Assembly (NCBI RefSeq): GCF_002843315.1
Contig: NZ_MVDD01000002.1
Location: forward strand, 62,001-126,000
DNA length: 64,000 nt
From: Labilibaculum filiforme
GTDB lineage: Bacteria; Bacteroidota; Bacteroidia; Bacteroidales; Marinifilaceae
Direction: 5' to 3'
The notes beneath the pieces are model-generated. The model searched no databases and was not told the origin of the DNA. It worked only from the letters and a program-made list of their open reading frames with translations. The position numbers and the translations under genes are program-made. Each line of letters starts with the position of its first letter. The first letter of the stretch is position 1. Below, one piece after another: positions 1-64,000 of the stretch.

Positions 1-426
1 TGTGTATCAATAAGTTCGTTTATAATGTCGTTTATTAATTTCATTATCTTATTATTAATAGAGTTTTATAAATAACATTCAATGCTGAGATGAATTGTGG
101 CTAACGGTTTATGTATGAATCGTTTGGCATTTCGAAGCACTTTCCTGTCCAATTACACCGAACTTGATGCGTGGCAGGATGTTTGAATAACCACCTAAAC
201 CCCAATGTTTTATACCGCGTGTTGTATGCTGGGCTTTATTCATTAACAGTCAGTTATCAATTTACTACAATCTAAAATCCGCTCAATCGAAGCACTGCTG
301 TTCCCGAAAAAATTAGTTTTTAGGGTCGGCAAAAAAGCGGTGGCAGTTTTAAGCTCTTTTGCAATTTTTGGTTGCAACGTTGGCTGGTGCGAATTGCAAA
401 TGTGTATGGCTTTTAGCGTTGGCATT
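1..426. other. Gene-free end of window upstream of the defence operon stop
   Basis: No convincing gene. The stretch holds the attC-like site at 99-230 and a short AT-rich tract. A 60-codon open frame (243-425, minus) has no family resemblance and no clear ribosome binding site, so I do not call it. Confidence 0.6.
99..230 (-). repeat. attC-like recombination site, copy 1
   Basis: Imperfect palindromic site of about 132 bp. Read on the minus strand it starts near GCATACAAC and ends with CGTTAGCC, close to the R'' (RYYYAAC) and R' (GTTRRRY) boxes of integron attC sites. Its core at 138-174 matches 29 of 37 bases of the second copy (8658-8694). It lies about 200 bp after the stop of the GIY-YIG gene, in the same orientation as the other copy relative to its gene. 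The outer stem is weaker than in copy 2. The attC assignment is inference; a structured intergenic repeat of another kind would also fit. Confidence 0.5.
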
Positions 427-1635
427 CTATTTCAGTTTAATTTTTTGCGTTTCTGTGTCATATTCGTAATTCACGATATTTTCATTTAAAATCAACTGGA
501 TAGTTTCTTCAATAACCTCAAAAGGAACTACAAACCATTCTCTCGGATTTAGTCTTTGTCCATTTTCGTTAAACAAGTCAATATCCAAACAAGCCTTGGC
601 AAAAAACCTATGCAGAAGGTTTTCAAGTTTGTCTGCATTTCTATTATAAACTTTGTAAGTCGCTATTTTTTTAACATCAGCAAATAAATATGTTGCTTCA
701 TTTTTAGCATTCTTTATTCTGTCGTCAACAGAACCACTTGCAAAGCCAATTTTGTATAAGTCCTTAATTTCTGCAAGTTCCTTTTTAGTTGACTTTGTTT
801 TCAAAACGTAAATCCAACCCGATTGAACATCTTCTTCTTTTACAAGGCCTGAGTTAACAAACAATTCCTGCTCAATTTTTTCAAATGTGTTAGTAATTAA
901 CTTTCCGTCTTTTTGGATTTGTTTACCCAATGAACGATAAAGCATATTGCTATAAGTTCCATTCTCAAAAACCGTTCTTGTTCTACCTTCAACTCTAACT
1001 CTGTTGCCTGATTTCTGCTCCCATTCTTCTTTTTTCAAATTGGCTGATTCCAAGTACAGCATAATGCCATTCATTAAATAGAAATCGCCAACGTGAAGAT
1101 TCTTTTCAATGTTGATGAAAGGCTTTATCTTTCGTTTTCCTTCTTTAATTTCTTTGTGAACCTGTAAAAACATAAGCTCATACTTCTCAAAGTCCTTTTC
1201 CTTTATTGATTTTCTTTGAGCCACAAAATCGGCTTCTGCTCGGTCTTCTGGTCTTGGCGTGTGTTTGAATTTGAAAATGTCTAAATCTTTGTCAGTTTCT
1301 AATAAACCCAAATCATCATCATTCAAAATATCGTCTATTGATGGCGAGTCCATTTCTACGTGACCTAATAAATTATGTCTGTCAAATGGTTTAAGGATTT
1401 TTTTCTGGTCCTCATTTCCTCTAAAGTTTTTGAGTTTGGCTAACAGTCCATATTCTGACATACTAGATTTGCTTGGTTCTCTTTCGTTTTTATCAATGAA
1501 TACATTGATTTCCTCAAAAGAGTCAATAAGCCTTTCCTCGTCTGTTTTTACAGTTGAAGTTTTGACCTTAGATTCCAACAATCCAAAATCATCATCTTCA
1601 AAAATATCTTCTATTGTTAGTTTCTTCTTAACCAT
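427..1635 (-). CDS. GIY-YIG nuclease family protein
   Basis: A 402-residue protein with a C-terminal GIY-YIG nuclease domain of the T5orf172/MUG113 type from about residue 272: WIYVLKT (274-280), YKIGFAS (294-300), a DDRIKNA helix (304-310), and a conserved LLHRFF segment further on. The N-terminal 270 residues are not a family I recognise. They contain the same acidic motif twice, about residues 8-22 and 100-114 (pattern DI-[FL]-x-DDD-[FL]-GLLE). The start overlaps the helicase stop by 8 bp, so the two are translationally coupled and probably work together. In context it is the likely DNA-cutting component of the restriction-like system. The family assignment is firm; the function is inferred. 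Confidence 0.8.
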   Translation of the reverse strand: MVKKKLTIEDIFEDDDFGLLESKVKTSTVKTDEERLIDSFEEINVFIDKNEREPSKSSMSEYGLLAKLKNFRGNEDQKKILKPFDRHNLLGHVEMDSPSIDDILNDDDLGLLETDKDLDIFKFKHTPRPEDRAEADFVAQRKSIKEKDFEKYELMFLQVHKEIKEGKRKIKPFINIEKNLHVGDFYLMNGIMLYLESANLKKEEWEQKSGNRVRVEGRTRTVFENGTYSNMLYRSLGKQIQKDGKLITNTFEKIEQELFVNSGLVKEEDVQSGWIYVLKTKSTKKELAEIKDLYKIGFASGSVDDRIKNAKNEATYLFADVKKIATYKVYNRNADKLENLLHRFFAKACLDIDLFNENGQRLNPREWFVVPFEVIEETIQLILNENIVNYEYDTETQKIKLK

Positions 1636-3589
1636 TTTCTAGTGCTTTTTTACGTTTCAACTCTCTCAAAAACACTAAAGCTTCTGCCATTCTTTTTTCT
1701 TTATGGTCAAATGCCTGAATACTCGGTTGCTCCCCTTTATTGTTTTTTACCCATTCTTTTATTTTTGGCCATAACAAAATGGCTTCTTCTTCGGTCATTT
1801 CAATTTTGGTAGATTGAATATGCTCGTCAATTAATTTTAAAACCTGAGTAGTAACTGACTTTGATAAAATTTCAAATGCTTTTTGGAACGGATTCACTTG
1901 GTCAATCAAATCAATGTGAATATTATCTATGTTCACAAAGCTACCCGCCATTCTGATAAACTTCTTGTCGCCTTGTTCTTCAATCGTACTATTCTTTATA
2001 ACAGAATCAACAACTACGTGTTGCCTAACTGCTTCTACATCATCATCACTTAAATCAGGATATATTTCTCGGATGATTTTAGGAATTAGAACAGTATTGA
2101 TAACCTCTGGCTCAACATTGCCCGGCATCGCTTTAAGCATTTGAGGGTCTTGCAATAATTTAGCTTTCAAATCATTTAAATCTGTATCAATGATATCTTT
2201 GGCTCTTTGAGAAGTTGGCAACTTGAAACCTCTAATCTTAATAGTTTTATCATCATCTTCTTCGTCTTCATCATCCTCATCTTTTTTGATTTTGAATTTG
2301 AAGTTTGGAGCCAAAACTTGTTCCATTAGTAAAGATGCTGTAATGGCTTTTAGCATATTGTTTACAGAAAGCTTTACATCATCATCTTGTGCATCAGGTT
2401 GAGCAATTAGGTTTGTGAATTGCGCGTGAATTTTATTGTTGCTGTCTCTTGTTGCCCTACCAATAATTTGAATAATTTCAGTTAGTGAACCTCTGTAACC
2501 TATGGTTAAAGCATGTTGGCAATAGGGCCAATCAAAGCCTTCTTTTGCCATTCCTAAAGCAATAATTATATCAATATCATCTACCGATTTTACTTCACGT
2601 AGATAGGCACTTATTTTATCTCTTGATTTAGGGTTGTCATTAACCAAGTCGGCAACTTTTAAAATCTTACCTGTTTTTTGGCTTTTAATGTGTAAAACAC
2701 CTGTTGTTTCATCTTGATATTCCAATTCGCCTAAAACGTCAATGATGTGATTGACTTCTTCGTATTTCTCTTTGGAAGATTCGGCTGAATTAACACTTGG
2801 AATGTGGATGATGGTTTTTTGATTTTCATCTAATATCTCTGCCAAAGCGGACATTTCTTTTTCAGGGTGTTTCTTGAAATATTTACCCGTGTAAAAATGA
2901 TAGCCAATTCCCAAGGATTTTAAAAATTCATAGCCATTCAACTGTTGATAATAGGTATAAGTTACTTTGGTGAATTTGGCTTCATCTTCTGGCATTAATA
3001 CAGGAATGCTATCGCCTCTAAAATATGAGCCTGTCATTGCTACAATATGAGCGGTAGAATTGTGCATAATACTTTTTAAAACCTGCCCTAGAATATTGTC
3101 ACCTTCTGCTGAAACGTGATGAAATTCATCAATAGCAACTAGTGTGTCATCTAACTTTTTTGGTTCTAATCCGTCAAATGCAAAACGCAAAGTAGCGTGT
3201 GTACAAACCAATAATTCTTCATCGGATTCTAAAAAGTTTAAAAATGCCGTTACCTTGCTTTTTTCTTCGCCTGGTGTGCAGAGATTGTATTTTGGGTTTG
3301 GATTCCAATCTGCGAAAAAGCCAAACTTTTTAAGTTCCGTTGAGCCAAAAGATGCTCCAATTGATTTTTCAGGCACAGCAACAATTACTTTCTTGATTCC
3401 TTGATTTTTCAATTTATCCAAGGCGATAAACATTAAGGCTCTCGATTTTCCTGATGCTGGAGGTGCTTTAAGCAATAAATATTGAGCAGTTCTGCCTTCG
3501 TATGCCATTTCCTGCATTTCCCGCATTCCTAAAGCATTGGTGCTTTTGCTCTTTCCCGTTTGGTCGTATTCTACGTGAACTAAATCCAT
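1628..3589 (-). CDS. DEAD/DEAH-box superfamily 2 helicase
   Basis: A 653-residue SF2 helicase/translocase of the type I/III restriction (ResIII-like) kind. Visible motifs are Walker A APPASGKS (42-49), DEFHH motif II (154-158), an MTGS segment like motif III, and the motif VI-like QIIGRATR in the second RecA domain. A very acidic linker of D/E runs lies between about residues 435 and 450. The C-terminal 200 residues are unassigned. It sits between the passenger genes and the GIY-YIG gene, overlapping the latter. It probably provides ATP-driven translocation for a nuclease supplied in trans; that role is inference. Confidence 0.85.
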   Translation of the reverse strand: MDLVHVEYDQTGKSKSTNALGMREMQEMAYEGRTAQYLLLKAPPASGKSRALMFIALDKLKNQGIKKVIVAVPEKSIGASFGSTELKKFGFFADWNPNPKYNLCTPGEEKSKVTAFLNFLESDEELLVCTHATLRFAFDGLEPKKLDDTLVAIDEFHHVSAEGDNILGQVLKSIMHNSTAHIVAMTGSYFRGDSIPVLMPEDEAKFTKVTYTYYQQLNGYEFLKSLGIGYHFYTGKYFKKHPEKEMSALAEILDENQKTIIHIPSVNSAESSKEKYEEVNHIIDVLGELEYQDETTGVLHIKSQKTGKILKVADLVNDNPKSRDKISAYLREVKSVDDIDIIIALGMAKEGFDWPYCQHALTIGYRGSLTEIIQIIGRATRDSNNKIHAQFTNLIAQPDAQDDDVKLSVNNMLKAITASLLMEQVLAPNFKFKIKKDEDDEDEEDDDKTIKIRGFKLPTSQRAKDIIDTDLNDLKAKLLQDPQMLKAMPGNVEPEVINTVLIPKIIREIYPDLSDDDVEAVRQHVVVDSVIKNSTIEEQGDKKFIRMAGSFVNIDNIHIDLIDQVNPFQKAFEILSKSVTTQVLKLIDEHIQSTKIEMTEEEAILLWPKIKEWVKNNKGEQPSIQAFDHKEKRMAEALVFLRELKRKKALENG

Positions 3590-3613
3590 TTTCTAATTAT
3601 TAATGTTCAATGG

Positions 3614-3973
3614 TTAATTGTTAATGTTGGTCTTTGCGGACTTGATGATAGCTGTTATTAGCTTAATAATTTCAACAGCATCCAGATTTAAACTTTCAAA
3701 TTCTGATTCACTCAAATAATCTGTTCCTTTCAATAATTCAAGCCAATAAATGCTTTCGTTTATTTCCTTTTGTGCAATGGCCATTTTATGAATAAAATCT
3801 TTCTTTGTTTCTGCGTGTTCTGCTTCTCGAACCATAGCACCCACACTTGTACCTGAACGCAGTAATTGTTTTGATAGAACATATTCTTTTTTATCAGAAA
3901 CTAAAAACTGATATAATTTTACAACTCTAATTGCAAATCCAAAACTCTTATCCTTCACAACATTTTTCGTCAT
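3614..3973 (-). CDS. Four helix bundle protein (23S rRNA intervening-sequence family)
   Basis: A 119-residue all-alpha protein of the four-helix-bundle/S23 family. Recognisable segments are LLRSGTSVGAMVREAEHAE and the helix KDFIHKMAIAQKEINESIYW. These proteins were first seen in 23S rRNA intervening sequences and are frequent passengers in Bacteroidetes defence operons; their biochemical role is not established. It lies 24 bp downstream of the helicase start on the same strand, with nothing linking it to rRNA here. Confidence 0.85.
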   Translation of the reverse strand: MTKNVVKDKSFGFAIRVVKLYQFLVSDKKEYVLSKQLLRSGTSVGAMVREAEHAETKKDFIHKMAIAQKEINESIYWLELLKGTDYLSESEFESLNLDAVEIIKLITAIIKSAKTNINN

Positions 3974-4011
3974 CCTACTTTTTTATTATATCATTCACAA
4001 TTAACCATTCA

Positions 4012-5025
4012 TCATTTACCCTTAATAATTCGCTTCATTTCCTTATCAAAATCGGAAACATAATTTTGGTCTTGAATTACACGGAATTTATCATACTCAC
4101 TTTCAGCTTTTAGCTTTGCTTCCAACATTGATATTTTGCCCTTGTCTTTCAAAATGGGATAATCTGCCAATTCCAAAAATTGAACTAAAAAGCTATCCCA
4201 ATCTTTCATATTCATTACTTGCCTGTTTCTTGCTCTATTTTCTGCCAAGTCTAAATAAGAAGTAACTATCCTTTCTAAAGCTTTTAAATGTTCAACATTC
4301 AAATAATTTTTTGCAATCGTTACATCACTTTTTAAAATCTTTCCCTCAGGGGCTTGTTTCCAAGTTTTTAAACCCATATAAATTTTGGTGGCATCTGCTT
4401 CTGTGTAAATAATCTCAGCAGCGGTTTTCCCTGTTATTGCCCAATGCAGTTTGTTCTGAACCGTAGCAAAAAAATGTTGTGTTATTTCCGATTTATTGTC
4501 ATAATCAGCCGATAGTGCATAGATGTCTGTAATTTTTTGATACAAACGTCTTTCACTTAATCGAATCTCTCTGATTCGCTCCAACATTTCTTCGAAATAA
4601 TCTTCTCCAAAATGTTTAATTTGTTTCAATCGCTCATCATCCATAGCAAAACCTTTGATGATGTATTCGTGCAAAATTTCAGTTGCCCATTTTCTAAATT
4701 CAATGGCTCTTTGTGAGTTTACTCTGTAGCCAACCGCTGTTATGGCTCGTAAATTATAGTATTTGGTTTGGTAGGATTTGCCGTCTTCGGCAGTGTGTCG
4801 GAAATCCCGACATACTGAATTTTCATCCAATTCGGCATCTTCAAATATTTTTTTAAGGTGTTCGGTTATGGTAGAACGCCCTTTTTCAAAAAGTTCAGCT
4901 ATTGTTTTTTGCGTAAGCCAAAGCGTTTTGTCTTGATAAAAGACATCAATATTTACTTTGCCACTTTCGGTTTTGAAAATAACAAAGTTGTTTATAGGTT
5001 GCAAACCGCTATTTTGATTTTCCAT
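4012..5025 (-). CDS. RhuM family protein
   Basis: A 337-residue protein of the virulence RhuM family, named from a Salmonella pathogenicity-island gene of unknown biochemical function. The N-terminal part has the typical LWLTQKTIAELF winged-helix-like segment, followed by YYNLRAITAVGYRVNS and EFRKWATEIL. The family occurs widely in mobile and defence islands. It is separated from its neighbours by short non-coding gaps and looks like a passenger inside the restriction operon rather than an essential component. Confidence 0.85.
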   Translation of the reverse strand: MENQNSGLQPINNFVIFKTESGKVNIDVFYQDKTLWLTQKTIAELFEKGRSTITEHLKKIFEDAELDENSVCRDFRHTAEDGKSYQTKYYNLRAITAVGYRVNSQRAIEFRKWATEILHEYIIKGFAMDDERLKQIKHFGEDYFEEMLERIREIRLSERRLYQKITDIYALSADYDNKSEITQHFFATVQNKLHWAITGKTAAEIIYTEADATKIYMGLKTWKQAPEGKILKSDVTIAKNYLNVEHLKALERIVTSYLDLAENRARNRQVMNMKDWDSFLVQFLELADYPILKDKGKISMLEAKLKAESEYDKFRVIQDQNYVSDFDKEMKRIIKGK

Positions 5026-5033
5026 TGTCTGAA

Positions 5034-5453
5034 CTATGATTTTATCTGATTTATTTGATTACGTTGATTGTACTTAGAGTTTATCAAGCGTTTAAAATCT
5101 AAACTTTTTGTGCCGAAATTTATCAATAAACCAACTTCTAAATTATACGCCTCCAAATAATTAATTGCTTGTGCCAAATGAACATCTTCGGTTTTTGTTA
5201 CAGCTTTTAATTCTACAGAAATTACGTCTTCAATCAAAAAATCTACTCTTCTTGTTCCTATGTGTTCTTCTTTATAATAGATAGGCATTTCGTGTTCTCG
5301 CGAAAATCCTATTCCTTGTAAACCCATCTCTTTTGCTAATGCCCTTTGATAAATAACTTCCTGAAAACCATTTCCCAATATCTTATGCACTTCCATAGCA
5401 CATCCAATAATTTTACCTGTTAATTCAGAATATTTGTATTGTTCTTTTATCAT
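5034..5453 (-). CDS. GxxExxY family protein (PD-(D/E)XK-like)
   Basis: A 139-residue protein of the GxxExxY family. The name-giving motif is GNGFQEVIY near residues 27-35, followed by a PD-(D/E)XK-like core VDFLIEDVISVELKA, which suggests a nuclease fold. Activity has not been shown for this family as far as I know. It is a typical passenger of Bacteroidetes genomes and is located between RhuM and the methyltransferase, on the same strand. Confidence 0.85.
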   Translation of the reverse strand: MIKEQYKYSELTGKIIGCAMEVHKILGNGFQEVIYQRALAKEMGLQGIGFSREHEMPIYYKEEHIGTRRVDFLIEDVISVELKAVTKTEDVHLAQAINYLEAYNLEVGLLINFGTKSLDFKRLINSKYNQRNQINQIKS

Positions 5454-5477
5454 AGTTTAATCATTTAATCACTTTAA

Positions 5478-8180
5478 TCAGCGGTTCAGACGTTTTTTCT
5501 TCTGCTTCGCAAAAAGCGTATCTTTTAGTAACATGTCTTCATACTGCTTAAACAAATACTCCAATCGCTCGGTATCGTTTTTAAAAGGTTGTAAGCGGTA
5601 GCATTGCTCAATGGCAGTATCTAATTCTTGATGGGCTTGCAACAACCCTTTGGGCATAGTGCTTGGATTATACAATTGCGCCATTGTTTTACTTGGGTGT
5701 TTGGCACGCTCATCTAGTATTGCAAAAACATAGAGGTTTAAATTTTCCTTTTGCTTAGTGCTGATGTCAGGAAAAGGGAAAGTGTTATAGCATATATCCT
5801 TTGAGTATCTATAATCCGTTTTTAATTTCCCTCCAACATTTTTAACCCAAACCATATGCATACTAGAATTAATGATAGCGAACATATAGGGTTCAGCATC
5901 ATAAATCACTTGGGCTGAATTTGAAACAATTGTAGTATTATCTAAATAGCCACAAGGAATATATTGCCTAGATTCAGATGAAACACTCGGAATTATCAAT
6001 TGACTTTCTTTTGCGGTATTTCTGTCTCTGAATTGGTGTGAACGTTCACCTAATCTATTTGTACCTTCATCTTTGCTGTTTAATCTGTGTATTTCCGTTT
6101 TCTCAATACGCTTTGCAATTTCAGGTATTTTGATAGCTTCATCTAATTGTTCATCTTCTATCCACAAACAGTACCTTTTACTTCCTCTAATAAATTCCGC
6201 TGAACCCAAAAGTAATCTCGTAAATGCTTTAGCTTTAGGGAACTGATTGATTAATTGGTCATATTCTTCTTCTATGAAAATTAAACCACCACCATCATTT
6301 GGCATATTACCAAACTTCATTTCAGGAAAATTGGATAGAGGTTTACTTCTTCCTGAAACCACAATATTTGAACCATCTAATAAATACGGATTTATGTTTT
6401 TAGCTGGATGAATTAAACCGTCAGTAAATAAAAATTTGGGTTTATTACTTACGTTTCTTAATCCAACAATAATTACCGTTACTCCTGCATTTCCTTTGGC
6501 ATTATTAGTCCATTTAAAAGATTGGTGAGCAAAGTCTATTTCTATACCTTTAGAAAGTATATGTGGCCAAATTAAAGGCACTTGTTGCCCTTGGCAAATT
6601 GAATTAGTAGTCACAAATGCACATTCTGCATTTAAGCCTGAAATATATTCAGCTCCCTTATAAATCCAACAGTTTATATAATCTAAGTCACGATATTTTT
6701 TGAGTTTATTAAAAACAAAATCCATATCTTTTTTCTGTTCAGTATCTTGCAATCGAGCACCCAAATATGGTGGATTCCCAATAACATAAACTTCATCTAC
6801 TAAAAAAATTGGGCACACCTCATTCCAATCTCTTCTTGTGGCATTTCCTTGTTTTATTTGTCCGGCTTCTTTTAATGGTAGTATGGGTTTCGATTTTCCG
6901 TAATCAAACAGTCGTTCTTCAAATACTTTATTCATTTGGTGTTCTGCCAGCCAAAGTGAGAGTATTGCCATTTCGTGTGCAAAATCGTCTATTTCAATAC
7001 CATAAAATTGCGAGAGTTGTATATCAGTCCATTTTATGGTTGGTGCAATCCCTTCTAAATCGGTTATTTTTTCTAAAATCTTTATTTCTAAAAGACGTAT
7101 CTCTTTGTAGGTAATAATCAAGAAATTTCCGCTACCACACGCAGGGTCAAAGAATTTGATTTTTGAAATTCTGTTTATTAGAGTTCTTAATTGCTTTATT
7201 GTGGTGGCATTTTCAAAGGCTTCATACAATTCATCCAAAAATAAGGGTTTTATGAGTTTAAGGATGTTTTCTACAGAAGTGTAATGCATTCCTAAATCGC
7301 TACGGTAATCGGGAATTACCACAGCTTGTATCATTGAGCCAAAAATATCTGGATTAATGTCTTTCCATTGCAATTCGCCCAATTCAATAAGCGTTTTTCT
7401 AGCTTTTGCAGTAAATATTGGTGAGTTTATTTTTTGACCAAACAAACCTCCATTTACATAAGGAAATTTGGCTAAAAAGTCAGGATAATCTTTTCCGCTT
7501 TTGCTGTCTAAGCGGTCAAACAAATCATCCAAAAAAGTATGTGTGTCACTTCCATTTTCTGCGGTGTGCTGAGCAAGCGTATTGGTAAAAATACTGTCTT
7601 GCTCAAATATTTCAGTATCTTCTGCAAAGAAGCAGAACAACAAACGAGATAAGAAAATATTGAGGTGGTGGATGCTTTCCTTTGAATTGTAGATGTTTGG
7701 ATTTTGCTCAATCAACAAATCATACAGAGAAGCCATTTTGTAGGAAGCATTTCTGTCGGCTTCATTATTGTTGCTCGCATTGTAAACCTCACTACCTGCC
7801 AATGGCAAAAAGAAGTCGAAATAATTAGGCAGTTCTTGTATTTCAATATCTAAGCTTTTACCTAATCTTAAATCTTTTGCAACAAGCTCCTTGTGGTCAG
7901 TCAGAATAGCAAATCTTGGCTTATGCTTTAAGATTCTTTCGTCCTTTGAAATAGCATCAATACTGCTCAGTAGTTTGTTTGTTCTTTCTACTTTAAAGAA
8001 GATTTTCTTTTTGTAAAGTATTTCCCCATCAATCTTTGAGAGGTTGTAATCGCCTTTCTTTAGTCTAGTAACAGAGGTTTTTGATATTCCGTAAGCTACT
8101 AACAAATCATAAATGAATTCTTCTTTCGAGAAATTATCAATTAGATTCTGAACGTTATGTTGTATTTCGGTTGATTTCAT
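5478..8180 (-). CDS. MmeI-like class I SAM-dependent DNA methyltransferase
   Basis: A 900-residue adenine-type DNA methyltransferase with the MmeI/type IIL domain order: N-terminal region (1-130), helical spacer with LLFCFFAEDTEIF (181-192) and YVNGGLF (241-247), and the methyltransferase core with motif I DPACGSGNF (345-353) and motif IV NPPY (469-472). A target-recognition and C-terminal region follows. In MmeI the N-terminus carries a D...ExK nuclease. Here the expected place reads FKVER (62-66) and I see no canonical ExK, so it is probably cleavage-deficient. Its start overlaps the HTH stop in an ATGA, so the two are co-translated. It probably modifies and recognises the target site, with helicase and GIY-YIG proteins in trans. 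Confidence 0.85.
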   Translation of the reverse strand: MKSTEIQHNVQNLIDNFSKEEFIYDLLVAYGISKTSVTRLKKGDYNLSKIDGEILYKKKIFFKVERTNKLLSSIDAISKDERILKHKPRFAILTDHKELVAKDLRLGKSLDIEIQELPNYFDFFLPLAGSEVYNASNNNEADRNASYKMASLYDLLIEQNPNIYNSKESIHHLNIFLSRLLFCFFAEDTEIFEQDSIFTNTLAQHTAENGSDTHTFLDDLFDRLDSKSGKDYPDFLAKFPYVNGGLFGQKINSPIFTAKARKTLIELGELQWKDINPDIFGSMIQAVVIPDYRSDLGMHYTSVENILKLIKPLFLDELYEAFENATTIKQLRTLINRISKIKFFDPACGSGNFLIITYKEIRLLEIKILEKITDLEGIAPTIKWTDIQLSQFYGIEIDDFAHEMAILSLWLAEHQMNKVFEERLFDYGKSKPILPLKEAGQIKQGNATRRDWNEVCPIFLVDEVYVIGNPPYLGARLQDTEQKKDMDFVFNKLKKYRDLDYINCWIYKGAEYISGLNAECAFVTTNSICQGQQVPLIWPHILSKGIEIDFAHQSFKWTNNAKGNAGVTVIIVGLRNVSNKPKFLFTDGLIHPAKNINPYLLDGSNIVVSGRSKPLSNFPEMKFGNMPNDGGGLIFIEEEYDQLINQFPKAKAFTRLLLGSAEFIRGSKRYCLWIEDEQLDEAIKIPEIAKRIEKTEIHRLNSKDEGTNRLGERSHQFRDRNTAKESQLIIPSVSSESRQYIPCGYLDNTTIVSNSAQVIYDAEPYMFAIINSSMHMVWVKNVGGKLKTDYRYSKDICYNTFPFPDISTKQKENLNLYVFAILDERAKHPSKTMAQLYNPSTMPKGLLQAHQELDTAIEQCYRLQPFKNDTERLEYLFKQYEDMLLKDTLFAKQKKKRLNR

Positions 8181-8386
8181 TTAGTTTTTTGTTCGGGCTT
8201 ATTAGAAACTAGCAACTCTTTAATGTCTACATTTAAGATTTCGGCAATCTTGTACAAGTCGTCTATACTTGGCTGTCTTTTGTTTTGAGCATATGAGTGA
8301 ACCATATTGTAGCTCTTCCCCAATTGCTCAGCCAACCAAATCTGCTTAATTCCTTTTCTGTCTAAAACCTCTTTAATTCGGTTCAT
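8177..8386 (-). CDS. Small HTH (Xre-type) controller-like regulator
   Basis: A 69-residue single-domain helix-turn-helix protein (IKQIWLAEQLGKSYNMVHSY... then PSIDDLYKIAEILNVD), the size and fold of restriction-modification controller (C) proteins. It is the first gene of the operon and its stop overlaps the methyltransferase start (ATGA). Two similar boxes lie just upstream (8406-8449), as expected for an autoregulated controller. Regulation of the downstream genes is inferred. Confidence 0.85.
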   Translation of the reverse strand: MNRIKEVLDRKGIKQIWLAEQLGKSYNMVHSYAQNKRQPSIDDLYKIAEILNVDIKELLVSNKPEQKTK

Positions 8387-8405
8387 TTTGCATTATTTTA
8401 TTCAG

Positions 8406-8449
8406 TTCACTAAAGTAGGAAAGATTTTAGAAATACTCACTAAATGAGT
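8406..8449 (-). promoter_or_regulatory. Candidate operator pair of the HTH regulator
   Basis: An inverted repeat ACTCActaaaTGAGT lies at 8435-8449. A related half-site, TTCACTAAAGTA, lies at 8406-8417. Both are within 65 bp upstream of the HTH start. The shared CACTAAA core and the spacing suggest a C-protein-style autoregulatory operator. No binding data exist here. Confidence 0.45.
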
Positions 8450-8618
8450 ATAAATATTATCATTCAATATGGAGTGAGTTGGCAAAAATTCAAGCTCTTT
8501 TGGTTTTTTTGCATTGGATTTGCGTGTCGGCAAAAAACCAAATGTGCTATTTGTGGGTGGGCTTTCCTTTTTCGTTCTTGTAGCAAATTTTCATTGTTGT
8601 GCGGTCATTTTAGCTTGT

Positions 8619-8749
8619 GCCTAACGGTTGGTATAAGAATAGTAGCCGACTTCGTGACACTTTCCTGTCAAGTTACAAGGAAGTTGAAGCGGGCTAAACC
8701 CCTTGAATTTACTACTATCTCGGCTATTATTTTTATACATTGTTATGCC
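8619..8749 (-). repeat. attC-like recombination site, copy 2
   Basis: A structured 131-bp site. On the minus strand it begins GGCATAAC, ends CGTTAGGC (the last box fits GTTRRRY exactly), and its arms pair over about 30 bp (GTATAA, AATA, AGCCGA against TCGGCT, TATT, TTATAC). An inner stem uses ACTTCC/GGAAAGT. The stop codon of the AAA-TOPRIM gene lies at its very start, as in a gene cassette followed by its attC. It shares its core with the copy at 99-230. No integrase gene is in the window, so the attC identity is inferred from structure. Confidence 0.55.
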
Positions 8750-10704
8750 TAGTTGTTAATTATCTTTTTAAGTGTATTAATCCATTGTAAGTCTATTTCT
8801 TGCTGATAAAATGGTTTTTTCATTATCTCAACATATTTTTTTGCAAAACGAATTTTATTGTAGCCGAGATGGTCATCGAAGAAATCCTTTATTGTTTTAC
8901 TTTCACTTGTTTTTAAGTCAAGAAAACCAGCCGAATTAGTTGCTTCGGATAAAAGAGTATTGTTTTTCAGAATCTCATCTAGCTTTTCATATTCATCAGA
9001 AAACTCTAACAACGTTTGATAAAAAAGTACAGGATTTAAACAATCTTCTATTTCTGTTGGTGGACTGGAAGCCACGTTGTTGACCTCTACTAATAATGTC
9101 TCTTTATTATTCTTATTCAGCAATCTTTCGAAAAATAGGTTTCTATTTTTTTCATATTGAATTTCAACTCTTTCAGAATCAGTATCAATTAGGCAAATTA
9201 CCTTTCCTTTTATATTATAATCTGGGTCTTTAATTGGGGATAATAAATAATTGTATAATTTCTTAACCTCCTTAAAACTACCAAGTGGAAGGATACGAAG
9301 ATTTTTAGAATTTATTTCATCTTTAAATATCTCTTCAAAATATATTTTTTCAGATTGTCCTTCGCAAATAATCCAGTTATATGGTGTGTCTGCAATAAGC
9401 GAGAAGATAATTGACTGGACTAAATCATTATAACTTTTAATGTTGTAATCTACAGGTAAAACACCTTTGATTTTTTTTCTGGACTGAGTTATTGATTCAC
9501 GATAATTATACAAATTGAAATAATCAACAGATATATCATTTTTGCCATTTCTTCTTAATGAAGTTGCACTTCCATTTGATACAATTGGCAAGTAACCATA
9601 CCAATGAGTTGAGATTATTATTTGATGATTTAGTTTACTAATACCTATTAGTTTCTCAAATTGTGAAAAGCAATTTGAAATATGTAAAGAAGCTTCTGGT
9701 TCATCTATAGCCAAAATAATATTTGATTCTCTATCTTGATTAGTCAACAAGAAAGAGTATGCCACATCAATTAAAGCTTTCCTTTTTTCTCCTGAACTTA
9801 GCTCGTTAACTGGTATTCGTTTGCTGTTCTCAAATTTTCTATTTAAAATTTTAATTGAAAAATATGCTTCAATTATTTTTGAAACTAAATCTGGCATTGT
9901 CAGGCTATTCTTATGATGCCCTTTGTATTCATAAATTTGGAGAATCCGTTCTATTTCATTCACAAATTCTCCTAAATCCTTATTAATTTGTTTTAAGGTG
10001 CCAGGGCGGATTGCTTTTTCTATTTCAGATTGAATGTTTTTATCCATTAGCTTCTGCATATCCTGTGTCTCTAATTTTGTATAAGTATGGACGTCTGTTT
10101 CTACAGGAATATAGATATATGAATAATGCGAAACTATGTATTCAAAGAAGCCTTTAAAATAGCTTTGTATCTCATCTTCATCAGGTTTTATTGCAGGGTT
10201 GTCAAGAATAAAATCAATATAAGTATGAAATGAACCAAAGTAAATTCCTTGCTCGTTATATTTCTTTCCAATAATTATCAAAAAATAGTTATCTCTATTA
10301 TAAACTTCTTTTAATTCATCTCTATGACGATAAAACTCATTAAGAGCTTTTGATTTGGTTTTCTGTGTTGTTTCCCATAAGAAATTCGAAAGTTTCTCTG
10401 CTTTTTCGTAAAACTTAACATCATCTTTTAGCTTATTTCTTAATTTGTCTTTTTTAATGACAAAAATTGGGGCAATAAATGGAATATTTGAACCTCCTAA
10501 TCCACCTTCAAGTTTTGCTTCATTGTTTATTGGCCAATCTTGGTTGTTTTTCCAGTTAAAGACACAATCTATTGCTTCTAAAACTGAACTTTTTCCAACT
10601 CCATTTTCTCCAATAAGGCTAGAAAACCCATTACCTTCAGAAATTGGGATAAAAGATATTCCTTTATATATTTTAAAATGTCTTATAAAAAGTGATGATA
10701 TCAT
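8749..10704 (-). CDS. AAA ATPase with C-terminal TOPRIM domain (OLD-like)
   Basis: A 651-residue ABC-type AAA ATPase fused to a TOPRIM domain, as in OLD-family nucleases. The Walker A motif is GENGVGKS (32-39). Later come the signature-like ELSSGEKRKALID, Walker B ILAIDEPEASLH and the switch STHWYG. The TOPRIM part shows WIICEGQSEKIYF (metal-binding Glu) and VICLIDTDSE (DxD). OLD-like proteins act in phage defence, alone or in Gabija and PARIS. There is no UvrD-like helicase and no separate AriB partner, so I do not assign it to either. Its stop lies inside the attC-like site, which suggests an independent cassette. Confidence 0.8.
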   Translation of the reverse strand: MISSLFIRHFKIYKGISFIPISEGNGFSSLIGENGVGKSSVLEAIDCVFNWKNNQDWPINNEAKLEGGLGGSNIPFIAPIFVIKKDKLRNKLKDDVKFYEKAEKLSNFLWETTQKTKSKALNEFYRHRDELKEVYNRDNYFLIIIGKKYNEQGIYFGSFHTYIDFILDNPAIKPDEDEIQSYFKGFFEYIVSHYSYIYIPVETDVHTYTKLETQDMQKLMDKNIQSEIEKAIRPGTLKQINKDLGEFVNEIERILQIYEYKGHHKNSLTMPDLVSKIIEAYFSIKILNRKFENSKRIPVNELSSGEKRKALIDVAYSFLLTNQDRESNIILAIDEPEASLHISNCFSQFEKLIGISKLNHQIIISTHWYGYLPIVSNGSATSLRRNGKNDISVDYFNLYNYRESITQSRKKIKGVLPVDYNIKSYNDLVQSIIFSLIADTPYNWIICEGQSEKIYFEEIFKDEINSKNLRILPLGSFKEVKKLYNYLLSPIKDPDYNIKGKVICLIDTDSERVEIQYEKNRNLFFERLLNKNNKETLLVEVNNVASSPPTEIEDCLNPVLFYQTLLEFSDEYEKLDEILKNNTLLSEATNSAGFLDLKTSESKTIKDFFDDHLGYNKIRFAKKYVEIMKKPFYQQEIDLQWINTLKKIINN

Positions 10705-11667
10705 AAATCTATTTTAGTTGTTAGCACTCATTTTTTTCAATTAGGCACAACTCATAAATAAACACCATTGCGTTTATTTCCTCTATACTTCATCCTAGAG
10801 CCACAATGCACAGCTGTTGTAATGATAATAGTAATCGTTTTGCTAAGGTAGTAAAGCTAAATTAAAATACGTACTGTCAAACCTGCCAACTTAGATTATG
10901 CACATAAAATTTATTTTAAAGAGGTGGTTATCTAGTTAGGAGAAAAGGGAAAGTATCTGTTTCGAGAAAGGGATCAGTAAACCAATGCTAGTCCTTTAAA
11001 ACATCAAGCAAATACAAATACTTAAATGCGATAAACAGGAGAAAGGCTATTGTTTCGCATTCCTCTTTTCGAAATACACAAAAGCAAAGGGCCGCATAAT
11101 TTACCACAACAAAACTGATTAGCAAGAATTTTACACTAAAACCTTACACATCAGTAAAACTAAGCTTAGTGTATAAAAACACCTAAAATAAGGGAGGTCG
11201 TAAACATTTGTTCATGGCTCCAGCTAAGGCTTGGGCGAGTCGTGAACATTTGTTCCTGGCTTGTTTTATTGAAAAAAGGAGCAATTTACTTCCGTTAACA
11301 ACTCCACTAAAGGCTTGGGCAAGCCGTAAACATTTGTTCCTGGCTTGTTTTATTGAAAAAAGAAGCAATTTACTTCCATTCCTAAATTCCAAACTAAAAA
11401 AAAACGACAGTTGTAATCATACAATAAGTAAAGTAAGAATTCGGCCTACTCCTAATCTATCATTAATATGCTGCCTTCCCAAAGCCAAGTCTACTAACAC
11501 ACATGCATTATTACAATTAAGCATTAGTCTTCATTATCAAATAAATAATTCACTCTATATTTTCATATGATTATATTTTTTGTAATTTTAATCGACAGTA
11601 GATACAAAAATTATGTATTTACAACACAAACCCAAATAGTTATTAATAACCCAAAAACAGTAAAATT
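10705..11667. other. Long intergenic region between defence cassette and DUF6261 gene
   Basis: About 960 bp without a supportable gene. It holds an 84-bp tandem repeat (11227-11377) and otherwise AT-rich sequence. Open frames over the repeat exist on both strands but only because the repeat lacks stops. No remnants of a recognisable gene were seen. Confidence 0.6.
11200..11377. repeat. 84-bp tandem repeat, about two copies plus a fragment
   Basis: The unit starting AGGCTTGGGC at 11227 recurs at 11311 (period 84 bp). A partial earlier copy of the ACATTTGTTC segment lies at about 11203-11226. The shared part includes GGCTTGTTTTATTGAAAAAA and GCAATTTACTTCC. Function unknown. Confidence 0.75.
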
Positions 11668-12387
11668 ATGATTCCAAAATTATCGTACAAAACACGTACC
11701 ACTGAAGTAAACTCAACATCGGAAAATTTAGGATTGACTTACAAAAAACAAAACATAAAAGAAGACAATTACCTGACAGACCTTTTCACCAACTTGCAAA
11801 ACAAATCTGATTTATTGAGAACGGCGATAAATCGTAGCAAAGCAGAGTCGAATTTAGATGCTAAAGATGTGATGAGAGATGAAAAAGTACAAGCTTTGTA
11901 CTATCTACTACTGGGTGCTATGCATAATCCTAATGCTGCAATAAGTGCACCGGCTGCCAAACTGTATGATGTGTTTATAAAATATGGTTTAAAGATGACA
12001 CAGAAGAGCTATATGATTGAGTCATCTTTAGTAGAATCGATGCTGGAAGATTATGAGGCTGTCGATTTACAAGCTGATATTGCTGCCGTGTTGGGTTGTG
12101 CCGAGCTAATTGCTCATATCGAAACGGCTCAAAATGATTTTAAAACTGCTAATATTGCATGGGAAGAAGCAAAATCAAAAGAGGGATTAACAGTATCTGC
12201 AACTAAAATTAAGAAGGAAATTATTACGTTTATCAACGATAATATTGTGGTTTATTTAAAGGCCATGAACCTAGCCAAAAATGCTGTTTACGGCGAATTG
12301 GCTCAAAACGTATCGCAAATTATTAACGATACCAATCAGTCCGTTAAAAGAAGAACAAAAATGGGCGAAGAAGTTGTTGCAGACTAA
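11668..12387 (+). CDS. DUF6261 family protein
   Basis: A 239-residue predicted cytosolic, mostly helical protein that resembles the DUF6261 family common in Bacteroidetes, often near mobile elements. No signal peptide, membrane segment or catalytic motif is visible. It stands alone on the plus strand between the defence region and the mannoside cluster, with a MITE-like element 66 bp downstream. Function unknown. Confidence 0.7.
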   Translation: MIPKLSYKTRTTEVNSTSENLGLTYKKQNIKEDNYLTDLFTNLQNKSDLLRTAINRSKAESNLDAKDVMRDEKVQALYYLLLGAMHNPNAAISAPAAKLYDVFIKYGLKMTQKSYMIESSLVESMLEDYEAVDLQADIAAVLGCAELIAHIETAQNDFKTANIAWEEAKSKEGLTVSATKIKKEIITFINDNIVVYLKAMNLAKNAVYGELAQNVSQIINDTNQSVKRRTKMGEEVVAD

Positions 12388-12453
12388 ATAAACTTACTAA
12401 TGCAGATTAGAAATATACGCCGATTACCAATCGAATAAATCTGTAAATACCAA

Positions 12454-12584
12454 GAGGGTGTCCGAAAAGGAAAGCTTTACTTAAAGACGTCATGTTGAGC
12501 GAAGTAGAAACATCTGTTATTCCATGTTAAAGATTCTTCGACAAGCTCCGAATGACAATAAAATTGAACTTTTCGGACACCCTC
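12454..12584. mobile_element. MITE-like element with 16-bp terminal inverted repeats
   Basis: A 131-bp element bounded by the perfect inverted repeat GAGGGTGTCCGAAAAG (12454-12469) and CTTTTCGGACACCCTC (12569-12584). The interior carries a second, imperfect palindrome starting GTCATGTTGAGCGAAG and ending CTCCGAATGAC, a repeat type scattered through Bacteroidetes intergenic regions. CAA flanks both sides, a possible short target duplication. It has no coding capacity. The ends resemble those of insertion sequences that could mobilise it in trans. Confidence 0.7.
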
Positions 12585-12615
12585 CAACAACTAATTTTCT
12601 ATTGTTTTATTCGTT

Positions 12616-14916
12616 TCAATTTCCTTGTTTTGCATTCGGCATGGAACCCATTTCAAAAATCAATTCGCCACCTTGAACTATTTCTTTATGGTTTATGTAG
12701 TTTCGATTTAACTGCTCTCCATTTAAACTTACAGATTGTACAATGTAATTCTCGTTACTTAGGTTGTTAGCAATTACTTTAAAATGTTTGCCATTGGGAA
12801 GATTGATTACTGCTTCATCGATTTGTGGAGCTCCTAAAATATATTCTCCACCGCATGGATTCACAGGATAGAAACCCAAAGAAGAAAATAGATACCAAGC
12901 AGACATTTGTCCGCAATCGTCATTTCCCTTTACGCCTTCCGGATCGTTGTGGTAATAGTTCTCCACCAGCTCTTTAATAATTTTATCGCTTCGATAGGCT
13001 TTATCGGTGTATTTATACAAATACGGCACATGATGACAAGGTTCGTTTCCGTGCCAATACTGTCCCATAGTTCCGTAAATATTCCACTCTAAGGTTCTTA
13101 CTTCCGGTTTCGTACTGGTATAAAACATCGTATCCAACTTATTTACAAAGGCATCATTTCCTCCCATAGTTGTCATTAACCCTTTTATGTCGTGTTGAAC
13201 ATGAAAAAGGTAATGGTAAGCATTCCCTTCGGTAAAATCCGATCCAGGAACCCACTCACCAACTACTTCAACAGGATCGACATCGGTACGGAATTCACCA
13301 TTCGCATTTTTCCCACGAAAAAAACCAGTCTTCGTATCAAACACATTGTGATAATAACCTGCTCTGTTCATCAAGAAATTGTACTCCGAAGTTTTCTTTA
13401 GGTTTTCGGCCATAAGTCCAGCACAATAATCGTCGTAGGTATTTTCCAGCAATCGGGAAACCGTTTCCCGACCATCGTCGATATCCGAAATTTTGGCATC
13501 GGTTGGAATGTATCCATACTTGTCAATCAGATCAACATGATTGCGATAGTGAGTTTTGGTAACTGAAGTCCAAATCGCATCAAAAACCTCATTATTCGTA
13601 TATTTCGATGGCTCGATTCCTTTTAAATAAGCATCTGCAATTACGGGCACAGCATGATTTCCAACCATGGTATGCGTTTCTTTTCCCCAAAGTTGCCATC
13701 GAGGTAAATACTTATTCGCTTCGCGCGGATTATTAGGATCGAATGGCTTGTGTGTATAACTATCCATCATGGAAGTCACAAAATCGCTCACCAATTTGGG
13801 CGAAAGAATGGTGTACATCGGATTTGCCGCACGATAGGTATCCCATAAGGATAGAGTGGTATAATATTTTCCAATGGACGACTGCTTCACCGAGCCATCT
13901 TCACCACGGTAACGACCATCGATATCCGCAATATTGTTAGGCTGAATGTACAAGCGGTAAAGCGAGGAATAAAAAGCTATTTTTTTCTCTTTGCTGCCCG
14001 TAACATCTATCTTTGACAAAATCGCATTCCACTTTTGTTTTGCCTCCGTTTTCACCTCCTCAAAAGTTCCAAATCCTTTTATTTCGGCTTTCAAATTTTT
14101 CTTTGCTTCCTCCACTCCTACGGTCGAAAGTCCAATCATGACTTCCAAATTATTCTCTCCCTCCATATCGAAAGCAAGCAAATAGCGAGGCGCTTTTTCT
14201 TGATTCCCTTTCGGAGCAGTAAGCGATTCTTTCTGCTTCACTTTCTTGCTAAAACGAATCACATAATACAAATCTCTTTCGGCCCACACTCTTGCTTTTC
14301 GGTAACCCGATAAAGTAAATTCATCGTCGAATTGCTGATTGGCTTCCAAAACATTGGTTGGAATGGAGTTAATCCCGATTCCATATTGTAAATCGATCAG
14401 TAAACTTGCTGTTTCGGGCTCATCAAAAGTATAAGAATGATAGGCCACATGCTCGGTAGCTGTTAGTTCTACATTCACATGATGATCGGTTAAGCGAACC
14501 GCATAATAACCTGGAGCAGCCACTTCTGTCTCCTTCGCATAGGTAGAACGAAAATTCTCTCGCGCCGATGGATCGATGGAATTCTGACAGTAGGCTTGCA
14601 ATAAAATATCGGAAAGAGAAGGACAACCAACCCCATTAAGATGCGTTTGTGCAAAGCCCCAAATCCATTTGTCGTTGTACTGATATCCTGTACAATGATC
14701 CATTTCGTAACCCGAATAGTAGTCGGTATACGATTCGGGACCAGGCTGAACCATTCCTAAAGGCGTAGTTGCACCCGGAAAACAGTGTCCTTCGTGCTGG
14801 GTACCTATAAAAGTATCCACGTATTTTGTGTAATCTATGCTATTCAAATTATCCTTACATGAGCTTAGAAATCCTAAACCCATAATGAGGATAATACAGT
14901 TGAAAAAAATCTTCAT
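12616..14916 (-). CDS. GH92 alpha-mannosidase, lipoprotein
   Basis: A 766-residue GH92 family protein (calcium-dependent exo-alpha-mannosidases, mostly alpha-1,2). It has a lipoprotein signal ending in FLSSC (Cys about 20). Family features are YVDTFIGTQHEGHCFPGATTP at the start of the N-domain, GNHAVPVIADAYLKG, and the C-terminal GNDDCGQMSAWYLFSSLGFYPV. It is the last gene of the mannoside cluster, 34 bp after the second GH92. It probably trims mannose from alpha-mannans or N-glycans at the cell surface or in the periplasm. The family is certain; linkage specificity is not predictable by eye. Confidence 0.95.
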   Translation of the reverse strand: MKIFFNCIILIMGLGFLSSCKDNLNSIDYTKYVDTFIGTQHEGHCFPGATTPLGMVQPGPESYTDYYSGYEMDHCTGYQYNDKWIWGFAQTHLNGVGCPSLSDILLQAYCQNSIDPSARENFRSTYAKETEVAAPGYYAVRLTDHHVNVELTATEHVAYHSYTFDEPETASLLIDLQYGIGINSIPTNVLEANQQFDDEFTLSGYRKARVWAERDLYYVIRFSKKVKQKESLTAPKGNQEKAPRYLLAFDMEGENNLEVMIGLSTVGVEEAKKNLKAEIKGFGTFEEVKTEAKQKWNAILSKIDVTGSKEKKIAFYSSLYRLYIQPNNIADIDGRYRGEDGSVKQSSIGKYYTTLSLWDTYRAANPMYTILSPKLVSDFVTSMMDSYTHKPFDPNNPREANKYLPRWQLWGKETHTMVGNHAVPVIADAYLKGIEPSKYTNNEVFDAIWTSVTKTHYRNHVDLIDKYGYIPTDAKISDIDDGRETVSRLLENTYDDYCAGLMAENLKKTSEYNFLMNRAGYYHNVFDTKTGFFRGKNANGEFRTDVDPVEVVGEWVPGSDFTEGNAYHYLFHVQHDIKGLMTTMGGNDAFVNKLDTMFYTSTKPEVRTLEWNIYGTMGQYWHGNEPCHHVPYLYKYTDKAYRSDKIIKELVENYYHNDPEGVKGNDDCGQMSAWYLFSSLGFYPVNPCGGEYILGAPQIDEAVINLPNGKHFKVIANNLSNENYIVQSVSLNGEQLNRNYINHKEIVQGGELIFEMGSMPNAKQGN

Positions 14917-14950
14917 TCTTTCTTATTTTGAGAAACAAAAGGAATCAGAA

Positions 14951-17599
14951 TTACTTCAGGATTCCCCAATTTTTATTCGGTTCTGCACCCATTTCGAACA
15001 CTAAGTCACCACCATTCATCAAATCGGAATGAGTTAAGGTACATTTCGTATATTCCTTACCATTTAATTTGGCAGATTGGATGTATGCATTCTCCTTCGA
15101 GTTGTTATTGGCAATAATGGTAAAGGTTTTTCCTTCGCCAACATTCAGTACTACTTTATTAAGCACAGGACTGCAAAGTTGGTAGATAGGATCGCCTGGA
15201 CAAGCAGGATAAAATCCCATAGCACCAAATACATACCAAGATGAAACCTGTCCGCAATCATCATTTCCGGGAAGACCTCCAACATCGTTAAAGAAGTATT
15301 TCGATAACATCTCCCGCACCACTTTTTGTGTTTTCCATGGAGCGCCAATATTGTTGTACATATAAGGGGCATGCATCGAGAATTCATCTCCTACATAGTA
15401 CATATCCTTATCAAAAAAATCATCTAAGTAAGCTTCTAATTGATCATTCCCTCCCATAAAATTGGCTAAACCAGGAATATCGTGAGGAACCAATAAAGTA
15501 TGATTCTTATAATACACCTCCGTATCGTGATCGGTTCCTTGCGCCCAAACACTTATGCTTTTATCGAAAGGAGGAAGCCATTCTCCATTTAATTTCTTAC
15601 CACGAACCAATCCTGTTTCTTTATCAAAAACATTAATATATCGCTTAGAGCGCTCCATATATTCGGCCAAATGATCAATTTTAAGCAAAGCTCTTGCCAT
15701 TTGAGCAATGCAGTAATCATCGTAAGAAAATTCAAGTGTTCGTGCAACAGGTTCGCCATAAAATCCGAAGATATCGGTAGGTACGTAACCCATTTTATTG
15801 AAGTAATCGATACCAACACGGCCAGAGAAACCACGATCGCCTTTTACATTTGCATTTTTCAGCATCGCCTCGAAAGCCAAATCGGCATCAAAACCTCTAA
15901 TTCCTTTTACGTAAGCATCAGCAATAACTGCATCGGCATGAGTTCCCATCATAATGCTGCGATACCACGGATTTGGCCATTTAGGAATCCATCCCCCTTC
16001 TTTATAGGCATTCAACATGCCATTAATAATATTGGTAGTTTCTTGCGGTTTTAGAATTACCCACAATGGATGCAAAGACCGGAAGGTATCCCAAATGGAT
16101 AAATCGGTGTACATTTCTCCTTCGTGAACCTTAAAATCAAAAGGACTAAAATACCGACCATCCTCATTCAAATTACGTGGGTTTACGAAACATTTGGTTA
16201 AAGCTGTGTAGAAAATAGCTTTATCGTCTTCCGATCCTTCCACTTGAATTTTATCCAATTCATTCTCCCAAACCTGAGCACCTTTGGCTACCGATTTGTT
16301 AAAATCAAAATCAGGAAACTCTTGATCCATATTAGCTCGGGCTTGCGCCAGATCAATCAAAGAAGTACCCACCTTCATTTTCACTTTTTCCTGATCTTTA
16401 GTCGCAAAAGTGACATAAACAGCGTTGCCATCCGCTCCTATCAATGCCATTTCAGAACCAAAATCAGGGTCTTGTTTTACTGGCTCTGCACACCTCAGCT
16501 TCATTACTGTTGAACCTGATCCATCGTAATATTCAATACGAATATCGTATTTCTCTCCTTTGGTCAGCTTTGTTGTGTAAGTCTCGGTTCCCGTAGCACG
16601 ATATTCCCATTTATCAATCACCAATTGATTGTTAAGGTACATTCTTGTACCATCTTCGGTTGTTAGTTCAAAGGTATGTTCTCCACTATGTCTTGCAACA
16701 AGAGTACCTGTATAAATTGCAGAAAAGAAATCATCTTTAATGCCCTCAACAGGAGCTTTCAACCATTCCCTATTCAAATCAGAATAAGTATCAAAAGCAG
16801 TAGGTTCTCCTTCCAATTTATCGTTGTTGTAGTAGCTTGCTTTAAATCCTTCGGGAACCAAGTTGGCATCTACTACAGCTGGCAATACATCAACCCGGTA
16901 GGTTTCAAATTCTTTATCGAATTTAGCAACAAAGTGATTTCTAAAATTCCCTGCAATAATCATGTATCCCTCAATTTCATTTCTTTCGGGAATTACTTTA
17001 TAGTACCCAGGAACAAATACACCATCGAAAAGTACGGATGAAGATTTAGATTCGGGAAAAGTAAATTGAAAAAATGCTGTTTTAGACGCTGCAGTAAGCT
17101 CGGCTTTAATATTGTAATCGTCTAATTTTACAGAATAGTAATGAGGTCTTGCAATTTCGCTATCGTGACTAAATTTTGAAGCACGAGCTTTTGCATCTAT
17201 GCTTACCACACCTGTCATTGGCATAATACACATCGCTCCCCAATCTCCAACCACAGCGCCATTCGGATAACGAGTGCCCCGAAAACCCTGAATTTTTTCC
17301 TGATCGTACCAATAAGGCACAGGAACGGTAATTACACGATCAGTCCACGTAGCAGTTTGTGGTGTCCAGTGTGTTAAAGCAGATGGATTTCCAACAATTG
17401 GAGATACATATCCCATTGGTTCCTCTACCTCCGTAACGGTAATATCGGCAATACTAGCTGCTGTGCCCACACGGGTATCAACATATTGCAGCACTCCTTT
17501 ATTTGCAAAATCAGCACCTTCTTTCGAAGGTGCGTTACAAGCAGCTAATGTGATTGCCACAAGTACAAAACACAAACATTTTCTCAGTAATTTTTTCAT
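14951..17599 (-). CDS. GH92 alpha-mannosidase with inserted PA14 domain, lipoprotein
   Basis: A GH92 enzyme of about 882 residues. I start it at the ATG at 17599, preceded by AAAAGGAA, rather than a TTG 18 bp upstream. A lipobox ITLAAC puts the lipid Cys near residue 21. A PA14-like beta-barrel is inserted in the N-terminal domain at about 250-371 (FKASYYNN, TTEDGTRMYLNNQLVIDKW, IEYYDGSGSTVMKL). The GH92 C-terminal signature GNDDCGQVSSWYVFGAMGFYP is present. PA14 modules usually bind glycans, so it may hold the enzyme on its substrate. It sits between GH38 and GH92, with gaps of 23 and 34 bp, probably one transcript. Confidence 0.93.
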   Translation of the reverse strand: MKKLLRKCLCFVLVAITLAACNAPSKEGADFANKGVLQYVDTRVGTAASIADITVTEVEEPMGYVSPIVGNPSALTHWTPQTATWTDRVITVPVPYWYDQEKIQGFRGTRYPNGAVVGDWGAMCIMPMTGVVSIDAKARASKFSHDSEIARPHYYSVKLDDYNIKAELTAASKTAFFQFTFPESKSSSVLFDGVFVPGYYKVIPERNEIEGYMIIAGNFRNHFVAKFDKEFETYRVDVLPAVVDANLVPEGFKASYYNNDKLEGEPTAFDTYSDLNREWLKAPVEGIKDDFFSAIYTGTLVARHSGEHTFELTTEDGTRMYLNNQLVIDKWEYRATGTETYTTKLTKGEKYDIRIEYYDGSGSTVMKLRCAEPVKQDPDFGSEMALIGADGNAVYVTFATKDQEKVKMKVGTSLIDLAQARANMDQEFPDFDFNKSVAKGAQVWENELDKIQVEGSEDDKAIFYTALTKCFVNPRNLNEDGRYFSPFDFKVHEGEMYTDLSIWDTFRSLHPLWVILKPQETTNIINGMLNAYKEGGWIPKWPNPWYRSIMMGTHADAVIADAYVKGIRGFDADLAFEAMLKNANVKGDRGFSGRVGIDYFNKMGYVPTDIFGFYGEPVARTLEFSYDDYCIAQMARALLKIDHLAEYMERSKRYINVFDKETGLVRGKKLNGEWLPPFDKSISVWAQGTDHDTEVYYKNHTLLVPHDIPGLANFMGGNDQLEAYLDDFFDKDMYYVGDEFSMHAPYMYNNIGAPWKTQKVVREMLSKYFFNDVGGLPGNDDCGQVSSWYVFGAMGFYPACPGDPIYQLCSPVLNKVVLNVGEGKTFTIIANNNSKENAYIQSAKLNGKEYTKCTLTHSDLMNGGDLVFEMGAEPNKNWGILK

Positions 17600-17622
17600 T
17601 TTTTCCTTTTCGTACAATACTG

Positions 17623-20600
17623 TTATTTTACGTCAAGCTGATAAGTTTCAATTCCATGATGCGTAATTTCAATCTGATCAACAGCCTTGGGATTTTCTTC
17701 GATAATATTTGTTTTTTGTAAGTTTTTTAGATCGAAAAACGAGTTCAATTTCACACTTGCATCCTTCCCTTCGGTATCGTACATACGAACCACAACAGCA
17801 TCGCTATCTTCGGCTTTTTTAATAGCCGTTACAATTACGTTTTTCTGATCGATGCTAAAAAATTCCATTTCTTCAGCCATATTTGCTTTTGTAGATCTTT
17901 CCGGATTTACCACGACTTTAATAGGCTCGTTAAACTGTTTTGCAATTCTTGATCCAGTAAGGTCACCTGCGCGGTTCGACGTTAATACATGACTATAGGC
18001 ATGGTTTCCAGCTTGAGAATATTCATTTCCTTCCCAATGGCATGATGTTCGACTTGCCAACAAAACATGTTGTAACAAATCTGCATCGCCATCCTGTGTT
18101 GGATTGATCCAATCGGCAGCAGCAACCGATGAACTTAAAGTAACACAAATATCCTTATCGTCAGCCGAAATCCAATCCATAGTTGCTCTTGGATGAACAT
18201 CTTTACAAAGTGGCGTATAACGCTCTCCTGCACTGTTAATTTCATCCTTACCAACTTCTACTGTTCCAAACGGAACTTCATGTTTAATGGTAGAATTTTT
18301 AATGGCTACCGGATATGCAGTTCTGAATTCCCGGTACAATTCACCATCCCAATTCAATAAGTTATTTTCGAACTGAATGCGTTTTAATTGATGGTAAATA
18401 GTAACTTTTTGTTCCACCTTAGCGTGTTCGATATTTTGCTCCAAACGATAAGTACTAAATACATCGCCGGATGCAAGTAGTTCCCATTTAGCATTGTGTT
18501 TACTTACCTGATCGAAATTTTTCATGAATGGTTGCTGCACATCCCCAAACTCACCAGCACCATTACCTTCTGATTGTAGTGTGAAAATTTCGCCCACTTT
18601 AAACTGCTTGCTTGTAAACAGATTTCTTTTTAGTTCCTTATCGTAAACCTGATCGATTCCCCCTTCTGCAAAACTTACTTTATAAAAGTCATTTTCATAT
18701 TCAGCATTGAATTTTAACTCCTTACCTGCAACATTGCTTTTCATTTCTGGTTTCACATAGTAAGTTTTGTAGCCTACCGAAGGCAAATTTTCAGCAATAA
18801 AAACAATCTCTGCATGCTTGATACTTCCATCGGCATATTTAGTTAATTCGGCGAACTGAACCGGAACGTTTTTCTTATCGGAGTTGGTAACACTAAGGCC
18901 AATTGCTTTTCCTTGTGCTAAATCCAAACTTACTGTTACAGGATCTGTTCTTTCCCATGAAAGACTATTGAATAGCACTACTGGAATTCCTTTTTTCTCT
19001 TGAGTTTTTACACGCTGAGCAATAAAGTTAGTTGCCTTATCCAGTAGGTTTTCCCCAATTACTTGAGATTTCACCAAACTCTCCTTAAATAAATTATCGG
19101 TAACATCGCCATCGTGTCCACCCCAACCATGGTCTGGATAAATCTTAGCTTGCCATCCTAAATCCAATTCCTCATACGGATAGGACATTTTTTCTTCATC
19201 CATAACAGAAGCTACGGTCCAGAATTTCTCTGCTGCCGGCAATAATTTTGCCGCTTTACGACTCGCGGTTAATGCATCGTGATGAGCTGGTCCGTGAATA
19301 TAAACCCAAACATTAGGACGTTCGCCTCGAATGGTATCAACTGTTGTTGCATTTTGTTTGGCCAATGGCATAAATTCATCCACTGTCATCAATTCCATAT
19401 GAGGAAAGTACACCTCTTTTTCATTCCCATTTTCATCCGACACACTTTCGGTTTGGTTCCAAGTCTCAATAAAATCGGTATAATCGATAGCCGGAAGCAT
19501 ATCCTGACTTGATAGAAGAGGTGTTTGCGTTTGGCCACCTTCAAAATACTGACTCCACCACTCCACTTGCTCTGCACCATATTTTATTTTCTCATCGATA
19601 TCCTTCGAAAGATGCAGTAAATCCTCACCATAATGACCTGGAGAATAGGTAAATACTGTACTTCCATCGGGACTAGCCCAATGAACCATACTTTTAGCAT
19701 GACGACTAATAATCATGTAATCAACACCTGCTTTACTCAATATTTGAGGCAACTGCATGGTTTTACCCGGAACATCAACATTCCAATATACTTTAGAATC
19801 GTAACCCCCAAAAGTCTTCTTTACCCATTTTTTTCCCAAATACAATTGACGAACCAAATCTTCTCCGTCGTACATGTCTTCGTAAGGACAATTGTAGGTA
19901 GCACCTACGGAAAGTAATTTACGATTTAATAATTCTGTTAATTTAGCTTGAGCCTCGGGATGACGATGAAGATATTCTCTTAACATTAATCCATCTTCAA
20001 TATCGAAACCATAATCAGCACGCTCGAAAGCGTCTTTAATTATTGGCGTAAAAAGCATTGTATCTCTCATAATTATGCATGCCTCTGGGCGATCGACCCA
20101 AGCGATATCCTGATGACTTGAATTCATGATTGAAATCAGGCCTTTTTCGTATTTATTCTCGAAAAGAGGTTTGTAGGCAGTATAAAAATCGGGTCGGTAC
20201 CTTTTTGTAAAATCTCCTAACCAACCATCGTGTGAATGTGCATGTGAGGCATAAAAGAAATCTCCTTTCACTACATTTTCGTTGATCACACCATTTCCCT
20301 TCTCAAATTCAACAGAATACTGATCTTTTCCATAAAAAATTTGAAACGTTTTTTTTGGCGCTGAAGAAATCACGGAAGCTTTCGCAGTTTCACCTTGTAG
20401 CTTAAAAGTTGCCACTTCACTTTTCTTTCCATCAGAAATCAAATAAACCTTCTGTCCAACTAATCGAGAAGGAGCATCAATTAATAACTTATCGGCAAAT
20501 TGCTTGATGGAAAATGAAACCTCATTCAGCGCAGCTCCTTGCAACCACTTAATTGCATTTGGCACTTTAAATAGCATGAACCAAGCGTTAGTTCCTGCTG

Positions 20601-21180
20601 CATGTCCGAAAACTGAAACCTTCGCTTTTTCACCTTTTACCAACATGTTCACCGGAACGCTCAAACGAAACGCACCAATTCCATCGCCATTTGCATCTCT
20701 TCGATACAAGTAAAACTGAGCATTTCCATTTCCTGTATTCTTCGAAACCTGAAGTTTACCATTTTTATCCGGAGTAAAAGTTAGGAGCGATTTTCCATTC
20801 ACTTTTATATCATATGGCAATAAATTATTCAAATCGATATCCGAATAAAAAAAGAAATTTACCATTTCCTCTTTACAATCAACTGGAACCTTTGCAGTTA
20901 AGAATTCGAATCCAGCTTTACCTGTCGAAGCTCTGGCAATCATAGCATCTCTAATATCACTGCGTAATGCTGGATATCCATAAACGCCACCACTAATCTG
21001 ACTAGTAAAACCTTCTACATCATTTTTACAAATCTGATATAAATTGTAATTATCGTTTACACTATGAATTTGATTTTTTCCAGCACTTTCGTGTGCCTTC
21101 ACATTTTTTGATGTGAAAAATACAATACTCAACATGCTTAGTATTATAATTTTCCATCTTAAATTAGTTCTTGTCTTCAT
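17623..21180 (-). CDS. GH38 alpha-mannosidase, secreted
   Basis: An 1185-residue GH38 family enzyme (zinc-dependent retaining alpha-mannosidase) with an N-terminal signal peptide (cleavage probably after NVKA, about residue 29). An extra region of about 320 residues comes before the catalytic domain. The zinc-site motif SHQDIAWVDRP lies at 355-365, and the nucleophile segment NVDVPGKTMQLPQIL near 465. The C-terminal half is the usual beta-sandwich set. It is paralogous to the GH38 at 32627. The start codon lies exactly at the edge of a 97-bp tandem repeat array; the LacI operator is beyond the array. It probably releases mannose in the periplasm. Confidence 0.95.
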   Translation of the reverse strand: MKTRTNLRWKIIILSMLSIVFFTSKNVKAHESAGKNQIHSVNDNYNLYQICKNDVEGFTSQISGGVYGYPALRSDIRDAMIARASTGKAGFEFLTAKVPVDCKEEMVNFFFYSDIDLNNLLPYDIKVNGKSLLTFTPDKNGKLQVSKNTGNGNAQFYLYRRDANGDGIGAFRLSVPVNMLVKGEKAKVSVFGHAAGTNAWFMLFKVPNAIKWLQGAALNEVSFSIKQFADKLLIDAPSRLVGQKVYLISDGKKSEVATFKLQGETAKASVISSAPKKTFQIFYGKDQYSVEFEKGNGVINENVVKGDFFYASHAHSHDGWLGDFTKRYRPDFYTAYKPLFENKYEKGLISIMNSSHQDIAWVDRPEACIIMRDTMLFTPIIKDAFERADYGFDIEDGLMLREYLHRHPEAQAKLTELLNRKLLSVGATYNCPYEDMYDGEDLVRQLYLGKKWVKKTFGGYDSKVYWNVDVPGKTMQLPQILSKAGVDYMIISRHAKSMVHWASPDGSTVFTYSPGHYGEDLLHLSKDIDEKIKYGAEQVEWWSQYFEGGQTQTPLLSSQDMLPAIDYTDFIETWNQTESVSDENGNEKEVYFPHMELMTVDEFMPLAKQNATTVDTIRGERPNVWVYIHGPAHHDALTASRKAAKLLPAAEKFWTVASVMDEEKMSYPYEELDLGWQAKIYPDHGWGGHDGDVTDNLFKESLVKSQVIGENLLDKATNFIAQRVKTQEKKGIPVVLFNSLSWERTDPVTVSLDLAQGKAIGLSVTNSDKKNVPVQFAELTKYADGSIKHAEIVFIAENLPSVGYKTYYVKPEMKSNVAGKELKFNAEYENDFYKVSFAEGGIDQVYDKELKRNLFTSKQFKVGEIFTLQSEGNGAGEFGDVQQPFMKNFDQVSKHNAKWELLASGDVFSTYRLEQNIEHAKVEQKVTIYHQLKRIQFENNLLNWDGELYREFRTAYPVAIKNSTIKHEVPFGTVEVGKDEINSAGERYTPLCKDVHPRATMDWISADDKDICVTLSSSVAAADWINPTQDGDADLLQHVLLASRTSCHWEGNEYSQAGNHAYSHVLTSNRAGDLTGSRIAKQFNEPIKVVVNPERSTKANMAEEMEFFSIDQKNVIVTAIKKAEDSDAVVVRMYDTEGKDASVKLNSFFDLKNLQKTNIIEENPKAVDQIEITHHGIETYQLDVK

Positions 21181-21474
21181 ATGATTATAATTTGTCTTTT
21201 AGTTGCCATATGGAACCTACCATGCTGGGTTAATCATCCCCATGTGTGTCAAAACACCCTTGTCATGGACGTTTCATATGATTATAATTTGTCTTTTAGT
21301 TGCCATATGGAACTTACCATGCTGGGTTAATCATCCCCATGTGTGTCAAAACACCCTTGTCATGGACGTTTCATATGATTATAATTTGTCTTTTAGTTGC
21401 CATATGGAACTTACCATGCTGGAATAATCATCCCCCTGTGTGTCAAAATATCCTTGTCATGGACGTTTCATATT
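21178..21474 (-). repeat. 97-bp tandem repeat array A (three units) at a start codon
   Basis: Three units starting CATATGATTATAATTTG at 21178, 21275 and 21372, each 97 bp, nearly identical. The first three bases are the complement of the GH38 start codon. The distal end at 21471 again reads ATGAAACGTCC on the minus strand. Each unit contains CCATATGG and an ATGG-TAAGTT-CCAT hairpin. The same unit occurs at two other start codons in this window. It is not a CRISPR array, as there are no spacers. Confidence 0.9.
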
Positions 21475-21503
21475 ATCAATTCTAAATATTAGTTAAGCTT
21501 CGA

Positions 21504-21523
21504 TTGCCTAAACGGTTTGGCAA
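21504..21523 (-). promoter_or_regulatory. LacI-type operator 1
   Basis: The palindrome TTGCCTAAACGGTTTGGCAA matches operators at 27781, 35538 and 36795. It lies 33 bp from the distal ATG of repeat array A (21471) but 324 bp from the present GH38 start. It probably controls the GH38-GH92-GH92 transcription unit. Confidence 0.75.
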
Positions 21524-21715
21524 ACTCTTAAAAAAATAGTTCAATGTTTATTACAAACCTGAACAGCAACATAACCAGTATATTAAAGTCTAAAAATACA
21601 ATTTAAATATTGTATTAACAAGCTAAAAAAGCGACTCCTTCTACCTACTGTATTTTAGGAGAAATCTTTAGTACCCTTGAATTCTTTCAACTTCTTCTAA
21701 ATAAAAACCTTGCTA

Positions 21716-22387
21716 TTATTTACGAATACTCTTAATCATTTCAATCGTATTCTTAACCTTTCCGCTTAATTCATCGAAATTACCTGTTTCTATTACCTGC
21801 TTGCTTATTAATTGTGAACCCATTCCTACACAATGCACTCCTGCATGGAACCACTGAGTTAAGTTCTCTTTTTCGGGTTTTACACCTCCTGTAGGCATGA
21901 TCGATGACCATGGAAATGGACCTTTTACAGCTTTCACAAACTCCGGACCACCAACTTGTTCTCCCGGAAAAATCTTTACTACCTCGGCTCCTAGTTCTTC
22001 TGCATATGAAATCTCTGTTAAAGAACCACAACCTGGCGACCAAGCAATTTTTCTGCGGTTACATACCTTGGCCATTTCTGCATTTAAAATTGGAGAAACA
22101 ACAAAATTTGCACCCAATTGAATGTACAGGGAAGTGGTACCGGCATCAATCACCGAGCCTACTCCTAAAATCATTTCGGGACATTCTTTGATTGCCCATT
22201 TATTCAACTCACCAAACACTTCGTGAGCATAATCGCCTCGGTTCACAAATTCAAATACCCTAGAACCACCTTGGTAACATGCTTTCACAACCTGCTTACA
22301 AATTTCAACATCAGAATGAAAAAAAACAGGAATTATACCAATTTCTTTCATTTTTAACACTACTTCTATTCTTGAAAATCTTGCCAT
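21716..22387 (-). CDS. eda: KDPG/KHG aldolase
   Basis: A 223-residue class I aldolase that cleaves 2-keto-3-deoxy-6-phosphogluconate to pyruvate and glyceraldehyde 3-phosphate. Features are GVGSVIDAGT, the Schiff-base lysine in EVVKIFPGE, and the phosphate loop MPTGGVKPEKENL. The length is normal. It is the last step of the proposed oxidative mannose route, following the KDG kinase after 113 bp. It could also act on 4-hydroxy-2-oxoglutarate. Confidence 0.92.
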   Translation of the reverse strand: MARFSRIEVVLKMKEIGIIPVFFHSDVEICKQVVKACYQGGSRVFEFVNRGDYAHEVFGELNKWAIKECPEMILGVGSVIDAGTTSLYIQLGANFVVSPILNAEMAKVCNRRKIAWSPGCGSLTEISYAEELGAEVVKIFPGEQVGGPEFVKAVKGPFPWSSIMPTGGVKPEKENLTQWFHAGVHCVGMGSQLISKQVIETGNFDELSGKVKNTIEMIKSIRK

Positions 22388-22395
22388 TACTATTC

Positions 22396-22499
22396 TAATT
22401 ATGAGATATAAGTTATGAATTATGAGTTGCCTTTCTTTATTAAAAAAAGCATTCCATTTTTCAAATTCATAACTATTAATTCATCATTTATAATTCAGT
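22396..22499. repeat. Hairpin-forming intergenic repeat
   Basis: AT-rich spacer between aldolase and kinase with a perfect inverted repeat GTTATGAATT (22412-22421) / AATTCATAAC (22464-22473) and further imperfect pairing. Such hairpins are frequent in Bacteroidetes spacers; it may stabilise or process the transcript. Confidence 0.5.
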
Positions 22500-22500
22500 A

Positions 22501-23544
22501 TTACCTTGCTACTCGTCCGGAAGCATCACCATTCATTAATTTCTCTACTTCTTCCACCGTAACTTGATTGTAATCGCCATAAATAGTATGTTTTAAACAA
22601 GAAGCCGCAACTGCAAAGTTTAATGCTTTTTGATCGTTTTCGGGCCAGGTTATTAATCCATAAATTAATCCTCCCATAAACGAATCACCGCCACCAACAC
22701 GATCAACAATGTGAGTAATTTGGTAGGTATTATTTGCCTTGTAAAGCGTTTTTCCATCATACAAAACTCCTGTCCAAGAATTGTGATTCGCACTAATCGA
22801 TCCACGCAAAGTGGTAATTACCTTTTTACAACGAGGAAATTGTTTCGTAATTTGCTGTGAAACAGAAAGGTAAGCATCTGCTTCTACATGACCACCAGTA
22901 ATATCAAGACCTTCAGGACTAATCCCTAAAACTTTTTCAGCATCTTCTTCGTTTCCTAGAATCACATCGCAACCAGCAACCAGTTCCGGCATAATTTCGC
23001 CTGCGGTTTTACCATACTTCCAAAGGTTTTTTCGGTAGTTTAAATCGGTAGAAACAGTAATTCCTCTTTTGTTGGCTTCTTTAATTGCTTCTAAACAAAC
23101 CTCTGCCGCTCCTTGCGAAATTGCTGGCGTAATGCCTGTCCAATGAAACCATGAAGCACCTTCAAAAACCTGATTCCAATCGATCATTCCCAATTCTATT
23201 TCGGAAATTGCTGAATGAGCCCGATCGTAAACCACCTTGCTACCACGACTAACTGCGCCAGTTTCCAAAAAATAAATTCCTAAACGTTCCCCGCCATATA
23301 CAATATTATCAACGCCAACGCCATATTTGCGCAAATCCATACTGCACGTACGTCCTAAATCATTTTTGGGCAATCGAGTAACAAAATCTACCGCAAGACC
23401 ATAATTCGCTAATGAAACTGCAACATTTGCTTCACCACCACCATAAGTAGCTGTAAATTCACTTGCCTGATTAAAACGTAAATAATCCGGCGTTGCTAAT
23501 CTCAACATGATCTCACCAAAAGTGATCACTTTTCCTTCTTTCAT
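22501..23544 (-). CDS. kdgK: PfkB sugar kinase, probable 2-keto-3-deoxygluconate kinase
   Basis: A 347-residue ribokinase/PfkB family protein with the N-terminal GGGEANVAVSLANYG substrate motif and the C-terminal DRVGGGDSFMGGLIYGL anion hole and catalytic Asp. It sits between mannonate dehydratase and KDPG aldolase, the classical neighbours of KDG kinase, so phosphorylation of KDG to KDPG is the best call. PfkB substrates cannot be read with certainty from sequence. Confidence 0.85.
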   Translation of the reverse strand: MKEGKVITFGEIMLRLATPDYLRFNQASEFTATYGGGEANVAVSLANYGLAVDFVTRLPKNDLGRTCSMDLRKYGVGVDNIVYGGERLGIYFLETGAVSRGSKVVYDRAHSAISEIELGMIDWNQVFEGASWFHWTGITPAISQGAAEVCLEAIKEANKRGITVSTDLNYRKNLWKYGKTAGEIMPELVAGCDVILGNEEDAEKVLGISPEGLDITGGHVEADAYLSVSQQITKQFPRCKKVITTLRGSISANHNSWTGVLYDGKTLYKANNTYQITHIVDRVGGGDSFMGGLIYGLITWPENDQKALNFAVAASCLKHTIYGDYNQVTVEEVEKLMNGDASGRVAR

Positions 23545-23569
23545 TATTTTAATTCTTTATTCTCCTTAA

Positions 23570-24646
23570 TTAATCTTCTTTCTCAACTCCTGACAAAGCC
23601 GCTTTCATATATCCCATTGCATATGCCATACCCGCATGCCAAGGTGCACTGCAAGTCATTTGTGGTGTATGATCTGGGATTAGCACTCCCTGAAAATTAT
23701 TCTTCTTCAATATTCTAAGGATTTTCACCATGTCGATATCTCCCTCATCTACAAATACTTCTTTGTAATTAGGTACTTTTCCAACAATATTTCTGAAGTG
23801 AATATATCCCAGCTTATTTTGTTTTGAATAAGAATCGGTTGCTTCGTAAACATCGCCTTCTGTCATTTCGGCTACCGAGCCCAAACAAAATTCTAACTTG
23901 CTATTTTCACTCGGATAAATATCCAATAATCGCTGATACATATCTGGTTGATAAACCAAACGAGGTGTATTTCGAACGTAAGGCATCGGCGGATCATCTG
24001 GGTGAGCGGCAAGAATAACTCCTGCTTCCTCGGCAACCGGCAAACTATTTTCTAAGAAATACTGCAAGCGCTTCCACAATTCGTCGTGGTCGATTCTTGG
24101 CAATGAGCCTTCTGGAGCATTTTTATCGTAAACCATGTTCCAGACCATTCCATTGGGAATTGGTGTTTCATCCACACTACCATCCATTCCTACCGATTCG
24201 GCTCCTCCACGAGCATAGGCTCCAATATCTCGACTCGAAACTCCTGCCAACGAAAAATTGTATCCGAAATAGGGAATTCCAGCTTTTCCAACAATTCGAA
24301 TCTGTTCTTTTACTAGCTCCATTTGCTCCTCTTTTTTAGGACCATCCAATAAAATATCATGCCAAATGGCTGGATCGAAATTTTCAATTGCTTCCAATTG
24401 CAAACCATGACTGTTAAGGTCATTTTTAATCTTTACAATCTCTTCCAAACTCCAAAGCTGACCAGAACCTGCTCCTCCCCATCCCTCTTTTTGTCCAATA
24501 GGTTGATTGGCATTGTCTTTATTGTTGGAATCATTTCCGAAATAATCTACCAAGTGAATAACTACATGAGTAGCCCCACATTGTTTGGCAAATTTATAAT
24601 GCTCTTCGTTAAGCATGTGTTTGTACAATCCGAATCCTAACTTCAT
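23570..24646 (-). CDS. uxuA: Mannonate dehydratase (UxuA family)
   Basis: A 358-residue TIM-barrel dehydratase converting D-mannonate to 2-keto-3-deoxygluconate. It shares blocks with UxuA: AEEAGVILAAHPDDPP, FCLGS, IHFRN, EGDIDMVKIL and PDHTPQM, the metal-binding His, Cys and Asp positions. It is shorter than E. coli UxuA (about 394) and divergent at the N-terminus. The start overlaps the CoA-transferase stop (TAATG). No hexuronate isomerase or fructuronate reductase is nearby, so mannonate probably comes from mannose rather than glucuronate. Confidence 0.88.
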   Translation of the reverse strand: MKLGFGLYKHMLNEEHYKFAKQCGATHVVIHLVDYFGNDSNNKDNANQPIGQKEGWGGAGSGQLWSLEEIVKIKNDLNSHGLQLEAIENFDPAIWHDILLDGPKKEEQMELVKEQIRIVGKAGIPYFGYNFSLAGVSSRDIGAYARGGAESVGMDGSVDETPIPNGMVWNMVYDKNAPEGSLPRIDHDELWKRLQYFLENSLPVAEEAGVILAAHPDDPPMPYVRNTPRLVYQPDMYQRLLDIYPSENSKLEFCLGSVAEMTEGDVYEATDSYSKQNKLGYIHFRNIVGKVPNYKEVFVDEGDIDMVKILRILKKNNFQGVLIPDHTPQMTCSAPWHAGMAYAMGYMKAALSGVEKED

Positions 24647-25833
24647 TACTTATTATTTAATAGTTTCTTAATCTCCTCATCGCTATAATCACAATATTCC
24701 TTCAAAATTTCTGCCGCATGCTCATTTAGTAATGGAGCCGGTTTGTATACCTTTTGAGGTGTATCACTAAAAGAAACTGGAAAACCGGTAGTTTTTACGG
24801 CTCCAACAGTTGGATGATCGTATTCTATAATCATCTGATTGTGTTTAATCTGCGGATCATCAACCATTTCGTTGAAAGTATTTACTTGCGAACACCAAAT
24901 GTCCTGTTCCAATAGTATCTCCAGCCACTCTTCTGTTGTTTTGGTTTTAAATACCTCATCAAAATCGAATCGAATTTGATCTCTATTATCACCAATATTA
25001 TTGGAAGCAAACTCCTCTGAATCGTATTTCTTTAAGCCTACAACCTGAGCCAGTTTCTGTACCGAATTCATGCCAATAGCAACATAAGAATCTTTCGTAT
25101 TGTAAAGACCATAAGGCGCGCCAATCCACGGATTCGGAATTCCACTCTCACTTCTTTCAGGATATTCTCGATTGCTTAAGTAGGCTGTAATTTCCTGAAC
25201 ATGAAAGCCAACAATAGAATTCAACAGATTAGCCTCAATTTTTTGTCCTTTTCCAGAATTTGTTCTGGAATAAACTGCTGCCAATACAGATTGTGTAATA
25301 AATAAACTGGTTAATAAATCGGCTTGACCAACAGCTGTAACTACCGGTAAATCTCCTTTTTTTCCATTTAAAGCCGGACCTCCACTAATCGACTGAGCCA
25401 ATAAATCTTGTCCAGGTCGTTTTAAATACGGACCTGAAGCACCATATCCCGAACTAGAGCAATAAATCAAAGCTGGATTTAGTTTTTTAATGTCCTCGTA
25501 GCCCAAACCAAGGCGTTCCATTACACCTGGTCTAAAATTTTCCAATAGAATATCAGCCTTACAAATAATATCTTTTGCAATTTTCCTGCCCTCTTCCGAT
25601 TTTAGATCTAAAGCAATACTTTTCTTATTTCTGTTAAAGCTGATGAAAGAAATACTTTCCCCATTAGGATAGATATTTCCATAAGCATAATGGCGCATCC
25701 AATCCCCTTTTATTGGCTCGATTTTAATGATATCGGCTCCCATATCTCCCAACATCTGTGTTGCCCATGGCCCTTGCGCCAATTGTGAAAAATCGGCAAC
25801 GACCAAACCTTTTAAAGGTCCATTATTTTCCAT
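24646..25833 (-). CDS. CaiB/BaiF (family III) CoA transferase
   Basis: About 395 residues. I start it at the ATG at 25833 (MENNGPLKGL), because the upstream extension overlaps the hydratase gene. Family III features are LKGLVVADFSQLAQGPWATQMLGDMGADIIKIE at the N-terminus, the AlaLeuAsp segment with the catalytic Asp in SGGPALNGKKGDLP/GQADL, and RPGVMERLGLGYEDI. It transfers CoA between carboxylic acids. It is coupled to an enoyl-CoA hydratase and a solute-binding-like protein, a combination I associate with actinobacterial and proteobacterial genomes. Substrate unknown. Confidence 0.9.
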   Translation of the reverse strand: MENNGPLKGLVVADFSQLAQGPWATQMLGDMGADIIKIEPIKGDWMRHYAYGNIYPNGESISFISFNRNKKSIALDLKSEEGRKIAKDIICKADILLENFRPGVMERLGLGYEDIKKLNPALIYCSSSGYGASGPYLKRPGQDLLAQSISGGPALNGKKGDLPVVTAVGQADLLTSLFITQSVLAAVYSRTNSGKGQKIEANLLNSIVGFHVQEITAYLSNREYPERSESGIPNPWIGAPYGLYNTKDSYVAIGMNSVQKLAQVVGLKKYDSEEFASNNIGDNRDQIRFDFDEVFKTKTTEEWLEILLEQDIWCSQVNTFNEMVDDPQIKHNQMIIEYDHPTVGAVKTTGFPVSFSDTPQKVYKPAPLLNEHAAEILKEYCDYSDEEIKKLLNNK

Positions 25834-25837
25834 CTTC

Positions 25838-26608
25838 TTATTTATTTTTTTGTATAAAATCCTGAATTGCTTTTTGTGCTTCTTCTCCAAGAAATAGTTT
25901 CTTTACCGTATTTGCTTCATCATCTATTCGCTGTTTAAATGGCATTTCGGTAAGACTCAAATTGGCCAGTCTTTTTAAGTCTGCGATAGATTTTGAAGGT
26001 CTTCGAGATAGCTTTTTTGCAAAATCGAATACTTGAAGCAAAAAATCATCATCACTAAAAACACGATTCACAATTCCCCAATCGTACAATTGTTTGGCAT
26101 CGAGCGGCGTTCCCATAAATAGCATTTCTTTTACTCGATTGATTCCAATTTTCTGAACCAAGCGTTGTGTTCCGCCACCACCTGGAATCAAACTTAAAAA
26201 CACCTCAGGAAGTCCCATTGTTGCTTTTTCTGAAGCCAGAATTAGATCGCAGGCTAAAGGAATTTCGAATCCTCCTCCTAAAGCAAACCCATTAATGGCT
26301 GCAATCCACGGTTTAGTAGAATTCTCAATCGACTCGTACAACAGCTTTCCTTTTTCCTGAAATGAAATGAATTCTTCAGAAGTCTGATTTCCATATTCTT
26401 TAATATCGGCACCAGCCATAAAAGCACGCCCTTCTCCGCGAATAATGGCAACTTTTACGTCCTTATTCGCATTTATGCTACTGATGGCTTCAATAATTTC
26501 ATCCATCATTTTTCTGTTCATTGCATTTAACTGATCGGGTCGGTTAAAAACTAAAACCGCAATCCCATTTTCAATTTCAACAAAAATATTTTTAAATGTT
26601 TTATCCAT
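25838..26608 (-). CDS. Enoyl-CoA hydratase/isomerase family protein
   Basis: A crotonase-fold protein of about 256 residues from the ATG at 26608, which gives an 8-bp ATGGATAA overlap with the upstream gene; an in-frame ATG at 26632 is less likely. Oxyanion-hole segments AFMAGADIKEYG and NGFALGGGFEIPLACD are present, and the Glu pair at PEVFLSLIPGGGGTQRL is typical of hydratases. Adjacent to a CoA transferase, so both probably handle the same acyl-CoA. Substrate not predictable. Confidence 0.9.
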   Translation of the reverse strand: MDKTFKNIFVEIENGIAVLVFNRPDQLNAMNRKMMDEIIEAISSINANKDVKVAIIRGEGRAFMAGADIKEYGNQTSEEFISFQEKGKLLYESIENSTKPWIAAINGFALGGGFEIPLACDLILASEKATMGLPEVFLSLIPGGGGTQRLVQKIGINRVKEMLFMGTPLDAKQLYDWGIVNRVFSDDDFLLQVFDFAKKLSRRPSKSIADLKRLANLSLTEMPFKQRIDDEANTVKKLFLGEEAQKAIQDFIQKNK

Positions 26609-27752
26609 TACAAAGCTCTTTGTACAATTCATTTAACAGTTTCATGAGTTTTTCTGATTCAATATTTTTCAAGACACCTTCGTGCAAAAGGCATGCTCCT
26701 TGTTCCTGAAAACTATTCCACATCGGATGTTGCGGTCGTATATAAGCATCCTTCATTGTTTTCATGGTATTTGTAAAAAAATCCGAACACAATTCGTTGT
26801 TCTCTTTACTGGTCCACGCAACTAAATTTCCTGGCTGTCCGCCCTCTTTTGTATAAATCCCTTTTTGAATTTTCGCATCTGCTACAAAACTTACAAAATC
26901 GACTGCCGTTTTCACTTCCTTACAATTGGCAGAAATTGCTAAACCAACACCTCCCATAATGGTAGATATTTCCTGTTTCGGATTTACCGGACTATTGGTA
27001 AAATGAACCAAGTTCTTCGAATATCCCTTTCTCGAATAATTTGTATATCCGAATAAATAGGGAGAGTAAACAATTTCATTTCCTTCTCCCATTCGATCTA
27101 AAATCTGAATTGGATTCCAATTCATTGACTCTGGATGAATAAAGTCCAAATGTTTCTTAATTTCATTCAGTGCATTTACGCCTACAGTTTTGTTAAGCGT
27201 ATAATCCTTTATAAAATCTCTTCCCCCATCCTGAGCGCAAATAGTAAGAAATACGCACCAAAAATCTGTCGGACAAAGTGCCCATGCTACAGACTTACGA
27301 CTCGGTAGCGTTTTGTAGTAGGCGAATAATTCCTCTCTTGATTTTGGCAAACCAGAACATCCAAGCTCTGCAAGCAAATCTTTACGATAGGCGGCCACCA
27401 AAGCTGCGGCATCAACAGGCAAAGCATACAAGTTATTCTTAAAATTGTAGGTTTGATAACTTGCCCCTACCGATTCTTTGGCATGCATATCCAATACATC
27501 TTTCGAAATTTTATCTTTCAAATTCAAAAGTAAATTATTAGCATCTGCCTGTCCCATATAGGGATGATCGATGGTAATAAAATCGTATTTCCCAATAAGA
27601 TCTTCAATAGGCATATCACCAAACTCCTTCAATGAACGAATATCCCACTTGATGTTCACATTGGGATTTCTCTTTGAAAACTCTTTGGAGGCTGCAATCA
27701 ATGGTTCATATCCTCTTGGATGATCCCATGCAATGCCTTTTAATTGTATCAT
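26601..27752 (-). CDS. Solute-binding-protein-like protein without signal peptide
   Basis: A 383-residue protein with the fold features of family 1 sugar-type ABC solute-binding proteins: N-lobe KEFSKRNPNVNIKW, YDFITIDHPYMGQADA, and C-lobe MGGVGLAISANCKEVKTAVDFVSFV. It begins directly with IQLKGIAWDHPRGYEPL and has no signal peptide, lipobox or membrane segment. No ABC permease or ATPase is in the window. Together with the coupled hydratase and CoA transferase genes it forms a module. It may be a cytosolic ligand-binding or enzymatic protein. Operator 2 lies about 30 bp upstream of its start, so it is the first gene of its unit. Confidence 0.75.
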   Translation of the reverse strand: MIQLKGIAWDHPRGYEPLIAASKEFSKRNPNVNIKWDIRSLKEFGDMPIEDLIGKYDFITIDHPYMGQADANNLLLNLKDKISKDVLDMHAKESVGASYQTYNFKNNLYALPVDAAALVAAYRKDLLAELGCSGLPKSREELFAYYKTLPSRKSVAWALCPTDFWCVFLTICAQDGGRDFIKDYTLNKTVGVNALNEIKKHLDFIHPESMNWNPIQILDRMGEGNEIVYSPYLFGYTNYSRKGYSKNLVHFTNSPVNPKQEISTIMGGVGLAISANCKEVKTAVDFVSFVADAKIQKGIYTKEGGQPGNLVAWTSKENNELCSDFFTNTMKTMKDAYIRPQHPMWNSFQEQGACLLHEGVLKNIESEKLMKLLNELYKELCNG

Positions 27753-27780
27753 TATTCTACTCTTTTTTAGTGTAATTTTT

Positions 27781-27800
27781 GTGCCTTAACGGTTTGGCAA
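27781..27800 (-). promoter_or_regulatory. LacI-type operator 2
   Basis: GTGCCTTAACGGTTTGGCAA, a close match to the other three palindromes, lies 29 bp before the solute-binding-like gene. It probably controls the run from that gene to the aldolase. Confidence 0.75.
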
Positions 27801-27804
27801 ATTC

Positions 27805-28857
27805 TTAATTGAACCAACAAATAGCAACCGGAGTTTCTACAGTAATTTTCGATTTCGATTTTAACTCTCCAGTTTCCTGATTTATTTCGAAAACAACAAG
27901 CTTATTGGAATCCTGATTTGCCACGATCAACCACTTCCCGGATGGATCAATAGTAAAATCACGTGGTGTTTTTCCTTCTGTAGCTTGATACGCTACAACT
28001 GTAAGTGTCTTTTGTTCATCATCAATCTTGAAAATTGCAATAGAATCAGAACCTCTACAAGAAGCATACAAAAATTCTCCATTGGGATGAAGCCTTATTG
28101 CAGCACCTCCAAATTCTCCTTCATAATTATCAGGTACAAAAGCTATTTTTTGAAGCACTTCGAATTTATTCTTCTTCTTAGCACTTACAAATATTTCTCC
28201 CGATAATTCACTCAAAACATAGGCATAGTCTTCAAACTTATCCATCACCATATGCCTTGCACCTGCTCCAGCTTCTATGTTAATATCTAAATCGACATTT
28301 GCTTTCCATTCCTTGCTAACTTGATTGAAATTATAAGCTTTTGCCTGATCCAAACACAAATCAAGCACGTACATTTGATGATCTCCGAAAGGATAAATCA
28401 TATGCGCATGAGCAGCTTCCTGACGAACTTTATTCGGTCCTTTTCCTTGGTGCTGAATCAACTGATGATACGGACTTAAGCTGCCATCACTAGCAATTGG
28501 ATAAGAAACAATATTTCCTGAAACGTAATTGGCAACCACCAAATGATCGTGAATTATAGCCAAATGACAAGCATAATCTCCAACTAGCATTTGAGAATTA
28601 ATCAAATCTAATTCGCCCTTCTCACCAATTCGATAGGCAAAAACCTGCGGATGCAAACTTTCAAACATTTCCTCTAAAGCATACAAATACTGTTTATCCT
28701 CCGAAATCGCTAAATAACTTGGATTTCGTTGATTTGTATATTGGACTAAGTTCACCTCACCACTTTCCATATTCAACTGAAAACATCCAATGCCTTTTCC
28801 TTGAGGATTAGTTGCCGGTGATCCATTTTGCGTATAACTTCCTGTAAAAAAAATCAT
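27805..28857 (-). CDS. Lactonase, YbhE/6-phosphogluconolactonase-type beta-propeller
   Basis: About 350 residues from the ATG at 28857 (MIFFTGSYTQNG, the usual N-terminus); an in-frame ATG at 28902 would add 15 atypical residues. Seven-bladed propeller lactonase features are NPSYLAISEDKQYLYALEE, PNKVRQEAAHAHM, GAGARHMVMDKF, YASCRGSDSIAIFKI and GKTPRDFTIDPSGKWLIVANQDSN. The family hydrolyses sugar lactones. Located directly after the SDR dehydrogenase gene, it probably opens the mannono-lactone made there. 6-phosphogluconolactone is the alternative substrate. Confidence 0.85.
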   Translation of the reverse strand: MIFFTGSYTQNGSPATNPQGKGIGCFQLNMESGEVNLVQYTNQRNPSYLAISEDKQYLYALEEMFESLHPQVFAYRIGEKGELDLINSQMLVGDYACHLAIIHDHLVVANYVSGNIVSYPIASDGSLSPYHQLIQHQGKGPNKVRQEAAHAHMIYPFGDHQMYVLDLCLDQAKAYNFNQVSKEWKANVDLDINIEAGAGARHMVMDKFEDYAYVLSELSGEIFVSAKKKNKFEVLQKIAFVPDNYEGEFGGAAIRLHPNGEFLYASCRGSDSIAIFKIDDEQKTLTVVAYQATEGKTPRDFTIDPSGKWLIVANQDSNKLVVFEINQETGELKSKSKITVETPVAICWFN

Positions 28858-28931
28858 AATCGTTTTCAAAAATAATAGTTTACAATATAAGCTGGCAATC
28901 ATACTCGATTAACTTTCTCTAGCACAACAGT

Positions 28932-29732
28932 TTAATTCTTTTTTCGAGGAGGACGAGGATCGTATTGAATGGTATGGTTCATATAAGAACCATCGATGTA
29001 TAGATCTGTTCCGCTTATATAACTTGCCAAATCACTAGCTAAAAATGCCACCGTTGGAGCTATATCAGATACTTGTCCTAGTCTGCCCTGTGGAATCCAC
29101 TTTTCGAATTTATCGACTCCAAAATTGGCTATTTCTTGGCGGTTCATTTCTGTCTCGATTGCCCCTGGCGCAACCGATACAACACGTACATTACTATCCG
29201 CCAACTCCAACGACAAGCATTTTGAGAACATCTTTAATCCCGCTTTCGCTGAACAGTAATGAATTAGCCCTTTGCGAGGAACCACATCATGAATCGATGA
29301 AATGTTGATGATAACACCTCCACCCGATTTCTCCATTCGTTTACCTGCTTCTTTTGCACACAAAAAAGGTCCTTTAAGGTTAATTTGAAACACTCGATCC
29401 CATTCATCTTCCTCCATATCCAAAACATGCACAACACTTTCAGAACCAGCATTATTCACTAAAATATCTATTCCTCCAAAAGCATCATCCATTTGACTAA
29501 ACATTGCCTTCACTTCCTCCGATTTTGCAACATTCGCTCCAACAGCTACGGCTTTTACATTATAGTTTGAAGTAATTTCGTTAGCAAGTACTTCTGCTTT
29601 TTCTCTGTTGCTATAAAAGTTAATAATAACATCCGCTCCACACTTGGCCAATTCTCTACAAATCTCAGAACCAATACCCTGACTACCACCTGTAACCAAA
29701 GCTCTTTTTCCTTTTAAGTCTATTTCTCTCAT
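28932..29732 (-). CDS. SDR family sugar dehydrogenase (glucose 1-dehydrogenase-like)
   Basis: A 266-residue short-chain dehydrogenase: cofactor loop TGGSQGIGS (15-23), NNAGSE, catalytic Ser in NISSIHDVVP and YCSAK for Tyr/Lys. The SSIHDVVP...HY and VAPGAIETEMN blocks resemble Bacillus glucose 1-dehydrogenase (SSVHEMIP, GPGAMNTPIN) more than fatty-acid reductases. It is followed by a lactonase gene. I infer an aldose 1-dehydrogenase, probably oxidising D-mannose to mannono-lactone in this setting. Substrate and cofactor need assay. Confidence 0.85.
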   Translation of the reverse strand: MREIDLKGKRALVTGGSQGIGSEICRELAKCGADVIINFYSNREKAEVLANEITSNYNVKAVAVGANVAKSEEVKAMFSQMDDAFGGIDILVNNAGSESVVHVLDMEEDEWDRVFQINLKGPFLCAKEAGKRMEKSGGGVIINISSIHDVVPRKGLIHYCSAKAGLKMFSKCLSLELADSNVRVVSVAPGAIETEMNRQEIANFGVDKFEKWIPQGRLGQVSDIAPTVAFLASDLASYISGTDLYIDGSYMNHTIQYDPRPPRKKN

Positions 29733-29750
29733 CCTTCTGATTTTGTTTTT

Positions 29751-30443
29751 TTACATGATTCCAAACTTTTCAAAAGCATCAACGGTACTCATGCCTTCTT
29801 CCAATGCTTTTTTCACTAATTGTTCCCCTCTTGCTTTTTCAATTGCGCCCTCGAAAGCATCTTTAACCACTTCTTTAGGAACAATTAAAACACCATCTCG
29901 ATCGCCATAAACAACATCACCTGGTTTAATTCTAATTCCGTCAATCTCTATCGGTACACGATAGTCAATTACTTTGCCTCTTGGTCCCTGATCCTGCGCA
30001 TATCCTCCGAACGAAAAAGTTGGGAAATTTAAAGCCAATATTTCATTCGTATCTCGCGAATAGCCATTAACAACAGCACCTGCAGCTTTTAATTTTAATG
30101 CTCTAGTGCTCATTAATCCACCCCAAAGTGCATATCTGGGAGAAGAACCACTACAGATATAAACTTCATCTTCCTGTAAGCTATCCAAAGCTTCAAACAT
30201 AATTCCAAAAGGCTTTTTCATTAAAGGATTATTGCTCTCTTCGCATGCCTCTTCAAAAACATCAGCTTCCAACACCGGCATTGCTCGTCCTATCACAACA
30301 AAATCGTTGTTAACAGGCTTAAAGTTTGGCGACAGAAATTGATGCTGGTAACCTAATTTATCCAGCACATCACCCACTAAAGCCACAAAAAGTTCTTTTT
30401 TTGCGATGCTAAATAACTCTTTATCATTTGTCCAAGTTGCCAT
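29751..30443 (-). CDS. RraA family protein
   Basis: A 230-residue protein of the RraA/HMG-aldolase-like family (GDVLDKLGYQHQFL, GRAMPVLEADVF, GAVVNGYSRDTNEIL, GDVVYGDRDGVLIVP with metal-binding Asp). Members are RNase E regulators in Enterobacteria and 4-hydroxy-4-methyl-2-oxoglutarate aldolases or oxaloacetate decarboxylases elsewhere. In a sugar-acid cluster an aldolase or decarboxylase of a 2-keto acid is more likely than RNase control. It lies 4 bp after the cupin gene and 19 bp before the SDR gene. Confidence 0.85.
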   Translation of the reverse strand: MATWTNDKELFSIAKKELFVALVGDVLDKLGYQHQFLSPNFKPVNNDFVVIGRAMPVLEADVFEEACEESNNPLMKKPFGIMFEALDSLQEDEVYICSGSSPRYALWGGLMSTRALKLKAAGAVVNGYSRDTNEILALNFPTFSFGGYAQDQGPRGKVIDYRVPIEIDGIRIKPGDVVYGDRDGVLIVPKEVVKDAFEGAIEKARGEQLVKKALEEGMSTVDAFEKFGIM

Positions 30444-30446
30444 ATC

Positions 30447-30875
30447 TTAATTTTGTAAATTTTCAGTATAAATTTCACTCACCTTACTTCTTAATTCTAC
30501 CAATTCGTTTTCAGACAAATTATGAAACTCAAAATCTGCTAAATGTGTGTTTGATTTTTCAATAATTATCACTTCACTTCCTTCTTGCATCGCAATATTA
30601 TGCCATGTATTTTTTGGAATATTATAGGTAACTCCGGCTTGCATCAATTCCAGCTCATACTTCGGTTTATTATCCTGAATGCTTGCAGTAATCAAAACCA
30701 CCTCCCCTTTCAGTAATAAAAACACTTCATCGGTATGGAAATGAACATCTAACCTGGTGATGTTCTCTATCTTTTGATTTTCATCCGCATTAAGCTGAGC
30801 CACTTGCCACCCTTCTCGAATTAGAAAAGGATGGTATCCCTCTTCTTTAACCTCAAATTTCTCTATTAAACTCAT
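30447..30875 (-). CDS. Cupin domain protein
   Basis: A 142-residue single-domain cupin with DVHFHTDEVFLLLKGEVVLI (metal-binding His, His, Glu) and NIPKNTWHNIAM (third His). No catalytic role can be assigned; small cupins in sugar clusters are often isomerases, lactonase-like or ligand binders. Gaps to its neighbours are 4 bp (RraA) and about 70 bp (MFS porter), so it probably shares their transcript. Confidence 0.85.
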   Translation of the reverse strand: MSLIEKFEVKEEGYHPFLIREGWQVAQLNADENQKIENITRLDVHFHTDEVFLLLKGEVVLITASIQDNKPKYELELMQAGVTYNIPKNTWHNIAMQEGSEVIIIEKSNTHLADFEFHNLSENELVELRSKVSEIYTENLQN

Positions 30876-30943
30876 ATACTTTTATTTCTAATAATTGTGC
30901 CTGTTTTTGAAACAGATAAGCACTTTCATCCATGTAATAAGAA

Positions 30944-32392
30944 TTAATCCCATTTTTTATTCTTCCAATATCTTTCGATCTGTTCTAAGGTTTTTCCTTT
31001 TGTTTCCGGTACATATTTCCAGATGAACCAAATTGCAGGAAGGGTTAAGATTCCATACAAAAAGAAGGTACCACTTGGCTCTATTGTTTTAATGAAAACA
31101 GGATTGGTAAGCGTAATAAAAAAACCCGTTACCATTAATGAAAAACTTCCTATTGAGACAGCTAGACCTCTAATTCGTGTTGGGAAAATTTCACTGATAA
31201 TAACCCAAACAACCGGTCCAAACGAGAAGGCAAAACTTGCCACATAAAGGAGCAACGGAATAATTACCAGATTTGAACCTATTGCGAACATGATTCCAAC
31301 TCCGGTTAAAGACAGGAAAGCTCCCGTTACACCTACCAAAAGTAATTTACGTCGTCCAAATCGCTCTATATTTAAAATTGCCACAAAAGTAAATACAGAA
31401 TTTACAACTCCCACTAAGACAGCACCTAAGAAGGAACTTTCTACACTTTGAAAAGATTCGTTCAAAATATTGGGTGCAAAATACATGATTGCTGCAATAC
31501 CACTTAAGTGTGAAAACATGGGAAGAAGTATTCCAATCATGAGAGGTGTACGCATAAATGGCTTAAACAATTCTTTAATTCCTCCAGACTCTGCCTGAAC
31601 CATTTCATTGATCTGTTCCATCTGCTGTGTCGCCTCTTCTTTACCATTTATTCGTGTCATTATTGCTAATGCTTCCTCTTTTCGACCTTTTGAAACCAGC
31701 CATCTTGGACTTTTAGGCGAGAAAAATAGCAATGTTAGAAAGAGCAAAGCAATTGGAATCTCCGTTCCAAACATTCCCCTCCAAATTTCATGAACAAAGA
31801 GCCATGACCAAAATCCAGTCGCTTCGTTTGTTATGATCCCTGCAAGTTCACCAGCACTGTTTAATACAATCCAATCCACTAAAAATGCCAATAAAATACC
31901 CAGTGTTATGGATAGCTGATAGATGGATACAAATTTCCCTCTACTTTCAGGCTTGGTCAATTCCGAAATATAAATAGGTGCAACCACTGATGTAATTCCA
32001 ACACCAAGACCTCCAATTACTCGAACAATAATTAGAAAATTAAAAGAAAAGTGACTATTCGCTGTTAGCCAATGAGCATGTTCTGGATTGCCTAAAAACT
32101 GAGGAGGCAACATAGAACCTACAGCGGAAATTAGTAAACAACAAGCGGCAACGATCAATGCATTTTTACGCCCAATTCGATCGGTAATAATTCCCGAAAC
32201 AACACATCCGATAATAGTTCCCAGTAAAGCTGAGGAAACCACCCACCCCAACATTGCCGGCGATAAATCGAAATGAGCTTGCAAAAATGAATTGCAACCT
32301 GAAATAATTGCCGTATCATATCCAAATAGAAATCCTCCTATGGTAGAAACAAAACTAATGGTCAAGAGGTATAATGAACTTTTACTTTTCAT
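30944..32392 (-). CDS. Sugar porter family MFS transporter
   Basis: A 482-residue 12-helix MFS protein of the sugar porter family (XylE/GLUT-like): GFLFGYDTAIISG in helix 1, GIITDRIGRKNAL, PIYISELTKPESRGKFVSIYQL with PESRG, GRRKLLLVG and the terminal PETKGKTLEQIE. It has an unusual internal extension near residues 90-115. It probably imports mannose or another hexose across the inner membrane for the downstream dehydrogenase. The start codon abuts 97-bp repeat array B. It is the first gene of a run to the SDR and lactonase. Confidence 0.92.
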   Translation of the reverse strand: MKSKSSLYLLTISFVSTIGGFLFGYDTAIISGCNSFLQAHFDLSPAMLGWVVSSALLGTIIGCVVSGIITDRIGRKNALIVAACCLLISAVGSMLPPQFLGNPEHAHWLTANSHFSFNFLIIVRVIGGLGVGITSVVAPIYISELTKPESRGKFVSIYQLSITLGILLAFLVDWIVLNSAGELAGIITNEATGFWSWLFVHEIWRGMFGTEIPIALLFLTLLFFSPKSPRWLVSKGRKEEALAIMTRINGKEEATQQMEQINEMVQAESGGIKELFKPFMRTPLMIGILLPMFSHLSGIAAIMYFAPNILNESFQSVESSFLGAVLVGVVNSVFTFVAILNIERFGRRKLLLVGVTGAFLSLTGVGIMFAIGSNLVIIPLLLYVASFAFSFGPVVWVIISEIFPTRIRGLAVSIGSFSLMVTGFFITLTNPVFIKTIEPSGTFFLYGILTLPAIWFIWKYVPETKGKTLEQIERYWKNKKWD

Positions 32393-32585
32393 ATGATTAT
32401 TATTTGTTTTCTAGTTGCCATATGGAACTTACCATGCTGGGATAATAATTTCCCTGTGTGTCAAAACACCCTTGTCATGGACGTTTCATATGATTATTAT
32501 TTGTTTTCTAGTTGCCATATGGAACTTACCATGCTGGGATAATCATCTCCCTGTGTGTCAAATACTTTTATCATGGACGTTTCAT
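32390..32585 (-). repeat. 97-bp tandem repeat array B (two units) at a start codon
   Basis: Units begin CATATGATTATTATTTG at 32390 and 32487 (97 and 96 bp). The proximal CAT is the complement of the MFS start codon; the distal end at 32585 reads ATGAAACGTCC on the minus strand, next to an AT-rich leader-like sequence. Same family as 21178 and 48831. Confidence 0.9.
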
Positions 32586-32626
32586 GTTTTTTAAAGATTT
32601 AATAATAGCTGAATGCTGTAATAAGT

Positions 32627-35506
32627 CTACTTAATTTTATAGGTTTCAACAGCATTTTTACCCAGCTGTAATTCAATAATTTTCCCTTTTTTATTCAAGC
32701 TTTTAGGATTTTCTTCAATCATATCCGTTTTCGAGATGCTCTTCACCTCTTTGTTTAGTTCTAACTGAATTTTCTTATCCAGCCCTTCTGCTTCCAACAA
32801 TCGAATAACAACATCACTGTCGTCTTCCGCTTTTTTGATGGTGGTAATCACTGTAAAAGGATCATTTGTACTTGCAAAACTTTTTGTTGCAGGCAAATCT
32901 CCAGCTTGTTTCTTCTGCTTTAGTACCGTATGTATTGGATGATTTTCTGCAACTCCAAAATGAAATCCATTCTTCCAACCCTCTCTATGAGAAGTAATTG
33001 AAAATTTAAAGGTATGACTTCCTTTTTGCTCGTACCAATTCCCTTGCCAATGACAGCTTTTATGTGTCGATAAAAGAATGGAATTAATAACCGGAAAATC
33101 TGCAGCATTCATGCTTGGATCTACCCAATCAGCAGTTACCACATTGGTAGACATGGTGAATCCATATCCACTTCCATTCGCAGTCATAAAGTTTTGAATC
33201 TCGCGAGGATGAATCTCTTCTGGCTTTTGAAGGTAAGTTCCACCCCAAGCAGAACCACCTGGACGCATTGTTAACTCATCTTCTCCCACATGAACCATTC
33301 CCATAGGAACATCGTAGGAAATTTTCGCACTATTTTTCATGTTTAACGGAAACATAACCCGCAACTGACGATTGTGTTCTCCTGGCCAATTGGGAATGGT
33401 ATATTCCAAGTCTATTTGTTTTTTCTGATGAAATACAGTAATATTTTGCTCAACTCGGAACGTATCCATTTCGAATTCTGATCGAAACTTAGAATATACA
33501 GCTCCCGTTTCAACTAAATTCCATGTACTTTCCTTCTGATGAGCACGCTCCATATTTCCGTAGTGAGGCGCGGTAACCGTTACAAACTCTCCAGCTCCAT
33601 TACCTTCATATCCCATATGAAAAAGATCACCTGCCACCATTGTACTGGTATTGAACACCTCTTTATTTAGTGTTTTATCGAATAGTTGAGTAATTCCACC
33701 TTGTCCGAATTTAATTGTATAAAACTGATTTTCACAATAATTTGAACCTGCCGTAATAGTAGCCGTTTCCTGTTTTCCTTTTTTAATGGTAAACGTTTTA
33801 TATCCTATTGATGGCATATTGCTTACACTAAATACCAGCTCTTTTTTTCCGTTAACGGTTGCCAGTTGTGTCGGAATTGTTTTACCCTCGCTGGTTGCAA
33901 GCATCCAATTCGTTCCCTTCAAATGTGAAATATCAACTCTTGCATAGCCATCTCTAGTCCATGACAAATCATTAAAAACAATCACATTTTGCGTTTTCTT
34001 CAAGTCTATTTTAGATGCAATACTCTCTAAAGATGAATCGAGTAGTTTTTTACCGATTTCATTTCCTGTTTCAAGTGCAAGTCGAAAAAGACTATCGGTA
34101 ATCTGCCCATTTTTTCCACCCCAACCATGATCAGGATAAATAGCATTGTACCAGGCTTCATCCAATTCTTTTTGTGGATACAATGAAAAATCATTGTTCA
34201 ACTCACAGTTGATCGTATTGAATATCTCAGCGGATGGAATTGCAACCGCAGCTTCTTTCTTAGCTTTAATAGCCTGATAGTGACCTGCCCCATGAATATA
34301 CAACCATAAATTTGGACGCTCCCCATAAATCGAATCAATTTTTGCTTCGGGCACATCCACTTCCTGTAAAAACTCCAATGCTGTTGAATGGGCGATTTCC
34401 GGAATATACCTCCCTGGCATTTTTGCAATCTCATTCCATCCCTCAATTACCTTTTTGTAATTTTTCGGTCCGCCAGCATCGGCACTAATCACAACAGCAT
34501 AATGTGGAGGTATATTTCTTTCACGGTAATACTCATTCCATCCTTTTAGTATTTTGTGTAACTCATGCATTGCAGTAATTGCATCCTCATCAAGCACCTT
34601 ATGATGGTAATGATACCAACCGTAATTCCCAGGACTATAGGTGAAAATACTTGTTCCATCAGGACTATACCATTTGTAAAATCCTTCTTTCATTCTAGAA
34701 ACAAACAGGTAGTCGATTCCTGATTTCTTAAATAACTGAGGAACCTGCAACGAACGTCCTGGAACATCAACATTATATGCTACATGAGCATCCATTCCTG
34801 GCATCTTTTTCTTAATCCAACGACGACCGAGGTAAGATTGACGAACCAATTGCTCTCCCGATTCTAAACCTTCATAAGGCTGAGTAAAAGTAGCTCCCCA
34901 CTCAAAATTTCCCGATTTATAAGTGTCAATTAGGCGTTGCTTGTTTTCCGGAGAATCTTCAATAACCTCCATCAAGTTCAAGGATTGCTCCATCTCAAAT
35001 TTAAATTCTGGAGCTTCCTCCATAAGATCCAATGCTGGCAATACAATTTTATGCACTCGTTCCTCCCGACAAGAATCTGGTGTATTCATCCAAGCAATGT
35101 CTTGATGCGATGAGACAATAACATGCAATTTACCCTCCCCAAAATAATCCCAATCGGCAGGAATTAAAGGTTCGAATAACTGTTTACTCACTACTTTTTC
35201 ACCTTTTGTTCTTTGGGTAAATTCAAGCATTCCTGAATTGCCAATAAGTGGCAACCAAATTTGTACAGAATCACTTTCAAGGGTAAAAAGACTAAGCTTT
35301 TCTCCTTGAAAAGTTACTTCTACTCCTTGTGTGGAATTCAATCCTGTTAAGTTTGCAAGCACTTTGTAAGTTCCATTTACTAATTCATATTGATAAGGCT
35401 TTTTATAAGAAAGCTCCAACATTTTCTCTGACACATTACCTGATACGGTTGATAGCAACCAACTCATAACAAATAAAAACAAGGCTATTTTCTTCATATT
35501 CAACAT
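32627..35506 (-). CDS. GH38 alpha-mannosidase, secreted
   Basis: A 959-residue GH38 enzyme, start at 35506 or the ATG three codons later (35497). It has a signal peptide ending near VSG. The zinc-site motif SSHQDIAWMNTP (His134, Asp136) and nucleophile segment NVDVPGRSLQVPQLF are present; YPDHGWGGKNGQITDSLF is shared with the larger GH38 at 17623. It lacks most of the long N-terminal region of that paralogue. Operator 3 lies 32 bp upstream of 35506, so it is probably induced by the LacI ligand. Confidence 0.95.
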   Translation of the reverse strand: MLNMKKIALFLFVMSWLLSTVSGNVSEKMLELSYKKPYQYELVNGTYKVLANLTGLNSTQGVEVTFQGEKLSLFTLESDSVQIWLPLIGNSGMLEFTQRTKGEKVVSKQLFEPLIPADWDYFGEGKLHVIVSSHQDIAWMNTPDSCREERVHKIVLPALDLMEEAPEFKFEMEQSLNLMEVIEDSPENKQRLIDTYKSGNFEWGATFTQPYEGLESGEQLVRQSYLGRRWIKKKMPGMDAHVAYNVDVPGRSLQVPQLFKKSGIDYLFVSRMKEGFYKWYSPDGTSIFTYSPGNYGWYHYHHKVLDEDAITAMHELHKILKGWNEYYRERNIPPHYAVVISADAGGPKNYKKVIEGWNEIAKMPGRYIPEIAHSTALEFLQEVDVPEAKIDSIYGERPNLWLYIHGAGHYQAIKAKKEAAVAIPSAEIFNTINCELNNDFSLYPQKELDEAWYNAIYPDHGWGGKNGQITDSLFRLALETGNEIGKKLLDSSLESIASKIDLKKTQNVIVFNDLSWTRDGYARVDISHLKGTNWMLATSEGKTIPTQLATVNGKKELVFSVSNMPSIGYKTFTIKKGKQETATITAGSNYCENQFYTIKFGQGGITQLFDKTLNKEVFNTSTMVAGDLFHMGYEGNGAGEFVTVTAPHYGNMERAHQKESTWNLVETGAVYSKFRSEFEMDTFRVEQNITVFHQKKQIDLEYTIPNWPGEHNRQLRVMFPLNMKNSAKISYDVPMGMVHVGEDELTMRPGGSAWGGTYLQKPEEIHPREIQNFMTANGSGYGFTMSTNVVTADWVDPSMNAADFPVINSILLSTHKSCHWQGNWYEQKGSHTFKFSITSHREGWKNGFHFGVAENHPIHTVLKQKKQAGDLPATKSFASTNDPFTVITTIKKAEDDSDVVIRLLEAEGLDKKIQLELNKEVKSISKTDMIEENPKSLNKKGKIIELQLGKNAVETYKIK

Positions 35507-35537
35507 TTAAGCATTTAAACCTACTTCTCTAACCAAC

Positions 35538-35557
35538 TTGCTAAACCGGTTAGGCAA
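35538..35557 (-). promoter_or_regulatory. LacI-type operator 3
   Basis: TTGCTAAACCGGTTAGGCAA, a near-perfect palindrome, lies 32 bp before the GH38 gene. It has the same consensus as the sites at 21504, 27781 and 36795. Confidence 0.75.
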
Positions 35558-35764
35558 ATTCATCTAAAAAAATGCACTCGAAGAGGCATTAACAATTCAA
35601 AGATAATAATTTTCATTCATCCTTGACATTTTTTTTAGTAAGAACCTATATCCAAATAGAACAAACTCTTTTTATTAAACTAACCACATTAGTAAGCTTT
35701 TCATCTTTCACTTTTTATTCAACGATAAAACTCACAATTCTTTTTTATATATCCTAGAGTTTCG

Positions 35765-36781
35765 TTACGCTCCACAAGATTTTCGAACTTCGATGCTACT
35801 ATCTAACATCTCCTGTTTATAAGCAGTAATGCCATCTTTTAAATTTTCCAGCAAAATATCAACAGCTCTACCTCCTAAATCCTCTACAGGTTGAGCTATT
35901 GAAGTTATAGGAGGATCAACTAAATCAAAAGCACTCATTTGACCAAAACTAACGATAGCTACTTCATTTGGAACAAGAACTTTACGTCGTTTCATTTCCC
36001 TTAAACCCGAAGCAGTTAAAAAGTGAGTTGCAAATACAATCCCATCAATATCATTTGAAGAATTGAGCATGATTTCAAATACAGCAGGCATTTGCTCGTC
36101 AAAAGTTTCGTAATTCAATTCATGCACAAAACCATCTTTTACTTCCAGCTCAAACTTCTTCATTGTTTGTTGATAACCCACCAATCGTTCGTGAATTGCC
36201 TCCAAGCCTGGTTTTAAAGTAATAAATCCAATGCGTTTCCGTCCCATCTTTACCAACTGCTCAACCGCCATTGCGACTCCACCCACATTATCAACACCAA
36301 CAAAATTAGTTTCAATATCAGGATATCGTCTATCGATAAGCACAAAAGGAAAATTACTTTTCTTCAATCTCAATATATCTTCCTCATTCTGTTGAGTGGA
36401 TGCAATAATCAAACCATCTACTTGTCTGTCGAGCATCGATTCAATTAGCTCCGACTCTCTTTCCTTACTTTCTCCAGTACTACTAAAAATAACATTATAG
36501 CCAGAAAGTCTTGCCTTGGTCTCTATTCTTCGTGCTATTCTTGCGTAGAAACTATCCGATATATTGGGTATCACTAAGCCAATCATATCGCTCTTTCCCC
36601 GACTTAAACCTCGCGCTAATTGATTGGCTCTGTAATTATTTTCTTCAGCAAACTTTATTATTGTTTCTTGAGTATCCTTACTAACCCGCTTTTCATCACC
36701 ATGTCCATTAAGAACAATAGATATTGTTGATTTAGAGATATTTAATCTCTTAGACATATCTTGTAATGTAATTTTCTTCAC
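35765..36781 (-). CDS. LacI family transcriptional regulator
   Basis: A 338-residue LacI/GalR regulator: N-terminal HTH (ITLQDMSKRLNISKSTISIVLNG), hinge helix NQLARGLSRGKSD, and a periplasmic-binding-like sugar domain (IGLVIPNISDSFYARIARRIE, DGLIIAST, FVGVDNVGG). It heads the mannoside cluster. Operator 4 is 14 bp upstream of its own start and similar palindromes precede GH38 and catabolic genes, so it is probably an autoregulated local repressor. The inducer is likely mannose or a catabolite, inferred from the regulon. Confidence 0.93.
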   Translation of the reverse strand: MKKITLQDMSKRLNISKSTISIVLNGHGDEKRVSKDTQETIIKFAEENNYRANQLARGLSRGKSDMIGLVIPNISDSFYARIARRIETKARLSGYNVIFSSTGESKERESELIESMLDRQVDGLIIASTQQNEEDILRLKKSNFPFVLIDRRYPDIETNFVGVDNVGGVAMAVEQLVKMGRKRIGFITLKPGLEAIHERLVGYQQTMKKFELEVKDGFVHELNYETFDEQMPAVFEIMLNSSNDIDGIVFATHFLTASGLREMKRRKVLVPNEVAIVSFGQMSAFDLVDPPITSIAQPVEDLGGRAVDILLENLKDGITAYKQEMLDSSIEVRKSCGA

Positions 36782-36794
36782 GTTTCTAATTGTT

Positions 36795-36814
36795 TTGCCA
36801 AAGCGGTTAGGCAG
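36795..36814 (-). promoter_or_regulatory. LacI-type operator 4 (autoregulatory)
   Basis: TTGCCAAAGCGGTTAGGCAG lies 14 bp before the lacI-type gene. Shared core GCC/GCT-N-AA-x-CGGTT-x-GGCA with three other sites. The closer spacing fits direct autorepression. Confidence 0.7.
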
Positions 36815-37078
36815 ATTATAATTTAAAAAGGCGAATTGCTCACCTTAAAATAAACCTGCCTTCCTACGTTTTTTAATGGCGCTAATATAGAGAGCATTTT
36901 CGACAAATTCAAGTTAAATAAAAAAAAACTCAAAAACGACCATACACTTTTCTAGCATCCGTTTCTTTTCCTCTTCTCAACAAAACTCAAGTTGCTTACT
37001 AACCGGCAGAAAAGAGCCAATGCAACCTACAATCATTATCATGAAAAAATCTAATACCAATAAAGAATCGCAAGAAAA

Positions 37079-38074
37079 CTACAATGATTTTCTTCTAACC
37101 AGCTTAGTGGGAACACAATAAAAAACTCTTTCTGAGTTCATTACAAACTCAGCAACCTTCTTCCCCATCAAATTAAAATCTGTTGATATCACCGTAATAC
37201 CTTTGTCTATATACTTTTTCATTGGAGTTTCGTTGTAGGAAATAAGCCCTACATCCTTTCCAAATTCGAATTTTTTCTCTCTAGCTTTGTCTAAAATTTT
37301 AACCATCGCACGATCACTTACTGAAAAATAGGCAGTCCCTTTTTTCACTTCGATGGCATCCATATTGGTACAAACAGAATGCTTAATCTTGTTTTGTTGG
37401 CAAAAACGATTAAAAAACTCCACTGTGTCATAGGAGTGGTAGGTATAATCTGGATACAACATGCAAAACTCTTTGTACTTAGAAATCTCTTTTATGCCCG
37501 ATTGTAGGGAGGTTAAAACAGACTCACCAAAATCTTGAAATATCTGAGAATGTTGATCATCTGCATTAATATTCCAATCAATAATCATCACATTTTTTGG
37601 ATCAAGCTTCTTTAAGCAAGTAGCTACTTTTGGATGATCGAAGTTCATAATAATGTATTTACTATACTTTCCGACGCTCTCTCGAATTTGAGATTTAAAC
37701 ACATCAATATTGTAGTGATGAAAATGAAGATCGACAATTACATTCGCTGCCAAATTTTTTCTGAAACTATCGTACAAAACCTCCTTGTATGCTTTAAATG
37801 TATCCAAAAACAAAAACACTCTTGTAATTTCGCCCGACACAAAATATCCTTTATTTGGAACCGACTCTATCACATTTCTTTTCTTTAATTCAGCATAAGA
37901 TTTAAAAACGGTATCTCTCGACAAAGAACACTCTCTACACATCTCATTTACAGATGGTAAAACATCCCCAGGGTGCAAAATCTTTTGACTAATTGCATCC
38001 TGAAATGCTTGAATTAATTGTTTAAATTTCGGAATTGGAGAAGTACTGTCTGGTGTAAATTGGAAGGCTTTCAT
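37079..38074 (-). CDS. GntR family regulator with LacI-like C-terminal domain
   Basis: A 331-residue regulator. It has a GntR winged helix at 1-80 (HPGDVLPSVNEMCRECSLSRDTVFKSYAELKKRNVIES) and then a periplasmic-binding-like sensor domain, an arrangement common in Bacteroidetes sugar regulators. It is divergently placed to the cytochrome b operon with a 115-bp spacer, and separated from the LacI gene by about 300 bp. Targets unknown; no clear operator was seen in the spacer. Confidence 0.88.
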   Translation of the reverse strand: MKAFQFTPDSTSPIPKFKQLIQAFQDAISQKILHPGDVLPSVNEMCRECSLSRDTVFKSYAELKKRNVIESVPNKGYFVSGEITRVFLFLDTFKAYKEVLYDSFRKNLAANVIVDLHFHHYNIDVFKSQIRESVGKYSKYIIMNFDHPKVATCLKKLDPKNVMIIDWNINADDQHSQIFQDFGESVLTSLQSGIKEISKYKEFCMLYPDYTYHSYDTVEFFNRFCQQNKIKHSVCTNMDAIEVKKGTAYFSVSDRAMVKILDKAREKKFEFGKDVGLISYNETPMKKYIDKGITVISTDFNLMGKKVAEFVMNSERVFYCVPTKLVRRKSL

Positions 38075-38189
38075 ACGTAAGTCGTTCTAGTGTTCTGTTC
38101 TGTTATGGCTCGCAATATAGAAATAATAGCTAAAATTACAGTATTTTTCCTTTTATTTGTAGTGAAATAGAAACCATACATTTTCAATA

Positions 38190-39476
38190 ATGATAAATAA
38201 GAATATAGAAGGAAGGAGCCCTTCGAGCATAGAAAAGTTCTTTTTGCACTTACACCCATCCAAAATAGATACCAGAGCCATTAAATTTAACCGCACCTTT
38301 GGGTTAGGTGGTGTTTGCGCCTTACTTTTTGTAATTTTATCGTTAACCGGATTACTACTTCGATTTTCGTATATCCCCACTGTTGAACATGCATACGATT
38401 CTATTTTAGGCTTAAAATACAATACTATTTTTGGTCAATTTATTCGCAACCTGCACCATTTATCAGCCAAATTTTTAATTGTAGCATCTTTTCTTCATTT
38501 AGTCCGAGTTTACTACAGCCAATCTATTTTCAATAAACGCGGTGAAAATTGGATTTACGGATTATTGATGCTGTTTCTGGTGTTAGCATCTAGTTTTACC
38601 GGATACCTTTTACCATGGGATCAGCTTGCCTATTGGGCGATCACAGTAATTACCCAAATTATCGAATACATTCCTTTTATAGGTCATTCGCTGGCGTATC
38701 TTGTGCGTGGAAGTGACACCGTAGATGGAAACACACTGCTCAACTTTTACACCTTACATACCGGAATTCTCCCTTTACTCTTTATTTTCTTAATGAGTAT
38801 GCACTTTTGGTTGGTACGAAAAGCAGGAGGTGTTGCTTTACCTAAGCGAGACGAAATACAAAAAGTAGATGTTATTCCCAATTTGGTTTCCAAAGAAATT
38901 ATGCTTGCCAGTATTGTTATTGCAGCATTGTTTTTAATAGCTGTTTTTTACGATGCACCACTGCTCGATCAGGCCAACCCATTAAAGAGTCCCAACCCAA
39001 GCAAAGCTCCCTGGTATTTTCTAGGAGCTCAGGAGTTACTCCTACATCTTCATCCATTTTTTAGTGCTGTAATAATACCTTTTGCAACAGCTCTATTCTT
39101 TTTTGGACTGCCATATTTTAAATACAATAATTTAAATATAGGAGTTTGGTTCAATTCTCCTTTGGGCAAAAAAATTACCATTCAATCGGGAGTTATCGCC
39201 TTTGTTTTTACATTTGTATTAATTTATTTTCTAGAACATTTTCTACATTTCGATTTATGGTTGTCTAACTGGCCAAGTATTATCTCAACAGGTTTTATTC
39301 CTGTATTATTATATGTAGTTCCAGTTGCCATTTATCTATTATTTTGGCATAAAAAACATCAGGCCAATCGTACCGAATTAATTATGGCCTGCACAAGTAT
39401 AATACTATCATCTTATATAAGCATGTTGCTTATTTCTTTGCTATTGCGAGGAGAAGGAATGTTGATGATTTTTTAA
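38190..39476 (+). CDS. Cytochrome b (bc/b6f-like), full-length fused
   Basis: A 428-residue integral membrane cytochrome b. Haem ligand pairs are His89/His103 and His190/His205; spacings of 14 and 15 follow the b6 pattern. Quinol-site motifs are LPWDQ (141-145) and PWYF (274-277) in place of PEWY/PEWF, the form seen in menaquinol-oxidising low-potential complexes. N- and C-terminal parts are in one chain. It is the first gene of a tight operon with a Rieske protein and a multihaem cytochrome c, so it is the membrane core of a quinol:cytochrome c oxidoreductase. Confidence 0.92.
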   Translation: MINKNIEGRSPSSIEKFFLHLHPSKIDTRAIKFNRTFGLGGVCALLFVILSLTGLLLRFSYIPTVEHAYDSILGLKYNTIFGQFIRNLHHLSAKFLIVASFLHLVRVYYSQSIFNKRGENWIYGLLMLFLVLASSFTGYLLPWDQLAYWAITVITQIIEYIPFIGHSLAYLVRGSDTVDGNTLLNFYTLHTGILPLLFIFLMSMHFWLVRKAGGVALPKRDEIQKVDVIPNLVSKEIMLASIVIAALFLIAVFYDAPLLDQANPLKSPNPSKAPWYFLGAQELLLHLHPFFSAVIIPFATALFFFGLPYFKYNNLNIGVWFNSPLGKKITIQSGVIAFVFTFVLIYFLEHFLHFDLWLSNWPSIISTGFIPVLLYVVPVAIYLLFWHKKHQANRTELIMACTSIILSSYISMLLISLLLRGEGMLMIF

Positions 39477-39492
39477 AACATTAAAGTCCACA

Positions 39493-39954
39493 ATGAAATT
39501 AAACAGACGAAAATTTATTACGCGATTACTTGTAGCGGTTGCGTCGATTGAAGCTTTATTCTTAATAAAAGGAAGTGTAAATAAGGTTGCCAGTGCATCT
39601 GCAACAAACAATTTATTTAACGCTGGCAAGGCATCTTCATTCGATACGAACAAACTATATCCTTTTTTAACTGGTCAATTCTTTCTGAAACGTTTCGAAG
39701 ATGGTGGATTTTTAGCAATGTCCTTTAAATGTACCCATTTAGGATGCGTAGTAAATACAAATTCGCAAACTGGCGGATTTAATTGTCCTTGTCATGCCTC
39801 ACAGTTTAATAAATTTGGAGAAGTTTTATCGGCACCAGCCACACGACCATTGGATTACTTTCCTATTACCATTGAAAAAGGAGAATTACTAATTGACACC
39901 AAAACTCCAATTAGAAGAAGCTCTTTCGACAAATCTCAGTTAACCTACGTATAA
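39493..39954 (+). CDS. Rieske 2Fe-2S protein
   Basis: A 153-residue Rieske protein. The N-terminus RRKFITRLLVAVASIEALFLI is a Tat-like twin-Arg membrane anchor (only RRKF is visible). Cluster ligands are CTHLGC and CPCHAS. It lies 17 bp after cytochrome b and 2 bp before the cytochrome c gene, so it is the iron-sulfur subunit of the same bc-type complex. Confidence 0.92.
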   Translation: MKLNRRKFITRLLVAVASIEALFLIKGSVNKVASASATNNLFNAGKASSFDTNKLYPFLTGQFFLKRFEDGGFLAMSFKCTHLGCVVNTNSQTGGFNCPCHASQFNKFGEVLSAPATRPLDYFPITIEKGELLIDTKTPIRRSSFDKSQLTYV

Positions 39955-39955
39955 A

Positions 39956-42250
39956 ATGGAGAATCGTAAAAAAACAGAACGAATCAGCTTGTTGGCAGCA
40001 GTAGCCACCATAATTTCGATTCCCTTGTATTTATTAGTAAATACTTATGGTGCAACCACCGAAACAAGTGAAGAAGCACAATATGTTGGACGAGAAACCT
40101 GTATAGAATGTCATTTAAATGAATACAACGATTGGGTAGGTTCAGATCATGATAAAGCCATGGATCATGCCAATGATTCAACTGTTTTAGGTAATTTCGA
40201 CAATCAATCGCTTGAATACAACGGAATGGTTCATAAGATGTACAAAAAAGACAATCGTTTTTTCGTACAAACCGATGGGGAATCAGGCAAACTGGAAGAA
40301 TTTGAAATTAAATATGTATTTGGATACTATCCCTTGCAACAATATTTGGTAGAATTTGATAGAGGTCGCATGCAAACTCTTCCGCTTACTTGGAATTCGA
40401 AAGACAGTGTTTGGTATCACATGTCGACCCAAGTGTATAAAGATGAAATAATAGAACACGATAACTGGTTACATTGGACCAATCAGGCTCAGAACTGGAA
40501 TGGAATGTGTGCCGATTGTCACTCTACTAATTTAGTGAAAGGCTACGATTCCAAAACCGATACTTACCATACTACCTGGAGCGAAATAGATGTAAGCTGT
40601 GAAGCCTGTCACGGACCAGCATCGAAACATTTGGAGTGGGCAGCTAAGGCTGATTATGCTCGAGATGAACACAATAATTTTGGATTGATTGTAAAAACAA
40701 GTGGTATTGACAACAAAGAATACGTCGATTTATGTGTGCGTTGCCATGCCCGACGAGGTTCTTTATCCGATTTTAAGCACAGTGCAGATATCTATAATCA
40801 TACCATTCCTAATTTACCTAACGGCGAAAATTACCATATTGACGGTCAGATATTAGATGAAGATTACGTTTACGGTTCATTTACACAAAGTAAAATGTAT
40901 ATGAGAGATGTAAAATGCAACGACTGCCATAACGTTCATAGTACCAAACGATTATTTGAAGACAACCGTTTATGTACGCAATGCCACAGAGCGGATGATT
41001 ACGACACCAAAGCGCATCATTTTCATCAATTAAAAGGCGAAGCAGGCAATGCTGTTATTGCTGATGATGGGGTGAAATTTGAAGTAGGTGATGGTGCACG
41101 ATGTATTAACTGCCACATGCCCGCACAATTTTACATGGGCCCCGACTACCGAAACGATCACAGTTTTAGAATTCCTCGTCCCGATTTAACACAAACATTA
41201 GGAACTCCCAATGCGTGTAACCAATGTCATGCCGATAAATCGACCCAATGGGCTGTTGATTACGTAAATAAATGGCATGGAATAAGTCGTCCTTCGCAAT
41301 ATGGAGTTGCCTTTAAAGAAGCCCTTACCGGAAGTCAGGCAGGCTTTGATGCTTTGGTACACATTTACAATGATGAGGTATATCCTGAGGTTATCCGGGC
41401 AACGGCAATTCGCTTACTTGGTGTTCATTATCAAAAAAAGAGCAAGGATATTTTATACGAAGCTTTGAATAATTTTAATGGTCATATTCGTTACAATGCC
41501 CTTCAAAATCTTTTAATGGATGATCAAAAATCGTTCAATATTGTCTTGGGAATGCTAAACGATCCAACCAAAGCCATTCGTGTTGAATGTGCCACTAAAT
41601 TAAATACAATTAGCAAAGATCAAATACCTGCAAAATATAACGAACAGCTTCAACGAGCCGAAAAAGAGTACTTAGAAGCTTTGGAGTATAGTGCCGATTT
41701 TCCATCGGGAAAATTTAATCTGGCTAATTTTTACTACAACAGTAAACAAACCGAAAAAGCAGAGGAATTCTACAAAAGAGCTTTGAAACAGGATCCTGAG
41801 TTGCATCCTATTAAAATAAATTTAGCCATATTATATAACAACAAAGGCGAACATGAAAAAGCCGAAATATTGCTAAAAGATTATTTGAAACATATTCCTA
41901 CCGATGGTGCTACCACTTTCACGTATGCGCTGTTTTTATCGGAACGACAACGCTACGAAGAGTCGATGACTTATTTACTGAAAGCAGCCAAACTATCGCC
42001 CGAGAATCCAAGAATTTTCTATAATATAGCGATGATGTATGATTTTAGAAATAATTCGAAAGAGGCCGTTAGTTATTTAAAAAATGCCATTAGCATTAAT
42101 CCTGAAGATCAGAATTATTATGTGGCGCTGTTAAATTTGCATGTAAAATATCAGCAAACTAAAGAATCGAAAACGGTAGCCAAACAAATACTCGAAAAAT
42201 TCCCTTCTATTCCTGATAAAGCGAATATTGAAGCAATTCTAAAGCAATAG
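39956..42250 (+). CDS. Octahaem cytochrome c with C-terminal TPR repeats
   Basis: A 764-residue protein with one N-terminal membrane anchor (about 12-30) and eight CxxCH haem sites in the first 430 residues: CIECH, CADCH, CEACH, CVRCH, CNDCH, CTQCH, CINCH and CNQCH. HEAT-like and then TPR repeats fill the C-terminal 300 residues (AEEFYKRALKQDPELHPIKINLAILY, PENPRIFYNIAMMYDF). It resembles cytochrome c554-like TPR proteins. As the third subunit of the bc-type operon it probably takes electrons from the Rieske protein; the TPR part may dock a partner. Confidence 0.9.
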   Translation: MENRKKTERISLLAAVATIISIPLYLLVNTYGATTETSEEAQYVGRETCIECHLNEYNDWVGSDHDKAMDHANDSTVLGNFDNQSLEYNGMVHKMYKKDNRFFVQTDGESGKLEEFEIKYVFGYYPLQQYLVEFDRGRMQTLPLTWNSKDSVWYHMSTQVYKDEIIEHDNWLHWTNQAQNWNGMCADCHSTNLVKGYDSKTDTYHTTWSEIDVSCEACHGPASKHLEWAAKADYARDEHNNFGLIVKTSGIDNKEYVDLCVRCHARRGSLSDFKHSADIYNHTIPNLPNGENYHIDGQILDEDYVYGSFTQSKMYMRDVKCNDCHNVHSTKRLFEDNRLCTQCHRADDYDTKAHHFHQLKGEAGNAVIADDGVKFEVGDGARCINCHMPAQFYMGPDYRNDHSFRIPRPDLTQTLGTPNACNQCHADKSTQWAVDYVNKWHGISRPSQYGVAFKEALTGSQAGFDALVHIYNDEVYPEVIRATAIRLLGVHYQKKSKDILYEALNNFNGHIRYNALQNLLMDDQKSFNIVLGMLNDPTKAIRVECATKLNTISKDQIPAKYNEQLQRAEKEYLEALEYSADFPSGKFNLANFYYNSKQTEKAEEFYKRALKQDPELHPIKINLAILYNNKGEHEKAEILLKDYLKHIPTDGATTFTYALFLSERQRYEESMTYLLKAAKLSPENPRIFYNIAMMYDFRNNSKEAVSYLKNAISINPEDQNYYVALLNLHVKYQQTKESKTVAKQILEKFPSIPDKANIEAILKQ

Positions 42251-42273
42251 AATTAAGAAGCCCTGAAATATGA

Positions 42274-42301
42274 AAAAAGACCCAAACGGGTCTTTTTTTT
42301 T
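42274..42301 (+). terminator. Rho-independent terminator after the cytochrome operon
   Basis: Stem AAAGACCC / GGGTCTTT with a four-base AAAC loop and a following T run of eight. It lies 24 bp after the cytochrome c stop and may also serve the convergent UDG gene. Confidence 0.85.
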
Positions 42302-42390
42302 GTATGTATATTTTTCTTCGCACTAGTAACTAGTAAGTTGCAGAAAACCATTTTTTTTTGGCTGTATTGTGATGCCTAAAAAGTGCTTAC

Positions 42391-42969
42391 TTAAACATGT
42401 TCAGAATAATGAGCTGGATTAACCAGTTCGCGGTATTTATAAACTATTTTCTTAAAATCCTCCCAGGTATCTCGCTTAAGAGCTGGGTTACGCAACAATG
42501 CTGCAGGATGAAAAACAGGCATCACCAATCGATTTTCCCACTGGATCCAGTTGCCACGGATCTTCGTAATTTTTAAACTATCATCATTTAACAGCCTTTT
42601 TAGTGCGGTTGCTCCTAAGGGAACAATAATTTTAGGATTAACCAACTCTATTTGCTCATACAAATAAGCAATGCATTTGTCGACCTCCTCCTCTTTAGGA
42701 ACCCGATTACCAGGTGGTCGGCAACGAAGTATGTTACTCAAAAAAACGTGTTCCTGTCTGGTAAACCCACATGCCAGAAGTATTTTATCGAGTAGCTGTC
42801 CTGATTTCCCAACAAAAGGACGCCCAATTCTATCTTCATCGGCACCCGGAGCTTCTCCAATAATTAATATGTCGGCATTAGGATTTCCTTCGCCCCATAT
42901 TGCATGATTTCTTGTTTTGGATAGATCGCATGCCGTACAATTTACTATTCGTTCTTTTAATCGTTCCAT
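42391..42969 (-). CDS. Uracil-DNA glycosylase, family 4 (4Fe-4S)
   Basis: A 192-residue family 4 UDG that removes uracil from DNA. Cluster cysteines are visible at CTACDLSKTRN near the N-terminus and in the ILRCRPPGNR segment; the active-site loop is GEAPGADEDRIGRPFVGKSG and the leucine loop region is MPVFHPAALLRN. Full family length. Followed upstream by the PHP gene 9 bp away. Confidence 0.93.
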   Translation of the reverse strand: MERLKERIVNCTACDLSKTRNHAIWGEGNPNADILIIGEAPGADEDRIGRPFVGKSGQLLDKILLACGFTRQEHVFLSNILRCRPPGNRVPKEEEVDKCIAYLYEQIELVNPKIIVPLGATALKRLLNDDSLKITKIRGNWIQWENRLVMPVFHPAALLRNPALKRDTWEDFKKIVYKYRELVNPAHYSEHV

Positions 42970-42978
42970 ATCTAAAAG

Positions 42979-43644
42979 TTAAATAGTATTCCTCGTTTTA
43001 TTCCTCATTGCAAGCACAATATCATATGGAATTAGCATATTTCCAAACCCATTTCCCAAATCTACTCCAGGTTTTCTAGTGCCATGAAAATCAGAGCCAC
43101 CAGTCAGCAACAAATCATATTTTGCAGCTATTGCCGTAAATTGTTTCACCTGAGCCTTGGTGTGAGTCGTATAAATTGCTTCTACCCCATTTAATCCCAT
43201 AGATGCAAGTTGCCCAATCAACTTATCTAAAGCCATCATTGACAAGCAATACTCTAGCGGATGAGCTAAAGAAGTAATACCTCCATATTTGGCAACAATT
43301 TTTATTGCTTCCCCGGGACTTCCTAAGCTATTGCGCAAGTCTACCTCTACATTTTTAATAATTGCAGTTCGTTCCTCCTGATTTTTATCGATAAAGTAGG
43401 CTAAAATATGAATCCCATAAACCAGTCCCATGCCCGAAGCAGAGATTTCCATGCCAGGAATTAATTCGATTGGAAGTTGTGATGCTGCGATATACTCCAA
43501 TGCCTCTGGTATGCCCTTCATGGTATCATGATCGGTAATTGCAATGGCCGAAAGTTTCTTTTTTACTGCATAATCAACAAGTTCTTTAGGAGTATAAGAT
43601 CCATCCGATGCACTTGTATGAATATGTAAATCAATAGTTTTCAT
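42979..43644 (-). CDS. PHP domain metal-dependent phosphoesterase
   Basis: A 221-residue PHP protein (DLHIHTSASDGSYTPKELVDYA, AITDHDTMKGI, EMSA, LAHPLEY, TGGSDFHG), with the full set of His/Asp metal ligands. Related to the YciV/RNase AM group that acts on nucleoside 3',5'-bisphosphates or RNA 5' ends. It overlaps the DUF1847 gene by 14 bp, so both are probably translated together. Confidence 0.9.
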   Translation of the reverse strand: MKTIDLHIHTSASDGSYTPKELVDYAVKKKLSAIAITDHDTMKGIPEALEYIAASQLPIELIPGMEISASGMGLVYGIHILAYFIDKNQEERTAIIKNVEVDLRNSLGSPGEAIKIVAKYGGITSLAHPLEYCLSMMALDKLIGQLASMGLNGVEAIYTTHTKAQVKQFTAIAAKYDLLLTGGSDFHGTRKPGVDLGNGFGNMLIPYDIVLAMRNKTRNTI

Positions 43645-44113
43645 GATATTTTATTTTTTGAATATGAGCAATTGCTGCTGCCGGATCATTATTATTTGTA
43701 AAATCTTTATCAAATAAATTAGTAACCAATGCATTTGACATTTTACTGAAAATCATATCGTGGCCAACACACAAGCCCATAGAAATATTTAAATCGGTAT
43801 TTTTCTTGTTTAAAAAATCGGCTTGTCCTGCCGGATTACATAGAATTCTACCGCCAATTCCTCCAATAATATCTCTCTGCGCAATTCTTCCATACTTACA
43901 GTCGATGGTATAAACATCAAAATATTGCGAAAAGTATTGCTTTAGTATTTGAGCTTCGTTCGAAAATGTAATGCAATGAGCAATTCCAATTCGCTCAAAA
44001 TGAATCCCGCGTGCAAAATTCATTATTTCTTCAATGCGATTGGAACTCATACTTGTAGTCTCAAAATTGACTTTCATTACTTTTCGAAATTCTTCTGTAT
44101 ACAAATTCTTCAT
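43631..44113 (-). CDS. DUF1847 family protein
   Basis: A 160-residue protein matching the C-terminal part of DUF1847 (putative metal-binding): ERIGIAHCITFSNEAQILKQYF, ILCNPAGQADFLNKKNTDLNISMGLCVGHDMIF. The usual Cys-rich N-terminal segment of longer members is absent. Function unknown. Confidence 0.8.
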   Translation of the reverse strand: MKNLYTEEFRKVMKVNFETTSMSSNRIEEIMNFARGIHFERIGIAHCITFSNEAQILKQYFSQYFDVYTIDCKYGRIAQRDIIGGIGGRILCNPAGQADFLNKKNTDLNISMGLCVGHDMIFSKMSNALVTNLFDKDFTNNNDPAAAIAHIQKIKYHENY

Positions 44114-44600
44114 TCTATTTTTACTAGTTTAGAGTACTTAAAAAAGTTTGTAATCAATGTTCTTAAATAGCGTGCAAATCGAAGGACTTTTTAATAGTGC
44201 TATTTTATATTTAGGGAGTATTTAGGTGTTATTAGAAATAACCTGAGTACAAATATAATGAGAATATTCTCATTTCAAAAAATAAAACAAAACCCCTTCA
44301 TCTGTTTTAGAATGGCTTAACACAAGTCGTTAAGCCACTTATTTACAAATTGTGTACTAAACAAATTTCACCTACTCCCAACTAAAATCGTTGTAAAACA
44401 CAACCGATACTTTAATAAAACTGTAAACCGATAATACATTCGTAGTTTCTAAAAAAAAACTCTCCGCCAGACAAGATGTGCCTAGGGAGAGTATTTAGAT
44501 TTTTTTTTACCAAAGAGAACCATATGAAGAATTCACTTTGAACCTCTTAATTCCTTTTATTGTATGCTATATTTTTGCTTTGTTTATTCAAAAACTCCTT
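44114..44600. other. Intergenic region with terminator and duplicated tail
   Basis: No gene seen. It holds the presumed promoter of the DUF1847-PHP-UDG unit near 44120-44300 (a GGTGTTATT hairpin around 44225-44245) and, near 44456-44505, the terminator of the DUF4412 gene. Part of the sequence between 44350 and 44590 is similar to 45930-46124, part of a gene duplication. Confidence 0.5.
44456..44505 (-). terminator. Terminator of DUF4412 gene 1
   Basis: On the minus strand ACTCTCC pairs with GGAGAGT around a loop of about 20 bases, followed by a run of T. About 100 bp after the stop. Confidence 0.7.
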
Positions 44601-45542
44601 CTATTCCTCCATTTGTTCCATCAACTCTTTCATTGTTTTTCTTTTAAAGTTAACAGTCTCGGCAGGTAAGCTAAACTTATCAGCAGATGGCATCGCTTGA
44701 GTAATTTTAGTGATTTCCTTCACCTTCATTTTTGTACCATCCAAAGCATTTGGCTGAAGCGTGCACACCACAACAGGAATATTCCCATTAACCCAGACCG
44801 CTCCGGCGTCTTTTGCATTATTCATTCTAGGTATAAATTGAACCATTTTTTCCCACATGTGCTTCACCATTATCGTTAAACCCATAGTATCTTCCGAAGC
44901 CCAAACTACCATAGAGGACTTATTATTTTCTAATAAATATTCCTTACATTTTCGTCCATACTTAGTCATTTCTCGACCCATTGCAGTAGTTTTTATGCTA
45001 GTTGGCTGTAGCTTCTTTTCCCTTTTCATTTCCATCTCCATTGCCATTCTTACCTGTGCTTGCTCTTCAGGTGGCAAGTCTGCAATCTCCTCTTCCATTT
45101 TTGCTAACATAGTATTCTGCAAGCCGTCTAAATTATCCTGAAAACCCACAATATCCTCATTCGTAAACTCATGAATCTCCTTCTGTCCCCAAGAAACTAC
45201 ATAAAAAACACCTTCACTATAATTATAAATCATTGTGACTTTTCCTTCACCTTCTATAACACCATCCAAAGAAAAATTTTCGCCATCCAAATAAATTGTA
45301 GACAGATACACTTCAATATCCCCAACTTTTTTTGAAGCATCAAGATCTTTTAGTTTACTTTCAGAAAGTTCAAGAAAGTAATCAGCTTTATCAGCAATAT
45401 TAACAAACTCCTTATTTGCCGGAAGTAACTGGTGATTGATAGGAATTTCATACGTGATCTGTTCAATAATAAACTGAGCCTGCAATAACACACTAAACCC
45501 AAACATGAAACCAATCAGTAAAAACATTTTCAACTTACGCAT
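44601..45542 (-). CDS. DUF4412-like secreted protein, copy 1
   Basis: A 313-residue exported protein with a signal peptide (cleavage probably after LLQA, about residue 22). It resembles the DUF4412 family of periplasmic Bacteroidetes proteins (repeated pattern of FSLDGVIEGEGKVTMIYNYSEGVFYVVSWGQKEIHEFT and TAMGREMTKYGRKCKEYLLE...VWASEDTMGL). An AGGAGG lies at about 45550-45555, a strong ribosome binding site. It is paralogous to the gene at 46125. Function unknown. Confidence 0.75.
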   Translation of the reverse strand: MRKLKMFLLIGFMFGFSVLLQAQFIIEQITYEIPINHQLLPANKEFVNIADKADYFLELSESKLKDLDASKKVGDIEVYLSTIYLDGENFSLDGVIEGEGKVTMIYNYSEGVFYVVSWGQKEIHEFTNEDIVGFQDNLDGLQNTMLAKMEEEIADLPPEEQAQVRMAMEMEMKREKKLQPTSIKTTAMGREMTKYGRKCKEYLLENNKSSMVVWASEDTMGLTIMVKHMWEKMVQFIPRMNNAKDAGAVWVNGNIPVVVCTLQPNALDGTKMKVKEITKITQAMPSADKFSLPAETVNFKRKTMKELMEQMEE

Positions 45543-46124
45543 ACAAACCTCCTATAAATTTAAGATAAATTAAACATTAATATAATTATTATGACAAAGG
45601 TAATTCTTCTATCTAAAAAAGCAAATCGTGAAAATATGTTTTATTTTACTTTCGGACATTTAAAAATAGAACAACAACTAATACACTGATATATTGCTGT
45701 TTTTATTTTTTTAAGAAAACAATAATTAGAGAAGCTCTACCGATAGATCACCAGCTTTATCACTAATAGAACAATGGTATCTATCCAACACATAGCAATA
45801 GTTTTTACCCAAAAATAGACAGGGTAGATTATAAAGAAAAATGGAAATAATACATCACCCTTTCAGGGCTTTATTTTGAGTAGTTACCAATTCGATAAAG
45901 TAATTTGTAATAGCACACTAATTACGCCCACTTCACCTACTCTCAAAACCAACAATACATTTTGGATTAAATAAAACTCCCCGTTGAACTGAATGCGCCA
46001 ACGGGGAGTTTTTCGATGTTTTATGCGGCAAAAAGCAGAAGTGTTTTTTACCAAGGAGGGCCATTTATTATACTAGCTTTAAATTTCCCAATTCCTTTAA
46101 TTATAGTCTATTTTTTACGAGTGT
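45543..46124. other. Intergenic region between DUF4412 paralogues
   Basis: About 580 bp with no gene. It contains the leader and promoter of copy 1 near 45545-45700, and a strong terminator at 45972-46014 belonging to copy 2. Similar sequence follows each copy (a TTTTTTACCAA tract and a CCATT...CAATTCCTTTAAT block), so the duplication included flanking DNA. Confidence 0.55.
45972..46014 (-). terminator. Terminator of DUF4412 gene 2
   Basis: AAACTCCCCGTTG at 45974-45986 pairs with CAACGGGGAGTTT at 45999-46011 (13 bp). On the minus strand it is followed by GAGTTTTATTT. About 110 bp after the stop. Confidence 0.8.
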
Positions 46125-47045
46125 TTATTCAAATCCTTCTTCCATTCCCTGCAACAATTCCTGCATTTCTCCCATCATCTCTTTAAAAGAGCTTCTTTGG
46201 AACCCAACCGCCTCGGCAGGTAATATAAACTTATCGGCAGAAGGCTTAGTTTTAGTAATTCGAGTAATTGCTTGCACCTCAATTTCGGCTCCTTCCATCC
46301 CATTTGAATGGTAGCTTCGAGTTTCAACAGGTATTTTTCCAGCAATAACTTCCCATTCGTCTCTCTCCTCCTCTTCCATACCAGGAAAAAGTTCGGCTAA
46401 CTTTTCCGACATACTTTTTACTTTTGCAAGCAATCCCATGGTATCTTCTGCAGCCCAAATAACCATCACATCCTCTTCGTCTTCCACAAAATATTCCGAA
46501 CACTTTTGTCCGTACTTTACCATCTCCCTGCCTGTTGCCGTAATTTGTTGCTTGTTGTTATTTTGCGTTGCCATTTTTGCCTGTTCCTGCAGTTCGGGTG
46601 GCAGTTGCTCCATTACCTTTAGCATTGCTGCATTTACCCCTTTCTGAATGCCTGCCATATCCTCATCCGAAATCACATAAATTTTCTCCTGAGCCCAAAT
46701 AACATAGTAAATAATGCCTTTATTCTGATTGAAAATTACGGTAGTTTTTCCTTCCTCTTGCGAGCTGCTTTCAACAGTAAAGTTATCGCCGTCGATATAA
46801 ATTGTGGATGCAATCATCTCTATATCTCCAAATTCTTTTTGAGACATATCTCTTAATTTACTATCCGAAACTTGCAGAAAAAACCGAGCCTCTTCAATTG
46901 GATTCTCTAACTCCACATCTTCTGGAACCAGCTCGTAGTTAAGAGGAATATTGTACTCTAACTGTTCAATAATATATTGTGCTTGCAATGTTATACTATA
47001 CACGCTCACAATACCAATGAGCAATACTAATTTCAACTTATTCAT
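46125..47045 (-). CDS. DUF4412-like secreted protein, copy 2
   Basis: About 306 residues. I start at the ATG at 47045 (MNKLKLVLL), with GAGGAG just upstream; a TTG start 15 bp earlier would use the Shine-Dalgarno as coding sequence. Signal peptide ends near TLQA. It shares with copy 1 the IIEQLEYNIPLNYELVPE start, IYIDGDNFTVE, TATGREMVKYGQKCSEYF and WAAEDTMGL blocks. Tandem duplicate, function unknown. Confidence 0.75.
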   Translation of the reverse strand: MNKLKLVLLIGIVSVYSITLQAQYIIEQLEYNIPLNYELVPEDVELENPIEEARFFLQVSDSKLRDMSQKEFGDIEMIASTIYIDGDNFTVESSSQEEGKTTVIFNQNKGIIYYVIWAQEKIYVISDEDMAGIQKGVNAAMLKVMEQLPPELQEQAKMATQNNNKQQITATGREMVKYGQKCSEYFVEDEEDVMVIWAAEDTMGLLAKVKSMSEKLAELFPGMEEEERDEWEVIAGKIPVETRSYHSNGMEGAEIEVQAITRITKTKPSADKFILPAEAVGFQRSSFKEMMGEMQELLQGMEEGFE

Positions 47046-47573
47046 ACAAAATCTCCTCAAAATTTAAATTATCAATATTTATTCTGATAAAATCAAAAGC
47101 GAGTCCTTCCTCCTAAATATCAGCCCTATAAAATTAAATCTTATTTGCCGTTTCAACAAAAAAAACAAATTGCTAAACCAGTTGATTTACAGAGTTTATT
47201 ATTTTAAAAATCGATAACAATTAGAATGCATCTAGATAATCCCGTCAGTTTTATCCCAAATAAAGAACTAGCAAATATCCAATAAACTGCAATGGAATCT
47301 GCACCAAAATAAATAAAGTCAAAATGGCATTTATAGCAAATAGTCAGTGTCAAAATGGCAAACCTAACATTTTTATGGCTCCCCCTAAATTGCCACACCT
47401 TACAACACATAAAACTCTTAAATACTACTACTTAGCACACCAAAACCAGACTCCTCCCCTTTAGTTTGGCATCTAATTTGATCGAATTAAATCGAATCGC
47501 GATTCGAATATTTTTACAAATTAATTTTTATTGATTTTATAACTAATAAAGTAAAATTTAGGAGGATTTAATC
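47046..47573. other. Intergenic region upstream of hsp20
   Basis: About 530 bp between divergent genes. It contains the leader of DUF4412 copy 2, unassigned sequence, then a 16-bp palindrome (47492-47507) and an AT-rich promoter region. No gene is supported. Confidence 0.55.
47492..47507 (+). promoter_or_regulatory. Palindrome upstream of hsp20
   Basis: TCGAATCGCGATTCGA is a perfect 16-bp palindrome 67 bp upstream of the hsp20 start. It is not the CIRCE element. A candidate heat-shock or stress operator; no regulator is identified. Confidence 0.4.
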
Positions 47574-48017
47574 ATGACACTAGTAAAAAGAAATTCTGAC
47601 AATTTGTTCCCATCCTTGTTTGACAATTTCTTTTCAAGAGACTGGATGGATTGGAACAATTCGAACTTTTCGAATACCAACACCACATTACCTGCGGTAA
47701 ATGTTCGTGAAAATGAGAATGAGTACATTATTGAAGTAGCCGCTCCGGGAATGAAAAAGAGTGATTTCAAAATTAATTTAGACAACAATCAGCTTAATAT
47801 TTCATCGGAACAGAAAGAAGAGAAAGAAGTAAAAGAGCACAGATACTCGCGTAAGGAGTTCTGTTATCAATCTTTTCACAGGTCGTTTCAACTGCCGATA
47901 GATCGTGTTGACAGCACTACTATTTCGGCTAAATACGAGGAAGGAATTTTGAGTATTCATCTGCCTAAAAAGGAAGAAGCAAAACCAAAACCTTCTAGAA
48001 GCATCTCTATTGTCTAA
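47574..48017 (+). CDS. Hsp20/alpha-crystallin small heat-shock protein
   Basis: A 147-residue small heat-shock protein with the alpha-crystallin domain (LPAVNVRENENEYIIEVAAPGMKKSDFKI) and the conserved YEEGILSIHLPKKEE C-terminal strand with the IxI-like tail SISIV. A strong AGGAGG lies 8 bp before ATG, rare in this window. It holds unfolding proteins in the cytosol under stress. Confidence 0.95.
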   Translation: MTLVKRNSDNLFPSLFDNFFSRDWMDWNNSNFSNTNTTLPAVNVRENENEYIIEVAAPGMKKSDFKINLDNNQLNISSEQKEEKEVKEHRYSRKEFCYQSFHRSFQLPIDRVDSTTISAKYEEGILSIHLPKKEEAKPKPSRSISIV

Positions 48018-48046
48018 TAAAACAGGCAATTAACTACATATATACT

Positions 48047-48071
48047 TTGTGAGAGGGAATCCCTCTCACAA
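48047..48071 (+). terminator. 25-bp perfect inverted repeat after hsp20
   Basis: Arms of 12 bp (TTGTGAGAGGGA / TCCCTCTCACAA) around a single central A, 30 bp after the hsp20 stop. No T tract follows, so it is either a transcript 3' stabiliser, a weak terminator, or an operator for the next small gene. Confidence 0.5.
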
Positions 48072-48099
48072 TCAATTAAAATCAAAAGTGATTTCAATA

Positions 48100-48303
48100 A
48101 TGCTGGAACATCAGAAATTTGTTTTAAAATCGGTTTCGGGACAAGACCATTTATTTCGCAAAGAGCTCCTGAAATCGTTAAACTGGTTAAACGGGAGTGA
48201 ACAAATTGAACTGTTTAACTGGTTAAAAAGCAACTCTTATTTTTCTAACGAGGATTGTGTTAAGGAGGTATTTAATCATTTATTTTTTAAAATTGGAGCC
48301 TAA
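48100..48303 (+). CDS. Small hypothetical protein
   Basis: A 67-residue protein from the ATG at 48100; a GTG start at 48049 would put the palindrome in the coding part. It is rich in Leu, Asn and Lys, with no recognised domain, signal or membrane segment. It lies on the same strand after hsp20, separated by the palindrome. Probably expressed but unassigned. Confidence 0.5.
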   Translation: MLEHQKFVLKSVSGQDHLFRKELLKSLNWLNGSEQIELFNWLKSNSYFSNEDCVKEVFNHLFFKIGA

Positions 48304-48354
48304 CACAAATCTAATTTATCGAACTCCTAATGAGTTTAATTTCTAAAACAATAC

Positions 48355-48393
48355 AAGAGTCTGTAACCTACCAGTTGCAGACTCTTTGTTTTT
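48355..48393 (+). terminator. Terminator after the small gene
   Basis: AAGAGTCTG pairs with CAGACTCTT around a 14-base loop, followed by TGTTTTT. It lies between convergent genes. Confidence 0.75.
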
Positions 48394-48404
48394 ACACTTA
48401 TCAA

Positions 48405-48833
48405 CTAACTTTTTAAACTAGTAATATGCGATGCAATTAGTTCCCAATCTTTTTTGGGGAGCCCTATAAAAGTGAATACGGTTTCGATAGTGCTACAAAC
48501 ATGAACATGAATTTTCAGGTCTTTTTTTAAGAAATCAAAGCCCATTGCTGTTGTTACCTGATTTGGCGTTTCGGTAAGCATAGCAGATTTTCTGGTGCCC
48601 TTATATTTTTCATTCTCGGAAATAAGCTTAACGTATTTGGCAATTTCTTTAATTTCCAATTGAAATTCAATATCTCTAAAATCATGAATAATATTAAAAT
48701 TTGGATGGTAATCTTTATCCTCCCCGACCTTCTCCTTAAACGCGATTAACTCATCAACATTAAACTTCCCGTTATAGGATTCAATAATCAATGAATGATC
48801 TGCAATAATTTGATATGCTAACTTTTTTTTCAT
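48405..48833 (-). CDS. STAS/SpoIIAA-like hypothetical protein
   Basis: A 142-residue protein. Its pattern (short N-terminal strand pair, HPNFNIIHDFRDIEF, helix EIAKYVKLISENE, RKSAMLTETPNQVTTAMGF) fits the SpoIIAA/STAS-like small proteins of Bacteroidetes. No catalytic motif. Its start codon abuts 97-bp repeat array C. Confidence 0.6.
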   Translation of the reverse strand: MKKKLAYQIIADHSLIIESYNGKFNVDELIAFKEKVGEDKDYHPNFNIIHDFRDIEFQLEIKEIAKYVKLISENEKYKGTRKSAMLTETPNQVTTAMGFDFLKKDLKIHVHVCSTIETVFTFIGLPKKDWELIASHITSLKS

Positions 48834-49026
48834 ATGATTATTATTTGATTTTTAGGTGCCATATGGAACTTACCATGTTGGAATAATCATCTCCCTGTGT
48901 GTCAAAACACCTTTGACATGGACGTTTCATATGATTATTATTTGTTTTTTAGTTGCCATATGGAACTTACCATGCTGGAATAATCATCTCCCTGTGTGTA
49001 GAAAGCTTTATACATGGACGTTTCAT
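48831..49026 (-). repeat. 97-bp tandem repeat array C (two units) at a start codon
   Basis: Units begin CATATGATTATTATTTG at 48831 and 48928 (97 and 96 bp). The proximal CAT is the complement of the start codon of the STAS-like gene. The distal end at 49026 reads ATGAAACGTCC on the minus strand. It belongs to the same family as arrays A and B but with more substitutions. Confidence 0.9.
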
Positions 49027-49110
49027 ACTTATTTAACCGCCTTAAAAACAAGCTTTTCAATTTCTCTTAGTTTGCAGCTATATGGAAATATAACTGCACT
49101 TAAAACAAAT

Positions 49111-49138
49111 GTGCCGCTGCGATAAATCGCAACGGCAC
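49111..49138 (-). terminator. Terminator-like hairpin after glpC
   Basis: GTGCCG-CT-GCGAT pairs with ATCGC-AA-CGGCAC, giving a strong stem with one internal mismatch; on the minus strand TTTGTTTT follows. About 65 bp after the glpC stop. Confidence 0.65.
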
Positions 49139-49201
49139 CAAACCCTAACCTATGTAAAATATAAGTGATGAACCATCACCCGTACTTTCCTTTTTAACAA
49201 G

Positions 49202-50461
49202 CTACTCCTGCCATAACTTCATAGTAGCTTCTACATCTAAAGCTGCTGCAAGAATCGATATTGGATGTTCTACCTTTTTACTAGTGGACATTTCAATTTG
49301 CCATTTACAAGTTTCACAATCCGTAGCAACAAAATCTACATCCGAACCATCAATCTGATCGAAAAGAGGTTTTCCAACCCCTTGAGCAGTTTCGTAATTT
49401 TCTTTCTTAAATCCGTAAGTTCCTGCAATACCACAACATCTCGATTCTAAAGCCATAAAATCAACTCCCGGTATCATTTTTAACAGCGAAGTGGAATAAA
49501 TAGACCAACCCAATTTCTCCATATGACAAGGCGTGTGGTAAGCAATCCGTTTCTTATAGTCTTTTTTAAACACAAGCTTCAGATCTCCAGAATCGATTAA
49601 TCGAAATAGGAAACGAGTTGCTAATTCGCTTTCGTCGCGAATTTCTTCATTTTTCACTCCCAATAAATGCGGATACTCATCGCGAATGGTGAATATACAA
49701 GTAGATGAAGTAGAAATTACAGGTCTTTTTAGTCCGACAATCGATTTTTTAAACGCTTCGACATTATGACGTGCCTGCTTAGTAGCCTGATTAATAAGAC
49801 CATTGGAAATTAAGGCAACTCCACAACACTTTTCTTTTTCGAGCAAATGCACACCATAACCTGCTGCATTCATAATTTTGATTAAGTCTTTGCCCTGTTG
49901 TGGAAAATTATAATTTACATAGCAACCATGAAAGTAGCTAACGTGCTTCTTAAAATCATTCTGTTTTTTTGCCGCATATCTTTTGTACCAAGTTTCAAAT
50001 CTCATTCCAGCATATTTCGGAAATATACGATGATGATCGATTTTCAGTACCCCATCCATAATTTGGCGCACCGGTTTTAATGCAACAATAGGATTCACAA
50101 TTGGAGCAAAAGTACTTGCCATTGTTCCAACAATATCTGTATTTGCAAGAATCATATCTCGTAATTTTGGCTTTTTCTTACTATGTTTGATTCTTGCCAA
50201 CTGAATAATATCTCCAATTTTCACTCCGTGCGGACAAGCTACCTCGCAACGCTTGCAGTTCATACACAAACTTAAGGCTTCATCAAAAAAATTGGGATCC
50301 TTTAAGCGCAACCGCTCCCCATCTGGTCCCGACTGCTTCGGTCCCGGATAATCTGGATTCACCTCTAGAACAGGACAATAAACCGTACAAATAGTACACT
50401 TTACGCACTGTTCAAAATTATTATCGCTTATATTGAATGGTTCAAATATCTCCTTTTTCAT
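49202..50461 (-). CDS. glpC: Anaerobic glycerol-3-phosphate dehydrogenase subunit C
   Basis: A 419-residue iron-sulfur subunit. Two ferredoxin-type clusters are visible near the N-terminus (CVKCTICTVYCPV and CMNCKRCEVACPHG), and two CCG domains follow (SYFHGCYVNYN...EKCCGVALISNG; HTPCHMEKL...ESRCCGIAG). GlpC links the GlpAB dehydrogenase to the membrane quinone pool. Order glpA-glpB-glpC with short gaps (13 and 7 bp). Confidence 0.94.
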   Translation of the reverse strand: MKKEIFEPFNISDNNFEQCVKCTICTVYCPVLEVNPDYPGPKQSGPDGERLRLKDPNFFDEALSLCMNCKRCEVACPHGVKIGDIIQLARIKHSKKKPKLRDMILANTDIVGTMASTFAPIVNPIVALKPVRQIMDGVLKIDHHRIFPKYAGMRFETWYKRYAAKKQNDFKKHVSYFHGCYVNYNFPQQGKDLIKIMNAAGYGVHLLEKEKCCGVALISNGLINQATKQARHNVEAFKKSIVGLKRPVISTSSTCIFTIRDEYPHLLGVKNEEIRDESELATRFLFRLIDSGDLKLVFKKDYKKRIAYHTPCHMEKLGWSIYSTSLLKMIPGVDFMALESRCCGIAGTYGFKKENYETAQGVGKPLFDQIDGSDVDFVATDCETCKWQIEMSTSKKVEHPISILAAALDVEATMKLWQE

Positions 50462-50468
50462 TGTCCTG

Positions 50469-51710
50469 TTATTTTAAAAGTTGCTCCGCTACATGCAAGG
50501 AAGTTAATAAGCTAATTCCCGCTCCACTTCCTTCCTTAAGTGCATTTGCTCCTCCAAGTACCGAACCCGCTACATATAAATTCTCAATTGTTTTTCCGTT
50601 CCTCAAAGCACGAAAATTACTATCGGTTTTCACGCCATAATGCATGTAAGGCTGATCGTTAAAAAACTTACTGTCGAGCCATTTATTATTATCGGTATCT
50701 CCGTCGATATCCAGTCCTAATATAGGTTCGTATAACTTATCGCGAGTAGCAACAATCCCTTTGCTATAAAAGCTTCCGCTTGCCAAAATAAATTGATCCG
50801 CTTCTAACTTAATATCTGCATGATTATTCGTGAAAATTGCGAGTAGCTTATTATTTTCTATCACTCCGTCTTTTACATTATCGCCTAAAAAATAGGTGCC
50901 ACCAAGAGCTTCGAATCGTTTACGAAGCAATATCTGACTGCGAATGCCTGGAACCGATGGAGGAATTGCCGGCAATAATACCACTGGTTTATTTACTTTC
51001 GCCTTAAGTGCCGTTGCAATATTTTTTGTGAACAAACCAAATACTGCCGGCAAAATTACTACTTCAAAACCTTCGCTAAGCTGATTCACTTTTTGAGCAA
51101 ATTCTTCAAGCGCATTTCCCTGATCGAATACTTTTGCAATATTAGTAGAACGCATTTCGCTTGGGTTGCGGCGAATTGCCTCAAACTCCTTCATTGCAAA
51201 ATTTTTAATTTGCGATTCAACATTAAATTTCTTCAGTCCATCCTGAATAAATAAGGTGTGAAAATCAAGAAAACCACTAAAATTTAAGATGGCTGCCTTT
51301 TTCCATGGAAAAGCATTTTTATTTTCGAAAGGAGTAAAATCATCAATAGTTAACCAAGTAGGTTTCATAATCCCCATAGGAGTTAACACAAAATGGTTTT
51401 TAGTTGCAATTCCAAAAAACTTTAAGCCCGCGCGCTCTAATAATTCAGGAGCTTCGGTAGCCAAACGGGAAATATTATCCACTCCCACCCGCTGATAAGG
51501 ATGCGTAGCTGCCAAACTTGCCATACTCTCTATTGGATTCACCACTTCCTCGCCATGAACCCGTCCTAGTAAATCGAATGAACCAGAAAAGAAATGGATC
51601 GCACTTTGTCCTGATGAAATAATGGCACATTTACGACCCTGCTCTGCCAATTTAATTCCACAAGTGAGTCCACTTAACCCACCACCTATAATAATGTTAT
51701 CGAATTTCAT
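50469..51710 (-). CDS. glpB: Anaerobic glycerol-3-phosphate dehydrogenase subunit B
   Basis: A 413-residue flavoprotein subunit. N-terminal FAD-binding GGGLSGLTCGIKLAEQGRKC; C-terminal YVAGSVLGGANALKEGSGAGISLLTSLHVAE. Lies between glpA and glpC. It is needed with GlpA for glycerol-3-phosphate oxidation to dihydroxyacetone phosphate. Confidence 0.93.
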   Translation of the reverse strand: MKFDNIIIGGGLSGLTCGIKLAEQGRKCAIISSGQSAIHFFSGSFDLLGRVHGEEVVNPIESMASLAATHPYQRVGVDNISRLATEAPELLERAGLKFFGIATKNHFVLTPMGIMKPTWLTIDDFTPFENKNAFPWKKAAILNFSGFLDFHTLFIQDGLKKFNVESQIKNFAMKEFEAIRRNPSEMRSTNIAKVFDQGNALEEFAQKVNQLSEGFEVVILPAVFGLFTKNIATALKAKVNKPVVLLPAIPPSVPGIRSQILLRKRFEALGGTYFLGDNVKDGVIENNKLLAIFTNNHADIKLEADQFILASGSFYSKGIVATRDKLYEPILGLDIDGDTDNNKWLDSKFFNDQPYMHYGVKTDSNFRALRNGKTIENLYVAGSVLGGANALKEGSGAGISLLTSLHVAEQLLK

Positions 51711-51723
51711 ACTAATCCTCTCC

Positions 51724-53349
51724 TTAATTATTGTCTGGTTTCAACCCGTATATGCCTTCATAAATCCACGAAGTAAATTGAATTTCGTTGATTCCTTCGC
51801 CCCATGCAATTGGCGCCATTCCCTTCCATCGTTCCTGCAGAAAATTCGCCAAATCATCTTTTGCTTTGCCTGGTTTATCAGACGATTCGCAAAGAAGACC
51901 TGCTGCTCGGCAAGCGCATAATTCGCCCTGACAAGTTCCCATACCTACGCGAGTACGACGACGTAAATCAATCAAATTATTTACATGCAATTCTTTAATA
52001 GCATATCTTACTTCGCCAATAGATACTCCTTCGCACTCGCAAACCAAGGCATCATCATTACTTCCTCCATTAGAAGTTTTATGAGCTAAAGACCCATGTC
52101 GGTCCTGTGCTGACTTATGAGAAATACTTGAAGTAGAATATATTTTTTGGCTGGCATTATTTAAAGACAAATCACTTTTTTCGGATCCCGGTAATGGTTT
52201 AACAGCTGTCTCGCATTTTTTGTCGACAGAAAGCTTTTTACAGATTAAATCGGTAGCTTCTTCGGCCATTAAACGGTAGGTCATTAATTTACCTCCAGTA
52301 ATGGTAATAAAGCCCGAAAGTCCGTCACGTTCCTTATGATCCAACAATACAATTCCACGACTAATGCTTCTTCCGCTGGGATCATTATCGGCAGCGACCA
52401 AAGGTCGTACTCCCGCATAAGCACGAAGAATACGAGTAGTAGCTAATGCGGGAGAAAGTTTTACTCCCTCTCGAATCAGCACATCCACATCCTGTTTAGA
52501 AACAAACATGTTATCAATTTGATCGTACGGAATATGCTCCGAAGTAGTACCAATCAAACAAATAGTATCGCCTGGTACCAAAATATCTGCATTAGATGGT
52601 TTCCTGCAACGATTAATCACCATTTTATTTACTCGGTGACCAAAAATAAGCAAGGAGCCTTTTGCAGGAAACATATTGATATTAACACCGGCAAGACTTG
52701 CAATATGATGTCCCCAAATACCTCCGGCATTCACAATTACTTTTCCGTAATAACTTATATTTTCTTTTTTTGCATGATTGAACAATTCCACGCCAACAAC
52801 CCGATCCTGCTGTTTTACAATTCCTATTACTTCATGTTGAGTTAAAAGATCGGCACCATTAATTTTAGCATCCAAAGCATTCGACATGGTAAGACGAAAA
52901 GGATCAACCGAACCATCTGGAACCTTCACGGCTCCAATTAAATTCGGATTGACCGACGGTTCCATTCGTCGTGCAAAATCCGGATCGAGAATTTCAGTAG
53001 CAATACCAGCACTTTTACAAGCATCTACAAATTGAGATTGAAAAGAAAGTTCATCTTCCGGTAGTGTAATAAACAATCCATCATTTTCTTCCACGCAATG
53101 GTTTGCAATGCGTCGCAAAATCATATTTTCCTTAATACATTCGGCTGCAGACTCGTGATCTGTTACTGCGTATCGTGCTCCACTATGCAACAAACCATGA
53201 TTTCTTCCGGTAGCACCAGTTGCAAAATCATGACGCTCTACCAGCAAAACACTTAGTCCGCGCATCGCACAATCTCTCGCCGTACCAGCACCGGTGGCTC
53301 CTCCCCCAATGATGATTACATCGTATTCTTTGGATTTGTTCTTGTTCAT
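51724..53349 (-). CDS. glpA: Anaerobic glycerol-3-phosphate dehydrogenase subunit A
   Basis: A 541-residue catalytic FAD subunit. GGGATGAGTARDCAMRGLSV is the dinucleotide-binding motif, followed by ATGATGRNHGLLHSGARY. A C-terminal BFD-like [2Fe-2S] domain is present (CECEGVSIGEVRYAI, then GMGTCQGELCACR). It oxidises glycerol 3-phosphate, probably for anaerobic respiration. First gene of glpABC, with a large inverted repeat about 130 bp upstream. Confidence 0.94.
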   Translation of the reverse strand: MNKNKSKEYDVIIIGGGATGAGTARDCAMRGLSVLLVERHDFATGATGRNHGLLHSGARYAVTDHESAAECIKENMILRRIANHCVEENDGLFITLPEDELSFQSQFVDACKSAGIATEILDPDFARRMEPSVNPNLIGAVKVPDGSVDPFRLTMSNALDAKINGADLLTQHEVIGIVKQQDRVVGVELFNHAKKENISYYGKVIVNAGGIWGHHIASLAGVNINMFPAKGSLLIFGHRVNKMVINRCRKPSNADILVPGDTICLIGTTSEHIPYDQIDNMFVSKQDVDVLIREGVKLSPALATTRILRAYAGVRPLVAADNDPSGRSISRGIVLLDHKERDGLSGFITITGGKLMTYRLMAEEATDLICKKLSVDKKCETAVKPLPGSEKSDLSLNNASQKIYSTSSISHKSAQDRHGSLAHKTSNGGSNDDALVCECEGVSIGEVRYAIKELHVNNLIDLRRRTRVGMGTCQGELCACRAAGLLCESSDKPGKAKDDLANFLQERWKGMAPIAWGEGINEIQFTSWIYEGIYGLKPDNN

Positions 53350-53475
53350 GATGAATTCTATTTTTTCGACATCTAATATTCAATTGGTACAACAACTCCT
53401 CAAAACCCCCTCTACATCTCCAGTTGTAAACCAATTACCAATTATTCACTCAGCAAATATAAAAACATTTACCTA

Positions 53476-53516
53476 GCAATACAAAGTACATACCATCTAA
53501 ATGTATTTTGTATTGC
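53476..53516 (-). promoter_or_regulatory. Long inverted repeat upstream of glpA
   Basis: The arm GCAATACAAAGTACAT (53476-53491) and its complement ATGTATTTTGTATTGC (53501-53516) match at 15 of 16 positions around a 9-base spacer. At 127-167 bp before glpA it is a candidate operator for the glp operon. Confidence 0.45.
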
Positions 53517-53593
53517 AAAAAAGACTCATTTTAAATACCCGGAAAAATATAAGAACTAGTCTATACAAAAGAAGAATTGCTGGATACACGCAT

Positions 53594-53635
53594 AAAAAAA
53601 GAGGCTTTATCACATTTGATAAAGCCTCTTTTTTT
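53594..53635. terminator. Bidirectional terminator
   Basis: GAGGCTTTATC / GATAAAGCCTC stem (53601-53628) flanked by A7 and T7 runs. It ends the gene at 53648 (minus strand); it may also act for plus-strand transcripts. Confidence 0.85.
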
Positions 53636-53647
53636 AGTTCAAAGAAC

Positions 53648-55117
53648 CTATACTTTCTCTACTTTTTTAATTCCCCGTCGGTTAAAAATTATCCGATAAC
53701 GGCGATAACTTGTTTGATTATCAAGTTTAAAACGAAGGATCATATTCACGAAATAAACTTTTTCGCCAGATATTTTCTCAAAGGTATCCTCGTTTAAATA
53801 GTAAAGTGGTATTTCCGGATTATCCATTTTTTGGATGAAATTCGAAACATTAAATCGAATAATATCAACCACTCCGGTAATATTATAGTCTCCGTAAGAA
53901 TTATCTAAAGCCACTCGATCCAAACGAAGCAATTTACGATAAAAGATAATTTTCTCGCCAACGCCCCTGCTTTCTACATCCACTATTCGAGATCGATCGC
54001 GATGTTTCATTACCCGCGTTGGCACACTTTCTTCAGGTACAAAATCGAAACTTTCTTTACACCAACCAATTTTCTCATTCCCTTTCACCCGAATAACACT
54101 CTTATGATCGAAGAAACGTTTGTTTATTTTTCCGACCAAATAAAGGCGACTAAGATCCTTGATTCTATCTTTAAGCATGTAAATAATTACCAAAGCCACA
54201 AATAATGGCATGGTTAAAGTCCCCAAACTTTTCTGAAAAATAAAGGTAAGAGAAGCTCCAAAAATCATTGCCAAACCGGCAGCCAAACTATACAATAGTT
54301 GCATGGCTAAAACTCCTTCTTTTTTCTTTCTGGAATTCAGCAATAATTGACCTTCGAAATATTTCTTAAAAGCGCCTCTTCGATGCACCAACCATCGATT
54401 TCTATCGTTGGCTTTTTGCTCTACAACCAGATAACCCATACTTTTTTTGTAGGCAATTTCTTCTCGAATCAAATTAAGGATTTCCTCCTTGCTCTGCTCA
54501 AAATCGGAATGGTGTAACTTTTGCAACCCCCGATGCAAATAAAAAGAGTGTTCTTCGAACTGATTGCTCATAAATTCATCACCAAACAAATAGTAATCGA
54601 ACATTTCCTTTTGAATGGTAGGCACATTTACAATTCTGCGCAAATCGCGATAATGGCGTCCAATTTTTTTAACATTGGAAATGTATTCACTAATAAGGTA
54701 AAGTCGATCCCTAAGCAATTCATTTTTTAAAATGTGCTGTATTTCTCTGCGTAGCGCCGATCTTGTAATAATATGAAACATTCGAATATGGTACTCATAA
54801 TTCGCTTCATTTTTAGAACTAGACTCATTGGCCAGCTTATAAAAAGCCTCCTCTAAATGATGAAAAACGGAATGTTCTCCGAGTGCAATTTCGCGCAACA
54901 AATACGTCGGCGTAATTAGTCGAATGTTAGAATTAAAATCGTTGTAAAAGTCTTCTTTTTTGTAAGTTGAAGAATTAATATCCAAACCGCTAGGAATAAA
55001 AAGCCAAGTTTTAATAGAAAACTCACTTACTTTTTGATCCTTTCGAGGCTCATACCCCAATTTAATTTCTACGGAAAATTTATCATGAACTTTTACAATT
55101 TCATTTATCATACGCAC
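53648..55117 (-). CDS. Hypothetical membrane protein
   Basis: A 489-residue protein I do not recognise. A soluble N-terminal part of about 265 residues precedes two closely spaced membrane helices (LLYSLAAGLAMIFGASLTFIF and LTMPLFVALVIIYMLKD). A basic, strand-rich C-terminal domain of about 170 residues follows. It stands alone on the minus strand with its own terminator. The two-helix hairpin between two soluble domains suggests both ends are cytosolic, but no catalytic residues are apparent. Confidence 0.8.
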   Translation of the reverse strand: MRMINEIVKVHDKFSVEIKLGYEPRKDQKVSEFSIKTWLFIPSGLDINSSTYKKEDFYNDFNSNIRLITPTYLLREIALGEHSVFHHLEEAFYKLANESSSKNEANYEYHIRMFHIITRSALRREIQHILKNELLRDRLYLISEYISNVKKIGRHYRDLRRIVNVPTIQKEMFDYYLFGDEFMSNQFEEHSFYLHRGLQKLHHSDFEQSKEEILNLIREEIAYKKSMGYLVVEQKANDRNRWLVHRRGAFKKYFEGQLLLNSRKKKEGVLAMQLLYSLAAGLAMIFGASLTFIFQKSLGTLTMPLFVALVIIYMLKDRIKDLSRLYLVGKINKRFFDHKSVIRVKGNEKIGWCKESFDFVPEESVPTRVMKHRDRSRIVDVESRGVGEKIIFYRKLLRLDRVALDNSYGDYNITGVVDIIRFNVSNFIQKMDNPEIPLYYLNEDTFEKISGEKVYFVNMILRFKLDNQTSYRRYRIIFNRRGIKKVEKV

Positions 55118-55514
55118 TTTAATATATTATTTAGAAGTTAGGGTAATTAAATGCAAAGGTACTTATTTCTCAATGATCTTTAACAGGATAAACAGCCTAT
55201 TTTAGATGGTGTCGCGAAGATATCGATTGCATAAACTGAATATTTTTCATTCTAAGTATCCATTTTTTGGGGATGAACTTTTCAAGAAAATCTCACATAA
55301 TTTTAAAATCCCCCCATCAGTCCCAACTATTTTTATGCCTAAAAAGCAAGCTTATTTACAAGTAAAAGCACAAAATACCCCACAAAAAAAAGCGTTTAGA
55401 CCTTTCTACAAAACCTATCGAATGCTTACTTTAGCTACTTGTGATTTTTAATCACAAACAAATCAAAACAGAAATAAGAAACTTATAGCTATCTCCTACA
55501 AAATCAATACAATC
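55118..55514. other. Divergent intergenic region
   Basis: About 400 bp between divergent genes. An 81-codon open frame on the plus strand (55206-55451) is lysine- and phenylalanine-rich with no family resemblance; I do not call it. No further structure recognised. Confidence 0.5.
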
Positions 55515-56390
55515 ATGAGAAAAAAAATTCTATTTTTACTATTCATCAGCTGCACACTTTTTGCTGGTGCACAGGATGTAATCGAGTTAGAATTCGAAAA
55601 ATCGAATGCCATAGCATGGAAAGGAAATGAGAAAGAGTACTACTCTGAGGCATGGTCGACAGAAGTTGTTACCAATGTATCCAAACCAAGCATGCTAGTT
55701 TATAAGCCAGCCACGGGAAGCAACTGTGGTGCAGCGGTAATCATTGCTCCTGGCGGAGCTCTTTATGCGCATAGTATTAATAGTGAAGGTAGAGAGGTTG
55801 CAAAATGGTTAGCAAAAAACGGAATTACCGCTTTCGTATTAAAATATCGTTTGGTACCAACAGGAGAGGATGCTGTTGCTGAAATTAGCGAATTATCCCG
55901 AACCAATAAAGCAAAAATTAGCCAAGAAGTAGCCAAAATAATGCCTCTCTCCATTGCCGATGGATTAGCGGCCATCTCCTATGTAAGAAATCATGCAAAT
56001 GATTATGAAATCGATCCAACTAAAATTGGTTTTATGGGCTTTTCGGCAGGAGGAGCTGTTACCATGGGCGTAGCCTATAACTTTACTGATGAGAACAGAC
56101 CCGATTTTTTAGTTCCGGTTTATCCGTGGACTACAGAAATGCCTGTGCAAGCGCCTCAAAAAAATGCTCCACCAATGTTAATTGTTTGTGCCTCTGATGA
56201 TCCTTTGGGTTTAGCTCCTGGATCTATTGAATTGTATCAATCGTACCAGAATATAGGCTTAAACGTTGCCTTGCATATGTACTCGAAAGGTGGCCATGGG
56301 TTTGGAATGCGAAAAAAAGGCTTAGCAACAGATCGTTGGATTGAACGCTTTTACGACTGGGCAGTTGTGGAAGGATTTGTTGCGAAATAA
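55515..56390 (+). CDS. Secreted alpha/beta hydrolase (esterase)
   Basis: A 291-residue exported alpha/beta hydrolase with a signal peptide (cleavage near FAGAQ). The oxyanion segment is IIAPGGALYAHS, the nucleophile elbow GFSAGG with Ser, and the C-terminal GGHGFGM with catalytic His. It resembles Bacteroidetes carbohydrate acetyl-esterases of the BD-FAE type. It precedes the second glycan cluster on the opposite strand, so a role in deacetylating mannan or xylan is plausible but not proven. Confidence 0.85.
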   Translation: MRKKILFLLFISCTLFAGAQDVIELEFEKSNAIAWKGNEKEYYSEAWSTEVVTNVSKPSMLVYKPATGSNCGAAVIIAPGGALYAHSINSEGREVAKWLAKNGITAFVLKYRLVPTGEDAVAEISELSRTNKAKISQEVAKIMPLSIADGLAAISYVRNHANDYEIDPTKIGFMGFSAGGAVTMGVAYNFTDENRPDFLVPVYPWTTEMPVQAPQKNAPPMLIVCASDDPLGLAPGSIELYQSYQNIGLNVALHMYSKGGHGFGMRKKGLATDRWIERFYDWAVVEGFVAK

Positions 56391-56414
56391 CGAACTAAGT
56401 TTAAATAAGAAGCT

Positions 56415-56612
56415 ATGTATCCCTATCACAATAAAATAAAGCAACGAATTAACAACAATGAATTAGTACGCTATGAGTACGTTGAAAAATACAAAAACAT
56501 TGCTTCTTGCATGCTCTTACATTTTACTACAGAACCTAAAATAAGACCGATTCGCGAACATCGTTTCAAAGAATACGAGGAGCTTTTTTATAAAATTACA
56601 AAAGGAAAATAA
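56415..56612 (+). CDS. Small conserved hypothetical protein
   Basis: A 65-residue basic protein (MYPYHNKIKQRI...LHFTTEPKIRPIREHRFKEYEELF). I recall similar short proteins in Bacteroidetes, sometimes labelled thermostable hemolysin delta-VPH without support. It follows the esterase by 24 bp and precedes a terminator. Function unknown. Confidence 0.65.
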   Translation: MYPYHNKIKQRINNNELVRYEYVEKYKNIASCMLLHFTTEPKIRPIREHRFKEYEELFYKITKGK

Positions 56613-56621
56613 AGTCAAACA

Positions 56622-56655
56622 GAAAAGGCTACCCAAATTGAGTAGCCTTTCTATT
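56622..56655. terminator. Bidirectional terminator between convergent genes
   Basis: AAAGGCTAC (56624-56632) pairs with GTAGCCTTT (56642-56650), with T-rich and A-rich flanks. It ends both the small gene (+) and the GH5 gene (-). Confidence 0.8.
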
Positions 56656-56671
56656 TTCTTTTCGTTTTTTA

Positions 56672-57949
56672 TTATTCTGAAATTAACTTGCAAAATTCCT
56701 GAATGATTAACTTGGTACTTTCGTCGGTATCGTAAACCGAATACCAACCTTGAAACTCATGAGGCGGATCGCCAATTAAGTCATCACCCGTTTTCCAAAC
56801 TGCTTTAGGAATTCGAGGTCTTCCCTCGCCTGCCCAAGCCCAAAAATTTGCTCCTGCCAAATTTTCTTCTTTCGATAGGCTCAAAACCTTATTGAATATG
56901 TACTTGTAATAGGTATCTCTGTAGTTTGTTAGAGCATTTGATTCATAGCTATTAAAGTCTCTTGAAATTCCAAACTCTTCCAAAACGATTGGTTTGTTTA
57001 GTACTTTAGTTGCAATATCAACATGATTTTTAATGTATTTGTCCGCTTTTACAATAGCCGTTTTGTATGTTTCTTCCGGATTTAATGGATCGTACAATCC
57101 CCAATTCTGTATCCACAAATGAAACGTGCAATAATCAATGTACTTCGACTGATGATCTTTTTCGAAGTTATTACTTGTTTGCGGAAAAGGAGTATTCCCC
57201 TCGCTTCCAATGGAAACCAAATGGTTAGCATCTAAACTCTTAATGTACTTTGCAGTTTCGTGCAACCATTTCCGATAAGCTTCTTCTTGGTTGATTCCTT
57301 CGGGCTCATTGGCCAATTGCCAAGCCATAATTGTAGGATCGTTTTTATAAGCAATATGATTGACTGTATTCTTACGATTTACTATCAATCCGATGAGCTC
57401 ATTAAAATACTGTAAAGCCTGTGTATTGGTATAAAACTGAGCTGAATATTCCTGATATTTTCTCCAATCCCCATCTTTTGCTGGTGGTGGAAAAGGAATT
57501 GCCTCGTTACTATTTGCCCAGGAAACATATTGCGACATTCCACCAGACCAAGGCCAAAAGTTGTTCAAACACATGACACCAAGCATGTCTCTCTTTTTCA
57601 TTTCGTTTAAGAGAAAATCCAATCCTACCAGAAGCTCTTCATTAAATACTCCAGGAGCAGTTTGCAAGCAGGGTTGTAATCGCCATTCGCCATTTTCATC
57701 TCCTTCGGAAGAAGCCATTAAACGAAGATTTTTAACACCTAAATCCTCTAGTCGATTCAATTCCCGAACCAACCTTTCTTGATCGAATGCCCCGAGGTTC
57801 ATGCCATACCAGAAATTGGTTCCTATGTATTTGTAAGTCTGTCCGTTTTTAATGAACTTTCCATTCTCCACTTTGATGAATTCTTGCGAATGAATAGACT
57901 GTACTGACATAATTATCAAGGCTATTAGAATATATTTTATTGATTTCAT
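56672..57949 (-). CDS. GH5 (subfamily 7-like) mannanase, secreted
   Basis: A 425-residue GH5 enzyme with signal peptide ending near SIHSQ. The start of the mature part (FIKVENGKFIKNGQTYKYIGTNFWYG) is typical of GH5_7 endo-beta-1,4-mannanases. The acid/base Glu is in AWQLANEPEG and the nucleophile Glu in VLEEFGIS. It is the last gene of the minus-strand cluster. It probably cleaves beta-mannan into oligosaccharides; beta-mannosidase action is possible. Confidence 0.9.
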   Translation of the reverse strand: MKSIKYILIALIIMSVQSIHSQEFIKVENGKFIKNGQTYKYIGTNFWYGMNLGAFDQERLVRELNRLEDLGVKNLRLMASSEGDENGEWRLQPCLQTAPGVFNEELLVGLDFLLNEMKKRDMLGVMCLNNFWPWSGGMSQYVSWANSNEAIPFPPPAKDGDWRKYQEYSAQFYTNTQALQYFNELIGLIVNRKNTVNHIAYKNDPTIMAWQLANEPEGINQEEAYRKWLHETAKYIKSLDANHLVSIGSEGNTPFPQTSNNFEKDHQSKYIDYCTFHLWIQNWGLYDPLNPEETYKTAIVKADKYIKNHVDIATKVLNKPIVLEEFGISRDFNSYESNALTNYRDTYYKYIFNKVLSLSKEENLAGANFWAWAGEGRPRIPKAVWKTGDDLIGDPPHEFQGWYSVYDTDESTKLIIQEFCKLISE

Positions 57950-58245
57950 GCATTTTAACTTTCAAAAGCTTCCAACTATCTGATTTTAACCATTGTCTTC
58001 AAGCCAGACGGGCTATTCTTTTGTCATTACCACAAAAGAATCAAAAAGTCTAGACTTCAGCTCTTCGATACCCAAAACGATTCAAAGCCTAAACAGAATA
58101 ATATTCCCTCGTTCCTCACTCATGGAATTCTGTTTTTAACGCCTTTTTCATCTATGGGTCCCATCGTTAAACTGAATGTCGATTGGCTCCCTGATTAATA
58201 AATTTATAATATCCTGTTACTTAAATAACATAGGAGCAATTTCAA
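57950..58245. other. Intergenic region with palindromic repeats
   Basis: About 296 bp between the GH5 and esterase genes. It contains TCTTTTGTCATTACCACAAAAGA, an inverted repeat near 58015-58040 (arms TCTTTTG / CAAAAGA), and further short repeats. It looks like an intergenic repeat element; no gene. Confidence 0.45.
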
Positions 58246-59109
58246 TTACTTGATTCCTTCTAAGAAAAGCATTTTCTCGGCATATCGCTTTCCCAATTCT
58301 CGAACTCCTGCAGCATTAAAATGCACATGATCTTCTCTCACCGTGCATCCTTTCGAAGAAATTACGTGAGCAGTAGAAATAAAGTCTGGTAGTGTATTAA
58401 TGATTGGATTCATGCTGGCACAAACGCCTTCTTGATCTTCACCAACTACTTCACCTGCTAATAAAGGCACATCATTCGCATCTAGAGAAAGATCGGCAAG
58501 CATATTTTCATAAACTGTTTTCACATAATTTGGCCACTGCTCATCGTCCTGATTTGTTTCTCCCTGATGAAGTAGAATTCCTTTAATTACGCCCTCTTTT
58601 TGGGCTAATTTTGCCATTTCAATCAAACGAGCATAAGGATTTCCGCCGTAAGCCTTAATTTTATCGCCAAACCAAGCCTCCGGGTAAATATCTGTATAAT
58701 CTTGATAGCTATTTTTATCGAATAATCGGATATCGCAACCACCAATCGCAACACTAATTACGCCAATAGTAATATCCTCAGGAAGCTTTTCAAGCATTGT
58801 TCTGCCAAAATAATCAGCAGGCGAAAGACCAGCCCAACACTGACTTAAAGGAGGAACAGCATCGTACCATTGTCCCTGTTTTCTATCAAAATCAGCACAA
58901 TCCATGGTCGGCATCATTTTAAATCGAGGATTTACTGTTTTGTCTTGCTCTTCAATGGTAGCCGAACCTTCCATATTCGACTGTCCAAAACACAAATAGA
59001 TTTGAAATTTCTCTTTTTTCATTTCTTCTGCTGATTTTGATGGAGTAGTCTTACATCCAATAAGAGAAATTAAAATAAAACAGCACATTAATATTGTATT
59101 TTTTTTCAT
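58246..59109 (-). CDS. SGNH/sialate O-acetylesterase-like lipoprotein
   Basis: A 287-residue carbohydrate esterase of the SASA/DUF303 group. The lipobox is SLIGC (Cys about 19). Block I is CFGQSNMEGS with the nucleophile Ser, and the C-terminal block is DHVHFNAAGVRELGKRY with the catalytic Asp-His; HQGETNQDD is also conserved. It probably deacetylates the glycan used by the adjacent GH5/GH130 enzymes. Located between the symporter and GH5 genes. Confidence 0.88.
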   Translation of the reverse strand: MKKNTILMCCFILISLIGCKTTPSKSAEEMKKEKFQIYLCFGQSNMEGSATIEEQDKTVNPRFKMMPTMDCADFDRKQGQWYDAVPPLSQCWAGLSPADYFGRTMLEKLPEDITIGVISVAIGGCDIRLFDKNSYQDYTDIYPEAWFGDKIKAYGGNPYARLIEMAKLAQKEGVIKGILLHQGETNQDDEQWPNYVKTVYENMLADLSLDANDVPLLAGEVVGEDQEGVCASMNPIINTLPDFISTAHVISSKGCTVREDHVHFNAAGVRELGKRYAEKMLFLEGIK

Positions 59110-59140
59110 GACTGATTTAATTTTTAAAAATTAGTGAAAT

Positions 59141-59224
59141 TGATTTTAACACGAAGACAAAAAGACGCAAAGAAAGCGAAATAGTACATTTTACAAATTA
59201 GCGTCTTTGTGACTTAGCGTTTGA
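59141..59224. repeat. Intergenic inverted repeat (CACAAAGACGC type)
   Basis: AAAGACGCAAAG near 59159-59170 and TAGCGTCTTTGTG near 59200-59212 form an inverted repeat of a type dispersed in many bacterial genomes between genes. No coding capacity. Confidence 0.6.
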
Positions 59225-59235
59225 ATTGCTATCTT

Positions 59236-60870
59236 TTAAATAAACATGAAATACATTGTAAAACAAGCAATTACCAAAAGAAGTGACAATACTCGGAAAT
59301 TTTTATACCAAACAATCCCTTTTAATTCTTCTGTTTCCTCGTGCCAAATTTTAACTGTCCATGTATTTTGAGCCACTTTTTCAGGATCGGGCAATCGAGT
59401 CATTAAACTTACAATTACATTGATACTCATACTGAAAACCATTACCACTGGAGCAATTAATAGGAAATGATATGGAATAGTAATGCCCAGTGCATATTTT
59501 GAAATCATTAGAATTGCAGCAACTACTATTCCCGAAATTAAACCCCAAAGTGCACCATACTCATTGGAACGCTTCCAAAATAATCCTAAGAAAAACGTGC
59601 CTACAATTGGAGGTGCCAAATAGGATACAACCTCCTGATAATAGGATACTAACGAATCAAAATTAGCAATAAAAGGAGCCCAAACAACTGCGAATATCAA
59701 TACAACAACAGAAGTAATTCGACCAACCTTCACCAATTTCTTACTATCAGCATTCTTATCGTACCGAGCATAAAAGTCCATGGTAAACAAAGTTGAAACC
59801 GAACTTAAAGTTGCACTCAAGGTGGATGTTAGAGCAGAAATCATAGCTGCTAAAATCAATCCAATTAAGCCAACTGGTAATAATTTCACAATTAATCGAG
59901 GATAAACCTGATCGGTATTGATTCCAAAAGTGGTTTTTAAAGTACTTCCATCGATAATTTCGGCAGGCAAATTCTCTACTCCAAACAAGTTAATTCCACG
60001 TCCGATTAATCCCGGAAGGATAAAAATGAATAAAGTAAACAGATATAAAAATCCTACAAAAAGAACTCCTTTTCGACCATGGTCGATGGATTTTGCAGAT
60101 AAAACACGTTGCACCATTACTTGGTTATTGGCCCAAAAATAGAATCCTAAAATTGGAATTCCAATCCACATTCCTAACCAAGGTACAGTAGGATCGTTAA
60201 TCGGACGAGTTAGTTTTAACCATACGCCATCGCCAAAACGACTGTACAATTCTTCCCATCCTCCAATCTCGTCTAAGGCATAAAAGTAAAGGATACCCGA
60301 ACCAATAATTAGGATTGTTGCTTGAATCATATCGGCATTAATAGCCGAAGAAAGTCCACCAATAATGGTATAAGAACCAGCAACGGCAGCCATAATTACA
60401 ATAATCCAAAACATATCCACTTCCGGAAAAATCAACTTGATTATCAATGCTCCTGTGTACAAAGTTGCAGCCGCATCTAAAAACACATTCCCGAAAATGG
60501 TGATGAATGAAAAATAATATCTGGAACGTTTATCGAATCGTTTTTCTAGAAATTCAGGCATCGTAAATATACCCGATTTGATATAGAATGGGAGAAAGAA
60601 TAAGGCAAAGAATACCATTACCAAAACAGAAATCCAGTTGTAATTAAAAACTGCAATTCCAGTTATAAATCCTTCTCCTGAGTGTCCCATTAATGTAGAA
60701 CTGGAAACACTTGCTGCAAAAAGGGAAAGTCCAACAACAGGCCACGTCATGTTTCTACCTGCTAAAAAGTAGGAGGTAGAATCCTGACTTTTTCCATTCT
60801 TCAATGCCCACCAGATAATTCCGACGATAAAGGCAACAAGAATGGCAATATCAATTGTACTAATGTTCAT
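59236..60870 (-). CDS. Sodium/solute symporter (SSS family)
   Basis: A 544-residue membrane protein of the SSS family (SGLT-like fold; FAASVSSSTLMGHSGEGF near the N-terminus, MPEFLEKRFDKRSRYYFSF, GGLSSAINADMIQ, ALTSTLSATLSSVSTLFTMDFY). About 13 membrane helices. It probably imports mannose or mannobiose-type products together with sodium, which suits a marine setting. Confidence 0.92.
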   Translation of the reverse strand: MNISTIDIAILVAFIVGIIWWALKNGKSQDSTSYFLAGRNMTWPVVGLSLFAASVSSSTLMGHSGEGFITGIAVFNYNWISVLVMVFFALFFLPFYIKSGIFTMPEFLEKRFDKRSRYYFSFITIFGNVFLDAAATLYTGALIIKLIFPEVDMFWIIVIMAAVAGSYTIIGGLSSAINADMIQATILIIGSGILYFYALDEIGGWEELYSRFGDGVWLKLTRPINDPTVPWLGMWIGIPILGFYFWANNQVMVQRVLSAKSIDHGRKGVLFVGFLYLFTLFIFILPGLIGRGINLFGVENLPAEIIDGSTLKTTFGINTDQVYPRLIVKLLPVGLIGLILAAMISALTSTLSATLSSVSTLFTMDFYARYDKNADSKKLVKVGRITSVVVLIFAVVWAPFIANFDSLVSYYQEVVSYLAPPIVGTFFLGLFWKRSNEYGALWGLISGIVVAAILMISKYALGITIPYHFLLIAPVVMVFSMSINVIVSLMTRLPDPEKVAQNTWTVKIWHEETEELKGIVWYKNFRVLSLLLVIACFTMYFMFI

Positions 60871-60968
60871 TTTTTCTAAGTATCAAGACAAAAGTATCAA
60901 GTATCAAAAATCGATATACAAATTCTGTATTTTCTATTCTTTGATCTAGATATATTCATCAATTCAAA

Positions 60969-62483
60969 TTAATATTCTAATGTTGTTAATAGAATGAAAC
61001 TATTAGCTGGAACGTTTAATTCCAACACATCGTTTACTTTTATGTCGTTTTCTACCGCTATAGGAAATCCGTTAGCATCAACAGCTCTTTCTCCATCTAC
61101 GTAAAGGAATTTTTTTAATGATTTAGAAGTCGGCATTGCAATAGTAATTGTATTATCTACAGCAGAATTATTAACTATGGCAACAGTAATTTCATCACCA
61201 TAAATACCAGTAGTTAAACGAAGACCTTCAATGCTAGTTGAATCTGTTTTAACAATACTACTACCGGTTGGAAAATAACGGCAAATTAACGACCAGGAAT
61301 AAAACCAAGGTCTCATGTTTTCATCAGCTGGATCATTACAGATTTCTGTTCCCAGACTGTTCCACATTCCCCATCTCTTCAGCTCATTTTTGTTACCCAA
61401 ATCACCACAAGTATGCATTGCATCATCTAAAGCCCAAGCTGCAGCTCCTGAGTAACCCGCATTCATAGATTGAATTACGGCATCAGCCATATCAACTCCG
61501 TAACTGAATTTATATACATCCATTTGACTGTCTTCACAAGCAAATGGGTCTTCATTCGTTTTGTCTTGATTTTCTTGACCATTGCGACTAAAACCAAGTT
61601 CACCAAAAATGATTTGTTTGTTCATTTGCTTTGCAAATTTGGCTATCGCACCATGATATTCCTCAAAACCACCACTTCTAACCAAATCATATTCAGTATA
61701 ATCGTGCACTTCATAAATACCTACAATATCATCGAGCTGTTTTGCAGTTTCTTCTACCCAACCCGAACCTGTATAAGTTGAATTAGGATTATCGTAGCGA
61801 GTAACGGCATCGGGTCCAGCAATAGAAACCAAACTATCTAATCCCTTAGCCTTTAAGCCTTCAGCTAATAATTCAACTCCAGCGCGCCATTTTTTAAAAT
61901 CGCCATTCACACTCGACCAATCGCCATTTGGCTCATTAATAAAATTGAAATGTTTGATGCATGTATAGCCGCGGGTATTGATTAAATAATCCAAATATGC
62001 CACAATACCATTGATCCATTTAGGATCATCTGCTCCTGAAAATTTATCCGAATGACCTTCATTTAAATCATGTACCTTATAAGGTGTACCAACTTCGCCC
62101 AAAAGTACTGTTATGTTATTTTCTTGTGCATACTTCAAAATTTTCTCAACAGCTTTAACTTCAGGGGTTGAAAAATCGAGAATAGGCTCTCCTTCTTTAT
62201 CAAATCCAACCAGGTATCTCCAATTGGCCTGATCAAACACCCTAAATAACTTAGCTTGCATGTAGTCGAGTCTATGGAAATTCATATCCCATTTAGCATC
62301 GGTCATTAATTTTCCCCATTCAGCATTTTCTGTATCGGCATGCGGATAAGCCGACCACTGCACTCCATTTCCAATAAAATCGGTAGAAATAACTTGATCG
62401 GGATGAATCCGAATCACATTTTTATCTTGTTGGCAAGAAAAAAAGAGTATCGAAATTAGGATCAAAAAAATTCTATTTTGCAT
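60969..62483 (-). CDS. Clan GH-A glycoside hydrolase, lipoprotein
   Basis: A 504-residue (beta/alpha)8 hydrolase with lipobox LFFSC (Cys about 17). Acid/base Glu in HFNFINEPNGDW and nucleophile Glu in IIFGELGFS. A C-terminal beta-sandwich (LRLTTGIYGDEITVAIVN ... VLELNVPANSFILLTTLEY) resembles GH30/GH39-type accessory domains. The exact family cannot be told by eye. Its C-terminus resembles that of the truncated gene at the window edge, suggesting related enzymes. Part of the putative mannan cluster. Confidence 0.82.
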   Translation of the reverse strand: MQNRIFLILISILFFSCQQDKNVIRIHPDQVISTDFIGNGVQWSAYPHADTENAEWGKLMTDAKWDMNFHRLDYMQAKLFRVFDQANWRYLVGFDKEGEPILDFSTPEVKAVEKILKYAQENNITVLLGEVGTPYKVHDLNEGHSDKFSGADDPKWINGIVAYLDYLINTRGYTCIKHFNFINEPNGDWSSVNGDFKKWRAGVELLAEGLKAKGLDSLVSIAGPDAVTRYDNPNSTYTGSGWVEETAKQLDDIVGIYEVHDYTEYDLVRSGGFEEYHGAIAKFAKQMNKQIIFGELGFSRNGQENQDKTNEDPFACEDSQMDVYKFSYGVDMADAVIQSMNAGYSGAAAWALDDAMHTCGDLGNKNELKRWGMWNSLGTEICNDPADENMRPWFYSWSLICRYFPTGSSIVKTDSTSIEGLRLTTGIYGDEITVAIVNNSAVDNTITIAMPTSKSLKKFLYVDGERAVDANGFPIAVENDIKVNDVLELNVPANSFILLTTLEY

Positions 62484-62637
62484 CTGTATCTATTTTTTTA
62501 TTGTCTAAACCAATTGAAATAACCTCTTCTTTATTAAAGAAATTTAGCTGATTTCGCTTATAAGAAGTGGATTTTCCTTCACTCAAAAAAAACTAAAAAT
62601 GAAAGAAAATCCAAACCTCTCCTAACTACTTACTAAT

Positions 62638-63651
62638 TTATCCCTTTTTAACAAATTCGAGGATTTCTTTCACACTACAAGTTGCTAAACCAACATATTT
62701 ATCGGCAGCACCATAATATACATACAAAGTATCATCAACAATTACATTTCCTGTTGGGAAAACACATCCTTTATAGAAACCTTCCATTTCGTAATCATGT
62801 TCTGGTTGCATGATCCAATCGCTGGCACGAGCGATCACTTTCGTTGGATCTTCCAAGTCGAGCAAGGCAACTCCAACACGGTAATGACCTTGTCCGCCAT
62901 TTTCAACACCATGATAAATTACCAACCATCCTTCGTCGGTTCTTAATGGTGGTGTACTACCTCCCACTTTCTCTTCCCAAGTTCCCTTGATACCTGCAAT
63001 AAGTAAAGTACTAGGTTCATTCCACACCATTAAATCATCCGAAAAACGAATCCAAACTGCAGGAGTTTCGCATCCATACTCTGCACCAACCCATTGTTTA
63101 GGACGATGAAGCATAGCATATTTACCATTAATTTTCTCTGGAAACAGAATTACATCCCGATCATCCAAGTTGGTTTCAGTAACACGACCCAAACGGCGCC
63201 AGTTTTTAAAATCTTTAGTTACAGCAAGACCCGAATTTGCAATATTATCTCTCATTACAGCTGGAGAATCGCTTCCCACTTCTGGCAAAAGAATTACATC
63301 GTGAGCAAATTTCCAATATTGACCTGGATAATGAGGACGAAATGCATAAGTTACATAAAACTCATCTCCAAATTTCACAATACGAGGATCCTCAACCCCT
63401 CCTTGATCGGGCCCATCTACACTCGGCCCAAAACTTGGCTCATCCGAAACTCTATCAAAGTTTACACCATCCTCACTCACTGCCGTTCCCATTCGAATGT
63501 AATGCTGCTCATCATCACCAGCAGCACGATACAACATGGTAAATTTACCGTTTTCGTACCATACTCCAGGATTACAAACCACTAGGTTTTCCCAATAGTT
63601 TGTAGCATGTGGTTTTAAAATGGGATTATTTGGGTGTTTTATTAATTTCAT
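62638..63651 (-). CDS. GH130 family beta-mannoside phosphorylase or beta-mannosidase
   Basis: About 337 residues from the ATG at 63651 (MKLIKHPNNPIL); an upstream in-frame start would add 15 atypical residues. Five-bladed propeller features of GH130 are KHPNNPIL, NPGVWYENGKFTMLYRAAGDD, GGVEDPRIVKFGDEFYVTYAF (with the catalytic Asp), DRDVILFPEKINGKYAMLHRP, GGSTPPLRTDEGWLVIYHG. It has no signal peptide and is probably cytosolic. GH130 members are mannosyl-glucose or mannobiose phosphorylases, or beta-1,2-mannosidases; the subfamily is undecided. Confidence 0.88.
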   Translation of the reverse strand: MKLIKHPNNPILKPHATNYWENLVVCNPGVWYENGKFTMLYRAAGDDEQHYIRMGTAVSEDGVNFDRVSDEPSFGPSVDGPDQGGVEDPRIVKFGDEFYVTYAFRPHYPGQYWKFAHDVILLPEVGSDSPAVMRDNIANSGLAVTKDFKNWRRLGRVTETNLDDRDVILFPEKINGKYAMLHRPKQWVGAEYGCETPAVWIRFSDDLMVWNEPSTLLIAGIKGTWEEKVGGSTPPLRTDEGWLVIYHGVENGGQGHYRVGVALLDLEDPTKVIARASDWIMQPEHDYEMEGFYKGCVFPTGNVIVDDTLYVYYGAADKYVGLATCSVKEILEFVKKG

Positions 63652-63773
63652 GTTATTTTTATTAGCAACAAGCTTACAACTTCTAGTAATCAGCAAATTA
63701 CAACTCTCTACTATTAAGCTGTTCTTACTTGCATCTTGTTTTATTCTATTATTAATTGACTTTTTGATTTTTA

Positions 63774-64000
63774 CTATTCCATATTTGTAAACAGAATAAA
63801 CGATTCACCTTCCAATGTCATCTCTACTCCATTACTGAAATCTAAACTCATATTATTCTCAACAGGAGTAGCAAATCCATTTTCATCAACTGTTCCTACA
63901 AATGAACCATCAGAATTTGATTTATAGCTGTATTTGTTCAATGTTAGAGTAGAAATAAAATCGGACTTCAAGTTAATTGGATAAGTAACGTAATGCGAGT
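63774..64000 (-). CDS. C-terminal end of a gene cut by the window edge
   Basis: Open from the window edge to a TAG at 63774, giving at least 75 residues. It ends VEMTLEGESFILFTNME, similar to the end of the GH-A enzyme at 60969 (NSFILLTTLEY), so it is probably the C-terminal beta-sandwich of another secreted glycoside hydrolase. The catalytic domain is outside the window. Confidence 0.6.
   Translation of the reverse strand, partial: SHYVTYPINLKSDFISTLTLNKYSYKSNSDGSFVGTVDENGFATPVENNMSLDFSNGVEMTLEGESFILFTNME

Follow-up and report, generated by a model that had tools for sequence, protein, structure and literature searches.

The gene cluster described here, from the genome of Labilibaculum filiforme, is probably an alpha-mannoside catabolic operon in which mannose would be taken oxidatively to 2-keto-3-deoxygluconate (KDG). 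The oxidative mannose pathway is of a known, archaeal kind, and this one is a new variant. The window, i.e. the whole stretch of DNA analysed (64,000 nt), corresponds to positions 62,001–126,000 of the forward strand of contig NZ_MVDD01000002.1 (assembly GCF_002843315.1). Our proposal is built on gene content, gene conservation, residue conservation and the context swaps observed, and it is from these that we infer every substrate and reaction. A preliminary description of this DNA had likewise proposed oxidative mannose use via mannonate. That remains the best reading, and comparison with related loci backs it, through both the recurrence of the gene cassette and the sharing of a dehydratase (UXL) and an RraA-like protein (RRAA); however, the pathway as first drawn was incomplete, omitting five of the 11 genes, and it leaves three of these, the CoA trio, unexplained.

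Gene content and organization of the cluster

Eleven genes lie within 21716–32392 of the window, all of them open frames on the minus strand. From the sugar porter to the aldolase the intergenic gaps are ≤113 bp and several genes overlap, so that these genes fit a single operon. The six genes named initially proved to be minus-strand open frames of the expected position and family, but a cupin, the RraA-like protein, an SBP_bac_1-like protein, an enoyl-CoA hydratase and a CaiB CoA-transferase had been left out. The four alpha-mannosidases noted in the cluster are present (two GH38 and two GH92) and lie outside this range, three to the left (12616–21180) and one to the right (32627–35506).

The cluster, read along the minus strand, is headed by a LacI-family regulator (35765–36781; PF00356, 30.7 bits against a cut-off of 27, and PF13377). 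The mannosidases, GH38a (32627–35506; PF01074, 111 bits), GH38b (17623–21180; PF01074, 84 bits), a GH92 enzyme with a PA14 domain (14951–17617; PF07971, 535 bits; PF07691) and a further GH92 enzyme (12616–14916; PF07971, 530 bits), all minus-strand, would release mannose from alpha-mannan or high-mannose N-glycans. The translation of GH38a has an N-terminus judged hydrophobic by eye, which suggests export. An MFS sugar porter (30944–32392; PF00083, 351 bits) would import the mannose and an SDR, the proposed D-mannose 1-dehydrogenase (28932–29732; glucose 1-dehydrogenase subfamily NF005559, 237 bits, cut-off 215), would oxidise it at C1 to mannono-lactone, to be opened to D-mannonate by a 7-bladed lactonase, the proposed mannono-lactonase (27805–28902; PF10282, 306 bits). 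UXL, a divergent UxuA-family protein (23570–24646; PF03786, 162.9 bits, cut-off 23.7), is proposed from its gene context to dehydrate D-mannonate to KDG, so that aldose dehydrogenase and mannonate dehydratase families are encoded in one operon. A PfkB-family kinase, the proposed KDG kinase (22501–23544; PF00294, 106 bits), and a KDPG/KHG aldolase (21716–22387; NF005499, 374.2 bits, cut-off 275) would complete the route to pyruvate and glyceraldehyde 3-phosphate.

Recurrence of the cassette among relatives

The 80 nearest UXL loci were kept for comparison; as loci were picked by UXL, this gene is present in every cassette. The mannosidase cassette was found in 46 of the 80 and is thus not special to the L. 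filiforme genome; its recurrence across several Bacteroidota families means that the gene block is not due to chance. Genes of GH38, GH92 or GH76 type occur in 43 of the 46 cassettes (GH38 in 39) and GH85 in the other three. Homologues of the porter (>300 bits) are found in 37, the cupin in 39 and a LacI homologue in 11, while the CoA trio is complete in 25, absent from 20 and partial in one. KDG kinase is present in only 5/46, and we regard the kinase and KDPG aldolase as local extras. RRAA, by comparison, accompanies UXL in 60 of the 80 loci.

Residues S146, Y159 and K163 of the SDR are near-invariant (n=48); its substrate cannot be told from sequence, and D-mannose is proposed as its sugar. 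The lactonase does not reach the 6-phosphogluconolactonase cut-off (NF008258, 165.5 against 370 bits). Six of the ten cassettes without a lactonase carry an M24-family gene, compared with none of the other 36 (Fisher p = 2e-5), and in these six it replaces the lactonase. In two Ensifer UXL loci an SMP-30-type lactonase directly follows UXL, and an RRAA homologue is encoded on the opposite strand at a distance of ~6 kb. Both patterns favour the proposed route.

UXL and D-mannonate as a probable shared intermediate

UXL scores below both NCBIfam mannonate dehydratase cut-offs (94.5 against 199.55 for TIGR00695 and 136.8 against 191 for NF003027), and from its sequence is a divergent UxuA relative not filed as an equivalog. 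Its residues H215, C254, H283, D325 and H326 are near-invariant (n=81 sequences) and align with the S. suis mannonate dehydratase 3ban, an enzyme with a catalytic tyrosine; by the roles in that enzyme they are presumably the His, Cys, His and Asp metal ligands and the catalytic His. The alignment ends before the position of the tyrosine, which was not located in UXL.

Six loci of glucuronate type have the arrangement UxaC–SDR–Nramp–UXL, four of them with RRAA. UXL and RRAA of these loci are 76–82% identical to those of the window, whereas the SDR is only ~32% identical to the window SDR, and in the UXL tree the window falls inside a supported clade of 14 rows that mixes mannosidase and UxaC contexts. 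That UXL and RRAA are common to both cluster types suggests that the two share D-mannonate as an intermediate, and the exchange of the SDR agrees with differing entry steps into mannonate. Against this, the SDRs of the UxaC loci do not reach the D-mannonate oxidoreductase cut-off. In the mannosidase setting, the gene content makes the SDR and lactonase the natural suppliers of D-mannonate.

Alternative substrates and the exit from KDG

The SDR and lactonase could serve another aldose such as glucose, with mannonate arriving from elsewhere and the mannosidases as mere neighbours. Indeed, glucose 1-dehydrogenase is the best curated family for the SDR, and SDR specificity is fluid. However, UXL and this SDR are kept with mannosidase genes across families, and no UxuA-type enzyme is known to use gluconate, so we consider this quite improbable. 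Mannose might also pass mainly through a kinase and phosphomannose isomerase encoded elsewhere, leaving the operon for free mannonate or uronates. An isomerase and a fructuronate reductase had been thought absent; the operon holds no mannose kinase, as described, but the whole genome does contain a type I phosphomannose isomerase match (C1:299974–300306, 48.7 bits, cut-off 22) and a full-length canonical UxuA (C2:409281–410438), beside which a D-mannonate oxidoreductase is encoded (384 bits against a cut-off of 281). The isomerase match makes a kinase route for mannose elsewhere in the genome possible, and the isomerase may serve biosynthesis. As the main route it is a very improbable explanation, because uronate use would not need the operon's sugar porter, SDR and lactonase, and the canonical UxuA–UxuB pair is already available separately.

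Mannose oxidation to KDG by this operon being the preferred reading, two exits come into question. The kinase falls below three NCBIfam KDG kinase equivalog cut-offs (NF041332, 214.8 against 440; NF040938, 116.6 against 400; NF052444, 42.5 against 400), and its best NCBIfam match, NF041633 (493 bits), lies under the fusion-protein cut-off of 700. RRAA (29751–30443; PF03737, 108 bits), a candidate metal-dependent aldolase or decarboxylase in which R130–D131 is near-invariant (n=61), would have its role where mannonate and KDG meet, in the simplest case as a KDG aldolase bypassing the kinase; we hold this specific role to be rather unlikely, and it would be redundant in the window because KDG kinase and KDPG aldolase are both encoded there. 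RRAA could, with a similar and clearly less than even chance, be a housekeeping or regulatory neighbour, with kinase and KDPG aldolase as the sole exit. This would accord with the presence of both genes in the window and of the kinase in a few cassettes, and E. coli RraA is a regulator. On the other hand, among UXL loci of at least 18 kb RRAA is present in 46/54 and KDG kinase in 5/54, RRAA stays with UXL in both contexts, and RraA appears in the figure legend of haloarchaeal mannanase clusters with manD (PMC10963439). The small cupin (30447–30875) has no Pfam match and a weak WbuC-type cupin match (26 against a 42-bit cut-off); the entry closest to its structure model (pLDDT 91) in the PDB is 3d0j, of unknown function.

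Relation to known pathways

For such bacteria, the mannose of alpha-mannan and N-glycans represents a sizeable source of carbon. Annotation usually seeks a mannose kinase and an isomerase, so organisms with a kinase-free route could be recorded as unable to use mannose or be misinterpreted, and the cassette offers a marker for this route in Bacteroidota. The Thermoplasma acidophilum pathway, comprising AldT, ManD and KDG aldolase, similarly starts with an NAD-dependent dehydrogenase that oxidises mannose without a kinase, and continues through a mannonate dehydratase to KDG; in that pathway spontaneous hydrolysis of the lactone is reported, and KDG is split without prior phosphorylation (PMC6901390). 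The L. filiforme cluster differs in its lactonase, kinase, KDPG aldolase, UxuA-type dehydratase, dedicated mannosidases and CoA trio. In the haloarchaeon Natronoglomus mannanivorans, for which mannose catabolism has been predicted, mannan-degrading enzymes are also clustered with mannonate dehydratase genes, and KDG kinase and KDPG aldolase provide a semi-phosphorylative exit; that system is archaeal and has beta-mannanases, and the excerpted account describes no CoA trio (PMC10963439). The UxaC–UxuB–UxuA glucuronate pathway has the step from mannonate to KDG in common, but is entered from fructuronate.

A possible CoA-dependent dehydratase

The CoA trio consists of a protein with a solute-binding-protein fold, SBP_bac_1-like (26601–27752; PF01547, 59 bits), a crotonase-family enoyl-CoA hydratase (25838–26632; PF00378, 191 bits) and a CaiB/Frc family III CoA-transferase (24646–25890; PF02515, 369 bits). 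E123 and E143 of the hydratase (n=28) and D191 of CaiB (n=30) are near-invariant and are presumably the catalytic residues. The binding protein (model pLDDT 93) resembles sugar-binding SBPs at TM ~0.8. Inspection by eye of an alignment of 19 sequences (the window and 18 of 26 relatives) showed no N-terminal hydrophobic stretch, and no permease family occurs among the operon genes, which argues against an ABC-transporter solute-binding protein. In E. coli, carnitine dehydration by CaiB and CaiD likewise pairs a family III CoA-transferase with a crotonase acting on a 3-hydroxy acid, and is not known to involve a binding-protein partner; here the trio is set in sugar catabolism and includes one. 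As the window CaiB falls below the L-carnitine CoA-transferase cut-off (NF002914, 135.6 against 413), by sequence it at most works like carnitine CaiB and is not a member of that family.

By this analogy we tentatively suggest that the trio performs a second, CoA-dependent elimination of the aldonate C3 oxygen: the binding protein would present the aldonate, CaiB would load CoA onto it, the hydratase would remove the C3 substituent and CaiB would then hand the CoA to the next aldonate. Such a second dehydratase would be redundant, as the trio adjoins UXL. Relatives of the trio with MaoC sit in L-fucose/L-rhamnose clusters, and with similar reserve the module, with a cytosolic sugar-binding protein, might be a general CoA-thioester sugar-acid dehydratase, its hydratase type set by C3 stereochemistry, which would close a gap in Bacteroidota at the L-fuconate dehydratase step and provide a second, metal-independent dehydration in mannose cassettes. 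The crotonase type would suit D-mannonate, whose C3 is left in Fischer projection and matches S-3-hydroxyacyl-CoA; the MaoC type would suit L-fuconate and L-rhamnonate (C3 right, matching R). Known sugar-acid dehydratases include metal-dependent TIM-barrel, enolase-type, UxaA and IlvD-type enzymes, and the module, if rightly interpreted, would be new biochemistry beside these types. Algoriphagus is a Bacteroidetes genus. The module could also explain why the oxidative L-fucose locus of Algoriphagus marincola HL-49 lacks FucD (L-fuconate dehydratase), although the part of the description consulted names no CoA-transferase module (PMC5507952).

In nine genomes a MaoC-type module lies next to an L-fucose oxidation gene set that is otherwise complete. 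In three (G487, G615 and G595) there is no free dehydratase in the families searched (PF13378, PF00920, PF04295): PF13378 scores ≤105 bits, PF00920 has one gene and PF04295 lies solely inside a galacturonate-type operon. The other six hold an extra candidate elsewhere, which counts against the trio as dehydratase: G170, G222, G467 and G472 have a second PF04295 gene, while G021 (179 bits) and G646 (166 bits) each carry an additional PF13378 gene. In favour of the trio, G170 and G467 have a second deoxysugar cluster with a UxaA gene and without the module in the 19–20 kb covered. The trio might instead strip a C3 ether substituent (e.g. 3-O-methyl) or handle some other modified mannonate that is no substrate for UXL, making decorated mannans usable. 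Its behaviour as an optional block beside a universally kept UXL (loci being selected by UXL) would fit, as would the accompaniment of the module by enolase-type or UxaA genes in alphaproteobacterial L-fucose-type clusters, and the L125 relative, whose neighbours include an agarase-type protein and a homologue of aldehyde dehydrogenase, where the aldonate could bear a 3,6-ether. Plain dehydration better fits the three genomes without a free candidate in the families searched, and we regard the ether reading as unlikely. Also counting against the trio as dehydratase, enolase-type genes lie near the module in clusters L116, L146–L149 (L147 also with UxaA) and in G214 (L141), and at L127 and L080 the binding protein occurs without CaiB within 20 kb.

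A mannoside gene block and its conservation

The gene block runs on the reverse strand from 38074 down to 12616, within a 5.2 Mb genome (window at G000:C2:62001-126000). At its 38074 end, on the same strand, lie a GntR-type and then a LacI-type regulator. These are followed by GH38, an MFS porter, a cupin, an RraA-like protein (RRAA, 29751-30443), a short-chain dehydrogenase (SDR, 28932-29732), a lactonase (27805-28902), a solute-binding protein (26601-27752), an enoyl-CoA hydratase of the crotonase type (25838-26632), a CaiB CoA-transferase (24646-25890), a divergent UxuA-family dehydratase (UXL, 23570-24646), a PfkB kinase and a KDPG aldolase, with GH38, GH92-PA14 and GH92 at the 12616 end. 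Intergenic gaps do not exceed 113 bp from porter through aldolase, and reading frames overlap along the stretch from the binding protein through the hydratase and CaiB to UXL. The preliminary description, which read 21716-32392 as a complete oxidative mannose pathway via mannonate, named six of the eleven genes there and left out the other five, including the binding protein, hydratase and CaiB (the CoA trio); its observation is confirmed in part and its interpretation supported in part. Oxidative conversion of mannose to 2-keto-3-deoxygluconate (KDG) is likely, and the overlooked trio is the more surprising part of the finding.

A UXL search of genome contigs returned 288 relatives, two of which, at 90% identity in a Labilibaculum MAG and 89% in a Marinilabiliaceae record, place the genome in Bacteroidota, and 17 window proteins were compared with the open frames of the best 80 of these 288 loci, the labels GH76, GH85, UxaC, Nramp and M24 being taken from one Pfam-scanned representative per cluster of similar frames. 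We defined a cassette as UXL, RRAA and SDR, each above 300 bits, and by this definition all three are present in 46 of the 46 cassettes found among the best 80. At least one of GH38, GH92 and GH76 occurs in 43 of the 46 (GH38 in 39, GH92 in 15, GH76-type in 15), and GH85 in three. Cupin was found in 39, the porter in 37, the LacI homologue in 11 and KDG kinase in five; nine of these loci span less than 18 kb, so that each count of absence is a maximum. Among the families that carry the cassette are Marinilabiliaceae, Prolixibacteraceae, Flavobacteriaceae, Fulvivirgaceae, Chitinophagaceae, Sphingobacteriaceae and Tannerellaceae. The cassette, which appeared novel to the preliminary description, is widespread and is a new form of a pathway whose kind is already known: oxidative mannose use is described for Thermoplasma (PMC6901390) and predicted for haloarchaea (PMC10963439). 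No Bacteroidota mannose cassette appeared in the literature searched, to the extent that its text was accessible; subscription journals lay mostly outside that literature, and this is weak evidence of novelty.

Some loci carry further genes. Five Flavobacteriaceae cassettes (L071, L072, L075, L076 and L099) have a second MFS-SDR-CaiB set downstream of UXL, and four others (L037, L065, L089 and L092) carry a member of the GlcNAc 2-epimerase family, which may be a mannose isomerase or epimerase. At a Chitinophagaceae UXL locus (L080:5116-11842), UXL and RRAA are joined by an enolase-type gene, by genes for an SSF transporter and a PhyH-type dioxygenase, and by a binding-protein gene unaccompanied by CaiB.

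Mannonate as intermediate

At six non-cassette loci (L040, L043, L044, L046, L053 and L059), UxaC is followed in turn by an SDR other than that of the cassettes, an Nramp gene and UXL, and RRAA precedes them at four of the six; one UxaC, that of L059, was checked by Pfam (637.7 bits). At these loci UXL is 76-80% and RRAA 77-82% identical to the window proteins, and the SDR about 32%. Neither of the two SDRs scanned (L040 and L053) scored above the cut-off for D-mannonate oxidoreductase; from gene order we infer that the SDRs of the UxaC loci are fructuronate reductases. When 81 UXLs were placed in a maximum-likelihood tree, the window protein fell in a clade of 14 rows (support 97/92) that contains both kinds of locus. 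Since UxaC and the reductase lead to mannonate, mannonate is most likely the substrate of UXL, and at mannosidase loci the SDR and lactonase would supply it. UXL scores below the curated UxuA cut-offs and thus represents a divergent clade. Its residues 62-329 align with the Streptococcus suis mannonate dehydratase 3ban, and four residues, which we take to be metal ligands, together with the next histidine are near-invariant across the 81 sequences. The Nramp-type metal transporter (labelled from L040) between SDR and UXL at all six UxaC loci fits a supply of Mn for UXL.

The lactonase position also bears on the route. Ten of the 46 cassettes have no lactonase homologue above 100 bits, and six of these ten (L065:7609-8796, L088, L094, L095, L098 and L111) contain an M24-family gene, as against none of the 36 with a lactonase (Fisher p = 2e-5, a guide only since the rows are related). 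This gene is Xaa-Pro peptidase-like, and its position varies: it may separate SDR from UXL or hydratase from CaiB, or else adjoin the SDR. The L065 protein has PepQ as its best NCBIfam match, at 144 bits against a cut-off of 630. We regard the M24 gene as a candidate non-orthologous sugar lactonase. L070 has a hydratase frame of unusual length (615 aa), in which a lactonase may be concealed. On two Ensifer plasmids, UXL (409 bits) directly precedes an SMP-30-type lactonase, and an RRAA homologue lies some 6 kb away; such substitution and adjacency are as predicted by a lactone intermediate.

The CoA trio and related modules

Across the 46 cassettes the trio is complete in 25, wholly absent in 20 and partial in one (L067, lacking CaiB). 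No signal-like N-terminus was seen by eye in 19 aligned binding-protein sequences, which share numerous invariant aromatic and charged residues; the model of the protein has a pLDDT of 93, and its closest matches among solved structures are proteins that bind maltose, trehalose and sulfoquinovose (TM about 0.8). Two glutamates are kept in the hydratase and one aspartate in CaiB, presumably the catalytic residues. As the 80 loci were picked by UXL, they cannot reveal trio cassettes without it; a search for such cassettes found the binding protein in three of ten genomes of one genus, and the one neighbourhood viewed of the three (L140) contained UXL.

Outside the cassettes, the binding protein matched in 27 of 296 genomes of the phylum, strongly (E 1e-69 or better) in 16 of the 27, and 15 of these 16 have a CaiB homologue within about 4 kb; in G286 (L127) none was found at that distance or within 20 kb. 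A plasmid search gave 145 records, 90 of them from Sinorhizobium. Wider stretches were viewed for 14 of the 16 strong-match genomes (all but G025 and G202), for 16 of another set of 21 (all but G025, G202, G619, G643 and G654) and for 14 of the 145 plasmid records, three being S. meliloti pSymB. In the stretches so surveyed, binding protein and CaiB are adjacent. Most of these modules include a Gfo/Idh oxidoreductase and a MaoC hydratase and lie in L-fucose or L-rhamnose settings, with GH29, GH78, RhaT, rhamnose mutarotase and fuconolactonase-like genes; others combine a crotonase and an aldehyde dehydrogenase, beside which lies a GH2 that has a mannosidase Ig domain (L120 and, by similarity, L130). 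L120 is a second module in the L. filiforme genome itself (G000:C6:93188-94297), with the order binding protein-CaiB-CaiB-crotonase, neighboured by that GH2, the aldehyde dehydrogenase and a RhaT-family transporter; the 20 kb fetched held no UXL match.

Crotonases act on S-3-hydroxyacyl-CoA and MaoC hydratases on R-3-hydroxyacyl-CoA; the C3 hydroxyl lies on the S-like side in D-mannonate and on the R-like side in L-fuconate and L-rhamnonate. Among 38 module rows, 27 have MaoC, six a crotonase and five (L114, L119, L146, L149 and L151) no hydratase within the scanned distance, the annotation of L149 placing a MaoC further out. An L-fucose or L-rhamnose marker accompanies 26 of the 27 MaoC rows (all but L118), or 25 distinct loci, as L123 and L141 overlap; where RhaT is the sole marker (L139, and L117, which also has GH2), the row is weak, because RhaT occurs also in L120 and weakly in L130. 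Wherever a hydratase was detected at a deoxysugar-marked locus, MaoC was present (25 of 25 distinct loci). The crotonase rows comprise L120 and L130 beside GH2, the cassette L140, L125 beside an agarase-type protein (fitting D-galactose, not 3,6-anhydro-L-galactose), and L152 and L153, which have no assigned sugar. All 25 full cassettes have a crotonase, counted by homology to that of the window, and no MaoC homologue was found in the best 80 of 288 UXL loci. This split, seen in related loci that are not independent tests of a stereochemical rule and of which some have weak markers, is as expected from direct C2-C3 elimination of an aldonyl-CoA, and hints at such a reaction. Mixed rows also occur: L116 has an additional crotonase beside another CaiB, L131 a crotonase and an aldehyde dehydrogenase homologue farther off, and L129 MaoC and deoxysugar markers, yet also GH92.

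What the module may do

In nine genomes (L121, L122, L133-L136, L142, L159 and L160), fuconolactonase-like, L-fucose dehydrogenase, alcohol dehydrogenase and fumarylacetoacetate-hydrolase-type genes stand beside the module. At L121 the dehydrogenase is above its cut-off (NF052481, 357 of 300) and the fuconolactonase below (NF052480, 268 of 400), and names at the other eight clusters were assigned by similarity to L121. Within the three families PF13378, PF00920 and PF04295, no free aldonate dehydratase was found in G487, G615 and G595. Each has three PF13378 matches of at most 105 bits, presumably dipeptide epimerase, OSB synthase and enolase; one PF00920 gene, taken for IlvD; and one PF04295 gene (in G615, split over two frames) inside an operon of the galacturonate type, which also encodes homologues of UxaC, kinase and aldolase. 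Six of the nine (G170, G222, G467, G472, G021 and G646) have an extra PF04295 or PF13378 gene elsewhere, so that no gap is shown in these six; the extra UxaA of G170 and that of G467 belong to another deoxysugar cluster, one without the module. A published reconstruction notes L-fuconate dehydratase as absent from Algoriphagus marincola HL-49 (PMC5507952). The module may fill this missing step.

As a plain stand-in for a missing dehydratase, the trio is nevertheless rejected in the window, where UXL is present, and in L116 and L146-L149, which have enolase-type genes near the module, as does L141; such genes, with UXL in the mannose cassettes, argue against simple dehydratase replacement. A part in an ABC importer was rejected because the operon has no permease family and no signal peptide was seen, and a role of the CoA genes in a lactate or propionate route was set aside on reasoning. 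RraA as sole exit enzyme is weakened by the kinase and KDPG aldolase of the window. No CaiB module for sugar acids appeared in the literature searched, as far as its text was accessible, with subscription journals mostly outside it, which is weak evidence of novelty; CaiB had zero occurrences among the matches listed in one search.

Other genes in the window

An AAA ATPase at 8749-10704 has a weak OLD-like TOPRIM match below the cut-off. Unrelated to the finding, 38190-42250 encodes a cytochrome b (b6/petB type) and then a multihaem cytochrome with TPR repeats.
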